Below are positions 1 to 64,000 of a stretch of DNA of 64,000 nucleotides, one piece after another (within the stretch, counting starts at the first letter, position 1; the number at the start of each line of letters is the position of its first letter). The position numbers and the translations under genes were made by a program. The stretch is from Bdellovibrionales bacterium CG10_big_fil_rev_8_21_14_0_10_45_34. GTDB taxonomy: Bacteria; Bdellovibrionota; Bdellovibrionia; Bdellovibrionales; 1-14-0-10-45-34. The stretch is from contig PEZS01000011.1 in assembly GCA_002778785.1 (NCBI GenBank), positions 478,882-542,881 on the forward strand, given 5' to 3'. Under the pieces are notes generated by a model, which was not told the origin of the DNA, searched no databases, and worked only from the letters and a program-made list of their open reading frames with translations.

Positions 1-887
1 ATTGACTTTATCGGCTCACTATTCTCGTTGGTTATACCCCAATTCTTGATTGTCGCGCTTCCGTCTCCGTAACTTTGAGCTTCTGACGACAACGGGAACA
101 GTGACCCCACATCTTCTGCATTTAAGATTTTTTCGTGATCACTTGCAAAAGCCGGCAAACTAACTTCAATCCTCTTATAGATATCAACAGCCTCTTTCGG
201 AGAGCCCTCAAACACCTTTTGGCCTTTATCTAACAAGATTGCGCGGTCGCAATACTTAAGAACTGTATCCATCGAGTGCGTGACAAATAAAATGGTCTTC
301 CCGTTTTTTCGAAACTCGTTGAATTTTTTGAAACAGCGATTTTGAAAATTCATATCGCCAACAGACAAAGCTTCATCAATAATCAGTATGTCTGGCTCAA
401 CATGAATTGAGACCGAAAAAGCTAGTCTTACAAACATTCCACTTGAGTAACTTTTAACAGGTTGATCGATGTATTCACCGATATTCGCAAACTCGATTAT
501 CTTGGGAATTTGCGCCTTAATTTTGCTTTTTTCTATTCCGAGTATGGCTGCGGTAAAGTAGATATTTTCTCTACCAGTGAATTCCGGGTTAAAACCTGCC
601 CCCAGCTCTAAGAGTGCTGAAATTCTACCGTCTACTTTTACTTCGCCAGATGTTGGCACAACTATTCCGCAGATTATCTTTAACAACGTAGATTTGCCGC
701 TTCCGTTTTTACCGATTATCCCTATTGTCTCGCCCGGACTAATCTGAAAGCTGACATCGTTTAAGGCGTGAAATGGGTGGCAGTATTTGCCTTTAAAAAA
801 CGTAAGTGCTTCTAGTACTCGGTGCTTTTTGGAGGGGTAAATTTTGAATTGTTTGTGGATATTCGTAAGGAAAATTGAGCCACTCAT
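1..887 (-). CDS. wzt: ABC transporter ATP-binding subunit for polysaccharide export (Wzt-like), C-terminus cut by window edge
   Basis: This is the ATPase of an ABC-2 exporter that moves a finished polysaccharide across the inner membrane. I translated 295 residues from the ATG at 885-887. They show Walker A GKNGSGKST at residues 59-67, the signature YSSGMFVRLAF near 147-157, Walker B ILIIDEAL near 167-174 and the switch histidine H204. The ALLELGAGFNPEFTGRENIY stretch is typical of the Wzt/TagH subgroup. From about residue 270 the chain continues into what looks like the start of a Wzt carbohydrate-binding C-terminal domain (SYGDGSATI), which runs off the window. The start lies 2 nt after the wzm stop, so the two are co-translated. 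Whether the C-terminal domain is complete cannot be seen. Confidence 0.93.
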   Translation of the reverse strand, partial: MSGSIFLTNIHKQFKIYPSKKHRVLEALTFFKGKYCHPFHALNDVSFQISPGETIGIIGKNGSGKSTLLKIICGIVVPTSGEVKVDGRISALLELGAGFNPEFTGRENIYFTAAILGIEKSKIKAQIPKIIEFANIGEYIDQPVKSYSSGMFVRLAFSVSIHVEPDILIIDEALSVGDMNFQNRCFKKFNEFRKNGKTILFVTHSMDTVLKYCDRAILLDKGQKVFEGSPKEAVDIYKRIEVSLPAFASDHEKILNAEDVGSLFPLSSEAQSYGDGSATIKNWGITNENSEPIKS

Positions 888-889
888 AA

Positions 890-1696
890 TCAAATCGCAT
901 CCGCAAAAGAAGGGCGAAGTCTCTGAAATACAACTATTCCCAAAAATGAAAATCCGAACAGGCTGATGTAAAATGATATTGCAGATGACGGGTGGCTGAA
1001 AAATGCCCATTGGTTTAAAGCAATCGCCGACCTATAACCATTTACTAAATAGTAAAAAGGATTCATATCAACTAAGAAACTCAGGTTTTTAGGTAGTCGT
1101 GATGGATCCCAAAAAACTGGGGTCCCCCAAAAAGCGACCTGCATTGCTACGACAAGTATTTGATTCAGATCTCGAAAAAAAACAGACACTGCAGACAGCA
1201 GCCATCCCATCGACGAAACCAATAGACTTGATAATATCAAGAAGTACGGAAGCTGCAGCCAATACTTGGTAGGGCCAAGCCCCAAGGCAGCTGCTAATAC
1301 TAGAATGAGCACTACGAAAACCAGATGCACGTATAGTGAAGAGTACACTCTTACAGGCACCAAGATATTGAGCTTAAAGTTTACCTTTTTGACCAAAAAA
1401 CTGTACTGAGTGATAGCTTGTGAGCTGGCCAGTATGGCTTCTGAGATGAAGCTCCATGCAATGAATCCACTAAAAAACCAAATCGAAAAAGGAACTCCGT
1501 CGACTCTTTGGCCTTGTTTAAACCCAAGCTCGAAGACAAGCCACATGACCAGCATGAGGGCCAACGGTTGTATAAACGACCACAACACGCCAAACAGTGA
1601 GCCTGCGTGGCGAGAGGCAAAATCGCGCCGTACAAGCTCTGGCGCCAATTTGTGCCCGGCGATTAGGTCGTTAAAAAAACTATTGATTTTATTCAT
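890..1696 (-). CDS. wzm: ABC-2 type polysaccharide export permease (Wzm-like)
   Basis: This is the membrane subunit that pairs with the adjacent ATPase to export an undecaprenyl-linked polysaccharide. The protein is about 268 residues with six hydrophobic segments. It has the family's amphipathic N-terminus followed by RRDFASRHAGSLFGVLWSFI, and the C-terminal MNPFYYLVNGYR motif seen in ABC-2 polysaccharide permeases. The ATG at 1694-1696 was chosen because AGG lies just upstream; a GTG two codons earlier (1702) is also possible. A 56-bp gap separates it from the divergent gene at 1759, so the shared promoter region is very short. The family call is secure; the polymer exported is unknown. Confidence 0.92.
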   Translation of the reverse strand: MNKINSFFNDLIAGHKLAPELVRRDFASRHAGSLFGVLWSFIQPLALMLVMWLVFELGFKQGQRVDGVPFSIWFFSGFIAWSFISEAILASSQAITQYSFLVKKVNFKLNILVPVRVYSSLYVHLVFVVLILVLAAALGLGPTKYWLQLPYFLILSSLLVSSMGWLLSAVSVFFRDLNQILVVAMQVAFWGTPVFWDPSRLPKNLSFLVDMNPFYYLVNGYRSAIALNQWAFFSHPSSAISFYISLFGFSFLGIVVFQRLRPSFADAI

Positions 1697-1758
1697 CTGC
1701 ACCTGGAAAGTACTTCACTCAAGATGTACCACACACTAACTTACAGGCCGCGTTATAG

Positions 1759-3081
1759 ATGAGACTTTTAGATGTGAAGTCTTTTGCGCAAAAAGACCCG
1801 CTGAGTTTTTTTGCCCGAGCCTGGGCAGCTCTTCGAAATAAATATCCCGTATCCGACAAAGAGCTCTTAATGCTGAGTATTTTTGGTGCTGCTCTTGCTT
1901 ACATTTACCGAATGCCTAACGGTTGGCTCTCCGCTACTTTTTGGGCCGAAGACGGCAGCATTTTCTTCGTCCAAGACTACGAACTTGGGCCGCTGGCCAT
2001 TTTTGAAACTTATGCGGGCTATCTTCATATGGTAATGCGACTTTTCGCGTTTCTGATTGGGTACACTCCAATAGTTGCGGCCAGCTGGCTGTACAAACTC
2101 GCATCATTTTTCGTTTTTATGTCCTTGGCCGCTTATTTGAGTAGTTCAAGGATGGGCATTGGGATGCCTAAACGGGCCCTGCTGCTTTTAATTTTGGCTC
2201 TCTTCCCACACGGCGGTGAACTCTTTGGCAATTTGGCCAACCAAATGTCAACGGGTTGTTTGCTTCTCTTGGTTGTGGCAACACTCCAGCCCCCTTCAAC
2301 CCGATTTCAACTTATAAGAGACTTAGTCGTCATCTTTCTATTTGGCCTAACAGGGCCCTACATTTTTTTTCTCGCGCCAATACTTGTGGCACGAAATTTC
2401 GCCGCTTACGTCAATCAAGGGGCAAGCTCTAAGACCCAACTTTCGTGGTTAGTGGCAACGAGCCTCGCCCTTGTAACAAGCCTGGCTGCGCACCTCTACT
2501 TTACCCAGATGGGATCTCGCTTCACAGGAATCACGCTAGAATGGCGCCCTTGGTTGGCGTCTTTTTCGAATTTTTTTGGCCAACTTATTTTTAGCAATAT
2601 TAAAACACCTTTGGCTGTGAGCGCTGGAGCGTCTCTGTTGCTATTGATCGCTCTCATGTGGATTTTTTTAAAAAGCTTTACCTCGGCGCGAGTAGCTTTT
2701 GCGAATCGTGTAAGTGTATTGCTTTATGCCGCAGTCACCGTTGCGGCAGCTTCGTACTCTGTTTTTGCCAATCACCCAAACGTGCTTGCTGCCTACGGTG
2801 GGGGAATGCGCTACTTTATCGTGCCTTACGTTTGTATTTTGTGGAGCCTTGCTTTAGTGAAGCCCAAAAATTTTTATTTGGATCGCTTGCGCGTTTGGAT
2901 CTTAACGATTTCGCTTGTGAGCAGTGTTTTACATCTTAGTTCGAAAGTCTGGTACGCAAACTTTCCATTAGATGAACAACTTCAAACACGAACAGAAAAC
3001 GACACTATGGTTTTAAAGATTAATCCTCCCGGGTGGGCCATTGAACTTGATACTCAAGAGTGCTGGCGATGTCCACAATGA
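1759..3081 (+). CDS. Polytopic membrane protein of unknown function, possibly a GT-C type glycosyltransferase
   Basis: This is a 440-residue protein with about ten to twelve hydrophobic segments and a short cytosolic N-terminus. After the first membrane segment comes a WAEDG motif (residues 62-66), followed by a GYLHMVMR stretch. Acidic residues in the first periplasmic loop are a feature of GT-C glycosyltransferases that use polyprenyl-phosphate sugars, and similar proteins occur in O-antigen loci. No family name can be assigned with certainty. It is divergent from wzm, and its TGA overlaps the preferred ATG of the metallo-beta-lactamase gene, so the two are probably coupled and act in one process. 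Sugar transfer or lipid-linked sugar handling is an inference. Confidence 0.7.
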   Translation: MRLLDVKSFAQKDPLSFFARAWAALRNKYPVSDKELLMLSIFGAALAYIYRMPNGWLSATFWAEDGSIFFVQDYELGPLAIFETYAGYLHMVMRLFAFLIGYTPIVAASWLYKLASFFVFMSLAAYLSSSRMGIGMPKRALLLLILALFPHGGELFGNLANQMSTGCLLLLVVATLQPPSTRFQLIRDLVVIFLFGLTGPYIFFLAPILVARNFAAYVNQGASSKTQLSWLVATSLALVTSLAAHLYFTQMGSRFTGITLEWRPWLASFSNFFGQLIFSNIKTPLAVSAGASLLLLIALMWIFLKSFTSARVAFANRVSVLLYAAVTVAAASYSVFANHPNVLAAYGGGMRYFIVPYVCILWSLALVKPKNFYLDRLRVWILTISLVSSVLHLSSKVWYANFPLDEQLQTRTENDTMVLKINPPGWAIELDTQECWRCPQ

Positions 3082-4112
3082 AAGCTCTCCGAGCGAATTT
3101 ACATTCTCAGCTGTTTTTTATATTTCTTTTCTTAGCTGCTGCTTATTTGGGCTGGTTTTCGTTCACTCGAGTCCCTCATTTGCTGGAAACTGCTGACGGG
3201 AACGCACGAGTAGTTTGGGCTTCTATAGATGTCAACGGCCACCATCAGGGGGACGCCCATTTAATTCAGTCCGCGGGCGCAACTGTGCTGATAGACGCTG
3301 GCAGTGAGCTAGATTTTGGTAAGCTTAGTCCTTTTTTAGAAAGATTTGCGATCGAATCACTCGATTTTGCCATAGTTACTCATCCTCACTTTGATCACTA
3401 CGGCGGCTTTATTAAAATGCTTGAGAGTAGATTTCCGATTAAAAAACTCTTCATTGATACAGAAGGCCTTAGTTTCTGTAAGGATGAAGCCCCTTGGGGA
3501 TGTCGCCCCGATGATCTAACGAAAATTACACATCTGGCGAAGTTAAACGGAACTGAAATAATTGATAGAAGAGAGCTTTTAACCATCACCCTAGATCGTG
3601 CAACCACACTCGACATAGTCGCTAATTTTAGTTACAAAACTGGGCCAATTGAAAATGGTGACATCAATGATTCATCGTTAGTTTTGGCCTTAAACGCACA
3701 TGGAACCAAAGTGCTCTTTACCGGAGATGCCAATCGTGCACTCGGTGTTTATCTCACTAACTCTCATCTTGCTAGCCGGCGGTATGATATCTTGAAGGCT
3801 CCTCACCACGGCACAGAAGGACTTCCAGACAATGGTTTTTTTGTCGCGACCGGAGCACGCATTTTTGTCGTACCTTCGCCAAAGGAGCTTTGGCATTCGG
3901 ATCGCAGCAAACGGTTACGTGAATTCACCAAGGACCATCAAATCAAAACTTTGGTGAACGGCGAGGTTGGTCACGTGTTGGTTCATTTTTTTGATAACGG
4001 AGCATTTCGAATATCAAACGTTCGTGAAACACGCAGCTTTAAGGAGTGGCTTAAGGACCAACTACTCTTGCGGAGGAACCCACCACTCAAAATTAGCCGG
4101 CAAAGTTTTTGA
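3078..4112 (+). CDS. Membrane-anchored metallo-beta-lactamase-fold hydrolase, ComEC/Rec2-like
   Basis: The protein is about 344 residues with one hydrophobic segment at residues 12-29, followed by a metallo-hydrolase domain that probably faces the periplasm. The zinc motif THPHFDH gives H102, H104, D106 and H107. FTGDAN and KAPHHG supply the later Asp and His ligands. The opening GDAHLIQSAGATVLIDAG matches the hydrolase domain at the C-terminus of ComEC. No ComEC channel domain is present, so it is a stand-alone version. I chose the ATG at 3078, which overlaps the upstream stop (ATGA); GTG 3060 and ATG 3069 are alternatives. The last 51 bases overlap the 3' end of the convergent gene. The substrate is unknown; a phosphodiester such as a lipid-linked sugar phosphate would fit the context. 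Confidence 0.82.
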   Translation: MKALRANLHSQLFFIFLFLAAAYLGWFSFTRVPHLLETADGNARVVWASIDVNGHHQGDAHLIQSAGATVLIDAGSELDFGKLSPFLERFAIESLDFAIVTHPHFDHYGGFIKMLESRFPIKKLFIDTEGLSFCKDEAPWGCRPDDLTKITHLAKLNGTEIIDRRELLTITLDRATTLDIVANFSYKTGPIENGDINDSSLVLALNAHGTKVLFTGDANRALGVYLTNSHLASRRYDILKAPHHGTEGLPDNGFFVATGARIFVVPSPKELWHSDRSKRLREFTKDHQIKTLVNGEVGHVLVHFFDNGAFRISNVRETRSFKEWLKDQLLLRRNPPLKISRQSF

Positions 4113-5867
4113 TGTCCAACCGCTCGCGCGCAACTCATCTAAAACCGAATCTATCTCAGCTGGATAGTAATATGGCAGAGACTCTAACTCTGCTAGCCAA
4201 TGATTTGATGAGCTTGCCATAAAGTTAGAAGTATCGCGGTATAATTCTGGCCTTCTGCAAACTAAGAGACCACAATAACCCCGAAGAAAGTCTTTCGGGC
4301 TTTCAGCTTTTGCAAGTTTATGAAGGTACAGAGCAGGCACAAGGCGAGGGCCTGGCACAGTCAATCCGGAAAAAACTGAAAGATAAAAATATGTCACATC
4401 GTCGGTCATGAGACGACACCCATGACGCAATCGAGACAAATCTTCATTTTCTTGCATCCAGTTGGCGACTGGCCCTAAGTAATCAAGAGAATCAGTAGAC
4501 TGAGTAGTAGCTACCTGAAAGAAAAGTCGTCCATAAAAGGGCTTCTGGTAAATGAGCCCACCAATAGCTACCAGGCCTATGGCAACACAACTTGCCGCCA
4601 CCTTTCGAGAGGCAAACGACTTTCGCTCAATCATGTATTTAGTAATCTCGTAAATCGCCAATGCCGATAGAACCCCTAATGGAAACAAATAGAGAATTCG
4701 ATAGACGCTATGAATGCCAGTGGGTCCTAGCAGTTTCATAGCGGGGAACGAAAAAAGGGGCAGGAGCAATGTGAGAATCGGCAGCAAAGCTACAACCACG
4801 AGCCTCGGATAAATAAAGATCAACATGGGCGATACGACAAGCCCAGCAAAACCAAAGAGTCCCAGTGTGCTGCCTATTCTCATCGTGTTACTAAAAGCAG
4901 AAATGCCCCCGATGGAGTTTAAATGGTAGTGATTGCGGATCTCAAGCCACGATACTGGAGCCCATATCTTAAACGAGAGAGCTGCCAGAATATAAACTGC
5001 GACTACTAGCAATAGAGATCTGGCGGTTGCCATAGGGTTTTTGTTAAACTGATTTTTCACAAGCAGAAACAGACTGTACCCAATTAGAAAAAGCAAAAAG
5101 TTGAGAAACTCCTGCAGTGGGTGACTTGCTATCATTAAAAAACAAAGAAGGCCTATCCTAGCAATCAAGCCAAAAGAAAGACTTCGAGATGAAACCACCA
5201 AACTCATGGCGCTATAGAGTGCGACGAGTGCAATAGGAAGTGGAGACAGGGCATAGTAGCGAAGCCCAAACAAACTGGTGCCGAAAAAAGCCAAATGGGC
5301 AAAGACACCGACCCTCTGAGCATTTCTGTCTAGACCAAAACTCTCCAGCAACTTGCCGAAACTAAGAAGCACAAGAAGTTGCTGAAGCGCCGAGAGAACA
5401 GACAGATGCAGTTTTGAAAGCTGCAGTGGTTCGGTGGGAAGGAGTGACCAATTAAAAAAATAAATCCATTTTAAGTAAATGTCGTTTCTCTTGAGTTCAT
5501 CCCAAGTTTGCCAGCTGAAAGTTCGCCTTAGGTGCTCCCAAGGATCTGCGGGATACTCTAGATAAGTGCCAGGCAAAACCAAAATGGCTAAAATCAAAAC
5601 CCAAAAAGTTGCGCCTGGCGCCCACGAATTGGCATTCGAAAAAAAGCCAGCTAGTATATACGCCCTGACTTTTTTAACGAGAAAATAAAATAGCCCCAAT
5701 GCATTGATAGCATGAAGAACAAAAAAAGCTGCCTTAAGAACGTCCCGTTCGGCTCCCGCCAAAACTCCCAGATAATAGAGGATGGCATAAACGACAAGCA
5801 TCGGCCAAATGCGAAAAAAATACGCCTCTGCAAAAATTAAAAACGGGAATTTCTCTTCGCTTCTCAT
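4062..5867 (-). CDS. Large polytopic membrane protein of unknown function
   Basis: This is a 601-residue protein with roughly 11-13 hydrophobic segments up to about residue 425, then a mainly soluble C-terminal part of about 170 residues. The first long loop contains YLEYPADPWEHLRR. This layout, many helices followed by a soluble tail, resembles GT-C glycosyltransferases, but I do not recognise the family. It starts 4 nt after the stop of the wbpE-like gene and so is the last gene of the wbpD-wbpB-wbpE operon, which suggests it uses or transfers the sugar made there. Its 3' end overlaps the metallo-hydrolase gene by 51 bp on the opposite strand. Confidence 0.7.
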   Translation of the reverse strand: MRSEEKFPFLIFAEAYFFRIWPMLVVYAILYYLGVLAGAERDVLKAAFFVLHAINALGLFYFLVKKVRAYILAGFFSNANSWAPGATFWVLILAILVLPGTYLEYPADPWEHLRRTFSWQTWDELKRNDIYLKWIYFFNWSLLPTEPLQLSKLHLSVLSALQQLLVLLSFGKLLESFGLDRNAQRVGVFAHLAFFGTSLFGLRYYALSPLPIALVALYSAMSLVVSSRSLSFGLIARIGLLCFLMIASHPLQEFLNFLLFLIGYSLFLLVKNQFNKNPMATARSLLLVVAVYILAALSFKIWAPVSWLEIRNHYHLNSIGGISAFSNTMRIGSTLGLFGFAGLVVSPMLIFIYPRLVVVALLPILTLLLPLFSFPAMKLLGPTGIHSVYRILYLFPLGVLSALAIYEITKYMIERKSFASRKVAASCVAIGLVAIGGLIYQKPFYGRLFFQVATTQSTDSLDYLGPVANWMQENEDLSRLRHGCRLMTDDVTYFYLSVFSGLTVPGPRLVPALYLHKLAKAESPKDFLRGYCGLLVCRRPELYRDTSNFMASSSNHWLAELESLPYYYPAEIDSVLDELRASGWTSKTLPANFEWWVPPQE

Positions 5868-5871
5868 TGGA

Positions 5872-6960
5872 CTAGATCAAACTGCACACATACTCAATTT
5901 GCGAACTGCTAAGTTCGGCATACATGGGCAGAGAGAGAATCTCGCCTGCACACCTTTCTGCTACTGGGAATTTTCTCTCGGCGCTTTTATTGCTCTTGAA
6001 GGCTGCCAATTTATTTAGAGGTATTGGGTAGTGCACGCTCGCCCCGACACCCTTTTCTTGTAGCTTTTGCAGCAAAGCATCGCGGCTTTGATTACGCACA
6101 ACATACTGATGGTAGACGTGAACTGAATCATTTAGAACTGCGGGCAAAACTAACCCTGGTTTGCCGCTTAATAACCTTGAATACTGTTCGGCATGTTTTC
6201 TTCGAGACTCAGTCCATCCTTTTAAATACTTAAGTTTGATGTCTAGTATTTTTGCCTGAAGCGCATCCAAGCGATTATTGTACCCAATAATATCGTGGTC
6301 ATATTTTTTTACCCGCCCATGATTACTCAGCTTCTTAATCTTTAAAGCCAAATCCTCAGACCGCGTAAGAACTGCTCCGGCATCGCCATAGGCTCCCAAG
6401 TTTTTCCCGGGGTAAAAACTAAATGTCGCGGCATCGCCCCATTCCCCGGGCCCCTTGCCCTTGTATTTTGCTAGATGGGCCTGAGCCGCATCTTCAATTA
6501 CGAATAGATTGTTTGCTTTGGCAATTTCGCAGATGGAATCCATTCGAGCCATCTGACCATAAAGATGCACTGGTATAATTGCCTTAGTATTCTTCGTGAG
6601 GGCTTCACTAATTTTTTTTGGATCAATTAAATAAGTGTCTTCCTCACTGTCTACAAATACTGGTGTTGCTCCGACATGCACCACCGGCTCAGCGGTGCCA
6701 ATGAAGGTATTCACTGGAACAATGACTTCGTCACCTGCTCCTACTCCCAACGCCTTTAAAACAAGAGTGATCGCATCCGTTCCATTGCTGACACCCAAAC
6801 AGTGCCTCACGCCACTTGTTTCCGCAAAATGCTCCTCAAAGTTTTTTACTGCCTCGCCACCAATGAAACTTTGGGATTCCAGAATTTCGGCTATACCCGC
6901 CTGAATCTCGTCTTTGATTGTTGAGTACTGTGCGCCCAGGTCTACGAGATCAATTTTCAA
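5872..6960 (-). CDS. wbpE: PLP-dependent sugar aminotransferase, WbpE-like (DegT/DnrJ/EryC1/StrS family)
   Basis: The protein is 362 residues with the complete DegT/DnrJ/EryC1 fold. It has SNGTDAI for PLP phosphate binding near residue 58, VIEDAAQAH around 154-162, and the Schiff-base lysine K186 in SFYPGKNLGAYGDAGA. In Pseudomonas, WbpE aminates C3 of UDP-2-acetamido-3-keto-glucuronic acid. The neighbours here are WbpB- and WbpD-like, so the same step is the best guess. The start overlaps the wbpB-like stop by 11 bp, showing tight coupling. On its own the sequence would support only 'sugar aminotransferase'; the specific role comes from the operon. Confidence 0.9.
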   Translation of the reverse strand: MKIDLVDLGAQYSTIKDEIQAGIAEILESQSFIGGEAVKNFEEHFAETSGVRHCLGVSNGTDAITLVLKALGVGAGDEVIVPVNTFIGTAEPVVHVGATPVFVDSEEDTYLIDPKKISEALTKNTKAIIPVHLYGQMARMDSICEIAKANNLFVIEDAAQAHLAKYKGKGPGEWGDAATFSFYPGKNLGAYGDAGAVLTRSEDLALKIKKLSNHGRVKKYDHDIIGYNNRLDALQAKILDIKLKYLKGWTESRRKHAEQYSRLLSGKPGLVLPAVLNDSVHVYHQYVVRNQSRDALLQKLQEKGVGASVHYPIPLNKLAAFKSNKSAERKFPVAERCAGEILSLPMYAELSSSQIEYVCSLI

Positions 6961-8044
6961 GTTTATTCTCCACCAAAGAGTGCTGTCCTAACCGACTCAA
7001 GCGAGGTTGAAATCTCAAGAAAACTTCTTTGCCCGTCTCCGCCGATTCGTAGATTGCATTAATAAGCTCGAGAGATTTTCGGCCCACTAAACCATCCACA
7101 AGTGCTTTCTTATTGTTTACAACGCTGTCGATTACATCTTTTAAATATTCAAAGTGCCCGAAACCGTAAACATTTGGGGGGTTTTGATTGTGCTCTTTCA
7201 TTGTCTTTAAATCATCTTCCGCTAAATCGGTAAACTGCCATGTGCGCATTTCGTTTACCGCAAATCCGGAAATCTCAACCGAACCTTTCTCACCAAGTAT
7301 ACTTAATGATCCTTCAAGGTCTTTGGGCCGAGTAGCAGTTGTGGCCTCGACAACTCCAAGAGCACCACTGGCAAACTTCAAAACTGCTACGCCTGTATCT
7401 TCTGTTTCAATATCAACAAGCTGGGTGGATGTCTTGGCGAACACGCTCACAACCTCTCCCATCATCCACTCCAAAAGATCAATGTGATGACTTGCTTGGT
7501 TTGTGAAAACGCCGCCATCCATTGCCCACGTGCCACGCCATGCATCTTGATCATAATATTCCTGGCGTCTGCACCAACGAACTCGCACTGTGCCTAACAC
7601 GAGCTTTCCAAATCGACCGGATTCGACCGCTTCACGAAGTTTCTTAACTGGTTTATTATACCTGTTTTGCTTTACAACAAACAGCTTCACGCGGTTTCTA
7701 TCACAGGCTTGAATCATCGCATCAGCATCACTTAAAGTGAGTGCCATTGGCTTTTCTACAACTACGTGTTTTTTGTGTTCAGCGACTGCCACCGCTAATT
7801 TTGCATGCGTGCCGCTTTCTGTAAGTATATTAACAACGTCAATCTGTTCTTTTTGAAGCATTTCATTGTAATCGCGATAAGCCGGTATGTTAAGCTTATC
7901 GGCAATCGCTTTTGCTCTTTCGAATTTGATGTCACATACAGCAACAAGTGAGGCACCCTCAAGGGCCGTCAATGCATCGACATGTTTGCCGGCGATACGC
8001 CCGCAACCTATGAGAGCAAATTTCAGTTTGTCAGTTGCATTCAT
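6950..8044 (-). CDS. wbpB: UDP-GlcNAc-uronate 3-dehydrogenase, WbpB/WlbA-like (Gfo/Idh/MocA family)
   Basis: The protein is 364 residues. It has an N-terminal NAD-binding Rossmann motif [11 protein letters not shown] (11-21), the EKP triad at 97-99, and a C-terminal substrate domain with [13 protein letters not shown] containing H186/H187. [10 protein letters not shown] and [19 protein letters not shown] closely match WbpB/WlbA enzymes, which oxidise C3 of UDP-GlcNAc uronic acid using tightly held NAD. It overlaps wbpD by 4 bp (ATGA) and wbpE by 11 bp. The upstream UDP-GlcNAc 6-dehydrogenase (WbpA) that makes its substrate is not in this window. Confidence 0.92.
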
Positions 8045-8619
8045 TGCTCGTGTTTCCTTTTTAACTGTTGGCCAATAAGTTGATATTGCTTTTTACAATC
8101 TGGGCAATTCAGCGAGTCACTAACCTGTGATAGCTTTACCCCGCATTCGCAAATCCAACCAATCTGTTTTGCAGGAACTCCCGCTACGAGAGCATAGTCT
8201 GGCACAGACCGATTCACAACAGCGCCGGCCCCTACAAAAGCATACTCACCTATCGTCACGCCACACACGACTGTCGCATTTGCCCCTATCGAAGCCCCTT
8301 TTTTGACAAGGGTCTTTTTAAATTCCTCTTTTCGCGAGATGAAGCTTCTGGGATTAATCACGTTCGTAAAGACCATCGAGGGGCCACAAAATACATCGTC
8401 TTGAATTTCAACATCTTCATATACAGAAACATTGTTTTGGATTTTAACGTTGTTCCCAATCTTTACAGATTTACCCACATAAACGTTCTGCCCCAACTGG
8501 CAGTCTCTACCTATGATGGCGCGATGCATAATGTGACAGAAGAGCCAAATCTTTGTGCCTTCACCAATCGAGGCTTGCTCTTCGACAATTGAGGTCGGGT
8601 GGACAAAGTATTCGGGCAC
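8041..8619 (-). CDS. wbpD: UDP-3-amino-sugar N-acetyltransferase, WbpD/WlbB-like, with C-terminal cysteine motif
   Basis: The protein is 192 residues, almost entirely left-handed beta-helix hexapeptide repeats (for example [19 protein letters not shown]), the acetyl-CoA-dependent sugar acyltransferase fold. [12 protein letters not shown] and [16 protein letters not shown] match WbpD-type 3-N-acetyltransferases. The last 40 residues hold CxC...CxxC (C157, C159, C172, C175), a probable zinc ribbon found in this subfamily. It is the first gene of the minus-strand operon and overlaps wbpB by 4 bp. With WbpB and WbpE it would complete UDP-2,3-diacetamido-2,3-dideoxy-glucuronic acid. Confidence 0.9.
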
Positions 8620-8744
8620 GCCTACTCCCCTGGCAAATTAGTCTTCTGAACATATGCCCAATAGAGACTTGCCTGGCAATTGCTTTCTGAGCGCCTACAT
8701 GGCTTATTACGCTTAGATTGTTCTGTAAGAAACGGAGAGTGAGA

Positions 8745-9770
8745 ATGAATCCTTTGGTTTCGGTAATTATGCCCGTCTACAACTCAGCCAAATATGTAAA
8801 AAAGAGCATAAACAGCGTGCTCGAGCAATCTTACCAAAATATTGAATTGATTATTGTAGACGATGGTTCGACGGATGAAAGCGCCCAGATCATTAAAGAG
8901 CTTAGAGACCCCCGCGTAAGGTACCAGTACCAAGAAAACAAGGGCGTCCAGAGGTTAGCCGAAACTATAAATGCAGGTCTCTCTAAAGCTTCCGGAAAAT
9001 ACGTCACCATGATGCCGAGTGATGATTTGTGGCCAAACTACCGGTTGTCTCGTCAGGTGCCTCTTATGGAAGCAAACCCCGAAGTCGTCCTTTGTTTTGG
9101 AAAGCAAAAACTCATCGACCCAGAAGATAACGAAATTGGCGAGACGAAACCACCTCGAGAACTTGAGAGAATTCGGAATTCTCCACGCGGCCAGGCCCTT
9201 CATGAAATGTTTGTTTGGAACTATATTCCTCAACCAACAGTACTTATTCGAAAAGCGACGTTAGACAAGATTGGCGGCTACTTGCAGCCCAGCTATTTGT
9301 ACGCAGAAGACTATCCGACTCATATGGAACTAACGAAACACGGCGAGTTACTTTTTATTCCAGAATACTTTGCACTGTACCGCTTACACCCAAATCAAAT
9401 GACGAGAACACATTACCTTAAAATGGTAGAGACTGATGTGAAGTTCGTGCGGGAGTTCTACAAAAGCTTACCTGATGAGCTGAAGGTCAACAGTGGCTGG
9501 GAGGCTTCAAATCTGGAGAGAATGCTCGATCGCAGGCTAAAGAGCGCACACTTTCAAGTCGGTCGGCAGCTACTGCTAAAGAGCGATCGAAAGGGTGCTC
9601 GAGAGAACTTTGTGAAGGCGCTCCTGGGTGGCGATAGACTCACAAAATTAAAGTCTGCAGCTGGTCTGGCATGCACACTCACAGGTTTTGATCTCGAGAA
9701 ATTAACTGCTCTGACTGGACGATCTGCGCCACTTAAATCAGGTAAGAAATCACAAAGAGAGACCCTTTGA
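8745..9770 (+). CDS. Glycosyltransferase family 2
   Basis: The protein is 341 residues with a GT-A fold at its N-terminus. VSVIMPVYNSAKYVKKSI is followed by VDDGSTDES and, near residue 87, MPSDDLW, which holds the metal-binding acidic residues. It is probably a cytosolic enzyme adding a sugar to the lipid-linked repeat unit. The ATG at 8745 was preferred over an upstream TTG (8718) because GGAGAG lies 6-8 nt before it and the GT2 motif begins at once. It overlaps the following methyltransferase by 4 bp (TTGA). Donor and acceptor cannot be read from the sequence. Confidence 0.88.
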   Translation: MNPLVSVIMPVYNSAKYVKKSINSVLEQSYQNIELIIVDDGSTDESAQIIKELRDPRVRYQYQENKGVQRLAETINAGLSKASGKYVTMMPSDDLWPNYRLSRQVPLMEANPEVVLCFGKQKLIDPEDNEIGETKPPRELERIRNSPRGQALHEMFVWNYIPQPTVLIRKATLDKIGGYLQPSYLYAEDYPTHMELTKHGELLFIPEYFALYRLHPNQMTRTHYLKMVETDVKFVREFYKSLPDELKVNSGWEASNLERMLDRRLKSAHFQVGRQLLLKSDRKGARENFVKALLGGDRLTKLKSAAGLACTLTGFDLEKLTALTGRSAPLKSGKKSQRETL

Positions 9771-10483
9771 GCCAACTTTTATCTCAAACAGTAAAGAGGA
9801 TCGTTAAATCTATTCCTGGCACAAATAGAGTGCTACGAATGAGCCTCAGAATACTTCGAAAGCAATATTGGCGGCATAACCTTAGGCGCGAAAATTTAGC
9901 TGAAATTGGCCCTAATTTTCCAAATCAATTGTTTTGGAGTCAGACAGAACTAATTCAAATTATGTCACCCCCAGGGACAACAGTTTTAGAGTTGGGGTGT
10001 CAGAACGGAAAAGCCCTGCACGCCGCAGCGATCAGGTTCCCCGGCTCTAAATTTCTTGGCGTTGATATATCCAGAGAAGCTATTGCTGCCGCGAAAGCGC
10101 TAACCTCTCAAAAGCCGACTGAAAATGTCGCCTGGTTTGCGGGTGATATCTTTGAATTTCTTAAAGCCAACACCGAACCAATACACGTTCTTTGCTCCTG
10201 TGCGACACTCATTTACTTTAGTGAAAAGGAATTGGAGCAACTGCTATCAGTTCTAAGAGATCGGGGTTTAAAGGCGCTAGCACTATGCGAAGTTACAGCG
10301 AGGGGCCAGAGGAGTGTTAAGGAGCATATTTATGCCCACAACTATGAAGCTATAATTGCCAAGGTCTTTGGCAAGAAAAACCGAGGTTTGAACTACAGTA
10401 AAACTCCGTTTAAGTATGAACCTTGGGAAAGTCAGAACTTTGAAGGAGCGATCCACTTTTTCAAAGTAAGCGCGACTCTTTAA
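9767..10483 (+). CDS. Class I SAM-dependent methyltransferase
   Basis: The protein is 238 residues. The SAM-binding glycine motif VLELGCQNGKAL is followed by FLGVDISREAI and AWFAGDIFEF, the usual motif I-II-III order of class I methyltransferases. About 65 residues precede the motif. The start is TTG, overlapping the TGA of the upstream GT2 gene, with AGAGAG just before it, so it is translationally coupled. It probably methylates a sugar in the polymer made by the neighbouring transferase. The target is unknown. Confidence 0.82.
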   Translation: MSQLLSQTVKRIVKSIPGTNRVLRMSLRILRKQYWRHNLRRENLAEIGPNFPNQLFWSQTELIQIMSPPGTTVLELGCQNGKALHAAAIRFPGSKFLGVDISREAIAAAKALTSQKPTENVAWFAGDIFEFLKANTEPIHVLCSCATLIYFSEKELEQLLSVLRDRGLKALALCEVTARGQRSVKEHIYAHNYEAIIAKVFGKKNRGLNYSKTPFKYEPWESQNFEGAIHFFKVSATL

Positions 10484-10606
10484 AAAATTCAAACGGCCGG
10501 AAAAAAATGCCCGCCACATACCCCAACAAAGCAAACGTGCCCGCGTGGTAGCCCATCACCGCTTAAGTTAATATAATATATTTATAAACAAACAGATTGT
10601 AATTTG

Positions 10607-10692
10607 CTGCTTGACGTAAATTCGCTCAACGACAAAAATCAAATTCACTGCTGGGCAAATTTACGCCAAGCAGATCATCAAGGAGGAAACCG
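10607..10692 (+). promoter_or_regulatory. Promoter candidate with 16-bp inverted repeat and strong RBS upstream of the tail-fibre-like gene
   Basis: CTGCTTGACGTAAATT (10607-10622) and AATTTACGCCAAGCAG (10658-10673) are inverted copies with one mismatch, separated by 35 bp. The left arm contains a -35-like TTGACG (10611-10616), with AAAAAT 17 bp further on (10634-10639). A second AT-rich stretch upstream has TATAAT at 10572-10577. AAGGAGG at about 10680-10686 is an ideal Shine-Dalgarno before the ATG at 10693. The arms could be an operator or form a long leader hairpin. Promoter activity is inferred only from the motifs. Confidence 0.5.
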
Positions 10693-11643
10693 ATGATTAA
10701 AAACACCATTTGGATAGTGGGCAGCCTTTTTTTGGCTTCAAGCGCCCAAGCGAAACCTGTAATAGCAAAGTCTTTCGACTTCCGCGCCCCCACTGTTTAC
10801 GACGTGACGAGTGTGCCGAATCCAAATCCTGGAATAATTGTATTTGATGCTCTAGATCAAGTATTCAAGGGAAAGGCTTGGAGTTCTGGTTGGCATATTT
10901 TGTCTCCAACTTCAGCAGTAGGATCAATTCAAACGAAAAATGCCAATTACTCGCTAGTAGCTTCGGACGATGTTGTTATTGGTGACGCCAATGGAGGGAC
11001 TTTTACTTTAACATTGCCTGCTGCCAGCTCAAACTCAGGCAAAGTTTACCAGCTAAAAAGAGTCGACACCACGGCATGGGTAGCAACCAATCACGTTGCG
11101 ATCGGTACAAGCGGCTCCGATGAAATTGACGGTGAAAGCAGTACAAGCTTAAACACTCAGTTCGAATCGCTGACTGTCGTTTCTGATGGCTCCACTTGGC
11201 ATATTTTAAAGCGCGATTACCCCCAAGGGTGGGATTCAAGTGAAACTTGGGCCGGCAGCTGGACGGCTGGAGGCACTGACTACTCTGGCAAGTGGCGGAG
11301 GGTCGGCGATAGCCTCGAAGCACTAGTTAAAATTGACTATGATACTTCTGGATCGGGAAACCTAACTATCGATTTACCTTTTGGAACCATTGATACGAAT
11401 AAAGTCTTTGCGTCAGCATATTATTTGAAATTAGGTGACGGCGTTCTTCGAGATGTAAACGGCAGTCAATATGTAGTAACGGTTAAGTACTCAGACACAG
11501 ATACAGTCATTCTAAATTACACAAGCGTATCGGGCTCAAACACTGAGCCAGGCAATAACATCACTAATACAGTCCCTTTTACTTTTGCAAATGGCGATAG
11601 CGTTGTTGTAAATTTTAAAGTCCCCATGACTGGTTGGCATTAA
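10693..11643 (+). CDS. Secreted phage-tail-fibre-like protein, candidate fibre adhesin
   Basis: The protein is 316 residues with a clear signal peptide (MIKNTIWIVGSLFLASSAQA, cleavage after about residue 20). Residues about 70-175 contain TLPAASSNSGKVYQLKR, GSDEIDG and TVVSDGSTWHIL, a pattern common in phage tail fibre shafts. The C-terminal half has GTDYSGKWRRVGDSLEA and ends VPMTGWH, like tail-fibre tips. There are no other phage genes nearby, and the gene stands alone with its own promoter region, so it is a host gene. Bdellovibrio-type bacteria are known to export trimeric phage-like fibres that contact prey; this shorter protein could belong to that group. Trimer formation and surface location are inferred. 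Confidence 0.72.
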   Translation: MIKNTIWIVGSLFLASSAQAKPVIAKSFDFRAPTVYDVTSVPNPNPGIIVFDALDQVFKGKAWSSGWHILSPTSAVGSIQTKNANYSLVASDDVVIGDANGGTFTLTLPAASSNSGKVYQLKRVDTTAWVATNHVAIGTSGSDEIDGESSTSLNTQFESLTVVSDGSTWHILKRDYPQGWDSSETWAGSWTAGGTDYSGKWRRVGDSLEALVKIDYDTSGSGNLTIDLPFGTIDTNKVFASAYYLKLGDGVLRDVNGSQYVVTVKYSDTDTVILNYTSVSGSNTEPGNNITNTVPFTFANGDSVVVNFKVPMTGWH

Positions 11644-11657
11644 ATTTTAAGGTTACC

Positions 11658-11683
11658 AAGAGGGGCGGGGGCCCGCTCCTCTT
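11658..11683 (+). terminator. GC-rich hairpin after the tail-fibre-like gene
   Basis: AAGAGGGGCGGG and CCCGCTCCTCTT form a 12-bp stem (one G-T pair) with a 2-nt gap, starting 15 bp after the stop codon. No run of T follows, so it may terminate poorly or act to protect the 3' end of the transcript. A smaller stem (GCATGA/TCATGC) follows at about 11690-11711. Confidence 0.5.
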
Positions 11684-11752
11684 GCGCCAGCATGAAAGAG
11701 ATACCTCATGCCCCTCTAATACGAATACCTTATTGGGAAATGAGCATGCAGT

Positions 11753-13174
11753 CTACTGACTCAGTGGACCTTCCTTGTACTTTTCTAATCTTTTGAAATA
11801 TTTTTTTGTGAAATCTTGCCAATCTTTTTTACTTGCGGAGCGATACATTGTATCGCTCCACGGAAAGTAAACATGATTTCTAAAAGCAGTCTCGATAGCC
11901 GCATCATCTGGAAGGTTAAAGATTTCACCCTTTTGATCAGCATTCGCTGACCCGTAATACAACCAGTATCCATTGACTCCGCTTGTGTGTAGACCACTGA
12001 CGACGTATTTTAGAAAGTTGTCGAGAGACAAGTTTGCCGGACGACTAGCTTCACCTCTTAAAATATAGTCCGCATAGGTATCAATTACAGGGGCAAAAAA
12101 GGTCGTCGAATTAAAGGGATCTGTACTTGCATGAATGTATACAATGATGTCATCGCCAAACAGCTCTCTCGTTTTACGGACAATTTTGTATGACTCACGA
12201 AAATCATACGAAATGCCGTCATAGTAAAGACCGTCGATTTTGTAATCATGAATGAGCTTTCGCATTTCGGCAAAGAAGTCAGGTGCCCTCGAATAGTATG
12301 GACTAGCGTATATTAAAAACTTCATTCCCGCCGCCTGCACGCTGTCTCTTACACGCTCGAACTCTTTCATATCAGATGGGGTAAAAGAGCTAATCAGCCA
12401 AGGCTCTTTGTCGCCACCAGGCATAAAAAATGAATGCAGGGTGAATACCTTAGCATGCTTAGCCGCCTCCTTAATTAAGGTTTCTGGCGAGTAAGGCTCT
12501 TCTTCTTTCCCGGTGTGGGCAAGAGGGCTGTTCAATCTCGCCCAGTCATATGGCCTTGGCGGAAAGACGCTCACCCAAAGTTCGTCGCCCATAGAGAAGC
12601 TTGTAGCGAAGTGAAATAGCTCGTCCGAAATTGTGCGCACATCGAGTGGCTTGTCTTGAACTGGGTAGTAGCCAAATCCCCCAGTCGTATCGATGAAGTT
12701 CTGCTTGCCGCCGTTACCAGTTGTAAACTCGGGCTGAAAATGCCCCAAAAAGGTGGTGGTCGCCATTTTTTTGAAGCTAATTATTGCAAGTGAATCGCCC
12801 TGAAGGCTGATGCTAAAAGGGTCTGTCTCGATTTGTATGCTGAAATCATCTTTTTTGGATATTGAGCGTGGCCAAATGCCATCCTCTAATTTGAGAGTTG
12901 TCACCTTTCTTTCGGCTGGTATTCTTTGCCAAAACTCAAGAGTGCCATCCTGTTTGAAAATGAATTTTGATCCCGTAGTAGCTACCGTGAGCTCATCTTT
13001 TACAAGAGACGCGCTGTCGATCGTCATCCCTTTAATCGCCCTGAACCCCTTGATATCTCGTAAGCTAACTTCGCTTACCCAACTTCTTCGCTGGTAAACC
13101 TCCCGATAGAGGCCAAATCCAAGGCCAACGGCTAAGAATATTAAAAGCAATGCAGCTAAGTATTTTTTATTCAT
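11753..13174 (-). CDS. Membrane-anchored TIM-barrel glycoside-hydrolase-like protein
   Basis: The protein is 473 residues. It has one N-terminal membrane anchor (residues about 4-21), a beta-rich region to about 200, then a barrel-like region. FTLHSFFMPGG, MKFLIYASPYYSR and KIDGLYYDGISYDFR look like successive strands of a retaining glycosidase of the alpha-galactosidase/clan-D type, with acidic residues at strand ends. I cannot assign a CAZy family. The ATG at 13174 was chosen because GGGAG lies 8 nt upstream; an earlier in-frame GTG/ATG at 13198 lacks one. It stands alone, divergent from the WbpM-like gene. Trimming or remodelling of the surface polysaccharide is an inference. Confidence 0.6.
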   Translation of the reverse strand: MNKKYLAALLLIFLAVGLGFGLYREVYQRRSWVSEVSLRDIKGFRAIKGMTIDSASLVKDELTVATTGSKFIFKQDGTLEFWQRIPAERKVTTLKLEDGIWPRSISKKDDFSIQIETDPFSISLQGDSLAIISFKKMATTTFLGHFQPEFTTGNGGKQNFIDTTGGFGYYPVQDKPLDVRTISDELFHFATSFSMGDELWVSVFPPRPYDWARLNSPLAHTGKEEEPYSPETLIKEAAKHAKVFTLHSFFMPGGDKEPWLISSFTPSDMKEFERVRDSVQAAGMKFLIYASPYYSRAPDFFAEMRKLIHDYKIDGLYYDGISYDFRESYKIVRKTRELFGDDIIVYIHASTDPFNSTTFFAPVIDTYADYILRGEASRPANLSLDNFLKYVVSGLHTSGVNGYWLYYGSANADQKGEIFNLPDDAAIETAFRNHVYFPWSDTMYRSASKKDWQDFTKKYFKRLEKYKEGPLSQ

Positions 13175-13394
13175 AAAAGCTCCCACAAGGTAGACCAAGG
13201 ATTTTTGAAACTTTCTTATAAACTAGTGCCCGGTCACAACAAAAAATGCTCTTCGCATAACCACCAGTTGACGCGCCATAACATTTTCAATTGAGTCAGC
13301 TAAAAATCGCTCTATTGCCAACAAATCCCCTTATATTCCCTTTGAAACACTCGTGAATTCAAATATAACCAGGTTCCGTAGAAGGGATACGACT

Positions 13395-15308
13395 ATGTTA
13401 AAGCGAGTCTTGAGGTCTGCCTTGAGAGTGAATTTTAGGCATGCTGCTACAGATGCGGTGATTGTCGTTTTTTCTTTCTACTTCAGCTTGTATTTACGCG
13501 CTTCAGGAACGGCGAGTTTTACTGAATTTTTAAAATCAATAACCACTCTGATTCCACTTTACTTAGCGATTCGCTTGATGACTTTTGTATCTGTAGGGAT
13601 CTACGACATCATCTGGCGCTACGTATCTTTTCGAGATGCGTCTAAGCTAGTCAGAGGCGTCTTTTTATCAACAGCATTCATAGTATCGACAACCTATTTT
13701 TTTGATGTCGGCCTACCTAGGTCCATATTTTTTATCGACGCAATCGTTTCTATACTGCTCCTAATTGGTGTACGAAGTCTAAGACGATATCTTTACGAAC
13801 GCTCACAAACTCGGCACCAAAATATGGATGAGGCCAGACGAGTGCTTATTTATGGCGCTGGTTACAACGGGCGCATCCTGGCCTCGAGATTGCAGTCTGA
13901 TCCTACCAGCGGTTATGAAGTCATTGGTTTTATCGACGACGATCCTGGTAAAATAAGCCGCAAGATTGGCGGCTACCCAGTGAGAGGCAATCTTCAGGAT
14001 CTCGAAGAAGTTGTTTCAACCTATAAAGTTCAAGAAGTTATCGTCGCGATAACTTCCGCGCCGAACGCCTTGCTTCGCTCAATCTATCAGAAGACTGGCC
14101 GATTCAATATTCGCCCCCGACTGATCACCAGCTTCATGGGTGGTGGCAATTCTCGCGCCACTGGCGAGCTTTACCGCAATATTGAACTGAGTGATCTGCT
14201 AAGCCGTGAGCCAAAATCATTAAACCTCGATCTTACTAGGGCTCTCGTTAAAGGGAAGAGAATCCTTATAACTGGCGCTGGCGGCTCGATAGGAAGCGAA
14301 CTTGCGAGGCAGGTGCACAACTTTTCACCTGCACAACTCGTAATTTTGGATCATTCAGAGTTTAACCTCTACCAAATTGATAACGAGCTTAGAAATACTC
14401 AGAGTCAGACTCAGTCTGTAGTGCCTGTGCTTGCAGATATCAAAGATCGAAGTCAGCTGAAAGAAGCAGTTTTCACATACCGGCCTGAAATAGTCTTTCA
14501 TGCAGCGGCTTATAAACATGTTCACCTAGTAGAGGCGAATCCATTTGCAGCGATTCTCAACAACATTGAGGGCACAAAAAACCTTGTAGATTTGTGCCTA
14601 GAAGTTGATGTGAAACATTTCGTACAAATTTCGACCGACAAAGCTGTTAACCCAGTCGGCGTTATGGGCGCTACGAAAAGAGTCTGCGAACTTATTGTTA
14701 CTGATGCTGGCCTGCGATCTGCGCGACATTATTGCTCTGTAAGGTTCGGCAATGTACTCGGGAGCAGCGGAAGTCTTATTCCGCTATTACAAAAGCAGAT
14801 ACAAGACGGCGAACCAATTACGATTACCCACAAAGACATGACTAGGTATTTTATGCTAATTCCGGAGGCTGTATCGTTGGTGCTCACCGCGGCCAGCTTT
14901 ACAGAAAATGGCGACATCGCGATCTTAAAAATGGGTGAACCGATTAAGATTGTTGAAATCGCGAAAAGCTTGATTGCACTAATGGGCAAAAACGAAGATG
15001 ACGTCTCCATTGTATACACCGGCCTTAGGCCTGGCGAAAAAATGTTTGAGGAGCTTTGCCTTACTGGTAAAGAGCGGGAAACCACGCACCCTAACATTAT
15101 GATCCTAGGTGGTGGCGATGCCTCTTGCTGGCTCGGAAGCGAGACGATTGCAAGATCTGTTGATTCTATTTTAAACGGGGCGAAATTTCACAAGAAGGCC
15201 GCAATTCAAGAACTAATGCATTTGTTGCAGCTAGATCGCAATAACGAAGCTGAGGCACACACGATTACCAACGACAGTGCCGCTCGACTAGTGCAAGTGG
15301 ACTCGTAA
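13395..15308 (+). CDS. wbpM: Membrane-bound UDP-N-acetyl-hexosamine 4,6-dehydratase, WbpM/PglF/CapD family
   Basis: The protein is 637 residues, full length for the large class of this family. It has four N-terminal membrane segments, a first Rossmann domain with GAGYNG (154-159), and a second, catalytic SDR domain with TGAGGSIGSE (293-302). The active-site stretch STDKAVNP...VMGATKR carries S413, K416, M424 and K428. The Met in place of the usual catalytic Tyr is diagnostic of UDP-GlcNAc 4,6-dehydratases. It makes UDP-4-keto-6-deoxy sugars that feed bacillosamine, QuiNAc or FucNAc formation. AAGGGA lies 8 nt before the chosen ATG; an upstream GTG (13353) has no ribosome site. Three bases separate it from the Wzy-like gene. 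Confidence 0.92.
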   Translation: MLKRVLRSALRVNFRHAATDAVIVVFSFYFSLYLRASGTASFTEFLKSITTLIPLYLAIRLMTFVSVGIYDIIWRYVSFRDASKLVRGVFLSTAFIVSTTYFFDVGLPRSIFFIDAIVSILLLIGVRSLRRYLYERSQTRHQNMDEARRVLIYGAGYNGRILASRLQSDPTSGYEVIGFIDDDPGKISRKIGGYPVRGNLQDLEEVVSTYKVQEVIVAITSAPNALLRSIYQKTGRFNIRPRLITSFMGGGNSRATGELYRNIELSDLLSREPKSLNLDLTRALVKGKRILITGAGGSIGSELARQVHNFSPAQLVILDHSEFNLYQIDNELRNTQSQTQSVVPVLADIKDRSQLKEAVFTYRPEIVFHAAAYKHVHLVEANPFAAILNNIEGTKNLVDLCLEVDVKHFVQISTDKAVNPVGVMGATKRVCELIVTDAGLRSARHYCSVRFGNVLGSSGSLIPLLQKQIQDGEPITITHKDMTRYFMLIPEAVSLVLTAASFTENGDIAILKMGEPIKIVEIAKSLIALMGKNEDDVSIVYTGLRPGEKMFEELCLTGKERETTHPNIMILGGGDASCWLGSETIARSVDSILNGAKFHKKAAIQELMHLLQLDRNNEAEAHTITNDSAARLVQVDS

Positions 15309-15311
15309 CAA

Positions 15312-16844
15312 ATGCTGTCCTCGAAGACAATGGGGCAGCTCTCTTTGGCAATGTCAGGCTTCTTTTTTATTCTTTTGATTTTTAACAATTTGTTTTTTCT
15401 TTCGCAGTTTCCGCACAATGAAGTCATAGCCCCCTGGAACTTCCCCATGCTATCTCTTTTGTCTTTTGCTTTGATGGGGTTCTTTCTGTTCATCTTCTTA
15501 ATTGAGGATAGCGAGAATTTTTGGCGAAACTTTCTTTTAATCGCAATCTTCTCATCTGGCATATTTGCTTTGAGGTTTCCGATTCTTGACGAGTGGTTAA
15601 CTTCAATTGCCCTACTTGCCGCCATAGCCCTGGTGGCGCTGAAAAGACTTAAGCCGAAAGAAAATTTGAAGTTCAGTGCATGGCAGATAATTTTTCTAGT
15701 ATGGCTTGGTCACCTGTTGATAGCCAGCATAGTTGGCGCCATCTCTTACGGAAACCTTAAGGCACTTCGATTTACACTCTTGTTTGCAGAGGTACTTGCT
15801 TTAGTTTTTATTTTTTTCACTTTTAAAGTGAAAGTTCCCGGCGCAAATCAGTTCATCAAAAATATAATATGGTGTGCAAACATCTATTTTTTGCTCGTCT
15901 TAGCTCACTGGGCCGTTGCTAAAAGTTTAGGGATGCAGCCTCATATTCTTGAGGGTTTAGGCTTCGCTGGCACTTCGTATTTAGCTATCGCGAGCATCGT
16001 GGTCATTCCGGCCGCACTCTTTGCATTGTTCTTAAAGAGAGACTTTGATTTGAAGATTGGATCTCTTGTCAGCTTGATCTTGGCATTCACTATTGCTCTT
16101 CTCTCTGATTCAAGAGGCGCGATGTTACCTTTGCTGATTTCTGTAGGGGTTTTGATTCTGCTTCGGCCAATGAACTTTCTTAAGTTTTGCGCATGGGGAG
16201 TCGTCGCAAGTATTTTCATTAGTTTGATTTTTTATGGTCACCCACATTGGCTTATAGATATGATGGAATCCTTCTATGCCGGCTTAGCTCTCAAATCCGG
16301 ATCGATGACCTTCGAATATTATGGTCGAACGGTAACCACCGCACAGGGGGATGCGGGGCGAATCCTTTATTTTTGGGCCGGATTGACTGCTCTCTTTAAC
16401 GAGCCATTGCTACTACTTCAAGGTGCCGGCAATTATGGATTCTTTCCTATCGCAGGCAAGTATTATGCAAGTCTTGCTGACAGTTTGGGAGTTAGTTCTT
16501 CCATCGTAAACCCTGGCCTTTCGGTTGCCGGAGTTAGCGAACCTCCCAGACCACCCGCTCTTGGCGCCTACATAATTGAGACAGGGCTACTTGGAGTACT
16601 TTTACTGGGGGCTTGTGCTTTAGCAACGACCGCTAACATGCTGTTTTATAAAAAACCCGCAGGCACGTGGGGATTCAGAAGCTCTAATTTAATATTTCTT
16701 AGCACGTTGATTGCGCTACCACTGTGGACTTATTTTGGCGAGATACAGGATATTGTTTTTCTCTATTTTTTGCTTTGCCCAGGCGGCATTCTCTATATTT
16801 TGACTCGAAATGAAGAGGCCAAAAGTGAAAATTTGGCTCATTAA
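15312..16844 (+). CDS. wzy: O-antigen polymerase/ligase-like membrane protein (Wzy type)
   Basis: The protein is 510 residues with about 12 hydrophobic segments and one large periplasmic loop (about residues 320-410). The short motif DSRGAMLPLL lies ahead of this loop, as in Wzy polymerases and WaaL ligases. Sequence alone does not separate the two, but the position between WbpM and a glycosyltransferase in a locus with Wzx and Wzz favours a polymerase. Its 3' end overlaps the next gene by 35 bp. Confidence 0.75.
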   Translation: MLSSKTMGQLSLAMSGFFFILLIFNNLFFLSQFPHNEVIAPWNFPMLSLLSFALMGFFLFIFLIEDSENFWRNFLLIAIFSSGIFALRFPILDEWLTSIALLAAIALVALKRLKPKENLKFSAWQIIFLVWLGHLLIASIVGAISYGNLKALRFTLLFAEVLALVFIFFTFKVKVPGANQFIKNIIWCANIYFLLVLAHWAVAKSLGMQPHILEGLGFAGTSYLAIASIVVIPAALFALFLKRDFDLKIGSLVSLILAFTIALLSDSRGAMLPLLISVGVLILLRPMNFLKFCAWGVVASIFISLIFYGHPHWLIDMMESFYAGLALKSGSMTFEYYGRTVTTAQGDAGRILYFWAGLTALFNEPLLLLQGAGNYGFFPIAGKYYASLADSLGVSSSIVNPGLSVAGVSEPPRPPALGAYIIETGLLGVLLLGACALATTANMLFYKKPAGTWGFRSSNLIFLSTLIALPLWTYFGEIQDIVFLYFLLCPGGILYILTRNEEAKSENLAH

Positions 16845-18078
16845 AGCCGGTGAGCCCCTACTCACAGATTCAGGAAGCCCTCGGCTTCTGAGAACGGGCT
16901 TGTTGTTTAGAAGCTTATCAGACGAGCACGAAGTAACCTGGATCAGTGAGTGTTTTCATCATCAAGAAAAAAAATTTCGCTTTCGAAAAGACACTATTCA
17001 GTCGTGGAACCCCCATAAGAAAATAGTTCTCCTTAAGACCTTGGGCTACAGGGGCAATATCGGCTTCGGGCGCATACTTGACGATTTACATTTTGCGCTA
17101 AAGATAAAACGTTACTGGAGGAGTCAACCGAAACCTCATGTCGTTGTTTGCGCCTATCCGCTGGTAATAACTTCATTTGTGGTAAGTCGACTATGTAGAC
17201 AAGACAAGGTACCCGTCGCTATTGATGTGCGGGATTTGTGGCCCGATATATTTGTTCTAGCCACGAAAGGTATTAAGAGGGTTTTTGGTCGAATGCTCTC
17301 GCTATTCTACAACCCGATCGCAAAAGCGACGTTTCAGCAGGCCGACGCCCTGCTTTCTATCACCCCTGAGATTTTGGCATGGGCGCAACAAAAAGGTAAA
17401 AGATCAAACCGCCCTGAAGACAAGTCTTTCGCTTTAAGCTCTCAAGCCGATGAGATCGCACCAGAAGACGCGATTGATGCACTTAGTTTTTGGGATAACT
17501 TAGGTGTGCTGAACAACGATCTCAACTTCACCTACGTGGGGCTGCTCAATAACAAAGTAGACCTTGAAACGCTTATCTATGCCTTCAAGAAAATCGAGGG
17601 CACCAGCAATACGAAATTGATAATAGCCGGGGAAGGTGATGATGAAGGTAGATTGAGAAAGCTTGCCGCTGACTCCAAGAACATTGTGTTCTCAGGATGG
17701 ATTAACAAGCCGCAAATCTATGAGCTTCTAAGAAGGAGCTCTGTGGCAATAGCCCCTTACAAGAACCGAATCGACTTTCAAAAATCGATTCCTAACAAAG
17801 TTATCGAATACCTGTGCTTTGGTTTGCCCGTCATGGCCTCAGTGGATGGCGAAATAAAGCGGCTCATTGAAAGTTATTCGTGCGGACGAACTTACACGGA
17901 GAGCGATAGCGAATCCGTCATAAATGTTATCCACGAATATGAACACTCAGAAGTTTTAATTACAGAGCAGTCTAGCAGATGCCTTAAAATATTCGGCGAA
18001 ATGTTTGAGCCCAAAAAGATTTTTAGAGACTTCGAAGACCACCTCGTCAAGCTTGCCCAATCTGTTCCCGGTAAATAA
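16810..18078 (+). CDS. Glycosyltransferase family 4
   Basis: The protein is 422 residues with the two-domain GT-B layout. The N-terminal half has GSPRLLRTG and AIDVRDLWPDIF, the latter typical of GT4 enzymes acting on polyprenyl-linked amino sugars (WbuB-type). The C-terminal half has LIIAGEGDDEGRL and NKVIEYLCFGLPVMAS, with the conserved acidic donor-binding residue. The start lies inside the end of the polymerase gene; GTG at 16825 is an alternative. It ends one base before the convergent LegB-like gene. Confidence 0.87.
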   Translation: MKRPKVKIWLIKAGEPLLTDSGSPRLLRTGLLFRSLSDEHEVTWISECFHHQEKKFRFRKDTIQSWNPHKKIVLLKTLGYRGNIGFGRILDDLHFALKIKRYWRSQPKPHVVVCAYPLVITSFVVSRLCRQDKVPVAIDVRDLWPDIFVLATKGIKRVFGRMLSLFYNPIAKATFQQADALLSITPEILAWAQQKGKRSNRPEDKSFALSSQADEIAPEDAIDALSFWDNLGVLNNDLNFTYVGLLNNKVDLETLIYAFKKIEGTSNTKLIIAGEGDDEGRLRKLAADSKNIVFSGWINKPQIYELLRRSSVAIAPYKNRIDFQKSIPNKVIEYLCFGLPVMASVDGEIKRLIESYSCGRTYTESDSESVINVIHEYEHSEVLITEQSSRCLKIFGEMFEPKKIFRDFEDHLVKLAQSVPGK

Positions 18079-18079
18079 C

Positions 18080-19054
18080 TTAAAGCCTATAATGAGAATC
18101 AGGATACTTATCGACATTTTTTTTAAACCACTCGATCGTTTGCTTAAGACCTTCTTCAAGTGAGCTTTCAGGACTCCAGTCGGATTTTGATTTTAGTAAA
18201 TCCGCTGAACACAGTAACTCAAACACCTCACTGTTTTCAGGCCTCATTCTATTTTTGTCTTCTACGATCTCAGCCCTGTGACCAATTATCTGCGAAATAA
18301 TGTCATAGAGTGCGCCCATTGAAACGCCCTTACCACTACCAATGTTTACGGCTTTTCCGCGAAACGCTTCAATTTTTGGAATTTTCGAAATAGCGCGAAC
18401 TGTATCGTGCACAAAAGTAAAGTCTCGAATGGGCGAGAGAGACCCCAATAAGATCTTGTCGTTTCTGCGCAATAGCTGATTTATGATCGTTGGTATAATC
18501 GCCCTATCGGACTGCCTTGGACCAAACGTGTTAAACGGTCTTACAATAGTAACCGGCAGTTCAAAGGAGTTGTAATAGCTGAGCGCCAAACTATCTGCTG
18601 CAATTTTGGTGGCCGAGTATGGTGATTGCGGCTGAAGAGGATGCTCCTCAGTTATTGGAGTGAACCTTGCTGTGCCGTACACTTCACTTGTCGACGTAAC
18701 TGCGATGAAGCCCGTCGACTTAGCCTTTGCAGCCTCCAATACATTATAAGTTCCCTCGATATTAGTTTTAAGATATGCCATAGGCGATTCGTAACTGTAA
18801 GGAATACCTATGAGGGCCGCAAGGTGATAGACCCCCTCAACTCCATCAAGAGATTTGCTAACGCTGTCGAAATCTCTAATATCCCCGCGGAAGAACTCTA
18901 TTTTGGAACGGTGAGGTGAATCCCCTAGCCAACCTTCTGACGAAGTCGAAGTGTACCTGACAAAGGCTCTTACCGAGTGCCCCTCTGAGATTAGCTGTTC
19001 GCAAAGGTGCGATCCTATAAATCCACCCGCTCCTGTAACTAAAAACTTTGCCAT
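18080..19054 (-). CDS. legB: NDP-sugar 4,6-dehydratase, LegB-like (extended SDR)
   Basis: The protein is 324 residues. It has NAD-binding VTGAGGFIGSH (6-16), TSTSEVYGTARF with T122/S123-E124 typical of 4,6-dehydratases, and the catalytic Y146-x3-K150 (SPYSATK). LIGIPYSYESPMAYLKTN and IIPTIINQ match LegB-type enzymes, which form UDP-2-acetamido-4-keto-2,4,6-trideoxyhexose. GGAGA lies upstream of the ATG. It is the last gene of the minus operon that also holds a LegC-like aminotransferase, formyltransferase and deacetylase. WbpM at 13395 could supply a similar intermediate, so the locus has two dehydratases. Confidence 0.87.
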   Translation of the reverse strand: MAKFLVTGAGGFIGSHLCEQLISEGHSVRAFVRYTSTSSEGWLGDSPHRSKIEFFRGDIRDFDSVSKSLDGVEGVYHLAALIGIPYSYESPMAYLKTNIEGTYNVLEAAKAKSTGFIAVTSTSEVYGTARFTPITEEHPLQPQSPYSATKIAADSLALSYYNSFELPVTIVRPFNTFGPRQSDRAIIPTIINQLLRRNDKILLGSLSPIRDFTFVHDTVRAISKIPKIEAFRGKAVNIGSGKGVSMGALYDIISQIIGHRAEIVEDKNRMRPENSEVFELLCSADLLKSKSDWSPESSLEEGLKQTIEWFKKNVDKYPDSHYRL

Positions 19055-19067
19055 TTATAGGCTCTCC

Positions 19068-21329
19068 TTAAAGTTGAAAGTAAAATTCACTTCTCGGCTT
19101 ACGATCGGTGTTTATCAATTTATCATTACTTTGATAGGAGTCATTAGTGTATTGCTCAATAAACTGCACGGTGCCTAGAGAATTGCGCCTTTGCTCATCA
19201 CTAAGAAACTGCAAGAATTCCTCTCTGTTTTTAGCATTGAAAATAAATTCCTCATTAGAAACCAAAGCAAATCGCTCATAGGATCTCATGTGTTTAAACG
19301 TTGATCTAAGCGTATTGCGAATGATCGTGGGCTCTCCGAGCCAAACAACCAACACGCCGCCAGGGTTTAAGTGGCGTGCAGCTAGTTTAAAAAATTCTTT
19401 AGAATACAAATTTGTGCTATAAGCTGTTGACGGTCTAAGGGGGTCCATCATTATTAGGTCGTACTTTTTCTCGTTTTGATTGAGAAATCTCCGCGCATCT
19501 TCAATATAAGTATTGAGCTTTTCCGAAGATAACATTTGACGAATCGAATCTATTTTTTTCAAGTTTTTGATTAAGCTAGGACTCAGCTCCACCAAATCTA
19601 CCTGTACTGATGCGCTCATTCTGAGGGCATAGTCTACGAATGATCCCGTTCCGAGTCCGACTATAAGAATGTCTTTTAACTGACTAACGTGACTCACACC
19701 TTCTAAAAATTCGCTGGCAAACATCGGGTTAAAGCCGCCCAATAAACCTCCATGACTCAAACCATTTATATAATTCTTTAGATTGCCCTTTTCTGAGTGA
19801 TAAACTGAATAGATAACCGCATCATGAGCTTCTTCAATGTAAAGAGTCGAACCCTCACTATGAGTTAAGGACTCGGGGTGAAGCACTCGGTAAAGCTCAC
19901 CTTTTTTCGGAAAAAGAAAAAGCGAAATAGCAGACAGTGCGATAACGGCGGCAATCCCAATTCTGTTCGCTCTTTTCAAAGCACCTATAGCCATCAATAT
20001 GCCCACCGCAACAAAGATAGCTAGAGTCCTTTCTGTTCCCAAAAATTCTAAAAACAAAAATGTGGTCGCAATACCGCCGATCGCGTTGCCAACTGCGATC
20101 AAGAGGTAGGTATTGCCCACTGCAATGCCTTCAGCCCTTTTTGAGGCAAAAACTATTACTGAAGCAAGAGGAATATTAATACCTACAAAAATCGTTGGTA
20201 TACCCAAAAACAACAGCGGCCAGATAATAATGTCAAAGCTAGCAAAGATATTTTGCCCTGATGGGTTAGAACCGCTCAGCATTTCACTCAAACTGTAGGG
20301 CGGATGAAGTTCAGTCAAAAAACTCTTAACAGTCAGTAGCTGAAGCCAAGGAGCTTCGCTAAAATAAACAAATCCGGCAATGATTAAAGCTGTTGTAATA
20401 GCAATTAACATTTGATTCACATAAAAAAATCGCCCGAGATTGACGATTCTTTTTGAATCAACAAGCCTTCCAATAGAGTAGCTCCCAACTGCTAGGGCCA
20501 GAAGATACACACTCAAGATAGAAGAAAAAGCGTATGGGGATGCTTTTACCAAGATTGAAAGCATTCGAAGCCAAATTATTTCATACCCAATTGCCAAGAA
20601 TCCAACTGTGAGGATTATAACTGCGGGAAGTTTCACGCCCGGTAACTCCCCTTCCGTAGTATTGCTAACAGCGCCTTTTGTGGCAGCTTCTTGCGCTAGA
20701 AACATAGGCGCCTTGGCAATCAAAAACACCGCTAGAGCTAACAAGAAATCTATGGCCACTGCCCAATAAACAGCCCCATCAAGACCCCACCTTGATATGA
20801 AAACGAAACTAGAAATCAACGAACCCGCAGCTGCTCCAATTGTGTTTAAAAAATACATTGTGGATACCGAACGTTGGAAGTTCGAATTCAGGGTGCTGGC
20901 AATCTGCACTACAATTGGTAGTGTCATTCCCATTAACACGGTCGGCGCAGATAGAAATACCAAGATACAAATTGCCGACAAGGACATTGGCCATCCAGCT
21001 GTAACGGAGCCGATTTTTGTAAGAAATGGTAGACTCAGAAGACCAAACCCACACACGGCCAGTTGAACAATTAAATACAACTTTACTCGACTACTAGCCG
21101 CCCATACCCATTTGCCGCCGACATAGCCACCAACGCCCAGGCCAAGCATATAAATTGAAACGATGACGGCGATTGAAACAGTACCAACACCGTAATAAGT
21201 AGTGAGTAGTCTCTGCCAAACAACTTGGTATACAAGGCTTGCGAAACCCGAAAAGAAAAAGATTGAACCCAAGATGAGATAGAGTGCTCTTCCGCCGCTC
21301 CGTGGATGCCCCATGACTCCCCTGTTCAA
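19068..21329 (-). CDS. Fused MFS-like membrane domain plus spermidine-synthase-like domain
   Basis: The protein is 753 residues. The first 470 or so hold about 12-14 hydrophobic segments beginning FFSGFASLVYQVVWQR, a sequence common to bacterial 'spermidine synthase' membrane fusions. The last 230 hold a methyltransferase-like Rossmann domain with LIVGLGTGSF, DLVELSP, IEDARRFL and DLIMMDP. Members of this class are widespread, but most have no proven activity and are probably not polyamine synthases. The TTG start overlaps the deacetylase stop (TTGA); an ATG at 21314 lies behind AGGGGAG, but too close. Its place inside an amino-sugar operon is unusual. Membrane-linked group transfer is a guess. 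Confidence 0.75.
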   Translation of the reverse strand: MNRGVMGHPRSGGRALYLILGSIFFFSGFASLVYQVVWQRLLTTYYGVGTVSIAVIVSIYMLGLGVGGYVGGKWVWAASSRVKLYLIVQLAVCGFGLLSLPFLTKIGSVTAGWPMSLSAICILVFLSAPTVLMGMTLPIVVQIASTLNSNFQRSVSTMYFLNTIGAAAGSLISSFVFISRWGLDGAVYWAVAIDFLLALAVFLIAKAPMFLAQEAATKGAVSNTTEGELPGVKLPAVIILTVGFLAIGYEIIWLRMLSILVKASPYAFSSILSVYLLALAVGSYSIGRLVDSKRIVNLGRFFYVNQMLIAITTALIIAGFVYFSEAPWLQLLTVKSFLTELHPPYSLSEMLSGSNPSGQNIFASFDIIIWPLLFLGIPTIFVGINIPLASVIVFASKRAEGIAVGNTYLLIAVGNAIGGIATTFLFLEFLGTERTLAIFVAVGILMAIGALKRANRIGIAAVIALSAISLFLFPKKGELYRVLHPESLTHSEGSTLYIEEAHDAVIYSVYHSEKGNLKNYINGLSHGGLLGGFNPMFASEFLEGVSHVSQLKDILIVGLGTGSFVDYALRMSASVQVDLVELSPSLIKNLKKIDSIRQMLSSEKLNTYIEDARRFLNQNEKKYDLIMMDPLRPSTAYSTNLYSKEFFKLAARHLNPGGVLVVWLGEPTIIRNTLRSTFKHMRSYERFALVSNEEFIFNAKNREEFLQFLSDEQRRNSLGTVQFIEQYTNDSYQSNDKLINTDRKPRSEFYFQL

Positions 21330-21994
21330 TCTTGAATTTCTTTGATGATTTGAAAAGCTTCAGCAAATCGATGGCCACTCGTTGCCCCACGAATTTGAGC
21401 GAGCGCTTGTATGGCCTCAACGCTCCTCGGGTAAGGAAAGTTGCCAAGCTCCGAAGAGTAAATTCGCATCGCCTCGACCTTTTTGCTCAACTCATTAGTG
21501 ACATTCACAAAAAGATTCGGACTAAACCCATTAACTATTTGAGCCGCTGAAAACTCAGTCTCAGAGAGGGTTTCGTAAGCCATAATTCTTTTGACTGTTG
21601 AATTTCTAAACCATTTAGTGGCGGAGAAAGTGGCATCGAACGTCACTTTGTGATCGGTATGAATGTCGTTTCTAAAAGGAATTAAAATTGTTTCAGCCGA
21701 AGTCTCTCTAATTACTTCGGCGATTTTGCTCGTCAAATCTTGCATCGGAACTGTATCAAGTCTGGCCGTAGGCATACCTAAACGAATAGATTCTCGAAAA
21801 CCGTAAAATCTGTGAACCTCATCTAGTCGATTCTCATATCCTTCCGGAAAGAAATCCTTCTTTTGAGCATCAGTTGGCTGAGTCACCAATAACCAAGTCA
21901 CATTGTGACCCATTCCAATTTGCTTAAACAAGTAGGCCCCACATCCGAGGGTCTCATCATCCGCGTGTGGCGCAACAACCAGTATATTACTCAT
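21326..21994 (-). CDS. PIG-L family de-N-acetylase
   Basis: The protein is 222 residues with the zinc-binding motif PHADDETLGCG at 9-19 (usually AHPDDE) and a second motif HTDHKVT near residue 112. Together these form the metal site of PIG-L/LmbE enzymes, which remove N-acetyl groups from GlcNAc derivatives. ATGA overlap with the formyltransferase stop, and AGGAGA just upstream, make a coupled start. In this operon it probably removes an acetyl group from the amino sugar before, or instead of, formylation at another amine. The substrate is inferred from context only. Confidence 0.88.
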   Translation of the reverse strand: MSNILVVAPHADDETLGCGAYLFKQIGMGHNVTWLLVTQPTDAQKKDFFPEGYENRLDEVHRFYGFRESIRLGMPTARLDTVPMQDLTSKIAEVIRETSAETILIPFRNDIHTDHKVTFDATFSATKWFRNSTVKRIMAYETLSETEFSAAQIVNGFSPNLFVNVTNELSKKVEAMRIYSSELGNFPYPRSVEAIQALAQIRGATSGHRFAEAFQIIKEIQD

Positions 21995-22884
21995 ATATAT
22001 TCTCCTAATCGCGGAAGATTTTTTAATGAATGGTCCACTACTCTCAGCCGATTTTCACCGGTTTGCACAACAAACTCAGTGCCATCTAGGTCGGTAACCA
22101 TACCTGGTTCAATACCTGTTTCACTGCAAACCACAATATCGCTTCGCCAGATTTTGTATTCCTCGCCGTTGTAAAAAGCACTGGCTCCGACATAAGGATT
22201 TGAAAGGCCTCGCACCAGATTGCGAATAGATCTGGCCGACATTCGCCAATCAATAATACCGTCCTCTCTTCGCCTCTTGCGCCAATAAGTAGCCTGCTCG
22301 CCATCTTGCGGAAATGATTTTAAGTCACCCAAAGACAGTTCTTGTAGCATTTTGCCAATCTGAAGCGCTGAAGAGGTGACGAGATTTTGGTAGAGATCTG
22401 CTGCGTAATCGGAGTCTTTAATCGGAACTACTTCTTGTGAAATGACATCTCCTGAGTCAGCGCCTTCATCCATCCAAAAAAAAGTTGATCCAGTGCTGTC
22501 GAGCCCTAAGACCAAGCTCCAAATTACCGGGTGGCGCCCTCGATGCTTTGGCAACATTGCGGGGTGATATCCGATGACGCCTAGTTTGGGCGATCGTAAG
22601 AACTCGGTTCTTAAAATATTGGACCAACCAACACAAAATATTAGGTCAACGCCTCGCTCTAAAACCCAGCTACTTACGCACTCAGATGGATTTGTCCAGT
22701 TCAGATAATCAATGTCATTTTGATCTGCAAAGCCCTTTAGGCTTACAAAGTCTGAATTAAAGTTGGATTCATTCTTAGAGATTATCCCAACAATTTCTGC
22801 ATACTGCGAATCTCTTATCGCCTGTGCCATAGCTAAACTAAACTCTACACAACCCAAAACAACCACTCTTAGGGGATGTGCCAT
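21991..22884 (-). CDS. Sugar-type N-formyltransferase homologue
   Basis: The protein is 297 residues. The N-terminal formyltransferase fold begins RVVVLGCVEF. The central HPAMLPKHRGRHPVIW matches the formyl-transfer loop, with its conserved histidine, and EGADSGDVI carries the conserved Asp. The C-terminal domain resembles the Fmt/ArnA substrate domain. In classical enzymes the triad is Asn-x-His...Asp; here the residue two before the His is Gly (VIGYHPA), so the Asn is missing or replaced. TAATG overlap links it to the LegC-like gene. It probably formylates the 4-amino group made by that aminotransferase, using N10-formyl-tetrahydrofolate. Confidence 0.83.
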   Translation of the reverse strand: MAHPLRVVVLGCVEFSLAMAQAIRDSQYAEIVGIISKNESNFNSDFVSLKGFADQNDIDYLNWTNPSECVSSWVLERGVDLIFCVGWSNILRTEFLRSPKLGVIGYHPAMLPKHRGRHPVIWSLVLGLDSTGSTFFWMDEGADSGDVISQEVVPIKDSDYAADLYQNLVTSSALQIGKMLQELSLGDLKSFPQDGEQATYWRKRRREDGIIDWRMSARSIRNLVRGLSNPYVGASAFYNGEEYKIWRSDIVVCSETGIEPGMVTDLDGTEFVVQTGENRLRVVDHSLKNLPRLGEYI

Positions 22885-24041
22885 TAACTCTCTCGCTTCA
22901 AAAGTTGGGGGCTACTTGGTAGCAGTACTGTGCTGTTGTAAAGAGCCTCCGTAGCAGACATATCCATTCGAGGGGCGTTCTTGAAGGCTGGCAAAGTATG
23001 AAGTGGAATCCAAAAAGGCCTTGCTCCTATCTTTAGCTCCGCACAATTTTCAAGGACTCTACTTTTATCGAGCCCTCGCAGCCGCACACCGTTTAACCAA
23101 TAATTACTTTCGCAAAAACTTGGGGCTTCAAATACATGGAGTTCTTCATCATCAGAAAACATTTCAACATAAAGTTTGTGAAGGCGCTTCTTTTGTTCAA
23201 GTTTGTGCGTTAGACGGTCTAGCTGGGAGCAACCCAGTGCCGCGTTGAGATTTGGCATTCGATAGTTGTAGCCCACTTGATCATGATAAAACTCCCATGA
23301 GTGAGGCATCTTAGCTGTGGTTGATAAGTGCTTTATAGTTGCCGCTGCGCCTGAATCATTTGTAACGACGGCTCCCCCGCCTCCGCAGGTTATAATTTTG
23401 TTTCCATTAAAACTGAATGTGCCGAAATCTCCAAATGTACCTGTATGCTTTTGATCAACAAATGTTCCTAGTGACTCAGAGGCATCTTCAATTAACTTCA
23501 ATCTAAATTCTTTCGCCAACGCTACAAGCTCCGGCATGTAGGGCGCAAATCCAAGTACATGAACTACTATCAGCGCCGTAACTCTAGCGCCAGATAGCTT
23601 ATTAACAAGCCCTTCTTCTTTAAGATAAAAACTTTCTCTTAAATAGTTTCTTAGCTTCTTTACATCTACGCAGAGCGTTTGCTCCGATACCTCAACAAAG
23701 TGTGGAACTGCACCACAGTACACAGCTGCATTGGCGGTAGCTACAAAAGTTAAACTTGGTAGCAATACTTCATCGCCTGCGGCAACGTTCGCCGCCAACA
23801 GCGCTAAGTGAAGGGCAGAAGTACCATTTACCACTGCTACACAGTTATCAGCTTTTACATAATACGCGAGTTTCTCTTCAAATGAGTTGACGAACTTTCC
23901 GGCAGTCGAAACCCAACCGGTCTCGATACACTCCTTTACGCCTTCGAGCTCGCTCGAATCAAACTTTGGCTCATGGATAGCTTGAACTGAGCTATCGCTA
24001 AATGTGTTTCGAATTTTTTGTGCAAGAGTTTTTTCAGTCAC
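22884..24041 (-). CDS. legC: LegC-family sugar aminotransferase (DegT/DnrJ/EryC1/StrS)
   Basis: The protein is 385 residues from the GTG at 24041, chosen because GAGG lies 7 nt upstream and the methyltransferase stop is just before it; an earlier ATG (24104) would overlap that gene by 53 bp. HEPKFDSSELEGVKECIETG and VSTAGKFVNSFEEKLA match LegC. NGTSALHLAL and LPSLTFVATANA form the PLP site, and SFNGNKIITCGGGG holds the Schiff-base lysine. LegC adds an amino group at C4 of the LegB product. It is followed directly by the formyltransferase. Confidence 0.9.
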   Translation of the reverse strand: MTEKTLAQKIRNTFSDSSVQAIHEPKFDSSELEGVKECIETGWVSTAGKFVNSFEEKLAYYVKADNCVAVVNGTSALHLALLAANVAAGDEVLLPSLTFVATANAAVYCGAVPHFVEVSEQTLCVDVKKLRNYLRESFYLKEEGLVNKLSGARVTALIVVHVLGFAPYMPELVALAKEFRLKLIEDASESLGTFVDQKHTGTFGDFGTFSFNGNKIITCGGGGAVVTNDSGAAATIKHLSTTAKMPHSWEFYHDQVGYNYRMPNLNAALGCSQLDRLTHKLEQKKRLHKLYVEMFSDDEELHVFEAPSFCESNYWLNGVRLRGLDKSRVLENCAELKIGARPFWIPLHTLPAFKNAPRMDMSATEALYNSTVLLPSSPQLLKRES

Positions 24042-24051
24042 TCCAAAACCT

Positions 24052-24753
24052 CTATTCGACCTTTTTAACAAGATAAAAGGATTTTGTTTTTGCAAGTGGA
24101 GCAACTTGATCAGAAATTCGCTCCACCCCTTCGACCAAAAAATTGGGGATAAAAGTCGATATGTAAGTTGGAATAAAAAAAGTTGGCAGCCTCTTAACTA
24201 TTTCAAATCCATGCACTCCCAAAATCTTGTTAAGCTCTGCTGGTGGATGATTAAAGGTTTTGCCACCCAAGAACGGAGACGGCACCAAACTTCTGGGTGA
24301 CCAATTAAATGCGTCAAAGATCAGATGGCCGTTCTTTTTTAAAACACGCGAGGCCTCTTTAAAAAAAACACTCAAGTCTTCAAAGTGAAAACAGAATCGG
24401 CTCATAACCCATAAATCAATGGTCTCATTGGCAAGTGGCAATTGATCCGCCGAACAGACTAAATATTCACTGGCCCCGTAGCTTTTGGCCACTTCGATCA
24501 TTGAAGGCGAAATATCTGCAGCAATGATGTTATTCGAAAACTTCTTGAGATTTGGTATAAATCGCCCTGTACCAACAGGACAATCTAGTATGAGTGATGC
24601 ACTGTCTATTTTGGCAAGAGTCAGCAACTCCTCTAGAGCTGAGTTTTCTTTTTTTGCGACGTATCGGCCGCCCAGCCTTTGGAATCTTTTCCAATCGTAA
24701 ATATCGACTACTTCGGATTTGCTATAATATATTCTCTTCGTTTCTTCCTGCAT
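24052..24753 (-). CDS. Class I SAM-dependent methyltransferase (Methyltransf_11 type)
   Basis: The protein is 233 residues. The SAM motif LILDCPVGTGRF is followed by IIAADISPSMIEVA and the late motif VFFKEASRVLKKNGHLIFDAF. It overlaps the upstream GT4 gene by 32 bp and lies just before the LegC-like gene. It probably methylates a sugar or lipid-linked intermediate. The exact target cannot be told. Confidence 0.82.
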   Translation of the reverse strand: MQEETKRIYYSKSEVVDIYDWKRFQRLGGRYVAKKENSALEELLTLAKIDSASLILDCPVGTGRFIPNLKKFSNNIIAADISPSMIEVAKSYGASEYLVCSADQLPLANETIDLWVMSRFCFHFEDLSVFFKEASRVLKKNGHLIFDAFNWSPRSLVPSPFLGGKTFNHPPAELNKILGVHGFEIVKRLPTFFIPTYISTFIPNFLVEGVERISDQVAPLAKTKSFYLVKKVE

Positions 24754-25948
24754 TCAATACGACTCCAGATCGGGCAAAATCCAACTGGTCTCTCCATTTA
24801 CTTTCAAAACCCGAGGGAGGAAACCGCGTGGTAAAATTCTCTACGATCATGGCATTAGACGCGAGTTGAATCTTTTTTTCAATCACAGACTGCATAGTTT
24901 GAGCCAAATGAGCAGCGTTGCCGGGTTCAATATAAAGGGTATTGGTCACCCCCTTATAAAACTCTTTAAATACTTCTAAGTCGGAAACTATAACCGGGAC
25001 TCCAAACAGCGAGGCCTCCAAAAATACACTGGGAAACACATTTGTGCCCCACTCAGCGAGGTACGGAAATACAAGGCAATCAACCTTTGAAAAGAATTCA
25101 CTGACTTGCACATCACCTTCGACAACATGGCCATCCCCAGCTGCTTGCACCACCACCTTGCGCGGTCCGCGCGAACTAAAGGCAAAGTGAAAATCACAAC
25201 GGATGCCCTTATTCTTTAAAATCGTGAGTGCCTCTAAAATATCTTCTACGCCCTTTACCGGATAGGTGTGTCCAATGTACCCGAACGAAATTGTTTTCTT
25301 GTTTTCAATAGGCGCAAGTTTCTGTGGTGGACCACTAAGTGGAGCCGAGTTTGGAATCACCTCTAACTGCATTCCGCTCCCGGCGTATTTGATAATAGTT
25401 TGCCTTTGCCTCTCTGTGGCCACGACAACATCGCCCTTCCACAAAGGAGCAAGTCGAACCCAGAAAGTGTTATTTATAATCATTCTGAGTAAAGTTTCTG
25501 CAGGCTCCGTCATCAGAAGCCTCGTTAGAATTGCCCATTTAGGGGCTTGCCAACACATCCCATCAACCCAAACGATCACTCGACCTTTAAAACCGAGGGT
25601 TAAAAGGGGAACCGCAAAAATCTGAGCCGCTGTTGGGATCTTCAGTACGACGGTTTTAACCCTGTTTTCACGAGAGAGCTTTCGCAGCTGTAAAATCCGA
25701 TTAAGACTAAAAAACGAGAAGAAAGTTGCAGTTTTGGTTTCGGCAGAAACCAGCGAGAGGACCTTATAGCCATTTTTTTTTAGCGTCTTCACCAAATGGA
25801 GATAAGCGTTTTTTTCACCAGAGATTTCGGCTTCTTGCCGCAACGGAAATACAATCACAGTGTCATCGCTTGAATCGTATTTCTCTTTAAACAACGCCGT
25901 TTCTCCCACTCTGCGGCTGAAAACCAGATGCGTGACACGTTTAGTCAA
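24722..25948 (-). CDS. Glycosyltransferase family 4
   Basis: The protein is 408 residues with a GT-B fold. The N-terminal domain is poorly conserved. The C-terminal donor domain begins ISFGYIGHTYPVKGVEDIL and contains NVFPSVFLEASLFGVPVIVSD, in which the conserved acidic residue sits in the GT4 ExxxFG(L/V)P pattern. The start appears to be TTG at 25948 with AGGGTG upstream. It is the first gene of the minus-strand operon running to 18080. Sugar specificity is unknown. Confidence 0.83.
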   Translation of the reverse strand: MTKRVTHLVFSRRVGETALFKEKYDSSDDTVIVFPLRQEAEISGEKNAYLHLVKTLKKNGYKVLSLVSAETKTATFFSFFSLNRILQLRKLSRENRVKTVVLKIPTAAQIFAVPLLTLGFKGRVIVWVDGMCWQAPKWAILTRLLMTEPAETLLRMIINNTFWVRLAPLWKGDVVVATERQRQTIIKYAGSGMQLEVIPNSAPLSGPPQKLAPIENKKTISFGYIGHTYPVKGVEDILEALTILKNKGIRCDFHFAFSSRGPRKVVVQAAGDGHVVEGDVQVSEFFSKVDCLVFPYLAEWGTNVFPSVFLEASLFGVPVIVSDLEVFKEFYKGVTNTLYIEPGNAAHLAQTMQSVIEKKIQLASNAMIVENFTTRFPPSGFESKWRDQLDFARSGVVLNAGRNEENIL

Positions 25949-26002
25949 ATAACACCCTGTGAATTGTTTAGGCTTGTCGGCACTTCTATTTTAAACAGAC
26001 TG

Positions 26003-26020
26003 ACTTTGCAATAGCAAAGT
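26003..26020 (+). promoter_or_regulatory. Perfect 7-bp inverted repeat in a divergent intergenic region
   Basis: ACTTTGC-AATA-GCAAAGT lies 23 bp before the start of the GT-C/LamG gene and between two divergent operons. It could be an operator or a leader hairpin. The 94-bp region also has two copies of ACCCTGTG, near 25953 and 26028. Function is not established. Confidence 0.3.
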
Positions 26021-26042
26021 TACAAAACCCTGTGGAAACGCA

Positions 26043-28346
26043 ATGTACAAGATAAGAGAATGTTTAGCGAAAATGGAATTTCAGCAAATTTTTAAGGCCT
26101 TGAAGTACGCCGGCTGGATCGCCTTTGGGCTCTATCTGTTTGCAACAACTTCCGCAATTTCTCGCAGGGCTGAAACCTTCGCCGACCTTAACACGCAAAG
26201 CTCTGACGGCGTGAATTCTATGGCGGTACTTGAGCGAACCAATTGGATTTCTAGCAACGGTTTTATCTCAAATGGCCCTCTCTATTATCGGTTGGCACGC
26301 ACTTTCCTTTATTTTGACCCCACCTACCAGATGGGCTTTGAAAAATATAGCGCTTCAAAAGATCGGCACGAACATTTCGCACTTATGCTCGTCGCCCTGC
26401 TGAGTGTTGCCGGGCTTTCGCTGCTCTGTTCGTATATTGGCTCCCCACCTTGGGCTCGAGGATGGACCTCGTTGTTTTTGATGTTCTGCTTACTGTCTTC
26501 GTCGGAGCTTTGGCTTTGGACGATTTTCATCAATCACCCAGATACGCTCCTGACACTTTTACTTTCAGTTGGCAACGCTCTTATACTCTATGCATTCACC
26601 TTAAAGTCTGATTTCAAAAATCCCTTGATATTGGCGGGAGCGACTTGGGGGCTGGCCCTTCTGTCAAAGACCTCGGCGCTCTTATTTTTATCCGGAGCGC
26701 TACTGGCGGCGCTGTCTCTCGCATATGAAAAAGGTTGGCGAAAACAAGATTTCTTAAATTACGCACGCTCTTTTTTATTGGCCTTAGTTCTTACATATCT
26801 GTTAGTCGGCTTTCCTCAATCTCTAGATTTAAAGTTACTCTATGAGTTCATCAACTTTCGGGCCGAAAAGGCAGGGCGAGTGACGGCGGCCTGGGACATA
26901 CCCTATTGGAGTAATCTGTTTCTAAGAACGGCGATAGTACCCGTATCTGCTGTATTGGGGATTTCTTTGTTTCAATATCCAAATCTTAAACGATTGAGCT
27001 TTTCACCCACGAGGGCTTTATTGGCTACAGTGGCCATTCCGCTTGCGGGTTTTTTGTCTTTGTTACCGATGGCTTACCCCGACTACAGGCAGCACTACAT
27101 ACTGCCGGTCGTAGGTACATTGTTGGTGAGCTCTATTTTTGGTGTGATTTTTATCTTACAAAAGGTATCCAAAACTCCATTGGGACCTAGGGCGCTTGTC
27201 TTACTTAGAACCTTCGCCGTGTCTTTAATTGTTTTCGCAGCCTTACTGTCGCTGCGCTGGCAAAGTCAAAAGGCGGGCCCGTACCTAAATGTTGACTATC
27301 AACTCCGCAATGACGCTGAGAAAATTAGAAGCTTTTTCACCGCCGAAAGGGCAAAAGGGAAAACCTTTCTCTTTGACCCCTACGTACCGATTGATCTTCG
27401 AATCCATCCAACTTTGACTGAGCCGACTAACTTTACTAAGGATTTGGTTAGCGAGGTGATCGATGCGGACTACTATATTTCTAGCTACCCCTATTTCAAA
27501 AGATTCGTATTTGAAAGTCCGAAAGGATGGCAACTTGCCGTTATGTCTGAAGATCGCTTTTTTAAAAGCAAAGAATTCTATACACCACAAATTAACAATG
27601 AGCAGACCTTTGAAGACGGCAAATATTTCAAGTGGGATTTAGCTGTCGACACTCAAACTGGTTTCAAAATCTGGAAAAGGAACTTAAAAATTCACTTTTC
27701 TTCAGAGCAACAGCGCCATGATCTTTCGGAGCTGATTCCTTCGCTGAAGTCTTCTGAAAATGTTCTCGTCAGAAAGCGGTTTGCTTCACTCCTAAACAAA
27801 AGTTTGAAGTCTACTTTAAATGCCGAACCAAGAATTTTGAAAAATGTTTTTAGCCCTTCTTCTATTGAAGATCTTCAGCTCATCAACTGGAGCAATGCTG
27901 ATATTAGTCTTCAAAGTGGGGCTTTTTCAGTTTGGGCGAACATAAAAGATTTAAGTTCGCCTAATAATATTTTGCTTTCGGTGCGCTCTGATTACGGAAC
28001 ACCAAGGTCTTTATATTTAGATAGAAATGGCGCTAACGGTGCCTTTTCATTTATTTTTGCCGGCCATTACATAGATGCCAGCAAACTAAAGATCATCACG
28101 GGAAAGTGGCACCACTACGCAATATCTTGGTCTGAGGGGCTCCAACAGTTGTTCGTTGATGGCACATTAATCAGCGAGGCAAAGCATGTACTTCCCAATA
28201 ATCCGGCTCGATATATTGCTTTTGGTCATTTAGGAGAAGGGACACAAGAGGGCTTCTGGAACGGAAGTTTTGCTGAACTGCACTGGTTCAACCGTAGCCT
28301 AAACTACGATGAAGTTTTGGCACTCTTTAAGGTAGGATTTGAATAG
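26043..28346 (+). CDS. GT-C-like membrane protein with C-terminal LamG/concanavalin-like domain
   Basis: The protein is 767 residues. Residues about 20-420 have around 10-11 hydrophobic segments with a large first loop (about 40-110) and NHPDTLL, resembling PMT/ArnT-type glycosyltransferases that use polyprenyl-phosphate sugars. A soluble stretch follows to about 600. The last 165 residues look like a LamG/concanavalin-A-type jelly roll: GAFSVWANIK, GKWHHYAISWSEGLQQLFVDG and FAELHWFNRSLNYDEVLAL are all typical. Such a carbohydrate-binding tail on a membrane glycosyltransferase is unusual. The 3' end overlaps the convergent GT2 gene by 20 bp. Confidence 0.7.
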   Translation: MYKIRECLAKMEFQQIFKALKYAGWIAFGLYLFATTSAISRRAETFADLNTQSSDGVNSMAVLERTNWISSNGFISNGPLYYRLARTFLYFDPTYQMGFEKYSASKDRHEHFALMLVALLSVAGLSLLCSYIGSPPWARGWTSLFLMFCLLSSSELWLWTIFINHPDTLLTLLLSVGNALILYAFTLKSDFKNPLILAGATWGLALLSKTSALLFLSGALLAALSLAYEKGWRKQDFLNYARSFLLALVLTYLLVGFPQSLDLKLLYEFINFRAEKAGRVTAAWDIPYWSNLFLRTAIVPVSAVLGISLFQYPNLKRLSFSPTRALLATVAIPLAGFLSLLPMAYPDYRQHYILPVVGTLLVSSIFGVIFILQKVSKTPLGPRALVLLRTFAVSLIVFAALLSLRWQSQKAGPYLNVDYQLRNDAEKIRSFFTAERAKGKTFLFDPYVPIDLRIHPTLTEPTNFTKDLVSEVIDADYYISSYPYFKRFVFESPKGWQLAVMSEDRFFKSKEFYTPQINNEQTFEDGKYFKWDLAVDTQTGFKIWKRNLKIHFSSEQQRHDLSELIPSLKSSENVLVRKRFASLLNKSLKSTLNAEPRILKNVFSPSSIEDLQLINWSNADISLQSGAFSVWANIKDLSSPNNILLSVRSDYGTPRSLYLDRNGANGAFSFIFAGHYIDASKLKIITGKWHHYAISWSEGLQQLFVDGTLISEAKHVLPNNPARYIAFGHLGEGTQEGFWNGSFAELHWFNRSLNYDEVLALFKVGFE

Positions 28347-29205
28347 CCAGTGTAACATCTCTATTTCTGATACGTGAAAACTCCATGAGCAAAAAAATTG
28401 TGGCAAACCCTGCCAACACCATAAGGGCCACTGCTAGCCAGAGCGGGGCAAGCCAAATTGAAGATATGGCAATGCTGTTTAACAGCGTCAGCAAAAAATA
28501 TAGCCTTTTGGGACTTATCAAAGAGAGCTGCCCTCTTATCGCAAGCTTGATGAGCCCTCTCAGATTGTACTTTCCGCGCCCAAGATTTCTCTCAATAAAA
28601 TGGAACTCAATAAATTCTATTCTACAATCCGAAAACTCTCGAAAATTCAGCCTAACAAAATGAGCCAACCACGGCTGCTTGGTTATTGCCGATACCACTT
28701 TCTTTGAAAGCAATCGAAAGTAAACTGGCTGCATCGACAGATCAACGCCTGCAAATAGTCTGCAGCTATAGTTAAATAAAATACTCAATATCTTCCTAAC
28801 ACCAAATATTTCTCTTTGATTTCTCACTCCTTGAACGATATCCGCACCCGCTAAGAATTTGCCTATCATCTCTTTTGCAACACTCAGTGGGTGGGTACCG
28901 TCAATGTCCATCATAATAACCGCATCGCCAGTGCAATTCATTAAACCAAAAAAGACCGCAGGCCCTTGTCCAAATTTGTTGTTAATAAACAGTCCATTTA
29001 TCGAACTGTCACTACTCGCAATTGTTTTTATTACGTTCCTCGTATTGTCGGAGCTATTATCTTCTACGAAGAGAATAGACACGTTATACTCTTCTGAGTT
29101 CAGTACTGTTCGAACATTTTGAACAAACGGTCTTATGTTTGCCTCTTCATCTCGAACAGGGACGAGTAGCGTAATTGTAGGTTTTATGGTTGTTTCTATT
29201 GCCAT
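28327..29205 (-). CDS. Glycosyltransferase family 2, polyprenyl-phosphate sugar synthase type
   Basis: The protein is 292 residues. The GT-A domain has LLVPVRDEEANIRPFV, VEDNSSDNT and MMDIDGTHPLS (DxD-like). Two hydrophobic segments lie at the C-terminus (about 235-280). This matches DPM1/GtrB-like enzymes that load a sugar from a nucleotide onto undecaprenyl phosphate, giving the donor for GT-C enzymes such as those at 26043 and 29213. It lies 7 bp after the stop of the membrane protein gene at 29213 on the same strand. Confidence 0.85.
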   Translation of the reverse strand: MAIETTIKPTITLLVPVRDEEANIRPFVQNVRTVLNSEEYNVSILFVEDNSSDNTRNVIKTIASSDSSINGLFINNKFGQGPAVFFGLMNCTGDAVIMMDIDGTHPLSVAKEMIGKFLAGADIVQGVRNQREIFGVRKILSILFNYSCRLFAGVDLSMQPVYFRLLSKKVVSAITKQPWLAHFVRLNFREFSDCRIEFIEFHFIERNLGRGKYNLRGLIKLAIRGQLSLISPKRLYFLLTLLNSIAISSIWLAPLWLAVALMVLAGFATIFLLMEFSRIRNRDVTLAIQILP

Positions 29206-29212
29206 AGAAAGA

Positions 29213-30691
29213 CTAGGTTACCTGAAAGTTCTTCCAGTTCGGAAGAATAAATTTTTTGATGAGAAACTCTACTAATAAAGCCACAACTACGAACTGATAG
29301 ATAGAATAGTTAGTATTCCCACCACCTGAATGCATAACAATTGCCGCTAGAGAGGTCGTCGCTGCGACGGCTGTCAGTTTTAGGGGGAAAAAACTTTTAT
29401 TCCAGATTAAAAACATCAGTATCGCAAAACAAATGTAACCAGAAACGAAAACCCCAGCTCTAAGATTCAACACCTGAGCGGAAATCTCCGGAATTTCTGT
29501 TAGCGTTCTATTAATTCTCTTAACTATGATTTCCAAAAACCATATTGGATCAGCAAAAATGTCTCCTAAATATTTCTCTTTTACAATTTGCGTGAATTCA
29601 GGAAGTTCTTCGAACTTCCTGTAATAAACACCATGCTCATCGTGTGATTCTAGAAACTGTAAACCAGACGAATGCAAATGAAGCCCCAACTGAAATCTTT
29701 CATTCAGAATTGGGAAAGCATAATCATAAGCCCAAGCATCGCTCCACTTGTGACCGTATTTTGTATCAAAATCACCTAAGCCCAAGTTCAAAGGATGCCA
29801 TACCCGATGCACTCTGCTCGGATTGATCTCAAGTGGAATTCCTCCCGAAGCTTTCACAAAGGCTACAGCTTGACGCTGTTTAAAATCAAAATAGCCACTC
29901 CAAACACTAGTCACTAGGTTCAACGCAACTAAATACCCTAGTGCCAAAAAAATGCGCCTCTTCCAATTAAAATGTCTGTAGAATGCCAAAACAAGCAGCA
30001 CTACGAATGAAATTGCCATTGGCTCACTACGTATTTGCCTCGCGCTACCAACTAAAACTGCCAATCCTAAAATCAGAATTCCTACCCGCTTCCAATCAAG
30101 TCTTTTATTCAGCAACAGAGGCAGAAGAAGCGAAATCGCAAACAGATTGGATGTTACTATCCAACTAAAGACATTCTCTTTTACGTAGACCTCGTAAAGT
30201 TGAAATGGATTTGATCCTAAAAGTATAACCAGTATCGAACCAAGCAGAGGCCTTGCGCACAACCAAAAAGAGACAAAGAGTGCAATGAGACTCAATGTAA
30301 AAAAAAGTGAATTAGCATATTTTACTGTCAAGCGTTCGAGGCCCCAGCCTATTAGTACCGATGGCCAATACAAAAACAATTTACCGAGTTCTCCCGCACG
30401 ATAAGTGTGATAGATCTCCATTCGAAGACTGGGCCCAGTTTCGGCAATTAGTTTTTCAAATTCAGCTTGATTTGTAGGTCGCTGCGGTACTGCTGAAGTT
30501 AGCGGAAAGTAACCCGAGCGATAGAAAAAATAAAAGAAGTCTTTCATTTGATCTGAATAAAGCCCAGAACTACCAGTAACCTGTGCTTTGGAATCAAATC
30601 CCTTTTCTTGATCTACAAAGAAAAATGAAAACTGCCACAAAACGATGAGAGTAATGCCCAAAAAGAGATACTTTTTTTTTGAAAGTTGCAT
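29213..30691 (-). CDS. Polytopic membrane protein, probable GT-C glycosyltransferase
   Basis: The protein is 492 residues with about ten hydrophobic segments. Its first periplasmic loop (about 28-110) contains DQMKDFFYFFYRSGYFPL. A second large loop at about 270-400 holds acidic and aromatic residues. No named family is recognised. It starts immediately after the nucleotidyltransferase stop and is followed by the GT2 gene, so the three form one transcription unit: sugar activation, loading onto lipid, then transfer. Function as a GT-C transferase is inferred from this order. Confidence 0.65.
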   Translation of the reverse strand: MQLSKKKYLFLGITLIVLWQFSFFFVDQEKGFDSKAQVTGSSGLYSDQMKDFFYFFYRSGYFPLTSAVPQRPTNQAEFEKLIAETGPSLRMEIYHTYRAGELGKLFLYWPSVLIGWGLERLTVKYANSLFFTLSLIALFVSFWLCARPLLGSILVILLGSNPFQLYEVYVKENVFSWIVTSNLFAISLLLPLLLNKRLDWKRVGILILGLAVLVGSARQIRSEPMAISFVVLLVLAFYRHFNWKRRIFLALGYLVALNLVTSVWSGYFDFKQRQAVAFVKASGGIPLEINPSRVHRVWHPLNLGLGDFDTKYGHKWSDAWAYDYAFPILNERFQLGLHLHSSGLQFLESHDEHGVYYRKFEELPEFTQIVKEKYLGDIFADPIWFLEIIVKRINRTLTEIPEISAQVLNLRAGVFVSGYICFAILMFLIWNKSFFPLKLTAVAATTSLAAIVMHSGGGNTNYSIYQFVVVALLVEFLIKKFILPNWKNFQVT

Positions 30692-31396
30692 CTAAACCAA
30701 GTCGTCTTTGAAATGGCTGCTATAGGCAATCTGAGCATGTTCATAATCATCCATTCGCCCTATATCTAACCAAAACCCTTCGATCAAATATCGCGTTATT
30801 GGAGTGTGACTAGCTATTAACCTAAGGATGAGATGATCCATGCCAAAAAAAGTATTGCTGGGAATTTGTTCGAGCAGCTCCGGCCGGAAGTAATATATAC
30901 CCGCAATGATCTCGGTCAAAAAGTCAGGTTTTTCTTCGACGGAAACAACACGATTGTCTTTAACTTCTACACTGCCAAAGTTAAATGGGGTTCGAATCTG
31001 CTTAGTTGCAACGGTCAAAAGCGTTTCTTCTTTTTCGGCAAACCTAATTAGATCATGAAAGTCTACCGAGGTAAGAATGTCTCCGTTCATGACTACAAAG
31101 GGCTCCGTCAGTTTATCGCGAAGCAATGTGAGCGGGCCACACGTACCTAAGGGCTCTTTTTCTTTACTAAAAATTAACTTTGCACCGTAGCGAGAACCAT
31201 CGCCAAGAAAGGACTCTACATAGTCAGCCATGTAATTTGTAGCAATATAGATCTCGTCTACACCCTGCCGAACCAAGTTGGTAATTTGAATCTCCATTAT
31301 CGACTTCTCACCTATAGGAAGAAGTGGCTTTGGAATTGCCTGGGTAAGCGGACGGAGTCTTTTACCAAGCCCTCCAGCTAAGATAACTGCCTTCAT
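30692..31396 (-). CDS. Sugar-1-phosphate nucleotidyltransferase
   Basis: The protein is 234 residues from the ATG at 31396, which gives the canonical start [18 protein letters not shown]. An upstream in-frame codon at 31414 adds six residues. The GGxGxRLxPLT and PKPLLPIG motifs and the NGDILT metal site place it in the NTP-transferase family. KFGSVEV-like and GIYYFRPE stretches resemble mannose- or heptose-1-phosphate guanylyltransferases (HddC-like). The nucleotide and sugar cannot be fixed. It is the first gene of the operon down to 28327. Confidence 0.85.
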   Translation of the reverse strand: MKAVILAGGLGKRLRPLTQAIPKPLLPIGEKSIMEIQITNLVRQGVDEIYIATNYMADYVESFLGDGSRYGAKLIFSKEKEPLGTCGPLTLLRDKLTEPFVVMNGDILTSVDFHDLIRFAEKEETLLTVATKQIRTPFNFGSVEVKDNRVVSVEEKPDFLTEIIAGIYYFRPELLEQIPSNTFFGMDHLILRLIASHTPITRYLIEGFWLDIGRMDDYEHAQIAYSSHFKDDLV

Positions 31397-31515
31397 AGGG
31401 CAATTTCTAGCCAAAACCCTTAGGTTTTACAAATAAGTTTGGACCTATGGCGACCTGATGTGCGCAATGCGGCAGATTGAACTGAAGCAATGAGTATGAT
31501 AACTGTCTGAAAAAG

Positions 31516-32781
31516 GTGTCACTATTCTTGGGAACTTTCCGGCTTCCACTATTCACTTCCTATTACAAAGAAATTCCTAAGGACAAGGACAGTCTGTTTT
31601 TTAGAAGATTGCCAGTCGAAGTGCTTGATAATTCTTCCTTGGGTTATCTATACCAGGTTACCAATCCTGAAAATCATAAGTTTATCGAAGAGGCCTTCAA
31701 GCTTGGCAGCACGTTTTACAACACCCAAGGCGATGAATCTTTCCCTCAAGGCGCCCACAACATTGCGCGTCACAGAGACTTTGTCGATAATATGGCGCGA
31801 GTATTGGGTATCGAGACCTTCGCTGGTTTGAGGATTTTAGAGGTTGGCTGCGGCCCCGGCCACCTCTTGAAGCTACTTAAGGATGAGGGGGCTGATGTTA
31901 TGGGCTGCGACCCCGGCCCTTACGGTCACTTTGCAAAAGAACACTTGGGGATTGAGATTCTTCAAAAGACATTTGATGCAGATCTAATTGAAAGTGGCCT
32001 ATTGAGAACGGGTCATTTTGACTTAGTTATTAACTTTGCATTGTTAGACTTACTGAGTGACCCAGTTTCTTTCTTAAAACTTTCAAAGGACCTGCTAAAA
32101 ATAAACGGCAATATTGTCTGTGGGGTGAGAGACTTTGAACCTTATCTTAAACTAGGGAATCCACTAGGAATAAACCCAGAGCACCAGTATTACTTTACCT
32201 CAAAAAGTTTGAGCTATATTTTCGAGCTAGCGGGCCTATCAAATATAAAGATTCTCAGTTCGCAATATGGCCTTGGCCTTGTTGCAACTGGGTCTCGGCC
32301 CGTGGCAGATATATTAACGACATCGGAAGACAAGGCATTTCCGAAATCTAACGAACAACTGAGATCCACGAAAGAAATGAAGTCTCCTCGCATCGAGGGT
32401 TTACATGATGGCTATTTTTCTCGAACAAATCAGTTTGTAAATCGCCTACAGAATCGTCTCATGAATTTAATGAATAAAAATCTCGCTATTATGGGCGGAA
32501 ACTTAGACACTGCAAACTTATTTGCTCTTTTGAATTTCGACAATGTTAATACAAGAATATTTGAACAAGATCACCAATACGTGGGTAAGTTTATACCCGG
32601 TGTCTCCGAGCCAATATTTCATGACGATTTAATAGACGAATTTCAGCCAGATGAAGTCTGGATTATGCCCCTCGGTTTTTGTGATAAGATAGAAACTAAT
32701 CTTCGCAAAAAATACAGTATTCAAGTGCCAATGGTTAAGATGAACTCAGCGCCCTCATCAGAGGTATTAATTGAGTCTTAA
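31516..32781 (+). CDS. SAM-dependent sugar C-methyltransferase-like protein
   Basis: The protein is 421 residues. An N-terminal stretch of about 110 residues leads into LRILEVGCGPGHLLKLL, VMGCDPGP and a late class I methyltransferase motif. The last 95 residues (AIMGGNLDTANLF...KFIPGVSEPIF...DEVWIMPLGF) resemble the C-terminal domain of NDP-sugar C-methyltransferases of the TylC3 type. The usual N-terminal four-cysteine zinc site of that family is not seen here. The start codon is GTG with only a weak ribosome site. It overlaps the FemAB-like gene by 11 bp. Confidence 0.75.
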   Translation: MSLFLGTFRLPLFTSYYKEIPKDKDSLFFRRLPVEVLDNSSLGYLYQVTNPENHKFIEEAFKLGSTFYNTQGDESFPQGAHNIARHRDFVDNMARVLGIETFAGLRILEVGCGPGHLLKLLKDEGADVMGCDPGPYGHFAKEHLGIEILQKTFDADLIESGLLRTGHFDLVINFALLDLLSDPVSFLKLSKDLLKINGNIVCGVRDFEPYLKLGNPLGINPEHQYYFTSKSLSYIFELAGLSNIKILSSQYGLGLVATGSRPVADILTTSEDKAFPKSNEQLRSTKEMKSPRIEGLHDGYFSRTNQFVNRLQNRLMNLMNKNLAIMGGNLDTANLFALLNFDNVNTRIFEQDHQYVGKFIPGVSEPIFHDDLIDEFQPDEVWIMPLGFCDKIETNLRKKYSIQVPMVKMNSAPSSEVLIES

Positions 32782-33826
32782 AGTTTTCAGCTTAAACGAG
32801 CGAGAACTGTGGACCGATGCTCTTAGTGAACTCGAGACGCACCTCAGGGATGTTTACTTTACCCCCGACTATTACCAACTTCACCAAAATTACGGGGATG
32901 GAGTCGCAGAGTGTGCCCTTTATAGCGGGGCATCCGGATGCCTAATTTATGCCTACTTAAAAAACCCCATCCGCCCCCTAGGGTACGATCTTCCTAGCGA
33001 GCATTATGACATCCAGGGGGCCTATGGTTACAACGGGCTTGCGGGCTCCTTAAGCGACCACAATGAATTATCTAAGTTTCATTCAGAGTTTTCGAACTAT
33101 TGTCGAGACTCTAACATTGTCGCAGAATTCACCCGATTTCATCCTCTCATTGAAAATGTAAATTACTCCCGCGACCATTTGTCTGTTCGCAAAAACAGGA
33201 GCACCGTCAAAGTCATCCTAGATCGATCATTTATTGAGATTCAAAAAGAATTTTCTGATAGTTGTAGAAGAGCCATCAGAAAGGCTGAGAAAAACGGAAT
33301 AAAGATTACCACTCATACTAGCAGTTTTCATATTGCGGATTTTAAACGGCTTTACAAAGCGACTATGGATCGAACACGCTCTCGGCCCTACCTGTACTTT
33401 AGCGACAGTTATTTTGAAGAGCTTTTTAGAGTGCCGAATCTCGTTCAATTTTGCGCATGGCTAGATGATAAGGTTGTAGCAACCTCTCTTTGTTTTTTAA
33501 GCACTCCATTCTTTCATTACCACCTTGGCGCGTCCGCCACGGAGCACTTATCAATGAGGCCGAACAACTTACTATTTCAAGAGATGATTTCGTTTGCGAA
33601 CGCACGCGGTGCTAAACTACTGCACCTGGGTGGCGGCAATACAGCATCGCCGGACGACAGTCTATTCAAATACAAAACCAGCTATTCTCATGCCCTTTGT
33701 GATTTTTATGTGGGATACAAAATTCACGACGAAGAGACTTACAAGAATCTCTGCGACGAGTGGGATCGTAAAGCAAACTTACCTAAACTCAACACTGAAG
33801 TTCTCAGGTATCGTTCATCGATTTGA
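32771..33826 (+). CDS. FemAB/GNAT-type acyl- or aminoacyltransferase
   Basis: The protein is 351 residues. SCRRAIRKAEKNGI, TMDRTRSRPYLYF and LLFQEMISFANARGAKLLHLGGG are typical of FemAB-like proteins of the GNAT superfamily (Acetyltransf_6). These transfer an amino acid or acyl group to an amino sugar or lipid. The TTG start lies inside the end of the methyltransferase gene. Attachment of an amino acid or acyl group to an amino sugar of the surface polymer is likely but unproven. Confidence 0.78.
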   Translation: MSLKVFSLNERELWTDALSELETHLRDVYFTPDYYQLHQNYGDGVAECALYSGASGCLIYAYLKNPIRPLGYDLPSEHYDIQGAYGYNGLAGSLSDHNELSKFHSEFSNYCRDSNIVAEFTRFHPLIENVNYSRDHLSVRKNRSTVKVILDRSFIEIQKEFSDSCRRAIRKAEKNGIKITTHTSSFHIADFKRLYKATMDRTRSRPYLYFSDSYFEELFRVPNLVQFCAWLDDKVVATSLCFLSTPFFHYHLGASATEHLSMRPNNLLFQEMISFANARGAKLLHLGGGNTASPDDSLFKYKTSYSHALCDFYVGYKIHDEETYKNLCDEWDRKANLPKLNTEVLRYRSSI

Positions 33827-35134
33827 CTTTTTTAATCGCGTTTTTACAAACGCGATGGCCTGAAGCGGCGAAAGATTCGGTACAGAAAGAATTCCAAATT
33901 CTCTTTTGTATACCCACACTAGGACAGCTTTTAGTCCAACTAAGCTAATCCCTTGAGAAATCGCGGCACCGTAGATTCCCAAATTTGGTATAAGAGCCGC
34001 AGAAAGTGCTAGATTCAATCCCGCAAAACACCACATCCACTTGGCAACCGAGTTTTGCTTGCCGACCACATACATGATGACAATGATAAATCCAGAGAGA
34101 CTACTTAAAAAGAATGACGTTGTGAGTATTCTTAATACACCAGAGGCCTCTACGTACTCGGATCCGAACAGCGACAATAACGGTTCTGCAAAAATTAAAA
34201 TTGCAAGATAGGCTGGAGTCGTAAACCAAAATATGGCTGAAGCGACCTGAGAGACAAACTTCTGAATAGCCACTTTGTTGCCTTCAGAATGAAGCCGCGA
34301 GAATGTGGCGACTCCCACAATTGTCATTGCTTCGTATACGAACTGAATCATCTCCGCGCCGCGAGCGGCCGCTACGTAAATACCAACATCATGTGAAGGC
34401 CTGAGTTTTCCTAGAACTAACACTTCGCCTTTACTGAGCAAAATAAACCCCAAGCCGCTACCGACAAGTCCGATCGCAGGCGCAAACCACTGTTTGATTT
34501 CAAATGTTGGCTTTGCTTCGTTTAAATGAAGTGGCTTTTCTACTTTGTAAAGAGCAACGTAACCAACAATGAGTGTTACAATCCAAGCTATTAAGTTGAT
34601 GTATGCAGCTTCCTCTACGTTTACCGATTGATGCCATGTAACCCAACCCAGTAATAAAAGTAAGATACCACCCGGGTAGACAATGTTTTCTGGAATTTGC
34701 GCCCAGATCGGATGGTGCATCGATCTAATAATGGCCTGGCGCACTTGCCCCGCAATGATCAAGGGGAGAGTCAAGAACATGAGTGCAAAAACATAATGAT
34801 CAGATTGCGCAAAAAAAGTAGTCGCAAATATTGTGACGAGCGCGATAAGAAGTGAGCTAGTGGTGCTAGACACATGAGCAAAGCGAAGAATTCCTCGCAA
34901 TCGACCCTTGTCATTTTCGTTTAAAAATTTTGGGATGAATCGCAAAAGAGTGTGGTCTAAGCCCAAAATTGCAGGCAGAGATATCACTGAAATGACTGTT
35001 ATCGCATAAGAGTAGACGCCATATCCCTTCGCCCCTAAGATCCTTGCTAATAATAGGCCAACAAAAAATCTCAGCGCGTGCCCGCTACTTCGAACCAAGA
35101 AGGAATACGCACTACTTTTGTATATCCCGTTCAC
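33815..35134 (-). CDS. wzx: Oligosaccharide flippase, Wzx-like (MOP/PST superfamily)
   Basis: The protein is 439 residues with about 12-14 hydrophobic segments. It opens with SSAYSFLVRSSGHALRFFVGLLLARILGAKGYGVYSYA, here split between N-terminal helices, as is usual for Wzx/PST transporters. It moves lipid-linked repeat units to the periplasm. Its ATG overlaps the HAD gene stop (4 bp), and its 3' end overlaps the convergent FemAB-like gene by 12 bp. It is the last gene of the operon starting at 40061. A second flippase domain occurs at 45633-48629. Confidence 0.88.
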   Translation of the reverse strand: MNGIYKSSAYSFLVRSSGHALRFFVGLLLARILGAKGYGVYSYAITVISVISLPAILGLDHTLLRFIPKFLNENDKGRLRGILRFAHVSSTTSSLLIALVTIFATTFFAQSDHYVFALMFLTLPLIIAGQVRQAIIRSMHHPIWAQIPENIVYPGGILLLLLGWVTWHQSVNVEEAAYINLIAWIVTLIVGYVALYKVEKPLHLNEAKPTFEIKQWFAPAIGLVGSGLGFILLSKGEVLVLGKLRPSHDVGIYVAAARGAEMIQFVYEAMTIVGVATFSRLHSEGNKVAIQKFVSQVASAIFWFTTPAYLAILIFAEPLLSLFGSEYVEASGVLRILTTSFFLSSLSGFIIVIMYVVGKQNSVAKWMWCFAGLNLALSAALIPNLGIYGAAISQGISLVGLKAVLVWVYKREFGILSVPNLSPLQAIAFVKTRLKKSNR

Positions 35135-35913
35135 AGTTTTTCACTCGTTTGACTTTTGACCAACTGGCCATGAACACTCGCTTCATGCCAACTTGCAAGT
35201 TTTTGAGCAGTGACATCGCTGAGACTGCTAACAACCTTATCGGCTCCAGCTTCTTTAAGATTTTGGCCGATTCGGTCTAGGCCCAACGTTAAGCCAACGT
35301 TGGCAGCCTTAGAAGCCTGCACACCGGATATGGCATCTTCAATAATAATAACGTCAGACGGACTACAAGAAAATTCTTTGATCAACTCCGAGAACATATC
35401 GGGATGTGGCTTGCCTCTTAAGTGCCTCTCCTTGATAGTGTTGCCATCGTAAATCTTTTTAAAGTATTTGGTTAGGCTGGCCCTTTCTAGCAAATATCGG
35501 CAGTTTTTGCTTGAAGACGCCACCGCAAGGTCAATACTTACGCTACTTAAGTGATTGATTAAATTTTCACAATCTTTGAAAACTTCGACACCCAACTCGT
35601 CGATTAGATCCAAGAAGATTCTGTCTTTCTTGTTACCTATACCGACCACTGATTCAACTGACTGATCTGTATCTTCCCCGTGTGGCAGCTCAATATCTCG
35701 TGAGCGCAAGAAATTCCCGATTCCGACAAGCCTGGGTTTTCCATCGACATGTTCGTGATAGTCGGAGTCAATTCGAAACTCTTTAAAGGTCTCACCCTTT
35801 CTCTGCGATCTCTTGGCAAGCATCTCATCAAAGACACTCTTCCACGCTCTTGCGTGTACGACCGCTGTGTTTGTTATTACACCGTCCATATCAAAAATAA
35901 CCAGTTTAAACAT
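35131..35913 (-). CDS. HAD-superfamily phosphatase/phosphomutase (beta-phosphoglucomutase-like)
   Basis: The protein is 260 residues from the ATG at 35913, which overlaps the upstream stop by one base (TAATG). FDMDGVITNT is motif I, with nucleophile Asp and general acid Asp. AVASSSKN, GKPHPD and VIIIEDAISGVQA are motifs II-IV. A helical cap (about 20-100, with HVDGKPRL) is like that of beta-phosphoglucomutase. It lies directly after the GT4-nucleotidyltransferase fusion, so it may dephosphorylate or isomerise a sugar phosphate for that enzyme. Confidence 0.85.
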   Translation of the reverse strand: MFKLVIFDMDGVITNTAVVHARAWKSVFDEMLAKRSQRKGETFKEFRIDSDYHEHVDGKPRLVGIGNFLRSRDIELPHGEDTDQSVESVVGIGNKKDRIFLDLIDELGVEVFKDCENLINHLSSVSIDLAVASSSKNCRYLLERASLTKYFKKIYDGNTIKERHLRGKPHPDMFSELIKEFSCSPSDVIIIEDAISGVQASKAANVGLTLGLDRIGQNLKEAGADKVVSSLSDVTAQKLASWHEASVHGQLVKSQTSEKL

Positions 35914-37523
35914 TAGGGCGTAACGCCTATTCGCATGCGTTCGATGGCTTTGCTCGAGGAGGTTGTCCATTCGCGCGTAAAATAGACGCAGCCGCCAGCT
36001 TTTTCTACGGCCTGCTTTTCAAGCTGAAAGTTAGGATTAACTTGTTGATCTGGCGCTTCGTACTCGTCACCTTTTGCAAAATAGTTTGGCTTTAACATCT
36101 CAATTGTTGGAACAGCAGATGGCCACTTATTGATTGCAACCCAACTTACTGCACCAAGCCCTGCAATCAACTCGGCACGCTGTTTCGCAGGAAAAACAGG
36201 ACGGTTTGGGCCTTTGTTAATGAACTCGTCTGGCGTAATGGTAGCAATGAGTACATCGGCTGCTTTTCTGGCTGATTCGAAGTGCCGCAAATGCCCGGCA
36301 TGCAAAACATCGAAGCAACCGTGACACTGCACCACAGTTCTACCCTCAGATTTCACCTGCTCTACAATGGCAGCAAGTCTATCGAGAGTGACCACCCTGT
36401 CTCGTGAGCTGATTGGCAAGGTAGTGGTTGACGACTTAGGTAGTACTTCGAAGTAGAATTTGGCCATCTTAGCCATTTCATTATTGTAGTCGTTCTTATC
36501 TTGAATAATTCTTCTCTCTCTTTCGCCTAGATTAGCGAGCTTCTCTTTTTCAGAAAACAGAGTCTCAATCTTAGTGACCAAATCCTCCGAATCGCTGGCT
36601 CGAAAAAGCTGATAAGGCTCACATATCCACTCTCGGTTTTCGCAAACATCTGAAACCACAACAGGCAGCTTCATAGCCATCGCCTCCGCGGTGCTTGCGG
36701 CTATTCCGGCGTCGGAGAGTGAGGCAGAAACGTATACGTCTGAAACTGTCAAAAACTCTTTGAGCTGTTTCATATTGTATCCGCCTAAAAAACTGACTCT
36801 TTCAGCAATATTCAACTCTTGCACAAGGGCTTTGAGATTTTCCGTCTCTGGTCCTCGCCCAGCAACAAGCAGTTTTACAGATGGATGCTTTTTTTCAAGA
36901 AGCGGAATCGATTTAACGATCGTTGCAATATCGTAAACATCATAATGGTTCCGAGTACTAAGGATAACAGGGAACGCATCATTTAACTCGTAAGACTTTT
37001 GGAGTTCTCTTCGTTGACCTAAATCTGGTGTGAAGTCCACCGTATCAATACCAAAATTAATCCTCTTTATTTTTTTACGGTCGGCTCCCAGATCTACCAT
37101 AGCTTCTATCATGTGATCGGCGTCGGTTGTAACCATCAATGACTTTTCAAGAACCCTTTGGACCAATCTTTTCTTAGCTATGTTGTTTCGGTTCGTAAGA
37201 ATATCGGAGCCCCAGGCTGTGCTTACAATAGGCGCCTTATCTTGAAGTAGTGCCAGCAAGCCGTAAAATCCAATGTAATGTACATGAATTAAATCTGGTT
37301 TCGTCTCTCTAACGACTGCGCGTATTTTTACAGCCGCCCTAGCGAAATTCCAGAGTTTACTTTTGGACCCTCCAAGCTCAATCACTTCTAAGCCCATTTC
37401 TTGTCTTAACTTAGAATCAATTGTGTCAAAGGTTGCCCAAGCAACCTCAAATCCTGCTTTCTTAAAATACTTAATCCACTTGATGCTATGAATAGAGGAT
37501 GAAGCTAAAAACAAAAGTTTCAC
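35913..37523 (-). CDS. Fusion of a GT4 glycosyltransferase and an HldE/RfaE-type nucleotidyltransferase
   Basis: The protein is 536 residues in one open frame. Residues 1 to about 365 are a GT4 enzyme: HVHYIGFYGLL, STRNHYDVYDIATIV, LLVAGRGPE and DAGIAASTAEAMAMKLPVVVSD. Residues about 396-525 are a nucleotidyltransferase with CHGCFDVLHAGHLRHFE, HxGH at 408-411, and TPDEFINKGPNRPVF. This resembles the adenylyl/cytidylyltransferase half of HldE and related enzymes. The GTG start has GGGAG 7 nt upstream. A fusion of sugar activation with sugar transfer is unusual; perhaps it activates and transfers a heptose- or polyol-phosphate. Confidence 0.87.
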   Translation of the reverse strand: MKLLFLASSSIHSIKWIKYFKKAGFEVAWATFDTIDSKLRQEMGLEVIELGGSKSKLWNFARAAVKIRAVVRETKPDLIHVHYIGFYGLLALLQDKAPIVSTAWGSDILTNRNNIAKKRLVQRVLEKSLMVTTDADHMIEAMVDLGADRKKIKRINFGIDTVDFTPDLGQRRELQKSYELNDAFPVILSTRNHYDVYDIATIVKSIPLLEKKHPSVKLLVAGRGPETENLKALVQELNIAERVSFLGGYNMKQLKEFLTVSDVYVSASLSDAGIAASTAEAMAMKLPVVVSDVCENREWICEPYQLFRASDSEDLVTKIETLFSEKEKLANLGERERRIIQDKNDYNNEMAKMAKFYFEVLPKSSTTTLPISSRDRVVTLDRLAAIVEQVKSEGRTVVQCHGCFDVLHAGHLRHFESARKAADVLIATITPDEFINKGPNRPVFPAKQRAELIAGLGAVSWVAINKWPSAVPTIEMLKPNYFAKGDEYEAPDQQVNPNFQLEKQAVEKAGGCVYFTREWTTSSSKAIERMRIGVTP

Positions 37524-37537
37524 AATGGTCTCCCAAA

Positions 37538-38278
37538 TTAAATCATTTCAACATTTCTATCAGTGACAACCTCGGTCGCACCCGGTGGCTTAGCCGGCAG
37601 AAGGGGTGCAGATCTACCAGAAACCGCAACAAGTTCCGCAGAGCCACCCAGTTTCTTCACCAACGACTGAACGCCTCGAAGTGCTAACGGTCGATTGACA
37701 AAGGATAATACAGTTAACCAAATTACCTTTAAATCTAAAAAAAGGTTCTGATGTTCTACATAAAGCAGGCCCAGACGGCTCTTCCAAGGTCTTACTAGTT
37801 GATTGTAAGCGATATTAGCATCTTCGTAGCCCTCAAGAATGTTGGCTAAATCGAAAAACACAACAGAGGATAGATCCGTAACGCCCGGTTTAATTGTAAG
37901 AAGTTTTTTTTCTTCGTGGGTGTATATCTTGATTTCTCTTTGAACGTTTGGGCGAGGACCAACTACCGAAAGATCGCCCATTAAAACATTTAAGAACTGT
38001 GTTAGCTCATCAACTTTAAATCGTCTTATTAAATGGCCTACACGAGTTATTCTGGGATCATCTTTTTTTGTCGAGTCCACTTGATTTGCGTGAGCGCCTA
38101 CAACCATCGTGCGGATTTTGATCATTTTAAAAGGTAGAGCGTTCTTACCAACTCTCTCTGACAAAAAAAAGGGGCTTCTTCGGTCATGCCTATACACGGC
38201 AAAAAGGGCTACTAATAACAATGGCGACGTTAAAATAAGTGCAAAAAATGAAAAGAAGATATCAAATAGCCGTTTCAT
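37538..38278 (-). CDS. Initiating phosphoglycosyl transferase (PglC/WcaJ-type bacterial sugar transferase)
   Basis: The protein is 246 residues. One N-terminal re-entrant hydrophobic segment (about 5-28) is followed by PFFLSERVGKNALPFKMIKIRTM, then RVGHLIRRFKVDELTQFLNV and MGDLSVVGPRP. These are the signature blocks of monotopic phosphoglycosyl transferases, including the catalytic Asp-Glu pair in KVDEL. It loads the first sugar-1-phosphate on undecaprenyl phosphate and so begins the repeat unit. The C-terminal tail beyond residue 205 is extra to the small PglC form. It overlaps the aldo/keto reductase by 17 bp. Confidence 0.92.
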   Translation of the reverse strand: MKRLFDIFFSFFALILTSPLLLVALFAVYRHDRRSPFFLSERVGKNALPFKMIKIRTMVVGAHANQVDSTKKDDPRITRVGHLIRRFKVDELTQFLNVLMGDLSVVGPRPNVQREIKIYTHEEKKLLTIKPGVTDLSSVVFFDLANILEGYEDANIAYNQLVRPWKSRLGLLYVEHQNLFLDLKVIWLTVLSFVNRPLALRGVQSLVKKLGGSAELVAVSGRSAPLLPAKPPGATEVVTDRNVEMI

Positions 38279-39242
38279 TTCTTACTCGCTCTTGGTTGGT
38301 ATTAAATATGGAATCAATCTCTGATAGTTCCGCCGCTTCCAAACTGAAACATTCGGCTCCCCAATTTGACTCTAGCTGCTTGAGCGATTTCACTCCGGCA
38401 ATACAAACGTCGATTGAAGATATCTGCTGGAGCCACCGAATTGCCACTGCAGAGACTGAAACGCCGTACTTGAGGGCATACTGTGTTAGCTTCGCAGCTC
38501 TTTCGACATTTCGCCTAAAATCCTCACCGATGAAGGCGGGCAGCCTGTGCCTGCGATCTGTTTGAGGGAACTGTATATCTTGGTTTTGAAACTTCCCCGA
38601 AAGCAGCCCTCGTTCTAAAACGCCATAAGCGAATGTTTTAATATTGTGGCCCCTTAAAAATCTCAGGTAAGAACCCTCAGCCTTTCGCTGTATCAGGCTG
38701 TATTGAAACTGCGCCGCTGAAATTGGATGGAGTTTTTGAATCTCTTCTAGATCTTTTAAGGCAAAATTCGAATAGCCGAACTCTCTTATTTTGCCGGTTT
38801 TTTGCAGGCCCACCAAGGTCTCAATCAAGAGCTCTTTTGGCACTTTCGGGTCAGGGTAGTGGACAAATAACAAAGGCACTGAATCTATTTGAAGCCTTCT
38901 AAGGCTGCCCTCAACGGAAGCTACGATGGCGCTAGGCTCAAGATTTACTTCCGTTACTGCACGCTCTTTGTCTTTTTGAAAGAAGTCGATTCCCACTTTT
39001 GTTCCAATGGTGACATCATGGCGCTTCGAGCCCAAATATTTTGAAAGGCGCTCTTCAGAAAGACCCAATCCATAGATGGGGGCCGTATCAAAGTACTTAA
39101 CGCCAATCTCGACTGCTCTGACGATGGCCTCACCAATGTCTTGAATATCAACATCCCCCCAATCTGTGCCGCCAAGTGGCTCACAGCCAAATCCCAGAGT
39201 AGGAAACTCCAGATTTATCGAAGAGGGTTGTTGCTGCTTCAT
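38262..39242 (-). CDS. Aldo/keto reductase
   Basis: The protein is 326 residues. It has the TIM-barrel AKR pattern: FDTAPIYGLGLSEERLSKYLG with catalytic Asp and Tyr, IGTKVG with the Lys, and LLFVHYPD with the His. RKAEGSYLRFLRGHNI and ERGLLSGKF are further family blocks. It probably reduces a keto- or aldo-sugar intermediate with NADPH. It lies between the methyltransferase and the phosphoglycosyl transferase in the same minus-strand operon. The substrate cannot be deduced. Confidence 0.87.
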   Translation of the reverse strand: MKQQQPSSINLEFPTLGFGCEPLGGTDWGDVDIQDIGEAIVRAVEIGVKYFDTAPIYGLGLSEERLSKYLGSKRHDVTIGTKVGIDFFQKDKERAVTEVNLEPSAIVASVEGSLRRLQIDSVPLLFVHYPDPKVPKELLIETLVGLQKTGKIREFGYSNFALKDLEEIQKLHPISAAQFQYSLIQRKAEGSYLRFLRGHNIKTFAYGVLERGLLSGKFQNQDIQFPQTDRRHRLPAFIGEDFRRNVERAAKLTQYALKYGVSVSAVAIRWLQQISSIDVCIAGVKSLKQLESNWGAECFSLEAAELSEIDSIFNTNQERVRNETAI

Positions 39243-39254
39243 AACTGTTATTCT

Positions 39255-40061
39255 TTAGTGAAGATTCTTTTTGGGCTCAGATAATATAAATACCATCTGC
39301 CAGGCCATAAGATTAAGAAGTGGAATTTTGAGCAAGATCTCGTCTATCTTCTCTGTTACTTTAAGAACTGGTTCAAAAACTTTTGTTCCGATAAACGGGA
39401 TTGCACCCAAGGAAGCCAAATAGAAAAATTTCACTTCGACTTTGTTGAAATAGTTTTTTGCTAAATTCAGCTCGCGCAGAGTGAGAATATGATCGGTCTC
39501 CCACTCGGTTCTAAGCTTTGGTGTCATTTTGCGATAGAGCTGAATGACAGGATTGTAGCCCAGAGCCTCCATGGCCATAATCGAGCCGGTTGGCTTAACA
39601 ATTCGGGCCAGCTCCTTCCAGGCCTTTCGAATGTCTAGATGGTGCAATACGCCGTTACAGACGACAACATCAAATGTGTTATCTTCAAAGTCGGTGTTTT
39701 CGGCATCGCCAACTACGAATTTTGCATTGGTAAAACCGTTTGATTCAAGGAGCTCTTTCGCAGTTTCGACCTCTTTGCTAGAAATATCGATTCCTGTGAC
39801 ATTGGCCCCCATCTGGGCAAGATTCAAACTTGTTTGACCCAAGCCGCAACAATAATCGAGCACTTCTTTACCTTTGCAGTTCTTTCTGAGCCACTCGTTT
39901 TGGTAATCGACACTCTTTTTGACAATGCTGTAGAAGCGCTTATTAGAATATTTGGCCAAATACTCCTCTTCAGACATATTTTTTCGATCGGCCTCTCTTT
40001 GGTTATGAAAATTCGCCTCTTCCTTTTTGCGCTTTATTTCTGTTTGATCTGAATTCAGCAT
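39255..40061 (-). CDS. Class I SAM-dependent methyltransferase (ubiE-like fold)
   Basis: The protein is 268 residues from the ATG at 40061, preferred because AGAGGAA lies just upstream; an earlier start at 40121 lacks this. Motifs are VLDYCCGLGQTSLNLA, VTGIDISSKEVETA and FDVVVCNGVLHHL. A charged N-terminal extension (EIKRKKEEANFHNQREADRK) precedes the domain. It opens the operon that runs to the Wzx gene and is divergent from the GT2 at 40273. It is probably a sugar or lipid methyltransferase. Confidence 0.82.
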   Translation of the reverse strand: MLNSDQTEIKRKKEEANFHNQREADRKNMSEEEYLAKYSNKRFYSIVKKSVDYQNEWLRKNCKGKEVLDYCCGLGQTSLNLAQMGANVTGIDISSKEVETAKELLESNGFTNAKFVVGDAENTDFEDNTFDVVVCNGVLHHLDIRKAWKELARIVKPTGSIMAMEALGYNPVIQLYRKMTPKLRTEWETDHILTLRELNLAKNYFNKVEVKFFYLASLGAIPFIGTKVFEPVLKVTEKIDEILLKIPLLNLMAWQMVFILSEPKKNLH

Positions 40062-40272
40062 TGATTCCTCTTTTGTAAATGTTGTGGCCCTCAGAGTCTT
40101 TTCGTTTTTAGCCCCTACCAATACCGCCTCGAGCCTCTAAATTTTTGTCGCCTAATCATCGCCTCGTTTAAATGGGCAAACTACCAATTCATTCGAATCT
40201 GCGTCAACGACTGCCGGGCCCCGCGCCTATTATCTTGCATATTTATTTGGCGGCTGTTACCTGAATTGATCA

Positions 40273-41088
40273 ATGGTCCAACCCTTTTTTTCACTCGTAA
40301 TACTCTGCTATAAAGGCGGAAATGCGATAGTTCCATTTATTGAGAAGGCTCACCGTCTCCTTGGGGACTACAACTTCCCATGGGAAATAATACTCGTTGC
40401 CAATTATATGGAAGGAGTTGAAGACCCAACCCCGGAAGTAATGAGGAACATTGCAAAAAAGTTGAACAACTGCCGAGTATTAACCCTCTCGAAAAAGGGA
40501 ATGATGGGCTGGGATCTTAGAAGCGGAATGTCGGTAGCTAGGGGCGAATACGTTGGGGTTATCGACGGCGACGGGCAGTTCCCTATAGAGGCCTTGGCAT
40601 CTTGCTTAGCCAAGATTCGCCTCGAAGGCCTAGACTTGGTAAAAACATATAGAGTTCGGCGCGATGATGGTCTGTACAGAAAGCTTATATCAATTGTTTA
40701 TAACTTTCTCTTTAGAATGCTCGGGTTCGGTGACCTCAAAGATGCCAACTCGAAACCTAAAGTGATCCGACGCGTCAAGTTTGAAGAGATGAGGCTTTGT
40801 GCCGACGACTGGTTTGTAGATGCGGAGATTATGATAAAAGCTCACCGGATGGGGCTGAAAGTAAAAGAGATACCGATTCATTTTAGTGCGCAAACTGATA
40901 GATGTTCATATGTTAAGCCGTCCGCGATCTTCGAATTTATCAAAAATCTGTTGGCAGCTCGTAATGGCCGATTCGGTCGCCCAAACCACGACACTTTTGA
41001 TGGGCTTGGTTTGAATAAGCTGCCACACAGCCTAAAAAGGGACGCTACCGAGTCAAATAGAAATGACGGAAAAAGCCTCTTCGAATAG
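40273..41088 (+). CDS. Glycosyltransferase family 2, DPM1-like
   Basis: The protein is 271 residues without C-terminal membrane helices. FSLVILCYKGGNAIVPFIE and VGVIDGDGQFPIEAL (DGDGQ, the metal site of dolichol-phosphate-mannose-synthase-type enzymes) define it. DLVKTYRVRRDDGLYRKLISI and EIMIKAHRMGLKVKEIPI complete the family pattern. It stands alone on the plus strand, with a 150-bp divergent region upstream in which I saw no strong ribosome site or palindrome. Confidence 0.83.
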   Translation: MVQPFFSLVILCYKGGNAIVPFIEKAHRLLGDYNFPWEIILVANYMEGVEDPTPEVMRNIAKKLNNCRVLTLSKKGMMGWDLRSGMSVARGEYVGVIDGDGQFPIEALASCLAKIRLEGLDLVKTYRVRRDDGLYRKLISIVYNFLFRMLGFGDLKDANSKPKVIRRVKFEEMRLCADDWFVDAEIMIKAHRMGLKVKEIPIHFSAQTDRCSYVKPSAIFEFIKNLLAARNGRFGRPNHDTFDGLGLNKLPHSLKRDATESNRNDGKSLFE

Positions 41089-41171
41089 CTAATATGGGGA
41101 AACACCCTGACAGAGCCGATAACGAACTTCTTCTCACAAACTTATATAGAGCTCACGGCCCTATTGGCTAC

Positions 41172-42287
41172 CTAAGAATTCGCTTCAGTTTCTCTGACAA
41201 TTCCTAGAATTGTTTTTGAAAATACTAAGACAATTCCAAATATGAGTCCCAAAACAACGGCACTCGGGAATATGACAAGCACCTGTGGTTTAACTGGATC
41301 TTTGTGTGTATACGGAGCTTGGTCAACGTGCAAAGCTATCAAATAGCTCGATTTAAAATCAAAGGCTTCAAGCATTTTTAGCTGGTTCATTAGCTTGCGT
41401 ACGGAATGGTCAAAGGACGCCGGATCCTTTCTGGCTTTAATTGCATTTATCTCAGCCCGCAATGCCTGACTGCCCCTAAAATAACTCAAATTCTCTGGCG
41501 AAGATAAGTCCGACATTTCGTCTGAATTTGCACTACTAAGCTGGCCATTTTCGACCAGTACAGTCTGCCGTGAACTAAAGGCCACTTGATCTGGCTGAAC
41601 GAAAACCGAACGCGAAAGGCTTAGCCTGTTGGCAATACTTTCAGACTCTGCAAGTCTCGTTGTAGCACTCTCCCACTCTCGCTTTATCAGTTCATTTTTT
41701 AACTGAATCTGTTTTTGTAATGTCGCTCTTTTGTTCTCAATAGATTTTTCCATAAACGAAACGGCCGAGCCCACGATCTGCTCATTGGCAAGGGTGGCTA
41801 ATTCAAATAGCCACTTCTCAGTCATTTTAGGTTCGTGAAAATCCATTGAAACGACATAGGCCTTGATATCTGGCCCCTCCCCTATGGGCGACATCGAAAT
41901 CTTTGAATCAAACCTTTGGTAGAAAACTTCAGTTACCTCCTCAGGTTCCACGTCAACAGGCAACTGACCGGTCAAATGGTGATACAGACCCTTTTTATCA
42001 AAGTACTCTCTTCTAAGAGTTTTTGAACCAAGGGCACCTACAGCCTGCTGAAAGAGATTTCCATTAGGACGGAATTCATTTGGTACGCCAAGCATAGACA
42101 ATGTATCTAGCGAAGGAGCTCCTATTTGAAGTTCAGTGCGGTAGCGCCACTTAGTTAAGGATACATAAGCAGTTGCTAAAATTAAGGCCGCGGCTACCGA
42201 TATCCAAATAAGTTTTTGCTCTCTCTTAAAGAGAATCAACAACTCTACAAGACCAATTTCCTCAGATAGTCCTTTTGAATTACCCAT
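41172..42287 (-). CDS. wzz: Chain-length determinant, Wzz family
   Basis: The protein is 371 residues. The N-terminal membrane segment (about 30-48, WISVAAALILATAYVSL) and a second near the C-terminus (about 338-360) flank a long periplasmic coiled-coil-rich region. KPQVLVIFPSAVVLGLIFGI carries the proline-rich motif before the second segment. There is no kinase domain, so it is Wzz-type rather than Wzc-type. It sets polymer length for Wzy. It is the last gene of the DegT-E1alpha-E1beta operon, 4 bp from the E1 beta stop. Confidence 0.88.
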   Translation of the reverse strand: MGNSKGLSEEIGLVELLILFKREQKLIWISVAAALILATAYVSLTKWRYRTELQIGAPSLDTLSMLGVPNEFRPNGNLFQQAVGALGSKTLRREYFDKKGLYHHLTGQLPVDVEPEEVTEVFYQRFDSKISMSPIGEGPDIKAYVVSMDFHEPKMTEKWLFELATLANEQIVGSAVSFMEKSIENKRATLQKQIQLKNELIKREWESATTRLAESESIANRLSLSRSVFVQPDQVAFSSRQTVLVENGQLSSANSDEMSDLSSPENLSYFRGSQALRAEINAIKARKDPASFDHSVRKLMNQLKMLEAFDFKSSYLIALHVDQAPYTHKDPVKPQVLVIFPSAVVLGLIFGIVLVFSKTILGIVRETEANS

Positions 42288-42291
42288 ATCC

Positions 42292-43308
42292 CTACCTAAC
42301 AGCCTCTGCGAATAAAGTTTTCTCTATTCTGTTTGAAAAGAATTTTTGCCGGATTTGGGCGACAATCTTATCAGTGGTCGGATAGTATTCGGACTCTAAA
42401 AATTTACTGGTCGGAGCTGGTGCACTCGGTAGCGTGACCCGCAAAGGAGCGCATTTGAAATGGTCAGGCCCAAGTTTTTCAAAAACGCTTGCTATTACCT
42501 CACCCGCTAGTCCGCAGTTCCCCCAACTTCCATCAATCGCGACGAGGCGACCTGTTTTCTTTACTGAACTCACAATTACATCTGTGTTGAGCGGATTAAT
42601 CACCCGTAGATCTATAACTTCAGCAGATATTCCTTGTTTGGCTAGCTCAACACTTGCAAGTTCGCATAGCTGTGCCGAGTAACTGGCACCAACGAGAGTT
42701 ACATCGCTTCCTGCTCTTCTCACCTTCGGGCCCACTTGCGAAAGATCCTGTTCGATCACAGGGCCGAGGTCATCTTTGAGGTCATACAGCCAACGATCAT
42801 CTATAAACACTACCGGATCTTCGCAAAGAACACTTGCGATCAAAAGGTCTCGAGCATCAGAGGCGGTAGCCGGCATCACAACTCGTAATCCTGGCACATG
42901 TGCGTACCACGAATGAAGCGCCTGTGAGTGTTGTGCCCCCTGCTCGCCCCCGCGATTGATGATCCCGCGAATGGTAACCGATGGCCTCGCCTGACCGCCT
43001 AGCATATGGGCCCATTTGGCGGCTTGATTAACAATGGGGTCGGTCGCAAGCACCATGAAGTCGATGCGAGGATGTACCACCACAGGTTTGTATCCGCAAA
43101 GTGAAGCGCCAATGGCGGCTCCCGTGCAAGCGTTTTCAGATACTGGCGAATCAAGCACACGATCCTTACCAAACTTTACGTCGAGATCGGTCATCGAGTT
43201 ACCAACATACCAAGGACTCCAGAGGCCCTGCCCAATAACAAAAACTTCTGGATATTTTTCTAAAAGATACTCAAAGCCCTTACAAATTGCCTCACCGTAG
43301 GAAGTCAT
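42292..43308 (-). CDS. Thiamine-diphosphate enzyme E1 beta-like subunit (dehydrogenase/transketolase C-terminal type)
   Basis: The protein is 338 residues. RVLDSPVSENACTGAAIGAS contains the Glu that activates the ThDP cofactor. GGEQGAQHSQALHSWYAHVPGLRVVMPA matches the beta subunit of pyruvate/2-oxoacid dehydrogenases, and a transketolase-C-like domain (SDVTLVGASY...VIDLRVINPLN) follows. It overlaps the alpha subunit by 4 bp (ATGA), so the two form one enzyme. No E2 or E3 gene lies nearby. It likely does a ThDP-dependent carbon-carbon reaction on a sugar or small acid. Confidence 0.88.
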   Translation of the reverse strand: MTSYGEAICKGFEYLLEKYPEVFVIGQGLWSPWYVGNSMTDLDVKFGKDRVLDSPVSENACTGAAIGASLCGYKPVVVHPRIDFMVLATDPIVNQAAKWAHMLGGQARPSVTIRGIINRGGEQGAQHSQALHSWYAHVPGLRVVMPATASDARDLLIASVLCEDPVVFIDDRWLYDLKDDLGPVIEQDLSQVGPKVRRAGSDVTLVGASYSAQLCELASVELAKQGISAEVIDLRVINPLNTDVIVSSVKKTGRLVAIDGSWGNCGLAGEVIASVFEKLGPDHFKCAPLRVTLPSAPAPTSKFLESEYYPTTDKIVAQIRQKFFSNRIEKTLFAEAVR

Positions 43309-44393
43309 ATTATCTGCTCCTGAGCTTTACTAGAATAAACAATATCTAAAAGCATACTCTTCGCCGGATATGTTCCTGTATTTGTCTTCGCCCAAGCTGT
43401 TTCCACCTGGTCTTTTACCTCGATTTGTAATTTATCAAATTCTGCGCTAGTAAATTTGCCGCCGGCTACCAGAGAGTCGACGAGTCTTCTAACGGGATCG
43501 CGTCTCTTCCAAACATCAAGATCATCTTTGCGCCTAACTCCGACGTCTCGATCTTCACTTGGGCCAACATGCCCACGCCATCTATAGGTTATAGCTTCAA
43601 GAAAGACCGGCCCGCCGCCACTGCGACAATGCTCAATAAGTCTTCTACTGGCATCCGCAACAGCTACGATGTCATTACCATCGACGACTTCGCATTTTAT
43701 ACCAGCAGCCGCAGCGAACCGCGCCACTGTGTCTGTGGGCTGCCTTAGATCAATGTGCAAATGACTAGAAAACAGGTTGTTCTCGCACATAAATACAACG
43801 GGCAGATTGTACACTTTAGCTAAATTCAAAGACTCTTGAACAACGCCCTCTTCTGTTGCGCCATCTCCGAAAAATGCAACACCCACATCGAGATTTGAAG
43901 AGTCTTTCTTTCTCTGGCCATCCATTTTTGCGGCAAGTGCCGCACCCACTGCCAACGGCACCGTGCCCGCAACAATAGGAACAGTCCCCTTGAGGCCCTG
44001 CTTCTCAGCATACAAGTGCATGGAGCCACCAAATCCTTTTGAACACCCTTCTAGCATGCCCCGCACTTCGTAAAATAGTTCATCTAAAGGCGCACCTGAC
44101 GCCAAATAATGCGAATGTGATCTATGGGCGCCAAACATCCTGTCGGAAGGTCGTATGGACTCACAAAATCCCACGGCTACAGCCTCTTGGCCTATAGCTA
44201 AATGGCACGGACAACTGATTGTTCCATCAACTACTTTGTCTGCTATTTTTTCTTCTGCGTATCGAATCACTAGCATTTTCTTAAGCCAGTGAGCTAATTG
44301 ATTCGCTTCGTATGATTTTAGATCAATTGGACCCGAATATTCACCTGCTTGTGCAAGCCGGCCTAATCTTGGCAAATTTTCTGAGTTCTGCAC
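43305..44393 (-). CDS. Thiamine-diphosphate enzyme E1 alpha-like subunit
   Basis: The protein is 362 residues. It has MLVIRYAEEKIADKV, HLAIGQEAVAVGF, FGAHRSHSHYLASGA and the ThDP/Mg motif GDGATEEGVVQESLNLAKVYNLP...ENN (GDG...N). These are the marks of the alpha subunit of 2-oxoacid dehydrogenases. The start is GTG with GAGGGTG just upstream. It lies between a DegT aminotransferase and the beta subunit. The absence of a lipoyl E2 partner argues against a normal dehydrogenase complex. Confidence 0.88.
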   Translation of the reverse strand: MQNSENLPRLGRLAQAGEYSGPIDLKSYEANQLAHWLKKMLVIRYAEEKIADKVVDGTISCPCHLAIGQEAVAVGFCESIRPSDRMFGAHRSHSHYLASGAPLDELFYEVRGMLEGCSKGFGGSMHLYAEKQGLKGTVPIVAGTVPLAVGAALAAKMDGQRKKDSSNLDVGVAFFGDGATEEGVVQESLNLAKVYNLPVVFMCENNLFSSHLHIDLRQPTDTVARFAAAAGIKCEVVDGNDIVAVADASRRLIEHCRSGGGPVFLEAITYRWRGHVGPSEDRDVGVRRKDDLDVWKRRDPVRRLVDSLVAGGKFTSAEFDKLQIEVKDQVETAWAKTNTGTYPAKSMLLDIVYSSKAQEQII

Positions 44394-44411
44394 ATCACCC
44401 TCGTAATATTT

Positions 44412-45527
44412 CTATCGTTTATAAAAATTTCTGATGGTCTCGCTAACAAAGTCGACGTCGTCGTTACTGAGATACGGATGCATCGGAATCATCATGCAAC
44501 GCTTAAACATTGCATCTGTATAAACTAAGTCAGACCCATCAAGGCCTAGCTTTTTCATATGGTGTACGGCCCGTCCGCCCCACTGAACAAGAGTGCCGAC
44601 TCCCGCCTCGTTCAAGTAGTTTCGAAGTCCATCCCTGTCATCTGCTTCAAGTTCGTAATTTTGAAAAACATCATAGTGTTCTTTTTCAGATTCAGGTGCC
44701 GGTGGAAGCTGCAATTGTTTTAGCTCGCCCAACTGCGACTGATATCTAGATGCAATTTCTCTTCGTCTAGAAACATCTTCTTCATAATACTTTAGTTTTA
44801 GGTTTAAGATCGCCGCCTGAATATTATCTAAGCGAGAGTTGTAACCCCACATGACGATCTCGTTGTCTTCACCGCGACCGTGATCTCTCAGAGCACGCAC
44901 CAATTTAGCTGTTTCATCATCGCTTGTCAGAACAGCCCCCGCGTCGCCAAAAGCACCCAATGTCTTGGCAGGATAAAAACTAATTGTTCCTGCTTTACCA
45001 AAAGTACCCGCGCACTTTCCGTTGAATTTTGAGCCTAAGGCTTGGGCAGCATCTTCAACTATTAATAGGCCATGCTTATCGGCCAAAGATTGAAGCGCTG
45101 CCATGTTGCAGGTTCTGCCATTAAGCTGAACAGGCAATATAGCTCTTGTTTTACTGGTAATTTTTTTCTCTACAGATTTTGCATCTAACATGTGATCTGG
45201 GCCACAATCGGCAAGTATTGGTTTTGCGCCAACAAAATGCACTGAAGAGGCTGTTGCAATAAAAGTATGCGAAGGCAGAATCACTTCATCCCCAGGTTGA
45301 ACACCGCTAGCTTTAAGTGCAATCACAATGGCGGCTGTGCCATCGGCGACACCGAACGCATATTTAGAGCTGGTGAACTTGGCGAGATTAGCCTCGAACT
45401 CTTCGAGGTCCTTCTGCATAATGAAGGCGCCCCTCTCTGCAACGTCAGTAATTGTTGCGAGGATTTCAGCTTTGCGACTTTGAAAAACTGCTGGATAATT
45501 GAAGAAAGGTACTTTTCTATAATTCAT
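44412..45527 (-). CDS. PLP-dependent sugar aminotransferase (DegT/DnrJ/EryC1/StrS family)
   Basis: The protein is 371 residues. VADGTAAIVIAL, LPSHTFIATASSVHFVGA, VEDAAQALGSKFNGK and the Schiff-base stretch SFYPAKTLGAFGDAGA (Lys) are all present. It is a third member of this family in the window, next to WbpE (5872) and LegC (22884), and is clearly distinct from both. It is the first gene of an operon with the E1-like pair and Wzz. It probably aminates a keto-sugar whose carbon skeleton the ThDP enzyme extends or supplies. Confidence 0.9.
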   Translation of the reverse strand: MNYRKVPFFNYPAVFQSRKAEILATITDVAERGAFIMQKDLEEFEANLAKFTSSKYAFGVADGTAAIVIALKASGVQPGDEVILPSHTFIATASSVHFVGAKPILADCGPDHMLDAKSVEKKITSKTRAILPVQLNGRTCNMAALQSLADKHGLLIVEDAAQALGSKFNGKCAGTFGKAGTISFYPAKTLGAFGDAGAVLTSDDETAKLVRALRDHGRGEDNEIVMWGYNSRLDNIQAAILNLKLKYYEEDVSRRREIASRYQSQLGELKQLQLPPAPESEKEHYDVFQNYELEADDRDGLRNYLNEAGVGTLVQWGGRAVHHMKKLGLDGSDLVYTDAMFKRCMMIPMHPYLSNDDVDFVSETIRNFYKR

Positions 45528-45632
45528 AAATTATTGCCGCTTGTTAACAAACGGTTCCTTATTGTTTATTGGGCCTAAAAGTAGCCAAGTAGAGGTAGCC
45601 CTTCAAAGGCTTTCCTGGCATGCCACGCCTTG

Positions 45633-48629
45633 TCAGGCCCGGCGCGACCGCCTAGTGCTTGGGTGTCGCGAGCCGAAGAGTTTGCCCATTGCCATGATAG
45701 CGCTGACACGCGACAGGGGCGTATCCCTAAGTATGTTTGCAAATGCTTGAATAAATAAGCCCAACCCAAAATCCATACTGGAAAAGTAGAGAAGCCTAGT
45801 TCGCAGTGGCACACTGAGTCCGCTTTTTTGAGCTTCATCGACAATAAACTGAGTTCTCAGCCAGGAGGCGACAAACTTTTCTTTTAAAGGGGAGTCGGCT
45901 CTCTGCCGGGCGATTGGGAATAGACCCACAAATGGTCGAACGCCGACGACGTTGTGGTTGTGCTGGCGATAGGCATGCAGGGGTCGGTTGACGGAAAAGA
46001 TTCCCCGGCTGCAAGAGGCCACCAGGGCAAACCAATGATCATGGTACTCAATTTGATCGGGGATATCTTGGAATCTTTCTGCCAAATCAGCGGCTATTAA
46101 AGACGCTGCCCCGGTCACGACGTTTCGGGCCACCACATGAGAGGGCTTAACGCATTTGAGCCCTCTTCTCTCAACAGCCCAAACGGTTTCCTCTCTTTTT
46201 ATAAACTGGCCGCTATCCCATTCTAAAAAATGCATGTCAGCGTGAACAAGGCAATTTGGCCCTCGCTTTTCTAATTCACGAACTAGCTCTTCAACTTTGT
46301 GTTCATACCAAACGTCATCTTGATCAGAAAATGCGACAGCGTCGATTTCAAAATCGAGAACGTCTTTTAGTACCGCTTCGAAGTTTTTCTTGTGCCCTAA
46401 TCTTGCTGGGTTCTCTCTCCAGTGAAATCTGGAGTCTTGGAGGTATTCGTTAAAACGACTATCGTTCTCTATTTGAGCGAGCGGACTATCGAACCGAACG
46501 ACACAAAGCCAATTCTCGAACGATTGGCAGCGAATGGATGCAAGCTGCTCCAAAAAATACTCTGGATTGGGCGCGTGAGCCGCCATTGCGATGCCCACTT
46601 TGCCAACTTGAAAACTTTTATTAGCCTTTAGCTTCACATAAGTAAGCTCAGCATCTGGTGAGCCAACCAATTCTTTTGACCCAGACCATTCAACGCCTCC
46701 CAGATCACCAAGCAATGCTTTTTCTAGCTGATGGGAGTGGCTGGAGCTAAATAAGAGGCGTAACTCTGCCCCCGGTTGTACGATAGGAGAAATTTTATTT
46801 TTTAGTAGAGATCTAACCGCCTCTTCAAAGCCAAAATCATTGGCCGATAAAGCATTAAGATTGATTGCAACGGCATCGAACTTTTTAAATCCCTTCAAGT
46901 TTTCTATGTTAAGAAAGTTAGCGTCTGTTACTAACCAACCATTCTTTTTGAAATCGTCCGAAATTGCCCTGTCAATGTTCACAGATAGCAGGCGGCCCTT
47001 CGGAACAAACGGAATCTCAAACACTTTCTTCTTGATCCACGTTCTAACGATCGGGTTCATTCCGATAAGCCGCCCAAGAATTTCTTGCAGAATAGTGACG
47101 TCTTTTGAGTAACCTAACCTTGCGGCTAAAAAACCTCTCTCTAGCCACTGGCAAAAACGCACTCCCGGTAGCGACTCGTCTTCGGCAGAAAGCAGTGGCA
47201 CAACTAAAACTATGTTAAAGACGACAAATCCGAGTGCGAGAATAGCCCTTGCCCAAAGTGGTAATGGTATCCAAAAAAGAATCCCGCAGGCGACAAGCGG
47301 CAAGACCCAAGCAAGAATCTGCGAGAACTTGATTTTTGAAAATCTGCCAAGGCGCACAGACAAAGCAAATAGAGCAATCGCATCGATCGTTGTTCGAAGC
47401 ATCCACGCAAGCGCCGCTCCGCTAACTCCCATTTTGTGAACTAAAAACCAAATACCTGAAACATAAAAAGGTAGCTCAATACAATGTAGCTTTGCTGTTA
47501 GATCCGCACGCCCCAACGCCTGCACGTGAGCAAATGGAATATGGGCAAGACTGTTCATCAAGATTCCAATTGTCAGCCACCTTACTATTGGCGTGCTTTC
47601 TGTCGCGAAATCCGCGCCCAACCAACCATGCAGCATCTCTGGCGCAAAGAAGCCAATGAATACAATGGCCGGAAAGACAAGAACGAATATCCAGTGCACC
47701 GACTGCATAAAAATGGATTCATTGACTTGATTCTGATTGGAGCGCCCTCCTAGTTTTGAAAAAAGTGGAAACGCAGTTGTCATGACCGCTGAAGGGACGA
47801 TCCAAAGTCGTGTGAGAACTTCGTAGGGCGTAGTGTAATAGGCCACCATCGACATAGGTAGAATCACACCCAGTAAAAACCGATCGAAATACACCATTAG
47901 CGGACTGATAATATTGCTGATGGTCATCCATGTGCCCACCCTAACTAATGGTATCAAGAGACCCGGCTTCCAATGATCGCGTAGCTTAAGACCTCCGACT
48001 ACAAATCGCACTTGCCACATATGAAGAAGAGCAAAAATGGCTCGCCCAATAACGAGCGCCATAACCACTTTGTCTAAAGAATTCGTCCATGGAAGCACCA
48101 CCCATGGACTCAGGTAGTTGTAGAGCCCCACTCCCATTCTTAGTTTGTTGCTTTGATCGAATCGCTCGTACGCCTCGAGAACCCCTCTAAACCCTGCCGT
48201 CGTTGTTAAAAAAGGTACCGAGATTGCTAGCCACAAAAATGTGCGATACGCCTCGAGATGAAGCTCTTCGGGTAGGTGAAACAATTCTCTTACTAAAGGT
48301 GAGGCGACGGCGGCCACGATGACGCCGCCGACGATTCCCATAACAAACATGATCCACAAGGTGGTGATGACGAGACTTGGGATGTCTTTTTCTTCTTCTC
48401 CCCCAAGCTTTCTTGCAATCCCATGAGTGAGGGCGCGGCCTAAACCAAAATCAAAGAGACTAAAATATCCTGCGACCATCCACGCAACAGTGAGAGTTCC
48501 AAACCGGTCGTTACCAAGTTCCGAAATCAACTTCGGAATTGCAAAAAGGGCTACGATCATTGGAAGCCCCTGCCCCAGCAGGTTCCAGAAACTATTTTTG
48601 GCTAGCCCCTTTGAATTTTTTGCGCTCAT
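45633..48629 (-). CDS. Three-part fusion: Wzx-like flippase, degenerate methyltransferase-like domain, GT2 glycosyltransferase
   Basis: The protein is 998 residues in one uninterrupted frame. Residues 1 to about 490 are a Wzx/MATE-type flippase with about 14 hydrophobic segments (AKNSFWNLLGQGLPMIVALF...GNDRFGTLTVAW). Residues about 520-670 look like a class I methyltransferase (PKGRLLSV...GWLVTDANF...FDAVAINLNALSA...VQPGAELRLL), but the glycine-rich SAM loop is gone (SVNIDR). Residues 676 to about 960 are a GT2 domain with AFSDQDDVWYEHK (DxD at 769-772). The GT2 part is a close paralogue of the adjacent gene at 48755. The flippase probably carries its last transferase with it. Confidence 0.88.
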   Translation of the reverse strand: MSAKNSKGLAKNSFWNLLGQGLPMIVALFAIPKLISELGNDRFGTLTVAWMVAGYFSLFDFGLGRALTHGIARKLGGEEEKDIPSLVITTLWIMFVMGIVGGVIVAAVASPLVRELFHLPEELHLEAYRTFLWLAISVPFLTTTAGFRGVLEAYERFDQSNKLRMGVGLYNYLSPWVVLPWTNSLDKVVMALVIGRAIFALLHMWQVRFVVGGLKLRDHWKPGLLIPLVRVGTWMTISNIISPLMVYFDRFLLGVILPMSMVAYYTTPYEVLTRLWIVPSAVMTTAFPLFSKLGGRSNQNQVNESIFMQSVHWIFVLVFPAIVFIGFFAPEMLHGWLGADFATESTPIVRWLTIGILMNSLAHIPFAHVQALGRADLTAKLHCIELPFYVSGIWFLVHKMGVSGAALAWMLRTTIDAIALFALSVRLGRFSKIKFSQILAWVLPLVACGILFWIPLPLWARAILALGFVVFNIVLVVPLLSAEDESLPGVRFCQWLERGFLAARLGYSKDVTILQEILGRLIGMNPIVRTWIKKKVFEIPFVPKGRLLSVNIDRAISDDFKKNGWLVTDANFLNIENLKGFKKFDAVAINLNALSANDFGFEEAVRSLLKNKISPIVQPGAELRLLFSSSHSHQLEKALLGDLGGVEWSGSKELVGSPDAELTYVKLKANKSFQVGKVGIAMAAHAPNPEYFLEQLASIRCQSFENWLCVVRFDSPLAQIENDSRFNEYLQDSRFHWRENPARLGHKKNFEAVLKDVLDFEIDAVAFSDQDDVWYEHKVEELVRELEKRGPNCLVHADMHFLEWDSGQFIKREETVWAVERRGLKCVKPSHVVARNVVTGAASLIAADLAERFQDIPDQIEYHDHWFALVASCSRGIFSVNRPLHAYRQHNHNVVGVRPFVGLFPIARQRADSPLKEKFVASWLRTQFIVDEAQKSGLSVPLRTRLLYFSSMDFGLGLFIQAFANILRDTPLSRVSAIMAMGKLFGSRHPSTRRSRRA

Positions 48630-48754
48630 AAAAACAAGTCTCTAAGTTTAGTTAAAGGTCTCAGAAGGCGAGTGGTAAATCTTCGGCCTCAAGGCTCTTA
48701 GGTTGTCAGTACAAAAAACTCCGGGAACTCTATCACAACAAAGCCTACTTCGGG

Positions 48755-49714
48755 CTAAAGATTTTTGTGATGAAGCCCTTTTGAAGAATTCAGTTTACCC
48801 AAGGCTCTGGCAAATGAACTTCGTGCAAGAGGACGATCAACACAGAAGTACCGTAGGCCTTGAATTCCAAGACCCAGGCCAAGATCCTTGCGAAGATAGG
48901 TTAAATCAAACTTTTTGTCCCGCGCCAATCCACTCTTTACGACGGCCTCGATCCTAAGCTTCGTTTGTATCCAGGCTTTCTCTGCAGTTTGCCAAAACCC
49001 GTTTGCTTTGATGCGGGAGCTGGTATTAAAAAAACCAACAAAGGGGCTCGCTCCTACGACGTTCTCGTCGTGCTGCCTATAATAAAAAAGCGGCTCACGA
49101 ATAGGCCAAACTCCACCTTTTGTGCTTGCGACAACCGCGTACCACCAATCATGAAATTCAAAACCATCTGGTATTTCCAAATGGTTTCTAACAATCTCGG
49201 CATCCATTAAACTTGCTGCGCCGGCCGCGACGTTTCTTACCATAAGGGTGGTGAGGTTCGCATGGTTGACTCCTCTTTTTTCTAAAGCCCAGACAGAATC
49301 ATGAGTGGGCTTCCAGACGCCACTAATATTTTGCATCCAGTACATATCACAGTGAACTAACGAGCCAGGGCCACGTTTTTTGTACTCAGCAAAAGATCGT
49401 TCTAGTTTGTGCGGCATCCAGATATCGTCTTGATCACTGAAGGCGATAAGATCGGCAGACTCACCAAGACAAAGCTCAGCTGCCTTTTGAAAGTTTTTTT
49501 TATGGCCTAGCCGGTGGGGGTTTTGAACAATGCGAAATCTTTTGTCGCTGAATTTCTGTAGAATTTGCGAAACTTCTGACGGATCGGAGTCGAAGGTAAT
49601 GTAGCAAATCCAATTCTTGTAACTTTGCTCTTCAATGCTTTTTAACTGTACCTCGAAGTACTCAGGTTCGGGCTTGTAAGCAGCTAGGGCGATTCCGATA
49701 AGCGGTTGTAGCAT
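48755..49714 (-). CDS. Glycosyltransferase family 2, paralogue of the fused GT2 domain
   Basis: The protein is 319 residues with IGIALAAYKPEPEYFEVQL at the start, RLGHKKNFQ, AFSDQDDIWMPHK (DxD) and YRQHDENVVGASPFVG. Each block matches the C-terminal part of the 998-residue neighbour (RLGHKKNFE, AFSDQDDVWYEHK, YRQHNHNVVGVRPFVG), so they are duplicates of one ancestor. The ATG abuts the galE stop directly. It transfers a sugar, possibly galactose or another hexose given GalE, but specificity is unknown. Confidence 0.88.
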   Translation of the reverse strand: MLQPLIGIALAAYKPEPEYFEVQLKSIEEQSYKNWICYITFDSDPSEVSQILQKFSDKRFRIVQNPHRLGHKKNFQKAAELCLGESADLIAFSDQDDIWMPHKLERSFAEYKKRGPGSLVHCDMYWMQNISGVWKPTHDSVWALEKRGVNHANLTTLMVRNVAAGAASLMDAEIVRNHLEIPDGFEFHDWWYAVVASTKGGVWPIREPLFYYRQHDENVVGASPFVGFFNTSSRIKANGFWQTAEKAWIQTKLRIEAVVKSGLARDKKFDLTYLRKDLGLGLGIQGLRYFCVDRPLARSSFARALGKLNSSKGLHHKNL

Positions 49715-50662
49715 TTAATTCCTAGGTCTTAGGGTTGCTATCATACTCGCAAGATCTTTCATTTCCTCGGTGTACCAGGTTCTAAAGAAAGTTGCATCAG
49801 CTACAAGTCGGTCGGGGTCACCTTGACGCCTTGGCCCCACTATCACTTTAGGTTGTATCGCCAAAACGTCTTTTACTGCTTCGAAAACTTCTTTTACCGA
49901 ATAACCTTTACCCAAAGCGACATTTGAAACTAAGCAATTTTGCGTTTCTAGCTGAACCAGCGCTTTTAAATGTGCTTTCACTAAATCGCCAACGTACACA
50001 TAATCCCTTATGCAAGAGCCATCGGGCGTATTGTAGTCATCGCCATTTACCGTGAATGGCCGGCCTTCTTTAGCTGCCAATAAAATGTTGGGAATTATAT
50101 GTGTCTCTGGCGAATGGTCTTCGTAGAGCTCACCGTCTTCATCTTGGCCCGCCACATTGAAATAGCGAAGCATGGCTACGCGAATACCGCAAAGGCGCTG
50201 ATAGTCTTTTGCGATCTCTTCACTTTGTTTTTTTGAAACCCCATAAGGGTTAATTGGTTCTTGCAAGGTGGTTTCAGATATTTGAGAGACCTCTGGAGTA
50301 CCGTAAGTGGCGCAGCTACTTGAAAAGACGACTTTGGTGATGTCGCAATTTTTAGCCGCCTCAAACACACTGGCAGTGCCCCACGTGTTGTTTGAGTAAT
50401 ACAGTTCGGGATATTTCATACTCTCACCGACAAGTGCTTTTGCCGCAAAATGCACGATCGCCTCGACCCTATGTTCTTTAAGCGCAGCGATGACTTTTTG
50501 GGTGTCGCGAATATCACCTTGTTCAAATGGGCCAAACTTTACGAATTTTTTATGGCCGGCTGAAAGGTTGTCGTAGACAACGACGTCGTGACCAACTTTT
50601 GTTGCTGCTTTACAAAAGTGACTCCCGATGTATCCCGCTCCGCCCGTGACGAGTAAGTTCAA
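49715..50662 (-). CDS. galE: UDP-glucose/UDP-GlcNAc 4-epimerase
   Basis: The protein is 315 residues. It has NAD-binding VTGGAGYIGSH, YDNLSAGH, HFAAKALVGES, SSSCATYG, the catalytic Tyr-x3-Lys in NPYGVSKKQ, and RYFNVAGQDEDGELYEDH. The GalE subgroup is clear, though whether it acts on Glc/Gal or the N-acetyl forms is not. The start is TTG with GGAGAG just upstream. It leads a three-gene minus operon with two GT2 transferases and a flippase. Confidence 0.9.
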   Translation of the reverse strand: MNLLVTGGAGYIGSHFCKAATKVGHDVVVYDNLSAGHKKFVKFGPFEQGDIRDTQKVIAALKEHRVEAIVHFAAKALVGESMKYPELYYSNNTWGTASVFEAAKNCDITKVVFSSSCATYGTPEVSQISETTLQEPINPYGVSKKQSEEIAKDYQRLCGIRVAMLRYFNVAGQDEDGELYEDHSPETHIIPNILLAAKEGRPFTVNGDDYNTPDGSCIRDYVYVGDLVKAHLKALVQLETQNCLVSNVALGKGYSVKEVFEAVKDVLAIQPKVIVGPRRQGDPDRLVADATFFRTWYTEEMKDLASMIATLRPRN

Positions 50663-50809
50663 TGAGCTCTCCTTCTCTGTGCGCTAACCTAGTCGCAATT
50701 TTTACTTGCAGCAATGCACACTATGCCAGCGGTAATGACATTTTTTGACATTTTTGGTATTGCGGCAAAATTAAGCGCTCGCCGCTGTTTAGGATTTCTA
50801 CACCCTTGC

Positions 50810-50824
50810 GGGTAATCATTACCC
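50810..50824 (+). promoter_or_regulatory. Perfect 7-1-7 inverted repeat in the galE upstream region
   Basis: GGGTAAT-C-ATTACCC lies between the divergent galE operon and the secreted protein gene at 50944. A partial copy of the same half-site (GGTAATGA) is at 50731-50738, about 80 bp away and nearer galE. This spacing suits a regulator-binding site for the galE operon. The 281-bp region has no gene. Confidence 0.4.
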
Positions 50825-50943
50825 TCACACCCAGGCTGAGGTTCCAGTATAATCATCTCAACACAAACTATTAACAGGTGCCTTCACAGGGTTGTTTTTC
50901 AACAAACCTTGGGACGGTACCCTTTCTTTGAAGGATGTTCACT

Positions 50944-51492
50944 ATGTCAAAACGGTTACTACCCATATTGGTTGTAAGTCTTGCCTCGTTAAATGTTTAT
51001 GCTTCCAACGTTTGCAATACGCTTTCTGAATGTCAAAATCTTCGCGCCTCAGTAGAACAAAGAATTCGACAACTTATGGCCGGCCAAGTCGCAAAGTTTG
51101 GTACCATCGTTAAAATCGAAAGTGATAACGCCCTATATGTGCGTCAAACCGAGGCTATAAAATATTGCAAAGAAAATGCGATGTCTCTGCCCACTGCAAG
51201 GGAGTTAGCGCGCCTAGCGACAAGCCTGGGTGCTGCCGGAATTTCAGAAACTCCAAGGGAAGGATATCACCTCATAAGTGCCAAAAACACTGATGGCGTG
51301 ATTGATATTTTTTACTTTAATCCCACTGGCTACAGCAATCCAAGTGAAACTGAAAGCTTTCTTTGGTCGTCGTCTATACGTTCCGACAATTCCCGTTTCG
51401 GTTACGGTTTGAGCAAATCAGGCCAACTTGAATACCACCCCTATGACGTCTCTGCGCCCGAGGCTTTCAAATGCGTCCTCCGACTCAGGTGA
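50944..51492 (+). CDS. Small secreted protein with an LPTARELA motif
   Basis: The protein is 182 residues from the ATG at 50944, chosen since GAAGGA lies 8 nt upstream; a nearer ATG at 50935 adds three residues. A signal peptide (about 1-21, ending NVYAS) is followed by a cysteine-containing mature part. AIKYCKENAMSLPTARELARLA and FLWSSSI resemble DUF1566/Fibrobacter-type lectin-like domains, which share the pattern of a helix, LPT/SxxE and WSSS. It probably acts outside the cytoplasm. It stands alone and is divergent from galE. Confidence 0.65.
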   Translation: MSKRLLPILVVSLASLNVYASNVCNTLSECQNLRASVEQRIRQLMAGQVAKFGTIVKIESDNALYVRQTEAIKYCKENAMSLPTARELARLATSLGAAGISETPREGYHLISAKNTDGVIDIFYFNPTGYSNPSETESFLWSSSIRSDNSRFGYGLSKSGQLEYHPYDVSAPEAFKCVLRLR

Positions 51493-51799
51493 AAGAAAAC
51501 TGGGGGGGGGATAGCTTTGAGACCCTCCTAAATTCGTATTTAGAATGGTCGGACGTCAGCTTGGCGCAGGATGTGCTTCAGTTTTTCCTACGGGCTCTCT
51601 TTAAAGGAAAACTTTCTACTACACCCAGTACAGATCTCTGGGCGGAGGCGCACTAAAGCCCTAAATGTTTGAAAATATTGCTAAAAATGGCCCGGCTCGC
51701 GCTGCAGAGCTGTGCAAGTGACCTTAAATGAAGACGGGATTTCCTGCTATATGTGTAAGTCAATGTGTGGTAGACTGTGTAAGTAGTAGGAGATTTCAC
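51493..51799. other. Gene-poor stretch of 307 bp
   Basis: No convincing gene is present. It begins with a run of nine G (51502-51510) ten bases after a stop codon. A 61-codon open frame (51471-51656) overlaps the previous gene, has no ribosome site and no recognisable domain, and is not called. The 3' third holds the vapBC control region. Confidence 0.6.
51752..51784 (+). promoter_or_regulatory. Direct repeats upstream of vapB, candidate operator
   Basis: TGTGTAAGT occurs at 51752-51760 and again at 51776-51784, 24 bp apart start to start, with TGTGTGG between. The second copy ends 15 bp before the vapB start, inside the likely promoter. VapBC complexes usually bind such repeats to repress their own operon. 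This is inferred from position. Confidence 0.4.
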
Positions 51800-52000
51800 A
51801 TGGCTACAAATTTGGCTCTGGATGACAAACTCATTGAGGAAGCAAAAGAGATTGGCAAGCACTCCTCAAAAAAGGAGGCGGTGACGGTAGCCTTGAAGGA
51901 GTATATACGCAATCGGCGGCAACGTGAAATTGTAAAACTTTTTGGCAAGATCGAGATTGACCCAAAATATAATTATAAAAAGCAACGAGCTAAAAAGTGA
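51800..52000 (+). CDS. vapB: VapB-type antitoxin
   Basis: The protein is 66 residues (MATNLALDDKLIEEAKEIGK). It has a ribbon-helix-helix type N-terminus and a charged, Lys/Arg-rich C-terminus that would wrap the toxin (RQREIVKLFGKIEIDPKYNY). The ATG at 51800 was chosen because TAGGAG lies 7-8 nt upstream; a longer frame from 51728 has none. The TGA overlaps the toxin's GTG (GTGA). It neutralises VapC and represses the operon. It resembles the VapB subgroup found with PIN toxins. Confidence 0.88.
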   Translation: MATNLALDDKLIEEAKEIGKHSSKKEAVTVALKEYIRNRRQREIVKLFGKIEIDPKYNYKKQRAKK

Positions 52001-52398
52001 TCCTCGTCGACACATGTGTATGGTCCGAGGCCTTGAGAAGATCTAAGCGCCCCGAAAGTGCGGTTGTGATTCAGTTCAGAAAATTAATTGAAGAGAATCA
52101 AGCTTCAATTATTGGACCGATTCGACAAGAACTCCTATCGGGAATCAAAGATCCCAAGTTTTTTACATTGCTCAAGGATAAACTCCACAGTTTTCCCGAC
52201 ATCTCCATTCTCGAACATGACTATGAACTGGCGGCGGAGTTTTACAATCGTTGTCAAAGGGCTGGGGTTCAGGGCTCGAACACAGACTTTCTAATTTGTG
52301 CTGTGTCGTCTCGTTTGAATCTACCAATTTTTACCACAGATAAAGATTTTGTAAGATTTCAGAAGGTTCTTAAGGTCGAACTTTACAATCGACCGTAA
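51997..52398 (+). CDS. vapC: VapC-type PIN-domain RNase toxin
   Basis: The protein is 133 residues with GTG start. It has the four acidic residues of the PIN site: D5 (VDTCVW), E45 (RQELL), D97 (NTDFLIC) and D115 or D117 (TTDKDF). The toxin cuts RNA, often tRNA, when the antitoxin is lost. It follows vapB with a 4-bp overlap. No frameshift or missing residue is seen, so it is probably active. VapBC pairs often sit as small mobile units between housekeeping genes. Confidence 0.9.
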   Translation: MILVDTCVWSEALRRSKRPESAVVIQFRKLIEENQASIIGPIRQELLSGIKDPKFFTLLKDKLHSFPDISILEHDYELAAEFYNRCQRAGVQGSNTDFLICAVSSRLNLPIFTTDKDFVRFQKVLKVELYNRP

Positions 52399-52429
52399 CG
52401 CTTTCTAACTTTTTCAATTCTACTTCCTC

Positions 52430-52494
52430 CTAGCAGGAAGCACTCCACTTTTTAGTTCTAGCTTTTTCTAGCGGGAGGTACTCCACTTCCCGCT
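52430..52494. repeat. Imperfect 21-bp direct repeat plus hairpin between vapC and the convergent GT9 gene
   Basis: CTAGCAGGAAGCACTCCACTT (52430-52450) and CTAGCGGGAGGTACTCCACTT (52468-52488) differ at three positions. The second copy also forms a stem AGCGGGA (52470-52476) / TCCCGCT (52488-52494). The element lies between two convergent genes and could end transcription from either side or be a small intergenic repeat. Confidence 0.5.
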
Positions 52495-52503
52495 GAAGCA
52501 CCT

Positions 52504-53724
52504 TTAGCGGAGAGGGTTAAGCAAATCCTGAACAGTAGCCATAAGAGTCTCTACTGAAAGCCCGGTCATGCAAGCATGTTGGTTTGAACATGGGGGGAAT
52601 ACCCCATTGTCTTTGTAGCAAGGTTGGCAGGGAACTTTGTAAGAAACCGTTTTGCTACTTGAGGATAGCACTCCCCACGAAAGTTCACTGGTGGGGCCGT
52701 AAATTCCCAGCGTAGGAACTCCCATAGCATCAGAGATGTGGATTGGCCCCGAGTCGGGTCCCAAAACAAGGTGCGCACCCCTGATAAGACCCACAAGCTC
52801 ACGCAAGGTGGTTTTACCCACGTAATTGCTAATGCGGAGCTTTTGAGTTTCGCTGAGACCATTTAACAAATCACTTGCCTCTTCGGCTTCTGCGCGTGAT
52901 CCAATCAACACAACTCTTTGTGGATAACTCTGTAAAAGCTGTGCAACTAGCTCACGCATATAGGGCCATCTTTTTAGTCTAAATTCAGTTTTTGAATTTA
53001 ACCCACCACCCAAATGCACAGCTATATAGGGATCGTCGACAGCTACACTTTCTTTGATATAACTTAAATCTGCCTTCACGAGCCAACTCTGTAGCTCTGC
53101 GGTTGTTTTAATCCGGTGCTTTGGTTCACCGCCAGTTGTGAACGGCTTAGCTTCGTTTTCTCTACCTGTTTCTTCGAGTATTTTACTAACAGATATCAAA
53201 GACCGTTTTATTCGCTCGTCGTGAACCTTCGTTCGATTGCTAAGGCTGTGGCCACCTGCCCTTAATTCATAACTTTGCCAAGCTAGCTCGAAAACCTTTC
53301 GAAACGCCGCTGACTCATGCATGCTGAGTGGGGGCGCAAGTGCTACCTTTCTGTCAGATTGTGTACGTGACAGTCTAAAGACTCTTTGGCCAGTAATTAA
53401 TGCAAGAAAGTAAGCAAAACCACGACTTCGACTCAGCACTATGACGTGCGTGTAGGATCGTCGCAATCGAGCCCTGATGTGCAAATACAGTTGATAAATA
53501 TGAAGGGGGTGCCTCTTTAACTCAAACAAAGACTCTTCTATTTTAATGACTTCAGAAATGTTTGGATTGCCCTCTAGTAGTGGTGCCAAACCCGTGCCCA
53601 CCATCCAATCGATCTCTAATTCTGGGTACCTTCGCTTTGTTTCTTCAACGCTAGGAAGGGCATAGAGCAAATCCCCGATGGCTCCAAGCTTGACAACAAG
53701 AATGCGGCTTCGAACTTTACTCAC
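52504..53724 (-). CDS. Glycosyltransferase family 9 (heptosyltransferase type)
   Basis: The protein is 406 residues. It begins ILVVKLGAIGDLLYALPSVEE, and the C-terminal domain has IAVHLGGGLNSKTEFRLKRWP, RVVLIGSRAEAEEA and LVLGPDSGPIHISDAMGVPTLGIYGPTS, the GT9 ADP-heptose binding block. GT9 enzymes such as WaaF/WaaC add heptose to the inner LPS core. CQPCYKDN...PPCSNQHACM is a cysteine-rich stretch common near the C-terminus of some WaaF-like proteins. It overlaps the ligase gene by 8 bp. Confidence 0.9.
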   Translation of the reverse strand: MSKVRSRILVVKLGAIGDLLYALPSVEETKRRYPELEIDWMVGTGLAPLLEGNPNISEVIKIEESLFELKRHPLHIYQLYLHIRARLRRSYTHVIVLSRSRGFAYFLALITGQRVFRLSRTQSDRKVALAPPLSMHESAAFRKVFELAWQSYELRAGGHSLSNRTKVHDERIKRSLISVSKILEETGRENEAKPFTTGGEPKHRIKTTAELQSWLVKADLSYIKESVAVDDPYIAVHLGGGLNSKTEFRLKRWPYMRELVAQLLQSYPQRVVLIGSRAEAEEASDLLNGLSETQKLRISNYVGKTTLRELVGLIRGAHLVLGPDSGPIHISDAMGVPTLGIYGPTSELSWGVLSSSSKTVSYKVPCQPCYKDNGVFPPCSNQHACMTGLSVETLMATVQDLLNPLR

Positions 53725-54793
53725 CCATATATTCCTGGGCTAGAGTGAATAATTTGTCTACAAGGTCTTTGTAAGAAAGCCCCGACGCTGCCCACATTTT
53801 TGGATACATGCTTATCGGAGTAAAACCGGGCAAAGTGTTCACTTCATTCAAATGAATCAGCCCATTCTCAGTGAGCAAAAAATCAACACGAGCAAGCCCG
53901 CGAACCTCAAGTGCTTCGCAGGCCTTTATCGAATATTCTTGAATCTTCTTTTCAACTGTTTGACCTACCTCTGAGGGAATCACCAGCTTGGCCCCGTTCG
54001 GGTCGATGTACTTAGCTTCGTAGGAGTAAAATTCGTGCTGTGGAATTATCTCACCCGTTCTTGAAGCCTGAAACGGTCCATTGCCAAGAACAGAGCATTC
54101 AATTTCTCTCGATGGGTAGAACTTTTCTATAAGCACTACCGAATCTTCTCTAAGGGCCTCGTGCAGTGCCTCCTCAAATTCTTCGGACTTCTTTACTTTA
54201 CTCACACCTACGGAGGATCCAGAACGAGAGGGCTTAACAAAAACCGGAAGTCCGAATTCCGCTTGCGCCTTTTGAAAGGCCAAACGCAAGTCATCTCCTT
54301 TTTTATAGATTTGCCAAGGTACGACAGGAATGCCGTGGCTTTTCAGGATTCTTTTTGTCAGGTCTTTATCCATGCACAGACTTGATCCCGACGTGAGGCT
54401 TCCGACAAACGGAATGCCCAAAGTTTGCAAGAAGCCTTGCAATATTCCGTCTTCGCAGTTCGTTCCATGAACCAACGGAAAAATGCAACTAACGTCTTCT
54501 AATCTTTTGCGGCCGTCGACCTGAAAGGGTGCCCGATTCCCAGGAGTTACTGTAATCAAAGGGAGATTGTCTTTAAGCTTAATGCTCTTAGGATCATCTG
54601 CATTCTCTAAAAAACCATTTTGCCCGCAGTAAACCCACTCCCCCGACCGACGAATACCCAATACATAGTACGCGCCAAGATGTGACCCAAGTTCACCAAG
54701 AAGACTTGAGATCGACATCAAAGAAACTTGGTGTTCGCTAGATTTTCCGCCGCAAATAAAGACTCGACTTCCCATAACATAAGTGGACCACAT
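53717..54793 (-). CDS. ddl: D-alanine--D-alanine ligase
   Basis: The protein is 358 residues, usual for Ddl. It has ATP-grasp features: GGKSSEHQVSL, LVHGTNCEDGILQG, GIPFVGS, MDKDLTKRILKSHGIPVVPW, PSRSGSSVGVSK and NEVNTLPGFTPISMYP. It joins two D-alanines for peptidoglycan in the cytoplasm. The ATG at 54793 was kept because AGG lies 6 nt before it; the ATG at 54775 lacks a ribosome site. It is in one transcript with the GT9 gene. Confidence 0.93.
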   Translation of the reverse strand: MWSTYVMGSRVFICGGKSSEHQVSLMSISSLLGELGSHLGAYYVLGIRRSGEWVYCGQNGFLENADDPKSIKLKDNLPLITVTPGNRAPFQVDGRKRLEDVSCIFPLVHGTNCEDGILQGFLQTLGIPFVGSLTSGSSLCMDKDLTKRILKSHGIPVVPWQIYKKGDDLRLAFQKAQAEFGLPVFVKPSRSGSSVGVSKVKKSEEFEEALHEALREDSVVLIEKFYPSREIECSVLGNGPFQASRTGEIIPQHEFYSYEAKYIDPNGAKLVIPSEVGQTVEKKIQEYSIKACEALEVRGLARVDFLLTENGLIHLNEVNTLPGFTPISMYPKMWAASGLSYKDLVDKLFTLAQEYMGE

Positions 54794-54798
54794 GTTCG

Positions 54799-54865
54799 CC
54801 TATTTGTATAAGGGTGCCAGGCCCTAGTCGTGGGCGCGCCGCGTCCGCAAATAGGACCTGACACC
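54799..54865. repeat. Nested inverted repeat between ddl and the SpoU-type gene
   Basis: CCTATTTG (54799-54806) pairs with CAAATAGG (54848-54855). GGTGCCAGGCCCT (54813-54825) pairs with AGGACCTGACACC (54853-54865) at 11 of 13 positions. A GGCGCGCC palindrome lies between. The arms overlap and give alternative stems. It resembles small palindromic (REP/RAYT-type) elements with GGTGYCAGG/CCTGACACC cores. Confidence 0.5.
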
Positions 54866-54879
54866 TGTAGGGAGCAAGA

Positions 54880-55398
54880 TTGAAATATAAAAAGGATATC
54901 GCGAGGAAATTTGTAGAAGAAAAGCGTCAAAACGCGGTGTACGCCAAAGCCGGAGTTTTTGAACTCGTTATTATTCTCGATAGCCTTAAAGAGACTTTTA
55001 ACGCGGGTAAAATTTTTCGGTCTGCCGAAATCTTTTCAGTCAAAGAGGTTCACCTTATTCAGATTCCCTTTTTTGATCCATTTCCCGCTAAAGGAGCCGT
55101 TCGATACGTACCGATGAGGTGCTACGATTCTTTCTCGCAAAGCTACGAGCACCTAAAAAATGAGGGTTACGAGTTCTATGTTTTTGATGCCCAGTCAGAC
55201 GTGGTGCTTGGGCAAACTCAACTTGCCAAAAAGGCGACGTTTGTTTTTGGCCCAGAGGCTGGTGGGTTTTCTTTCGCCCCGGAGAAGTACCCCGACCTGC
55301 ACAAAATCAGGATTCAACAATTCGGAAAAATTGAAAGCCTCAACGTGAGTATTGCCGCCTCCATCGCCATGTATGAATACGTCAGGCAACATAGCTAA
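54880..55398 (+). CDS. SpoU/TrmH-type RNA 2'-O-methyltransferase
   Basis: The protein is 172 residues. ILDSLKETFNAGKIFRSAEIF, FGPEAGGFS and IRIQQFGKIESLNVSIAASIAMYEY are SPOUT-fold motifs 1-3 that form the SAM-binding knot. The short length resembles TrmL or small TrmH-type enzymes. Start is TTG with GGGAG 6 nt upstream. It stands alone, divergent from ddl. The target RNA (tRNA or rRNA) cannot be told from sequence. Confidence 0.87.
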   Translation: MKYKKDIARKFVEEKRQNAVYAKAGVFELVIILDSLKETFNAGKIFRSAEIFSVKEVHLIQIPFFDPFPAKGAVRYVPMRCYDSFSQSYEHLKNEGYEFYVFDAQSDVVLGQTQLAKKATFVFGPEAGGFSFAPEKYPDLHKIRIQQFGKIESLNVSIAASIAMYEYVRQHS

Positions 55399-55531
55399 AT
55401 TAACAGCTTGGTTCGCCGGTGCCGGATTGACCCTTCTACCATAACACTGTAGGCATTTAGATTACTACTCTAGCGCTTTGACCGTTGTTTTTCAGTTCGC
55501 GATTTGCACCTCGCATCAGAAAGGAATTTAA

Positions 55532-56158
55532 ATGGCACAGTTGATTTTGGTCCGGCATGGACAGTCTGATTACAATCTCAAAAATCTCTTCACGGGTTGG
55601 CTCGATGTCGACTTGACCGAACAGGGTATTCAAGAAGCCAAAAAAGCGGCCCAATCGATGAGTGACAAAAAGATGCGGCCTCATTTAGCTTTTACATCGG
55701 CCCTAAAGAGAGCTCAGCACACACTTAAAATTATTTTAAAGGATCTCGAGCTAGAGAACATCCCTGTTATGAAAGATCAGGCGCTCAACGAGCGACACTA
55801 CGGAGAGCTTCAGGGTAAAAATAAGGCTGAAACCGCAGAACAGTTCGGTGAAGAACAAGTAAAAATATGGCGCCGAAGTTTTGACGTGCCTCCTCCGGGC
55901 GGCGAGAGCTTAAAAGATACAATGGAGCGAACACTCCCCTATTTTGATTCGCACATTAAGCCCGAGCTTTTGAGAGATCGCGACGTACTTGTAGTCGCTC
56001 ATGGCAATAGTTTGCGCTCGATCGTGATGGCCGTTGAAAAAATGACTCCCGAGCAGATTTTAAAAACTGAACTAGCAACTGGCGAAGCGCGCATCTACAA
56101 TTTCGACACTCAAACAGAGCAGTTTTCTTTGGTAAATAACCCTAGTCCTAAAATGTGA
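55532..56158 (+). CDS. gpmA: 2,3-bisphosphoglycerate-dependent phosphoglycerate mutase
   Basis: The protein is 208 residues. It has LVRHGQSDYN with phospho-histidine H9, FTGWLDVDLTEQG, TSALKRAQHT, ALNERHYGELQGKNK, PPPGGESLKDT and VVAHGNSLRS. These are the full dPGM signature, converting 3- and 2-phosphoglycerate in glycolysis. AGAAAGGA precedes the ATG. It is 10 bp ahead of the sugar operon, so a glycolytic gene leads a CDP-sugar transcript. Confidence 0.93.
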   Translation: MAQLILVRHGQSDYNLKNLFTGWLDVDLTEQGIQEAKKAAQSMSDKKMRPHLAFTSALKRAQHTLKIILKDLELENIPVMKDQALNERHYGELQGKNKAETAEQFGEEQVKIWRRSFDVPPPGGESLKDTMERTLPYFDSHIKPELLRDRDVLVVAHGNSLRSIVMAVEKMTPEQILKTELATGEARIYNFDTQTEQFSLVNNPSPKM

Positions 56159-56168
56159 GTTTGACCGC

Positions 56169-57056
56169 ATGAAAATCCTTATCACTGGAGCTTCTGGCTT
56201 TTTGGGTTCTCATGTGGCGAAGGCTTGCCTTGCTCAGGGCCACAAAATCTTTGGGCTAACACGCTCACCCAAAAGTGCAAATGCTCTCCGTGACCTTGAG
56301 GTGCCATCGGGGAAAAAGCCAAACACTTTAAACTGGATTGGCGGGGATTTTTTGGGCTTACCCGACGAAATTGACGGCGTCATACATTGCGCCACAAGCT
56401 ACGGCCGAAAAGGCGAAAACGAAAAGCAAATTTTTGAGGCAAATTTAGATTTTTCTGTGCGGATATTTGAACTCGCGCGTAAAAGGAAGGCTGAGTGGTT
56501 CATCAATATTCACACTTTGTTAGATCCAGAAACTAACCTCTATTCCGCCGCTAAACATGCCTTCAATAATATTCTCAAATCTCACACAAATGAGATTTCT
56601 TGCATTAGCCTAGCTTGCGAGAACTTCTATGGCCCGGGTGAGCCAAAGGATAGGTTTGTAACGTGGCTAATCGATGAATGCCTTATGGAAGGTGGACCAA
56701 TAAATCTTAGTTCGGGCGGTCAGTTTCGAGACTTCGTTTACATCGACGACGTCGTAGAGGCGATTCTTCGAGCCTTAGAATTAGCAAAGACCTCAGAGCT
56801 TAAACATCAAGAGTTCGCCATCTCCGGCGGAAAGCCTCTTTCTATTCGCGAAATCGCAGAGGCCATTTGTGAAATTGCAGCGCCACAAGCTGCCCATAGA
56901 CTCAAATTCGGTGCAAAACCCGATCGAAAGAGGGAGTTTGACGTCAACACAATTGACTTACCGACCCCAAAGAATCTAGGCTGGGAGCCTAAAACCGGGC
57001 TGATCGAAGGGCTTAAAAAGTCCGTAGAATTCGAAAGAAAGAGGTTAGGCTTATGA
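56169..57056 (+). CDS. SDR-family CDP-sugar reductase/synthase (CDP-paratose/abequose synthase-like)
   Basis: The protein is 295 residues. It has ITGASGFLGSH (NADP site), HCATSYGR and the catalytic Tyr-x3-Lys in NLYSAAK, preceded by Thr in INIHTL. The C-terminal half has SSGGQFRDFVYIDDVVEAIL. Length and pattern fit RfbS/RfbJ, which reduce CDP-4-keto-3,6-dideoxyglucose to CDP-paratose or CDP-abequose. The RfbE-type gene follows with a 4-bp overlap, so the paratose-forming activity is more likely. The stereochemistry is inferred. Confidence 0.78.
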   Translation: MKILITGASGFLGSHVAKACLAQGHKIFGLTRSPKSANALRDLEVPSGKKPNTLNWIGGDFLGLPDEIDGVIHCATSYGRKGENEKQIFEANLDFSVRIFELARKRKAEWFINIHTLLDPETNLYSAAKHAFNNILKSHTNEISCISLACENFYGPGEPKDRFVTWLIDECLMEGGPINLSSGGQFRDFVYIDDVVEAILRALELAKTSELKHQEFAISGGKPLSIREIAEAICEIAAPQAAHRLKFGAKPDRKREFDVNTIDLPTPKNLGWEPKTGLIEGLKKSVEFERKRLGL

Positions 57057-58087
57057 GGCTCTTGATAACCGGAGGATGCGGCTTTCTAGGCTCGAATCTT
57101 GCGGCTCATGCTCTAGATAAAGGGTATGAGCTTGCAATTTTTGACAACCTTTCAAGAGCTGGTGCAACTCTCAATCTGGAGTGGCTCAAGTCAAAAGGTA
57201 AATTTCATTTTTTTGCATCCGACATTCGAAGTTTCAATGATGTTGAACGAGCCGTTAAAGAGTTTTCACCAGATGCAGTTTTTCATTTAGCGGGTCAAGT
57301 TGCCATGACAACCTCTATTGAAAACCCTAGAAAAGATTTTGAAATCAATGCCTTGGGCTCTTTTAACGTCCTAGAGGCTGTTCGAACTCACTCTCCGAAG
57401 GCCCAGATTGCCTATTCTTCTACTAACAAAGTTTACGGAGATCTCGGCGATATAGCATTTGTCGAGGAGCCAACAAGGTACCGCGCAAAAGACTTTCCGG
57501 GCGGTTTTGACGAGTCACTTCGACTTCACTTTGAATCGCCGTATGGCTGCTCAAAAGGTTCCGCCGATCAGTACATGCTAGATTATTCGAAAATCTTTGG
57601 CCTGAATACCGTCGTCTTTAGACACTCATCTATTTTTGGTGGTCGTCAGTTTTCGACATTTGATCAAGGCTGGGTGGGATGGTTTGTGCAAAAGGCGCTT
57701 GAAGCAAAGTCGGCAAAAAAACAAGATGGCTTCACGATCTCAGGAGATGGCAAACAAGTGCGCGATGTTCTATTTGCCTCAGATTTGGTAAACTTGTACT
57801 TCTCTGTGCTCTCGCAACCCACTCCCTTGAAAGGAGAGGTTTTTAATATCGGCGGCGGTATAGAAAACAGTCTATCGCTACTCGAGTTATTCAGCTATCT
57901 TGAAGAATCTCTTAATGTGAAATTGCAATACACAAAGCTCCCTTGGCGAGCGAGCGATCAGAGGGTATTTGTAGCAAACATAAGTAAGGCAAAAGAGATA
58001 CTGGGTTGGTCACCACAAGTGACTGCCCACCAAGGCCTTGATGCCATGATCGAGTGGCAGAAATCGCAGTTAGATCTTCAAAAGTAA
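57053..58087 (+). CDS. rfbE: CDP-paratose 2-epimerase (CDP-tyvelose-forming), RfbE-like
   Basis: The protein is 344 residues. ITGGCGFLGSNLAAHALDKG, FDNLSRAGATLNLEWL, FHLAGQVAMTTSIENPRKDFE, SSTNKVYGDL and FRHSSIFGGRQFSTFDQGWVGWF match RfbE strongly. YGCSKGSADQ holds the catalytic Tyr and Lys. RfbE inverts C2 of CDP-paratose to give CDP-tyvelose. It overlaps the upstream reductase by 4 bp and precedes a GT2. Some RfbE relatives act on other sugars, so the product is probable but not certain. Confidence 0.88.
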   Translation: MRLLITGGCGFLGSNLAAHALDKGYELAIFDNLSRAGATLNLEWLKSKGKFHFFASDIRSFNDVERAVKEFSPDAVFHLAGQVAMTTSIENPRKDFEINALGSFNVLEAVRTHSPKAQIAYSSTNKVYGDLGDIAFVEEPTRYRAKDFPGGFDESLRLHFESPYGCSKGSADQYMLDYSKIFGLNTVVFRHSSIFGGRQFSTFDQGWVGWFVQKALEAKSAKKQDGFTISGDGKQVRDVLFASDLVNLYFSVLSQPTPLKGEVFNIGGGIENSLSLLELFSYLEESLNVKLQYTKLPWRASDQRVFVANISKAKEILGWSPQVTAHQGLDAMIEWQKSQLDLQK

Positions 58088-58093
58088 ATTTGA

Positions 58094-58900
58094 ATGAGTA
58101 CTTTTGAAGTGGAGAGGATAGAATTGGAGCCAATGACAGATTTAAGTCCAAAAAAAGCCGGCGACTCTAAGCTCTCGCCTGAGGAGTTTAGAGTGGCTCC
58201 CGCCACTCAGTCTCAATTAGAACTTTCTATTGTTATACCGAGCTACCTTGAAGAAGAGAATTTACGAATTCTCATTCCCAGGGTTAAAGAGACAGCTGCA
58301 AAACTTTCTCCAAAGTATGAAGTTCTTGTCGTTGATACGTCTCGAGCGATGGATAACACCGAAGAAGTTTGTGCCAACCTCGATGTGCGCTTTGTAAGAC
58401 GCTCACCAACGGACAGCTTCGGTGACGCCGTTCGAACAGGCATCAAAGAGTGTCGTGGGCATTACGCACTCTTTATGGACGCGGATGGGTCACATCCACC
58501 AGAATTTGCAGAGAGAATTTTTAACGCCAAAGAAGGTTACGACGTCGTTATAGCCTCTAGATATACTTCGGGCGGAGAAACGGAGAACCCGTTTTTATTA
58601 AAGTTAATGAGTCGTGTGTTGAATATGTCTTATGCATTGGTCCTTGGGCTTAAGTGCCGAGATGTCTCAAATAGCTTTAAGCTTTATAAGAGTGAAGATC
58701 TTAAGAGGTTAACTCTACGATGCGACAACTTTGATATTATTGAAGAGATTCTCTACAAAATGAATCGCGCAAAAAAATTAAAGATTCTTGAGATTCCGTT
58801 TACCTTTAAAAAGAGAATGTTTGGCGAAAGCAAAAGAAGTTTGCTGGCATTTATCTTTACTTATGTTGTTACTTTGTTTCGCTTAAGACTATCAAAGTAA
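58094..58900 (+). CDS. Glycosyltransferase family 2 (polyprenyl-phosphate-sugar synthase-like)
   Basis: The protein is 268 residues. An N-terminal charged tail of about 40 residues precedes [37 protein letters not shown] carries the DxD, and [16 protein letters not shown] and [19 protein letters not shown] follow, as in DPM1-type enzymes. No strong membrane anchor ends the protein. It sits between the RfbE-like and RfbF genes, so tyvelose or another dideoxyhexose is a possible cargo. Confidence 0.85.
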
Positions 58901-58913
58901 ATTTGGAGGCTTT

Positions 58914-59687
58914 ATGAAAGCTGTTATTCTTGCCGGCGGAAAGGGCACTCGCATTAGCGAGGAGAGCCACCTTAAGCCAAAGCCCATGATCGAGATCGGC
59001 GGACGACCTATTTTGTGGCACATAATGAAAATTTATTCGCATTACGGGATCAACGATTTCGTCATCTGCTGTGGCTACAAAGGGTATGTCATTAAAGAAT
59101 ACTTCGCGAATTACTTTTTGCACAGCTCTGACGTTACGTTCGATATGACAAGCAACTCTATGCAGGTTCATCAAAATAGTGCCGAGCCCTGGCGAGTAAC
59201 TGTCGTTGATACTGGCGAAGAAACGCTAACTGGGGGACGCCTCAAACGGGTAAAACAATATCTTGGTGCCGAAGATTTTTGTTTCACTTACGGCGATGGC
59301 GTTGGCAATGTGGACATTGCCGAGCTCATCTCTTTTCACAAAAAAAACGGGCGACTTGCTACTTTAACTGCTACCCAGCCACCTGGAAGATTTGGAAGTT
59401 TGCATTTTGATGGCCCACTCATTACATCGTTTAAAGAGAAACCTCGTGGAGACGGCGGCTACATTAACGGTGGCTTCTTTATACTAAACCCAAAAGTGAT
59501 CGACTACATTAGCGACGACACAACAATTTGGGAGCGTGAACCGCTAGAGAACCTCGCTAAAAATAAAGAATTAGTTGCCTACCATCACAATGGTTTTTGG
59601 CTACCCATGGATACTTTAAGAGACAAACAGACTCTTGAAGAAATGTGGGATTCTGGTTCTGCCCCCTGGAAAGTATGGTCCAATTAA
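58914..59687 (+). CDS. rfbF: Glucose-1-phosphate cytidylyltransferase
   Basis: The protein is 257 residues, the typical RfbF length. It has [48 protein letters not shown] and [17 protein letters not shown]. It makes CDP-glucose from glucose-1-phosphate and CTP, the first step of the 3,6-dideoxyhexose pathway. GGAGG lies 5 nt before the ATG. RfbG and RfbH follow without a gap. Confidence 0.95.
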
Positions 59688-59690
59688 TTT

Positions 59691-60872
59691 ATGAATAAGA
59701 GTTTTTGGAAGGGCAAAAGCGTATTTTTAACAGGGCACACGGGCTTTAAGGGTGCCTGGATGTCTATGTGGCTGAGCAAAATGGGCGCTAACGTCACGGG
59801 GTACGCGTTGGATCCAAACACGACGCCTTCACTTTATGAGCTCGCATGTGTTGCAGGTTATCTAAAAAGCGACATCAGAAGTGATGTGAGAAACCTTAAC
59901 GTGCTTACAGACTCGATGGCTGCTGCTCAGCCCGACGTCGTATTTCATTTAGCCGCGCAGCCGCTTGTTCGCTTAAGTTACCAAGAGCCAGTTTCTACTT
60001 TTGAAACTAACGTTATGGGAACTGTCAATCTGCTCGAGGCCTGCAGAAAAGTTACTTCAGTTAAAGTCGTTGTGGTTGTAACAACTGACAAGTGTTACGA
60101 GAACCGTGAGTGGGTATGGCCCTACCGAGAGAATGAAGCTATGGGAGGGCGTGACCCCTACTCTGGAAGCAAGGGTGCGGCCGAGATTGTTGTATCGAGC
60201 TACAGAAGATCATTTTTTGAGTTTATAGAGTCTAACGGGCATATCTTGCGTGAAGGAGCAGCGCGTGTCGCTTCTGCAAGGGCTGGTAACGTTATCGGCG
60301 GGGGGGATTGGGCGGAAGATCGCTTAATACCTGACTTTTTTAGAGCGCAAAGTGCGAGTAGAAAACTTGTCGTAAGAAATCCGCAGTCGGTACGTCCGTG
60401 GCAACACGTTCTTGAGCCTCTATCTGGGTATATAAACCTGGCGGAAAAAATGTACGATTCGAGCGACAACTCAGATGCTTGGAACTTCGGGCCCAACGAG
60501 ACGGACTGCCAGACCGTGAGAGAAGTATTAGATTTGATCGAGAGGCATATGGGTGAGTCAGACCTTTGGGTTCACGAGCCTGAGAAAAACAAAACGCTCC
60601 ATGAAGCAAATCTCCTAAAGCTAGATATATCAAAGGCTCGCTCTCAGCTTGGATGGTCCCCCCAGTGGGATCTTGCCACCGCAACAAAAATGACGGCCGA
60701 TTGGTATTCGCTGTACTTGAAGCTACTGAAGAGCCAAAACTTTGAAGAGCTTCGGATGCTCACCGAAAATCAGATCGATCTGTACAGTGACACAAGAGAG
60801 CAACTAGCTAATGGATACTTGGATCGAACTCGCAGAGCTAGAAGCGGGCTAAGAACAAGAGGGAATTCATGA
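59691..60872 (+). CDS. rfbG: CDP-glucose 4,6-dehydratase
   Basis: The protein is 393 residues. It has [62 protein letters not shown] and [11 protein letters not shown] with the Tyr-x3-Lys pair. It is RfbG-type and makes CDP-4-keto-6-deoxyglucose using bound NAD. The C-terminal tail beyond about residue 345 ([19 protein letters not shown]) is longer than usual. The stop overlaps the RfbH start by 4 bp. Confidence 0.94.
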
Positions 60873-62209
60873 AAACAGAACAGCAATTGAGAACTGAGAT
60901 AAAAAGTTTGGTTGGCGAGTATTTTGAAGTGGCCCACAGGCCAAAATTAGAAGCACCTTTTGTAGCCGGTGAAACACGAGTCAATTATGCGGGCCGAATG
61001 TTTGGCGCAGAGGAGATGCTGAATCTTGTTGATTCGTCCCTTGATTTTTGGCTCACTTCAGGCCGCTACTGCGACCAATTTGAAAGAAGTTTTTCGCAGA
61101 AATTGGGGGTCAAGTACACAGCACTCGTTAACTCAGGCTCAAGTGCCAACCTTGTCGCCTTTTACTCTTTAACCTCACCGCTTTTAAAAGACAGAAGAAT
61201 TCGAAAAGGCGATGAAGTCATCACTGTCGCCGCGGGATTTCCGACTACGGTTGCCCCTATCATTCAGTTTGGTGCGGTGCCAGTTTTCGTTGATGTGAAA
61301 GTCGACGACGGTACATATAACATTGATGTTACGCAACTCGAAGCTGCTCGGACAGATCGAACTAAGGCTGTTATGGTGGCGCACACTCTGGGCAACCCTT
61401 TCGATTTAGATGCTGTTAAGGCTTTTTGCGAAAAACATGAACTTTGGCTTGTTGAAGACAATTGCGATGCACTTGGTTCAACTTACAAAGGTAAACTCAC
61501 CGGTACGTTCGGAGACATCGCTACTTCGAGTTTTTATCCACCTCATCATCTTACAATGGGTGAAGGTGGCGCTGTTTATACAAGCAAACCCTTGCTGAAA
61601 AGATCCGTCGAATCGTTTAGAGATTGGGGCCGAGACTGTTGGTGTCCGTCTGGAAAAGACAACACATGTAACAAACGGTTCGGTTGGAAGTTAGGCCAAC
61701 TACCTGAGGGCTACGACCACAAATACATCTATAGACATCTGGGTTTCAATCTAAAAGTCACAGATATGCAAGCGGCTATTGGATGCGCTCAGCTTGAGCG
61801 CCTTGATAGCTTTACAGAAGCACGTAGAAGCAACTGGCTACGACTTCGAGAGGGGTTGTCAAACTTAAAGGATCAGCTCGTGCTGCCTGAACCTACTGAA
61901 GGTGCAAGCCCCAGTTGGTTTGGCTTTGCGATGACTGTTCGAGAAAGCGCAAGCTTCACACGAAACGAGATTTGTGAGTACTTAGAGGAGAACAAGATAC
62001 AGACGCGAATGCTTTTTGGAGGCAATCTGCTTCGTCACCCTGCCTTTGATGAACTTCGTGATCAGCCGGGCGCTCTAAGAGTTGTTGGAGAGCTCCCTCA
62101 AACCGATCGCATCATGATGAACACGTTTTGGGTTGGCGTTTACCCTGGCATGATTCCCAATAAACTTGATTACATCATCGATAAGATCCAAAGCTTCGCC
62201 CGCAAGTGA
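60869..62209 (+). CDS. rfbH: CDP-4-dehydro-6-deoxyglucose 3-dehydrase (E1-type), RfbH
   Basis: The protein is 446 residues. It has the aminotransferase fold, but the Schiff-base lysine is replaced by His ([17 protein letters not shown]226/H227). The [2Fe-2S] cysteines C199, C257, C259 and C267 follow the spacing C-x57-C-x1-C-x7-C exactly as in RfbH. The enzyme removes the C3 hydroxyl with PMP and an iron-sulfur centre, giving the 3,6-dideoxy sugar precursor. The partner reductase RfbI is not in the window. It closes the operon. Confidence 0.95.
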
Positions 62210-62302
62210 GTGAGCAACAGATCGGCGTCATCCTCGACCAGGGTGATTATAAATAAAAAGTAATAAATGAAAGCGTAGCTCGCCTCGAAGTAGATCGACC
62301 TG

Positions 62303-63223
62303 CTAAACGTTATTTTTCGAAGCCGAGAAGTTGGACAAAATATTGTACATGCAAAACTGAACCCGCACAATATTGTCGGCTTCAGGATCATTTGAAAGTT
62401 CCTCGTTTAAATCCCTGATCATAGCCCGCAAGCGACTCTTGATTAGAGGGAGTTGCTTCTTTGAAACCGCGATCGTCAATCCTTGATATTCTCTTTGATC
62501 TAGCGGCTCGCTCAATCGATCCTTTGCTAGATCCAGAAATTTCATATGCGTCATTTGCAGATTAAGATTCTCCACATCGTTTTTTGATTCAAATGCAATG
62601 TTCGCTTGCTTAAATTTTGTGTTTTCTTGGTTGATCGGCACCAAGTAACCCTTAGAAATCAAAAAGCTAAGTGATTTTACAATGGTGTCCCTGTCTGCGA
62701 TTCCCGGTAAACGCTTCATTATAGAATCTGGAGACATTTCGACATCCTTGAGAAGTGTCATTTCCCAAAGTATTAAATTTATCCACGATGAGTGCAGTGA
62801 TTCATCTGCGACTTTGTCTGCTTGGTTCATCTGAGCCATGATCTTAAGCCGCTTCATGACCTCCAGCTTGCTCTTGGTATCTTTCGCGATTTCTAGTTCT
62901 ACCAACCCTAGAAAGTACTTTCGCTCTGCGCCTTTGAGGCCAAGGCCGCGTGACACTTTAGACGCAGAAGTAGCCGTCAAGTTTCGTCGTCCCTTTATTA
63001 TTAACTGGAGGTAGTTAGGGCAATTCACACCTGAACGACGGGCAAAGGCTCTATAGCTAGAGCCCGTGAATTTAAGTTTGAAATCTACAAACTCAGTTAA
63101 AAAATGACGATAACTCGTATATCCAAATATATTAGGCCCGCTAACCACTTCTTTTTTACTCGAATTCAAAGATTTGGCCATTGAACCTATTTCATCTTTT
63201 TGCTTGAGTATTTCTCGTTGCAC
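62303..63223 (-). CDS. TIGR02147 family protein
   Basis: The protein is 306 residues. FGYTSYRHFLTEFVDFKLK near 33-51 and YRAFARRSGVNCPNYLQLIIKGRRNLTATSASKVSRGLGL form a helix-turn-helix-like N-terminal region, followed by KYFLGLVELEIA and a helical C-terminal part ending in a long basic/acidic segment. This is the TIGR02147 pattern, common in Bdellovibrio-type bacteria and Fibrobacter, with a probable DNA-binding regulator role. The GTG start was kept; an ATG at 63181 with AGG upstream is an alternative. It follows the HELSH gene by 30 bp. Confidence 0.82.
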   Translation of the reverse strand: MQREILKQKDEIGSMAKSLNSSKKEVVSGPNIFGYTSYRHFLTEFVDFKLKFTGSSYRAFARRSGVNCPNYLQLIIKGRRNLTATSASKVSRGLGLKGAERKYFLGLVELEIAKDTKSKLEVMKRLKIMAQMNQADKVADESLHSSWINLILWEMTLLKDVEMSPDSIMKRLPGIADRDTIVKSLSFLISKGYLVPINQENTKFKQANIAFESKNDVENLNLQMTHMKFLDLAKDRLSEPLDQREYQGLTIAVSKKQLPLIKSRLRAMIRDLNEELSNDPEADNIVRVQFCMYNILSNFSASKNNV

Positions 63224-63253
63224 AAAGTATGTCCCTATCGGATACGAATTTAT

Positions 63254-64000
63254 TCAATCAACAAAAACGTAGACACGGTCATTCGGGCATTTGCCATTGA
63301 GGCAATGGTTGGCATCGCGAATCGCGCCGACAGTCCTGATCCAAGAGAAATCTAGTTCGCCTGAAGTGACTCTCTTTCTAAACTCATCCGAAAGATCAGT
63401 TCTTTTAACTGCTATTGGTTTAAGGGGAGCATAGTAAAAACCTCCGCTACGAATCCGACTGGGAGTTGCAAATTTGACTTGCCACTCGTGGGTGAAGGTA
63501 CCCCTTTCTACAGTCAAAAACTTCATACTCCAAATAGCGTCATTGGACGGGAATGCATCCGCGTACGGATTGGGATCAAGCAAGCTCATGTCTTTGGCCG
63601 AAAACGAGCTCTCGCTTGTCCAAAGCTTGTGTAGGTTAAACTCCAAAAAATGCGGCCGGATATAATCTCTGCTGCCCATGCCCCGGGGCACAGGGTATCG
63701 GACTCTCGATTCCTCACTATTCAATACTAATATGGAATCAAAATCTGGAACGACTTCAGCTGGACTCGAAAAGAGCACCAGATTCTCTAAGTGTTTATCA
63801 AGCAAGTCTCTAAACTTAAAGATAGCGGATTCATAAGCAGAGAAATTTGCCGCATCGTACATGGCGCCATACCAATACTCCATCTGCTGAACGACAACTT
63901 CTTCGCCTTCCCCTAAGTTAGCGCCAATTCTGGCGAGGGCAAAGTGACTCAGTTCGTGTAGAAAGGTTAAGACCTGTTTCCGCTGGTCAAGATCGTAAAA
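63254..64000 (-). CDS. Partial protein with HExxH zinc-protease-like motif, N-terminus beyond the window
   Basis: The frame stays open from 64000 down to the stop at 63254, so 248 residues are visible and the start lies outside. The ATG at 63883 is internal. Near the N-terminal edge, FLHELSHFALARIG contains the HELSH zinc motif (His-Glu-x-x-His), followed by EGEE. Further on are two cysteines in HCLNGKC and a region rich in aromatic residues. It has the marks of a metallopeptidase; secretion or lipoprotein status cannot be seen. It lies in one unit with the TIGR02147 gene. No specific family is recognised. Confidence 0.72.
   Translation of the reverse strand, partial: FYDLDQRKQVLTFLHELSHFALARIGANLGEGEEVVVQQMEYWYGAMYDAANFSAYESAIFKFRDLLDKHLENLVLFSSPAEVVPDFDSILVLNSEESRVRYPVPRGMGSRDYIRPHFLEFNLHKLWTSESSFSAKDMSLLDPNPYADAFPSNDAIWSMKFLTVERGTFTHEWQVKFATPSRIRSGGFYYAPLKPIAVKRTDLSDEFRKRVTSGELDFSWIRTVGAIRDANHCLNGKCPNDRVYVFVD

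Follow-up and report, generated by a model that had tools for sequence, protein, structure and literature searches.

In the literature consulted, the sugars with a two-carbon branch that occur in Gram-negative polysaccharides are ascribed to the single-chain enzyme YerE (PMC12247030, PMC4753412). In actinobacteria, E1-like pairs known as aKADH2 place two-carbon branches on C3 or C4 of a sugar (PMC12247030), and the acetyl branch comes from pyruvate and goes on keto-sugars (PMC12247030, PMC4753412). The ketone of the branch has several fates, being reduced (paulomycin F, trioxacarcin and avilamycin E), oxidised, methylated or transaminated (kibdelomycin); in the aKADH2 review, kibdelomycin is the sole transaminated case named and the word polysaccharide does not occur (PMC12247030). 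In vitro assays of the KbDH-a/b pair have used pyruvate together with cyclic ketones (PMC12247030), the aldo-keto reductase Pau7 has been shown to reduce the acetyl branch in the paulomycin pathway (PMC4753412), and Pau11/12 has been compared with AviB1/B2 (PMC4425429).

Here we describe an E1-like pair encoded beside a DegT-type aminotransferase in a sugar operon; we found no paper in the open-licence literature that describes this trio or its chemistry. Our main reading, to which we assign a probability of roughly 60%, is that the pair, together with the adjoining aminotransferase or, in some relatives, an aldo-keto reductase, makes a C-acetyl-derived branched nucleotide sugar that primes a polysaccharide.

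Genetic organization of the locus

The window, that is, the whole 64-kb stretch of DNA analysed, carries on its minus strand all three genes named in the first-pass annotation, encoding the DegT-type aminotransferase and the alpha and beta subunits of an E1-type thiamine diphosphate (ThDP) enzyme (Table 1). Below, the two subunits are called E1ab, the aminotransferase and its subfamily DegT, and the aldo-keto reductase and its relatives AKR. The DegT, E1-alpha, E1-beta and Wzz genes follow one another at intervals of 18, -4 (an overlap) and 4 bp. A promoter and terminator scan gave sites no more numerous than in shuffled sequence.

Table 1. Positions of the genes of the window that are discussed in the text
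Feature	Position	Strand	Remarks
DegT, Gfo/Idh dehydrogenase and left-handed-helix acetyltransferase genes, in a row	5872..8619	-	apart from the DegT of the operon
UDP-GlcNAc 4,6-dehydratase-like membrane protein (CapD/PglF type)	13353..15308	+	below cut-off; candidate source of a 4-keto acceptor
GT4 glycosyltransferase fused to RfaE domain-II-like nucleotidyltransferase	35913..37523	-	
Small sugar-1-phosphate transferase	37538..38278	-	PF02397, PglC-size
Aldo-keto reductase (AKR)	38262..39242	-	relatives stand in for DegT in six loci
SAM methyltransferase	39255..40121	-	recurs with reductase and transferase in L013, L017, L020 and L145
Wzz chain-length determinant	41172..42287	-	same operon; Pfam Wzz 28.3 bits (cut-off 25.5)
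E1-beta-type ThDP subunit	42292..43308	-	338 aa; Pfam Transket_pyr 84.2 bits, Transketolase_C 86.9 bits
E1-alpha-type ThDP subunit	43305..44393	-	362 aa, GTG start; Pfam E1_dh 197.7 bits
DegT-type PLP aminotransferase (DegT)	44412..45527	-	371 aa; Pfam DegT_DnrJ_EryC1 324.6 bits
Protein with Wzx-type flippase N-terminal half	45633..48629	-	998 aa
Glycosyltransferase	48755..49714		
Two SDR genes	56169..58087		
Glucose-1-phosphate cytidylyltransferase, CDP-glucose 4,6-dehydratase and RfbH 3-dehydrase genes (CDP-sugar set)	58914..62209	+	all above NCBIfam cut-offs

Beyond the operon, the C-terminal part of the 998-aa protein resembles, by eye, the glycosyltransferase encoded next to it in Table 1, and on this inspection the protein looks like a flippase-transferase fusion. 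The CDP-sugar set, whose three members all exceed their cut-offs and are preceded by two SDR genes, probably makes a CDP-3,6-dideoxyhexose.

Family assignment and active site of E1ab

E1ab consists of an E1-type alpha and an E1-type beta subunit with the ThDP motif and the catalytic Glu and His. Its best named matches are the pyruvate dehydrogenase (PDH) E1 alpha and beta subunits, but both proteins fall below every NCBIfam PDH cut-off (alpha, at best 268.5 versus 393.85 bits; beta, 234.9 versus 321). The AlphaFold model of E1-beta (pLDDT 86.3) matches PDH E1-beta with a TM score of 0.86, and the split transketolase 6yaj is a distant structural match. This match, and membership of the same superfamily, would accord with a split transketolase-like enzyme that performs ketol transfer, so that the sugar chain is lengthened and not branched. 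The Pfam scores of E1-alpha argue against it (E1_dh 197.7 versus Transketolase_N 24.7 bits), and identity as a split transketolase was set aside, Transketolase_N not being the top-scoring domain of the alpha subunit.

When aligned to human PDH E1, the pair keeps the ThDP motif GDGA...ENN in E1-alpha and the catalytic residues H64, R91 and H275 of alpha and E58 and H127 of beta; the loss of ThDP-binding residues that the first-pass annotation had singled out as telling against its proposal is not seen, nor is any loss of catalytic residues. The residues concerned have catalytic roles in human PDH E1, where E28 of the beta subunit serves as the proton wire. All 30 core rows differ from human PDH at the same alpha positions (G to P139, S to V276) and beta positions (E28 to Q27, E29 to G28, F80 to H79 and T82 to R81), and the position of PDH beta Glu28 is Q in 30/30 core rows and E in 17/17 controls.

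The E1-beta subfamily is marked by the motifs GQGLWSPWYVG and HPRxDF, and the form H-x-R-x-D-F is carried by all core loci and absent from the E2-linked E1s examined. All 49 sugar-associated rows (30 from the core group, 3 intermediate and 14 wider rows and 2 Streptomyces plasmid pairs) have beta residues H79 and R81, versus 0 of 17 controls, eight of which were chosen after their lack of the motif had been seen, so that nine (eight E2-linked loci and human) are independent. Neither of two further E2-linked plasmid pairs carries H79/R81 (0/2).

Search for E2 and E3 partners

A tblastn search with an E2 query found no E2 in the window, in the core loci (0/31) or in the wider loci (0/19); the same search gave a match in 8/8 control loci, two of them only short lipoyl-domain matches. 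No E2 or E3 gene lies within the window, and sugar-modifying genes surround the pair. The notion of an orphan E1 pair in a sugar context was borne out by the Pfam domains, the ThDP residues and the sugar-gene neighbours, as was its lack of E2 and E3 in the cluster, and the partner elsewhere that would have spoken against it was sought in these loci and not found.

E1ab could instead belong, as an orphan E1, to an ordinary 2-oxo acid dehydrogenase complex and draw on a distant E2 and E3 to supply acyl groups, a reading in keeping with its PDH-like best matches and with the presence of two E2 genes in the host genome. The first of these lies in an AceE-E2-E3 operon on contig C16; the second adjoins lipoyl synthase and E3 genes on C11 (about 260 kb), AceE and lipoyl synthase having been identified by eye from sequence and length. 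Other possible E1 partners exist for both E2 genes, a further, ordinary E1 alpha/beta pair encoded on C10 being available for the second, and it is unlikely that the second E2 serves the pair of the window. With scores under every PDH cut-off, no E2 in any relative's locus and both PDH beta E28 and E29 replaced, we regard a borrowed E2 as very improbable; identity as an ordinary PDH E1 was set aside on the absence of E2 from the loci and the changed active-site residues.

Conserved neighbours of E1ab

Neighbours were counted in 30 core loci, the window being left out and near-copies (L014/L096, L090/L092 and L087/L089) included. The neighbourhood search for the trio of DegT and E1ab that the first-pass annotation had proposed placed DegT within 130 bp of E1ab in 23/30 loci, and AKR was found within 212 bp in another 6/30 (L013, L020, L085, L094, L095 and L145). 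Every locus with complete flanks (29/29) therefore has DegT (23) or AKR (6) directly adjoining E1ab, at 0–212 bp; in the remaining core locus, L015, the contig ends 10 bp upstream. In 29/30 loci a PglC-size sugar-1-phosphate transferase is encoded no more than 1.4 kb away, the exception, L016, being cut by a contig end. It is this PF02397 enzyme that is the constant partner, and Wzz, which had been named as a member of the set, was dropped as it is not conserved next to E1ab.

The GT4/RfaE-II-like fusion protein was also considered as a partner and rejected, not being constant in the core group; relatives of its RfaE-II-like domain (27–46%) recur near wider E1ab pairs.

Only 1 of the 23 DegT loci (L017) has AKR within 4 kb of E1ab. 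Tabulated over 29 rows, taking in the window and leaving out L015 and L145, DegT and AKR occur together in 2, DegT alone in 22, AKR alone in 5 and neither in 0 (Fisher p 1.8e-4, for rows that are related by descent). The tree offers three independent pairs on supported branches (four in all), which are always opposite or tied and too few for significance. Loci without DegT are scattered over the tree, with four changes of label, and the gene order of L085 equals that of L090/L092 except that AKR occupies the place of DegT. The AKR relatives are only 29–41% alike, and the catalytic Asp, Tyr, Lys and His positions are invariant among the four aligned. The window and L017 hold both enzymes, and the replacement is not clean there. 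A transaminase and a ketoreductase exchanged beside one and the same enzyme fit a ketone as the product of that enzyme.

Ring or branch as the site of amination

The DegT of the window keeps its PLP lysine (YPAKTLG), and identity as an RfbH/ColD-type 3-dehydrase was rejected since Lys, not His, is present. The lysine is retained in all aligned DegT proteins that cover the site except that of L017. In that locus, which also holds an aldo-keto reductase, the homologue (L017:8840-9952) has Asn in its place.

In sequence and fold, DegT is nearest to DesV, QdtB and WbpE, with best Z scores of 50.8 to 7b0d and 50.0 to DesV. These three enzymes act on ring C3 ketones. Given this likeness to ring 3-aminotransferases, DegT might aminate the ring rather than the branch: E1ab would still be a two-carbon carboligase acting on a keto-sugar, DegT would act on a ketone in the ring, whether of that sugar or of a different one, giving an ordinary 3- or 4-amino sugar, and AKR would be an alternative ring-ketone reductase. 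CapD/PglF-type 4,6-dehydratases within 4 kb of E1ab in 7/30 core loci also favour ring amination. Against it, DegT has conserved marks of its own (QLNGR and QWGG..VH) and is tied to E1ab, and the window encodes, apart from the operon, a WbpE-like set that includes another DegT protein (Table 1) and resembles the WbpE/B/D enzymes of 3-amino sugar synthesis. We consider amination of the ring unlikely, though it is the rival that we would take most seriously, and amination of the branch is the reading followed below.

Wider E1ab pairs

Beyond the core group, wider pairs 31–50% identical to that of the window likewise have the H-x-R-x-D-F motif and belong to sugar clusters of other kinds, where their neighbours are GHMP kinases, SIS isomerases, nucleotidyltransferases and SDR enzymes. 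Six loci (L083, L102, L104, L105, L106 and L149) have a DegT-fold neighbour with His for the PLP lysine, which we take to be the mark of RfbH/ColD 3-dehydrases; the remaining loci have a Lys-type DegT in some cases and a methyltransferase or SDR in others. The 3-dehydrase neighbours fit the logic of yersiniose synthesis, in which the 3-deoxy-4-keto product is the acceptor of YerE. The GHMP kinases and SIS isomerases beside some wider relatives are reminiscent of heptose pathways and favour ketol transfer by a transketolase-like pair, but the 3-dehydrase neighbours fit branching; chain lengthening seems to us highly doubtful, and a branching carboligase is preferred.

Two plasmid loci are worth recording. 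A Solidesulfovibrio plasmid (L083:7876-15158) carries E1ab, a His-type 3-dehydrase, a kinase, a radical SAM protein and a nucleotidyltransferase, a cluster that possibly makes a branched heptose. In a Streptomyces plasmid (L082:7977-10023), E1ab with the H-x-R-x-D-F motif adjoins a condensation-domain protein, and this pair is likely a carboligase in a natural-product cluster.

Distribution and phylogeny

Around ten phyla hold relatives at 45–69% identity. A contig scan gave 28 loci, 19 of which (L009–L026 and the partial L034) hold E1-alpha at 45–57% identity; they come from Planctomycetota, Gemmatimonadota, Bdellovibrionota, Verrucomicrobiota, Dadabacteria, Pseudomonadota, Spirochaetota, Bacteroidota, Nitrospinota, Marinimicrobia and Omnitrophota, the Omnitrophota locus (L026) belonging to the wider group. 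Whole-genome searches revealed a rare family with a patchy distribution: core members were found in 3/290 Bdellovibrionota genomes (13/290 at a looser cut-off) and, counting in each phylum the known carrier used as centre, in 14/298 Gemmatimonadota, 2/77 Nitrospinota, 1/337 Verrucomicrobiota, 1/345 Bacteroidota and 1/241 Planctomycetota. Such patchiness across phyla suggests horizontal transfer. In the tree, the core group and two intermediates are united with support of 100/99, and the PDH controls form a separate clade (100/100). A search of Actinomycetota with a three-row profile returned mostly ordinary PDH, the motif being present in only 3/30 returned loci (L115, L116 and L117).

Proposed pathway

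The identity of the genes, their operon, the conserved residues and partners, the absence of E2/E3 and the replacement of DegT by a reductase are directly established; from these we infer the pyruvate donor, the acceptor sugar, the position of the branch, the order of steps and the product. E1ab would act as a stand-alone ThDP carboligase, outside any dehydrogenase complex, that decarboxylates pyruvate and adds the two carbons that remain to the ketone in the ring of a keto-sugar nucleotide, and its product would be a C-acetyl branched sugar, a tertiary alpha-hydroxy ketone. The adjoining DegT would then transaminate the branch ketone to a 1-aminoethyl branch or, in relatives without DegT, the adjoining AKR would reduce it to a 1-hydroxyethyl branch. 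Finally, the sugar-1-phosphate transferase may attach this product to undecaprenyl phosphate and so start the polysaccharide unit. The first-pass annotation had proposed a carboligation or acyl transfer leading to a branched or chain-extended amino sugar; the genomic data support this in outline, and within it the predicted two-carbon acetyl branch derived from pyruvate has more in its favour than either an extended chain or acyl transfer.

Two sources of the acceptor can be put forward in the window: the CapD/PglF-type protein and, as a second candidate, the CDP-sugar set, by way of CDP-3,6-dideoxy-4-keto-glucose, the compound that YerE branches in the yersiniose pathway. Both lie more than 13 kb from E1ab, and no acceptor-making enzyme is constant among the 30 core loci.

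Significance and comparison with known systems

We put forward, tentatively and with somewhat less than even confidence, the broader proposal that widespread and unrecognised C-(1-aminoethyl)-branched or, with one enzyme swapped, C-(1-hydroxyethyl)-branched sugars serve as primers of surface polysaccharides across some ten bacterial phyla, and that the two-subunit ThDP carboligase which makes them derives from the PDH family, its recruitment being independent of YerE. If true, there would be a second, E1-derived route to two-carbon branched sugars beside YerE, branching would be linked to amination of the branch, and such a sugar would be the first of the repeat unit. The H-x-R-x-D-F motif together with an absent E2 would be a simple flag for mis-annotated 'pyruvate dehydrogenase' genes, and the enzymes could find use in making tertiary-alcohol amino sugars.

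Like the aKADH2 enzymes (AviB1/AviB2, Pau11/Pau12 and KbDH-a/b), the family is a PDH-E1-like alpha/beta pair of sugar pathways (PMC12247030, PMC4753412, PMC4425429), and in those systems the branch ketone meets an aldo-keto reductase (paulomycin) or a transaminase (kibdelomycin), in separate pathways. The likeness drawn here is one of subunit make-up and pathway context, and the present family differs in that it belongs to polysaccharide loci, mostly from Gram-negative phyla, where a sugar-1-phosphate transferase and a single DegT subfamily are its fixed neighbours. With YerE/YerF of the yersiniose A pathway (Yersinia O-antigen) it would share the use of pyruvate to put a two-carbon branch on a keto-sugar for a surface polysaccharide, and some wider relatives share the 3-dehydrase, but YerE, a flavoprotein from the decarboxylase superfamily, is a single protein and not an E1ab pair (PMC12247030, PMC4753412). 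The YerE/YerF pathway also proceeds without transamination. PglE-PglD-PglC cassettes resemble the locus in that an aminotransferase adjoins a small sugar-1-phosphate transferase, sometimes with a 4,6-dehydratase. They differ in that the position of their N-acetyltransferase is taken here by E1ab.

Follow-up and report, generated by a model that had tools for sequence, protein, structure and literature searches.

A gene that joins a polysaccharide flippase to a glycosyltransferase raises the question of whether both parts belong to one working protein and, if so, what their joining achieves. Such a gene lies in the window analysed here, a stretch of 64,000 nucleotides from Bdellovibrionales bacterium CG10_big_fil_rev_8_21_14_0_10_45_34 (contig PEZS01000011.1) that holds a large Wzx/Wzy-type cluster with a Wzz, an initiating transferase and a second flippase. 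From N- to C-terminus, the encoded protein consists of a Wzx-like MOP flippase, a decayed class I methyltransferase and a GT2 glycosyltransferase. The gene and its parts were located as follows.

45633..48629, minus strand: fused gene of 998 aa (ATG at 48629, stop at 45633, stop codon included)
47187..48629, minus strand: Wzx-like MOP flippase, residues 1-481 (Pfam, 14 hydrophobic segments, AlphaFold, Foldseek)
46614..47165, minus strand: decayed class I SAM methyltransferase, residues about 489-672 (identity to the G090 methyltransferase described below, hhalign)
45633..46604, minus strand: GT2 (GT-A) glycosyltransferase, residues 676-998 (41% identity to the neighbouring GT2, AlphaFold, Foldseek)

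The fused gene is a single open reading frame of 998 codons with zero internal stops, read from 48629 to 45633, and on the 600-kb contig of the genome its copy sits in an open frame of 1002 codons. The first-pass annotation had described a 998-residue frame open throughout, in which a flippase, a methyltransferase-like middle and a GT2 domain follow one another. Its coordinates are right, the strand (unstated there) is minus and all three domain calls hold, with limits refined to 1-481 for the flippase, about 489-670 for the methyltransferase remnant and, for the GT2, 676/677 to about 960 followed by a helical tail. In codons 460-700, no Shine-Dalgarno-like site precedes the in-frame starts, any of which might have served as an internal start giving a separate methyltransferase-GT2 protein.

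For the flippase part, residues 9-293 match Pfam Polysacc_synt (1.2e-16, 61.4 bits against a cut-off of 28.2), and Polysacc_synt_3 and MatE are matched as well. By hydropathy, 14 membrane segments lie ahead of residue 481 and the rest of the protein is mostly soluble. AlphaFold modelling with 40 rows resulted in 14 helices for residues 1-481 (pLDDT about 85-97), within the 12-14 transmembrane helices of the MOP fold, and Foldseek placed the model in the MOP superfamily through MATE, WzxE and MurJ structures. The match of the N-terminus to MOP flippases, named beforehand in the first-pass annotation as a test, was thus obtained both from Polysacc_synt above cut-off and from the fold. Wzx O-unit flippases (MOP superfamily, PST family) resemble the window protein in these two respects and are likewise clustered with Wzz and an initiating transferase; the WzxE structures 9G9N and 9G9O align with a TM-score of 0.77-0.78 by target length at 14-15% identity. 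In contrast to them, the window protein has 14 predicted helices, not 12, and carries the methyltransferase remnant and the GT2 on the cytosolic side at its C-terminus. In the established Wzx topology the N-terminus lies in the cytosol, which supplies the nucleotide sugar that a GT2 uses. Since 14 is an even number, both termini lie on one side, as is needed for a GT2 working in the cytosol. The fused flippase would move undecaprenyl-PP-linked units, for which the following genes of the cluster provide context.

41172..42287, minus strand: Wzz-like chain-length regulator (Pfam Wzz 2.3e-6)
37538..38278, minus strand: initiating sugar-phosphate transferase, Bac_transf (Pfam 5e-49)
33815-35134, minus strand: second, stand-alone ordinary Polysacc_synt flippase

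The GT2 part was analysed together with the gene directly upstream.

46314..46325, minus strand: DQDD metal and nucleotide-sugar motif, residues 769-772 (13-row alignment)
48755..49714, minus strand: gene directly upstream, a separate GT2 paralogous to the fused one (41% identity, E 2.1e-75)

Pfam Glycos_transf_2 on residues 696-803 remained below its cut-off of 23.3 (0.0014, 19.1 bits), and the upstream neighbour scores 50.4 bits for the same family. This neighbour is the sole paralogue of the C-terminal part in its own genome, and both GT2s fall in one 100/99 clade of the GT2 tree. All conserved GT2 motifs (DQDD, HD and YRQH) are present in the fused domain; in the 13-row GT2 alignment, the D-x-D-D positions are invariant and Q is conserved in at least 90%. 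Because GT2-only rows aligned badly, the GT2 part of the full-length model was unreliable and was modelled again with the middle only, giving a GT-A fold with a core pLDDT of 88-97. Foldseek of this model retrieved SpsA, RmlT, TarP and WrtF. With motifs and GT-A fold intact, the domain is predicted to transfer a sugar.

Among the GT2 relatives, NCBIfam matches were to TuaG, EpsE and WcaA, and another fused type matched the rhamnosyltransferase TIGR01556. GT2s of O-unit assembly (TIGR01556 rhamnosyltransferases, TuaG/EpsE-like) share the GT-A fold and the three motifs, but they are soluble or peripheral, whereas the window GT2 is joined to a flippase. The idea of combining a transferase with a flippase is likewise found in DPM1/GtrB synthases with GtrA-type domains, although their flippase belongs to another superfamily and their product is a lipid-phosphate monosaccharide. 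It is very improbable that the fused GT2 is itself a polyprenyl-phosphate sugar synthase (GtrB/DPM1-like), with the MOP domain flipping a lipid-phosphate monosaccharide for periplasmic glycosylation. A three-component system of such kind does use a MATE-family flippase (PMC11127046), but neither NCBIfam nor the 50 best folds gave a match to DPM1, GtrB or ArnC; the NCBIfam and fold matches (TuaG, EpsE, WcaA; SpsA, TarP, RmlT) are glycan-acting transferases, and related fused GT2s match TIGR01556.

Residues 490-674 (185 residues), searched alone, gave no match in Pfam, NCBIfam or PDB sequences and no paralogue in the own genome. In 369 genomes of the phylum, one convincing relative was found, all others being above 0.001: a methyltransferase from another member of the Bdellovibrionales (G090), 39% identical over the first 77-80 residues (E 3.5e-9). 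Alignment to a 57-row methyltransferase profile using hhalign covered residues about 491-572 (Prob 95.5, E 1.4e-8), and homology of the Methyltransf_23/11 type is confined to this range. Residues 576-676 gave no signal against the same profile and have no relative in the 369 genomes. The GxGxG SAM-binding motif is absent.

46965..46997, minus strand: lost SAM-binding glycine motif, residues 545-555 (GRLLSVNIDRA versus GRLLDLGCGDG in intact relatives, G090 included)

Compared with the G090 methyltransferase, about 80 residues are deleted and the N-terminal zinc ribbon is missing; the catalytic half is incomplete, the rest not being alignable beyond chance, and alignment resumes at FQVGK[IV]GIAMA, where the GT2 begins. 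The earlier call of a degenerate methyltransferase without its SAM glycine loop is therefore upheld, by sequence for the first half only, and the comparison of the middle with methyltransferases that was proposed along with it gives a match in hhalign though Pfam itself finds nothing. Most likely, residues 490-674 now form a linker or spacer. A pseudoenzyme that is more than a linker, binding glycan or positioning the GT2 relative to the flippase, is improbable. Residues 581-640 are modelled with strands and helices in Rossmann-like order (pLDDT about 74-83), and about 180 residues persist while another fusion (G086) does without any middle, both of which would suit such a role; residues 576-676, however, have neither sequence signal nor relative, and a model without relatives is weak evidence.

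The origin of the fused gene was traced through G090. Its gene of 771 aa combines an N-terminal zinc ribbon, an intact class I methyltransferase (Methyltransf_23, 2e-25) and a GT2, and is the closest relative of the window middle and GT2 (50% identity in the GT2). Unlike in the window, SAM motif and zinc ribbon are intact and the gene is separate, lying in divergent orientation beside a wzx that runs off the contig end, its C-terminus being beyond the assembled sequence. The window flippase is sister of this wzx (SH-aLRT 97) and the window GT2 is sister of the GT2 in the methyltransferase-GT2 gene (97/95). The two ends of the fused gene thus derive from genes that lie side by side in another genome.

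Outside Bdellovibrionota, a methyltransferase of the same family lies directly downstream of wzx in 27 of 74 loci, with a gap of -82 to +91 bp. Following a recount with non-overlapping genes, 29 of 72 were observed against 6.8 expected when methyltransferase genes were placed randomly within loci. This order occurs, among others, in Pseudomonadota, Myxococcota, Acidobacteriota, Cyanobacteriota, Nitrospirota, Thermodesulfobacteriota and Methanobacteriota. A GT2 usually comes third; it is of several types, the DQDD type occurring in L056, L058, L062 and L071. Two examples from the L044-L123 set of loci are given.

L071:5932-9549: wzx - methyltransferase - GT2
L056:5905-9519: wzx - methyltransferase - GT2

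As the domain order in the window equals this gene order of other phyla, the window gene fuses a conserved gene order. Flippases of this 14-helix subfamily stand alone in other phyla, and unfused neighbouring genes are also present within the Bdellovibrionales (G022). On a Niveispirillum plasmid (L171:3998-6442), wzx and a DQDD GT2 abut in one frame and are kept apart by a single stop codon, so that fusion is one substitution away. For the window fusion, one erased stop cannot account, since the zinc-ribbon part of the methyltransferase was lost at the junction.

Recurrence was assessed by a flippase-profile search (E 1e-40 or better) of 141 Bdellovibrionales genomes. The profile was matched in 21 genomes, and 8 of these 21 flippases, the window included, are fused to a GT2; extension to 369 genomes of the phylum gave no further match. 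A first scan of the genome collection, using the full-length protein as query, had returned no relatives. The eight fusions, in three architectures of which one is reversed, comprise five Wzx-GT2 proteins whose GT2 is rhamnosyltransferase-like (G054 plus four species belonging to a single genus), one Wzx-GT2 that has no middle and whose GT2 falls in the window's clade (G086), one GT2-Wzx (G122) and the window protein. Bdellovibrionales bacterium SXRI01000346 is one of the fused contigs. Among Polysacc_synt matches in Bdellovibrionales, frames longer than 700 aa occur only in these eight fusions. On the flippase tree, the fused label costs 5 changes, at least 3 of which are forced by well-supported branches. 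In a set of 80 named relatives covering many phyla, this Bdellovibrionales contig alone is fused; the 79 members from outside Bdellovibrionota show no Wzx-GT2 fusion. A Gemmatimonadota protein (L111) that seemed to carry an N-terminal fusion was discarded, its extension being a low-complexity Arg/Gly/Pro-rich translation of an upstream frame with no domain.

The first-pass annotation had suggested a search for the same architecture in Bdellovibrionota and knew of no described system with this layout. The Wzx-GT2 layout proves not to be unique, and the exact triple layout (flippase-methyltransferase-GT2) was seen only in the window genome among the 369 genomes of the phylum. Searches of 5.39 million open papers likewise yielded no Wzx-transferase fusion. 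The parts belong to known families; annotation or domain-architecture databases may list the joined form.

It is hardly credible that the fused gene results from misassembly or is a pseudogene in decay. Its triple form is indeed found in one genome only and its middle is decayed. Against this, the junction lies inside a methyltransferase gene whose zinc-ribbon part is gone, both outer domains retain their invariant residues, and Wzx-GT2 fusions recur in independent genomes.

Additional GT2 genes were observed next to other fusions. In G122 (L037/L140), a second GT2 of the same kind follows the reversed GT2-Wzx fusion, and in the genus to which G059 belongs, the Wzx-GT2 fusion is overlapped at its start by a rhamnosyltransferase-like gene. 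Fusions of this kind may as a rule have a GT2 paralogue next to them.

We favour, with a probability of about 60%, a bifunctional flippase-glycosyltransferase in which the cytoplasmic addition of one late sugar is coupled to flipping and the dead methyltransferase acts as linker. In short, the N-terminal Wzx-like flippase would move an undecaprenyl-pyrophosphate-linked oligosaccharide to the periplasm, and the cytosolic C-terminal GT2 would add one sugar to the lipid-linked unit just ahead of flipping, the completed unit thereby being produced at the transporter mouth. The middle would have become a linker or spacer on losing its SAM site, and the gene would have arisen by in-frame joining of wzx, methyltransferase and GT2 in that order. 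The GT2 would accordingly be active, its sugar a late one, and coupling the reason why the fusion persists. Published work shows a preference of Wzx proteins for complete cognate units (PMC6436433) and also that stalled, unflipped lipid-linked units tie up undecaprenyl phosphate, at times with lethal effect (PMC4863624, PMC11813082); proximity of GT2 and flippase would hence be useful. The teichoic acid gatekeeper flippase TacF (14 TM; PMC13385700) is also a 14-helix MOP protein, placed where an incomplete unit could be told from a complete one, but it checks phosphocholine in its own cavity, whereas in the window protein a transferase is part of the polypeptide. The first-pass annotation had already suggested coupling, with the last sugar addition in mind; the repeated Wzx-GT2 fusions in this order and the conserved wzx-methyltransferase-GT2 order elsewhere strengthen the coupling idea, in which the sugar may, but need not, be the last. 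Speaking against it, most relatives work unfused, and the GT2 partner varies between lineages, so that there is no single conserved reaction; moreover, the neighbouring GT2 paralogue could be the one that adds the final sugar. No close relative of the triple form was found.

Instead of being coupled, the domains might each work alone following a neutral fusion by stop loss, with no effect beyond matched dosage and anchoring of the GT2 to the membrane. We consider this possible but rather unlikely. The single stop in the Niveispirillum frame fits such an origin, as does the fact that a methyltransferase can decay within the fusion while the fusion stays unbroken. It is countered by the recurrence of at least three architectures, reversed order among them, by retention of the same fusion in four species of one genus and by the absence of the fusion from the 79 relatives outside Bdellovibrionota. 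A further, doubtful proposal is that Wzx of this subfamily forms the end of an assembly line, at which methyltransferase and GT2 dock and which only finished units enter; the fusions would then be the covalent form of this complex, with the dead methyltransferase docking or sensing.

In a 2015 proposal, a Wzx complex with substrate-building enzymes was unproven and only Wzy-Wzz was confirmed (PMC4863624); contact of Wzx with the enzymes building its substrate is an open question in the field. The natural Wzx-GT2 fusions and the conserved gene order provide a one-polypeptide system in which the coupling favoured here can be tested by cutting the linker, and the methyltransferase family is named as a likely partner of unfused flippases.

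Several other features of the window were recorded. At 35913-37523 (minus strand), a GT4-type glycosyltransferase is fused to a cytidylyltransferase-like domain (Pfam CTP_transf_like 2.5e-13), and a HAD-type phosphatase comes next. Within the sugar cluster, the region 42292-45527 (minus strand) encodes a DegT-type aminotransferase and, beside it, the two halves of an enzyme resembling a thiamine-diphosphate E1 dehydrogenase or transketolase; a possible product of these enzymes is an unusual sugar, branched or long-chain. A VapB antitoxin and PIN-domain toxin pair lies inside the polysaccharide cluster at 51728-52398 (plus strand), and genes whose sequences resemble the CDP-glucose route to dideoxyhexoses (rfbF, rfbG, rfbH-like) are found at 58914-62209 (plus strand).
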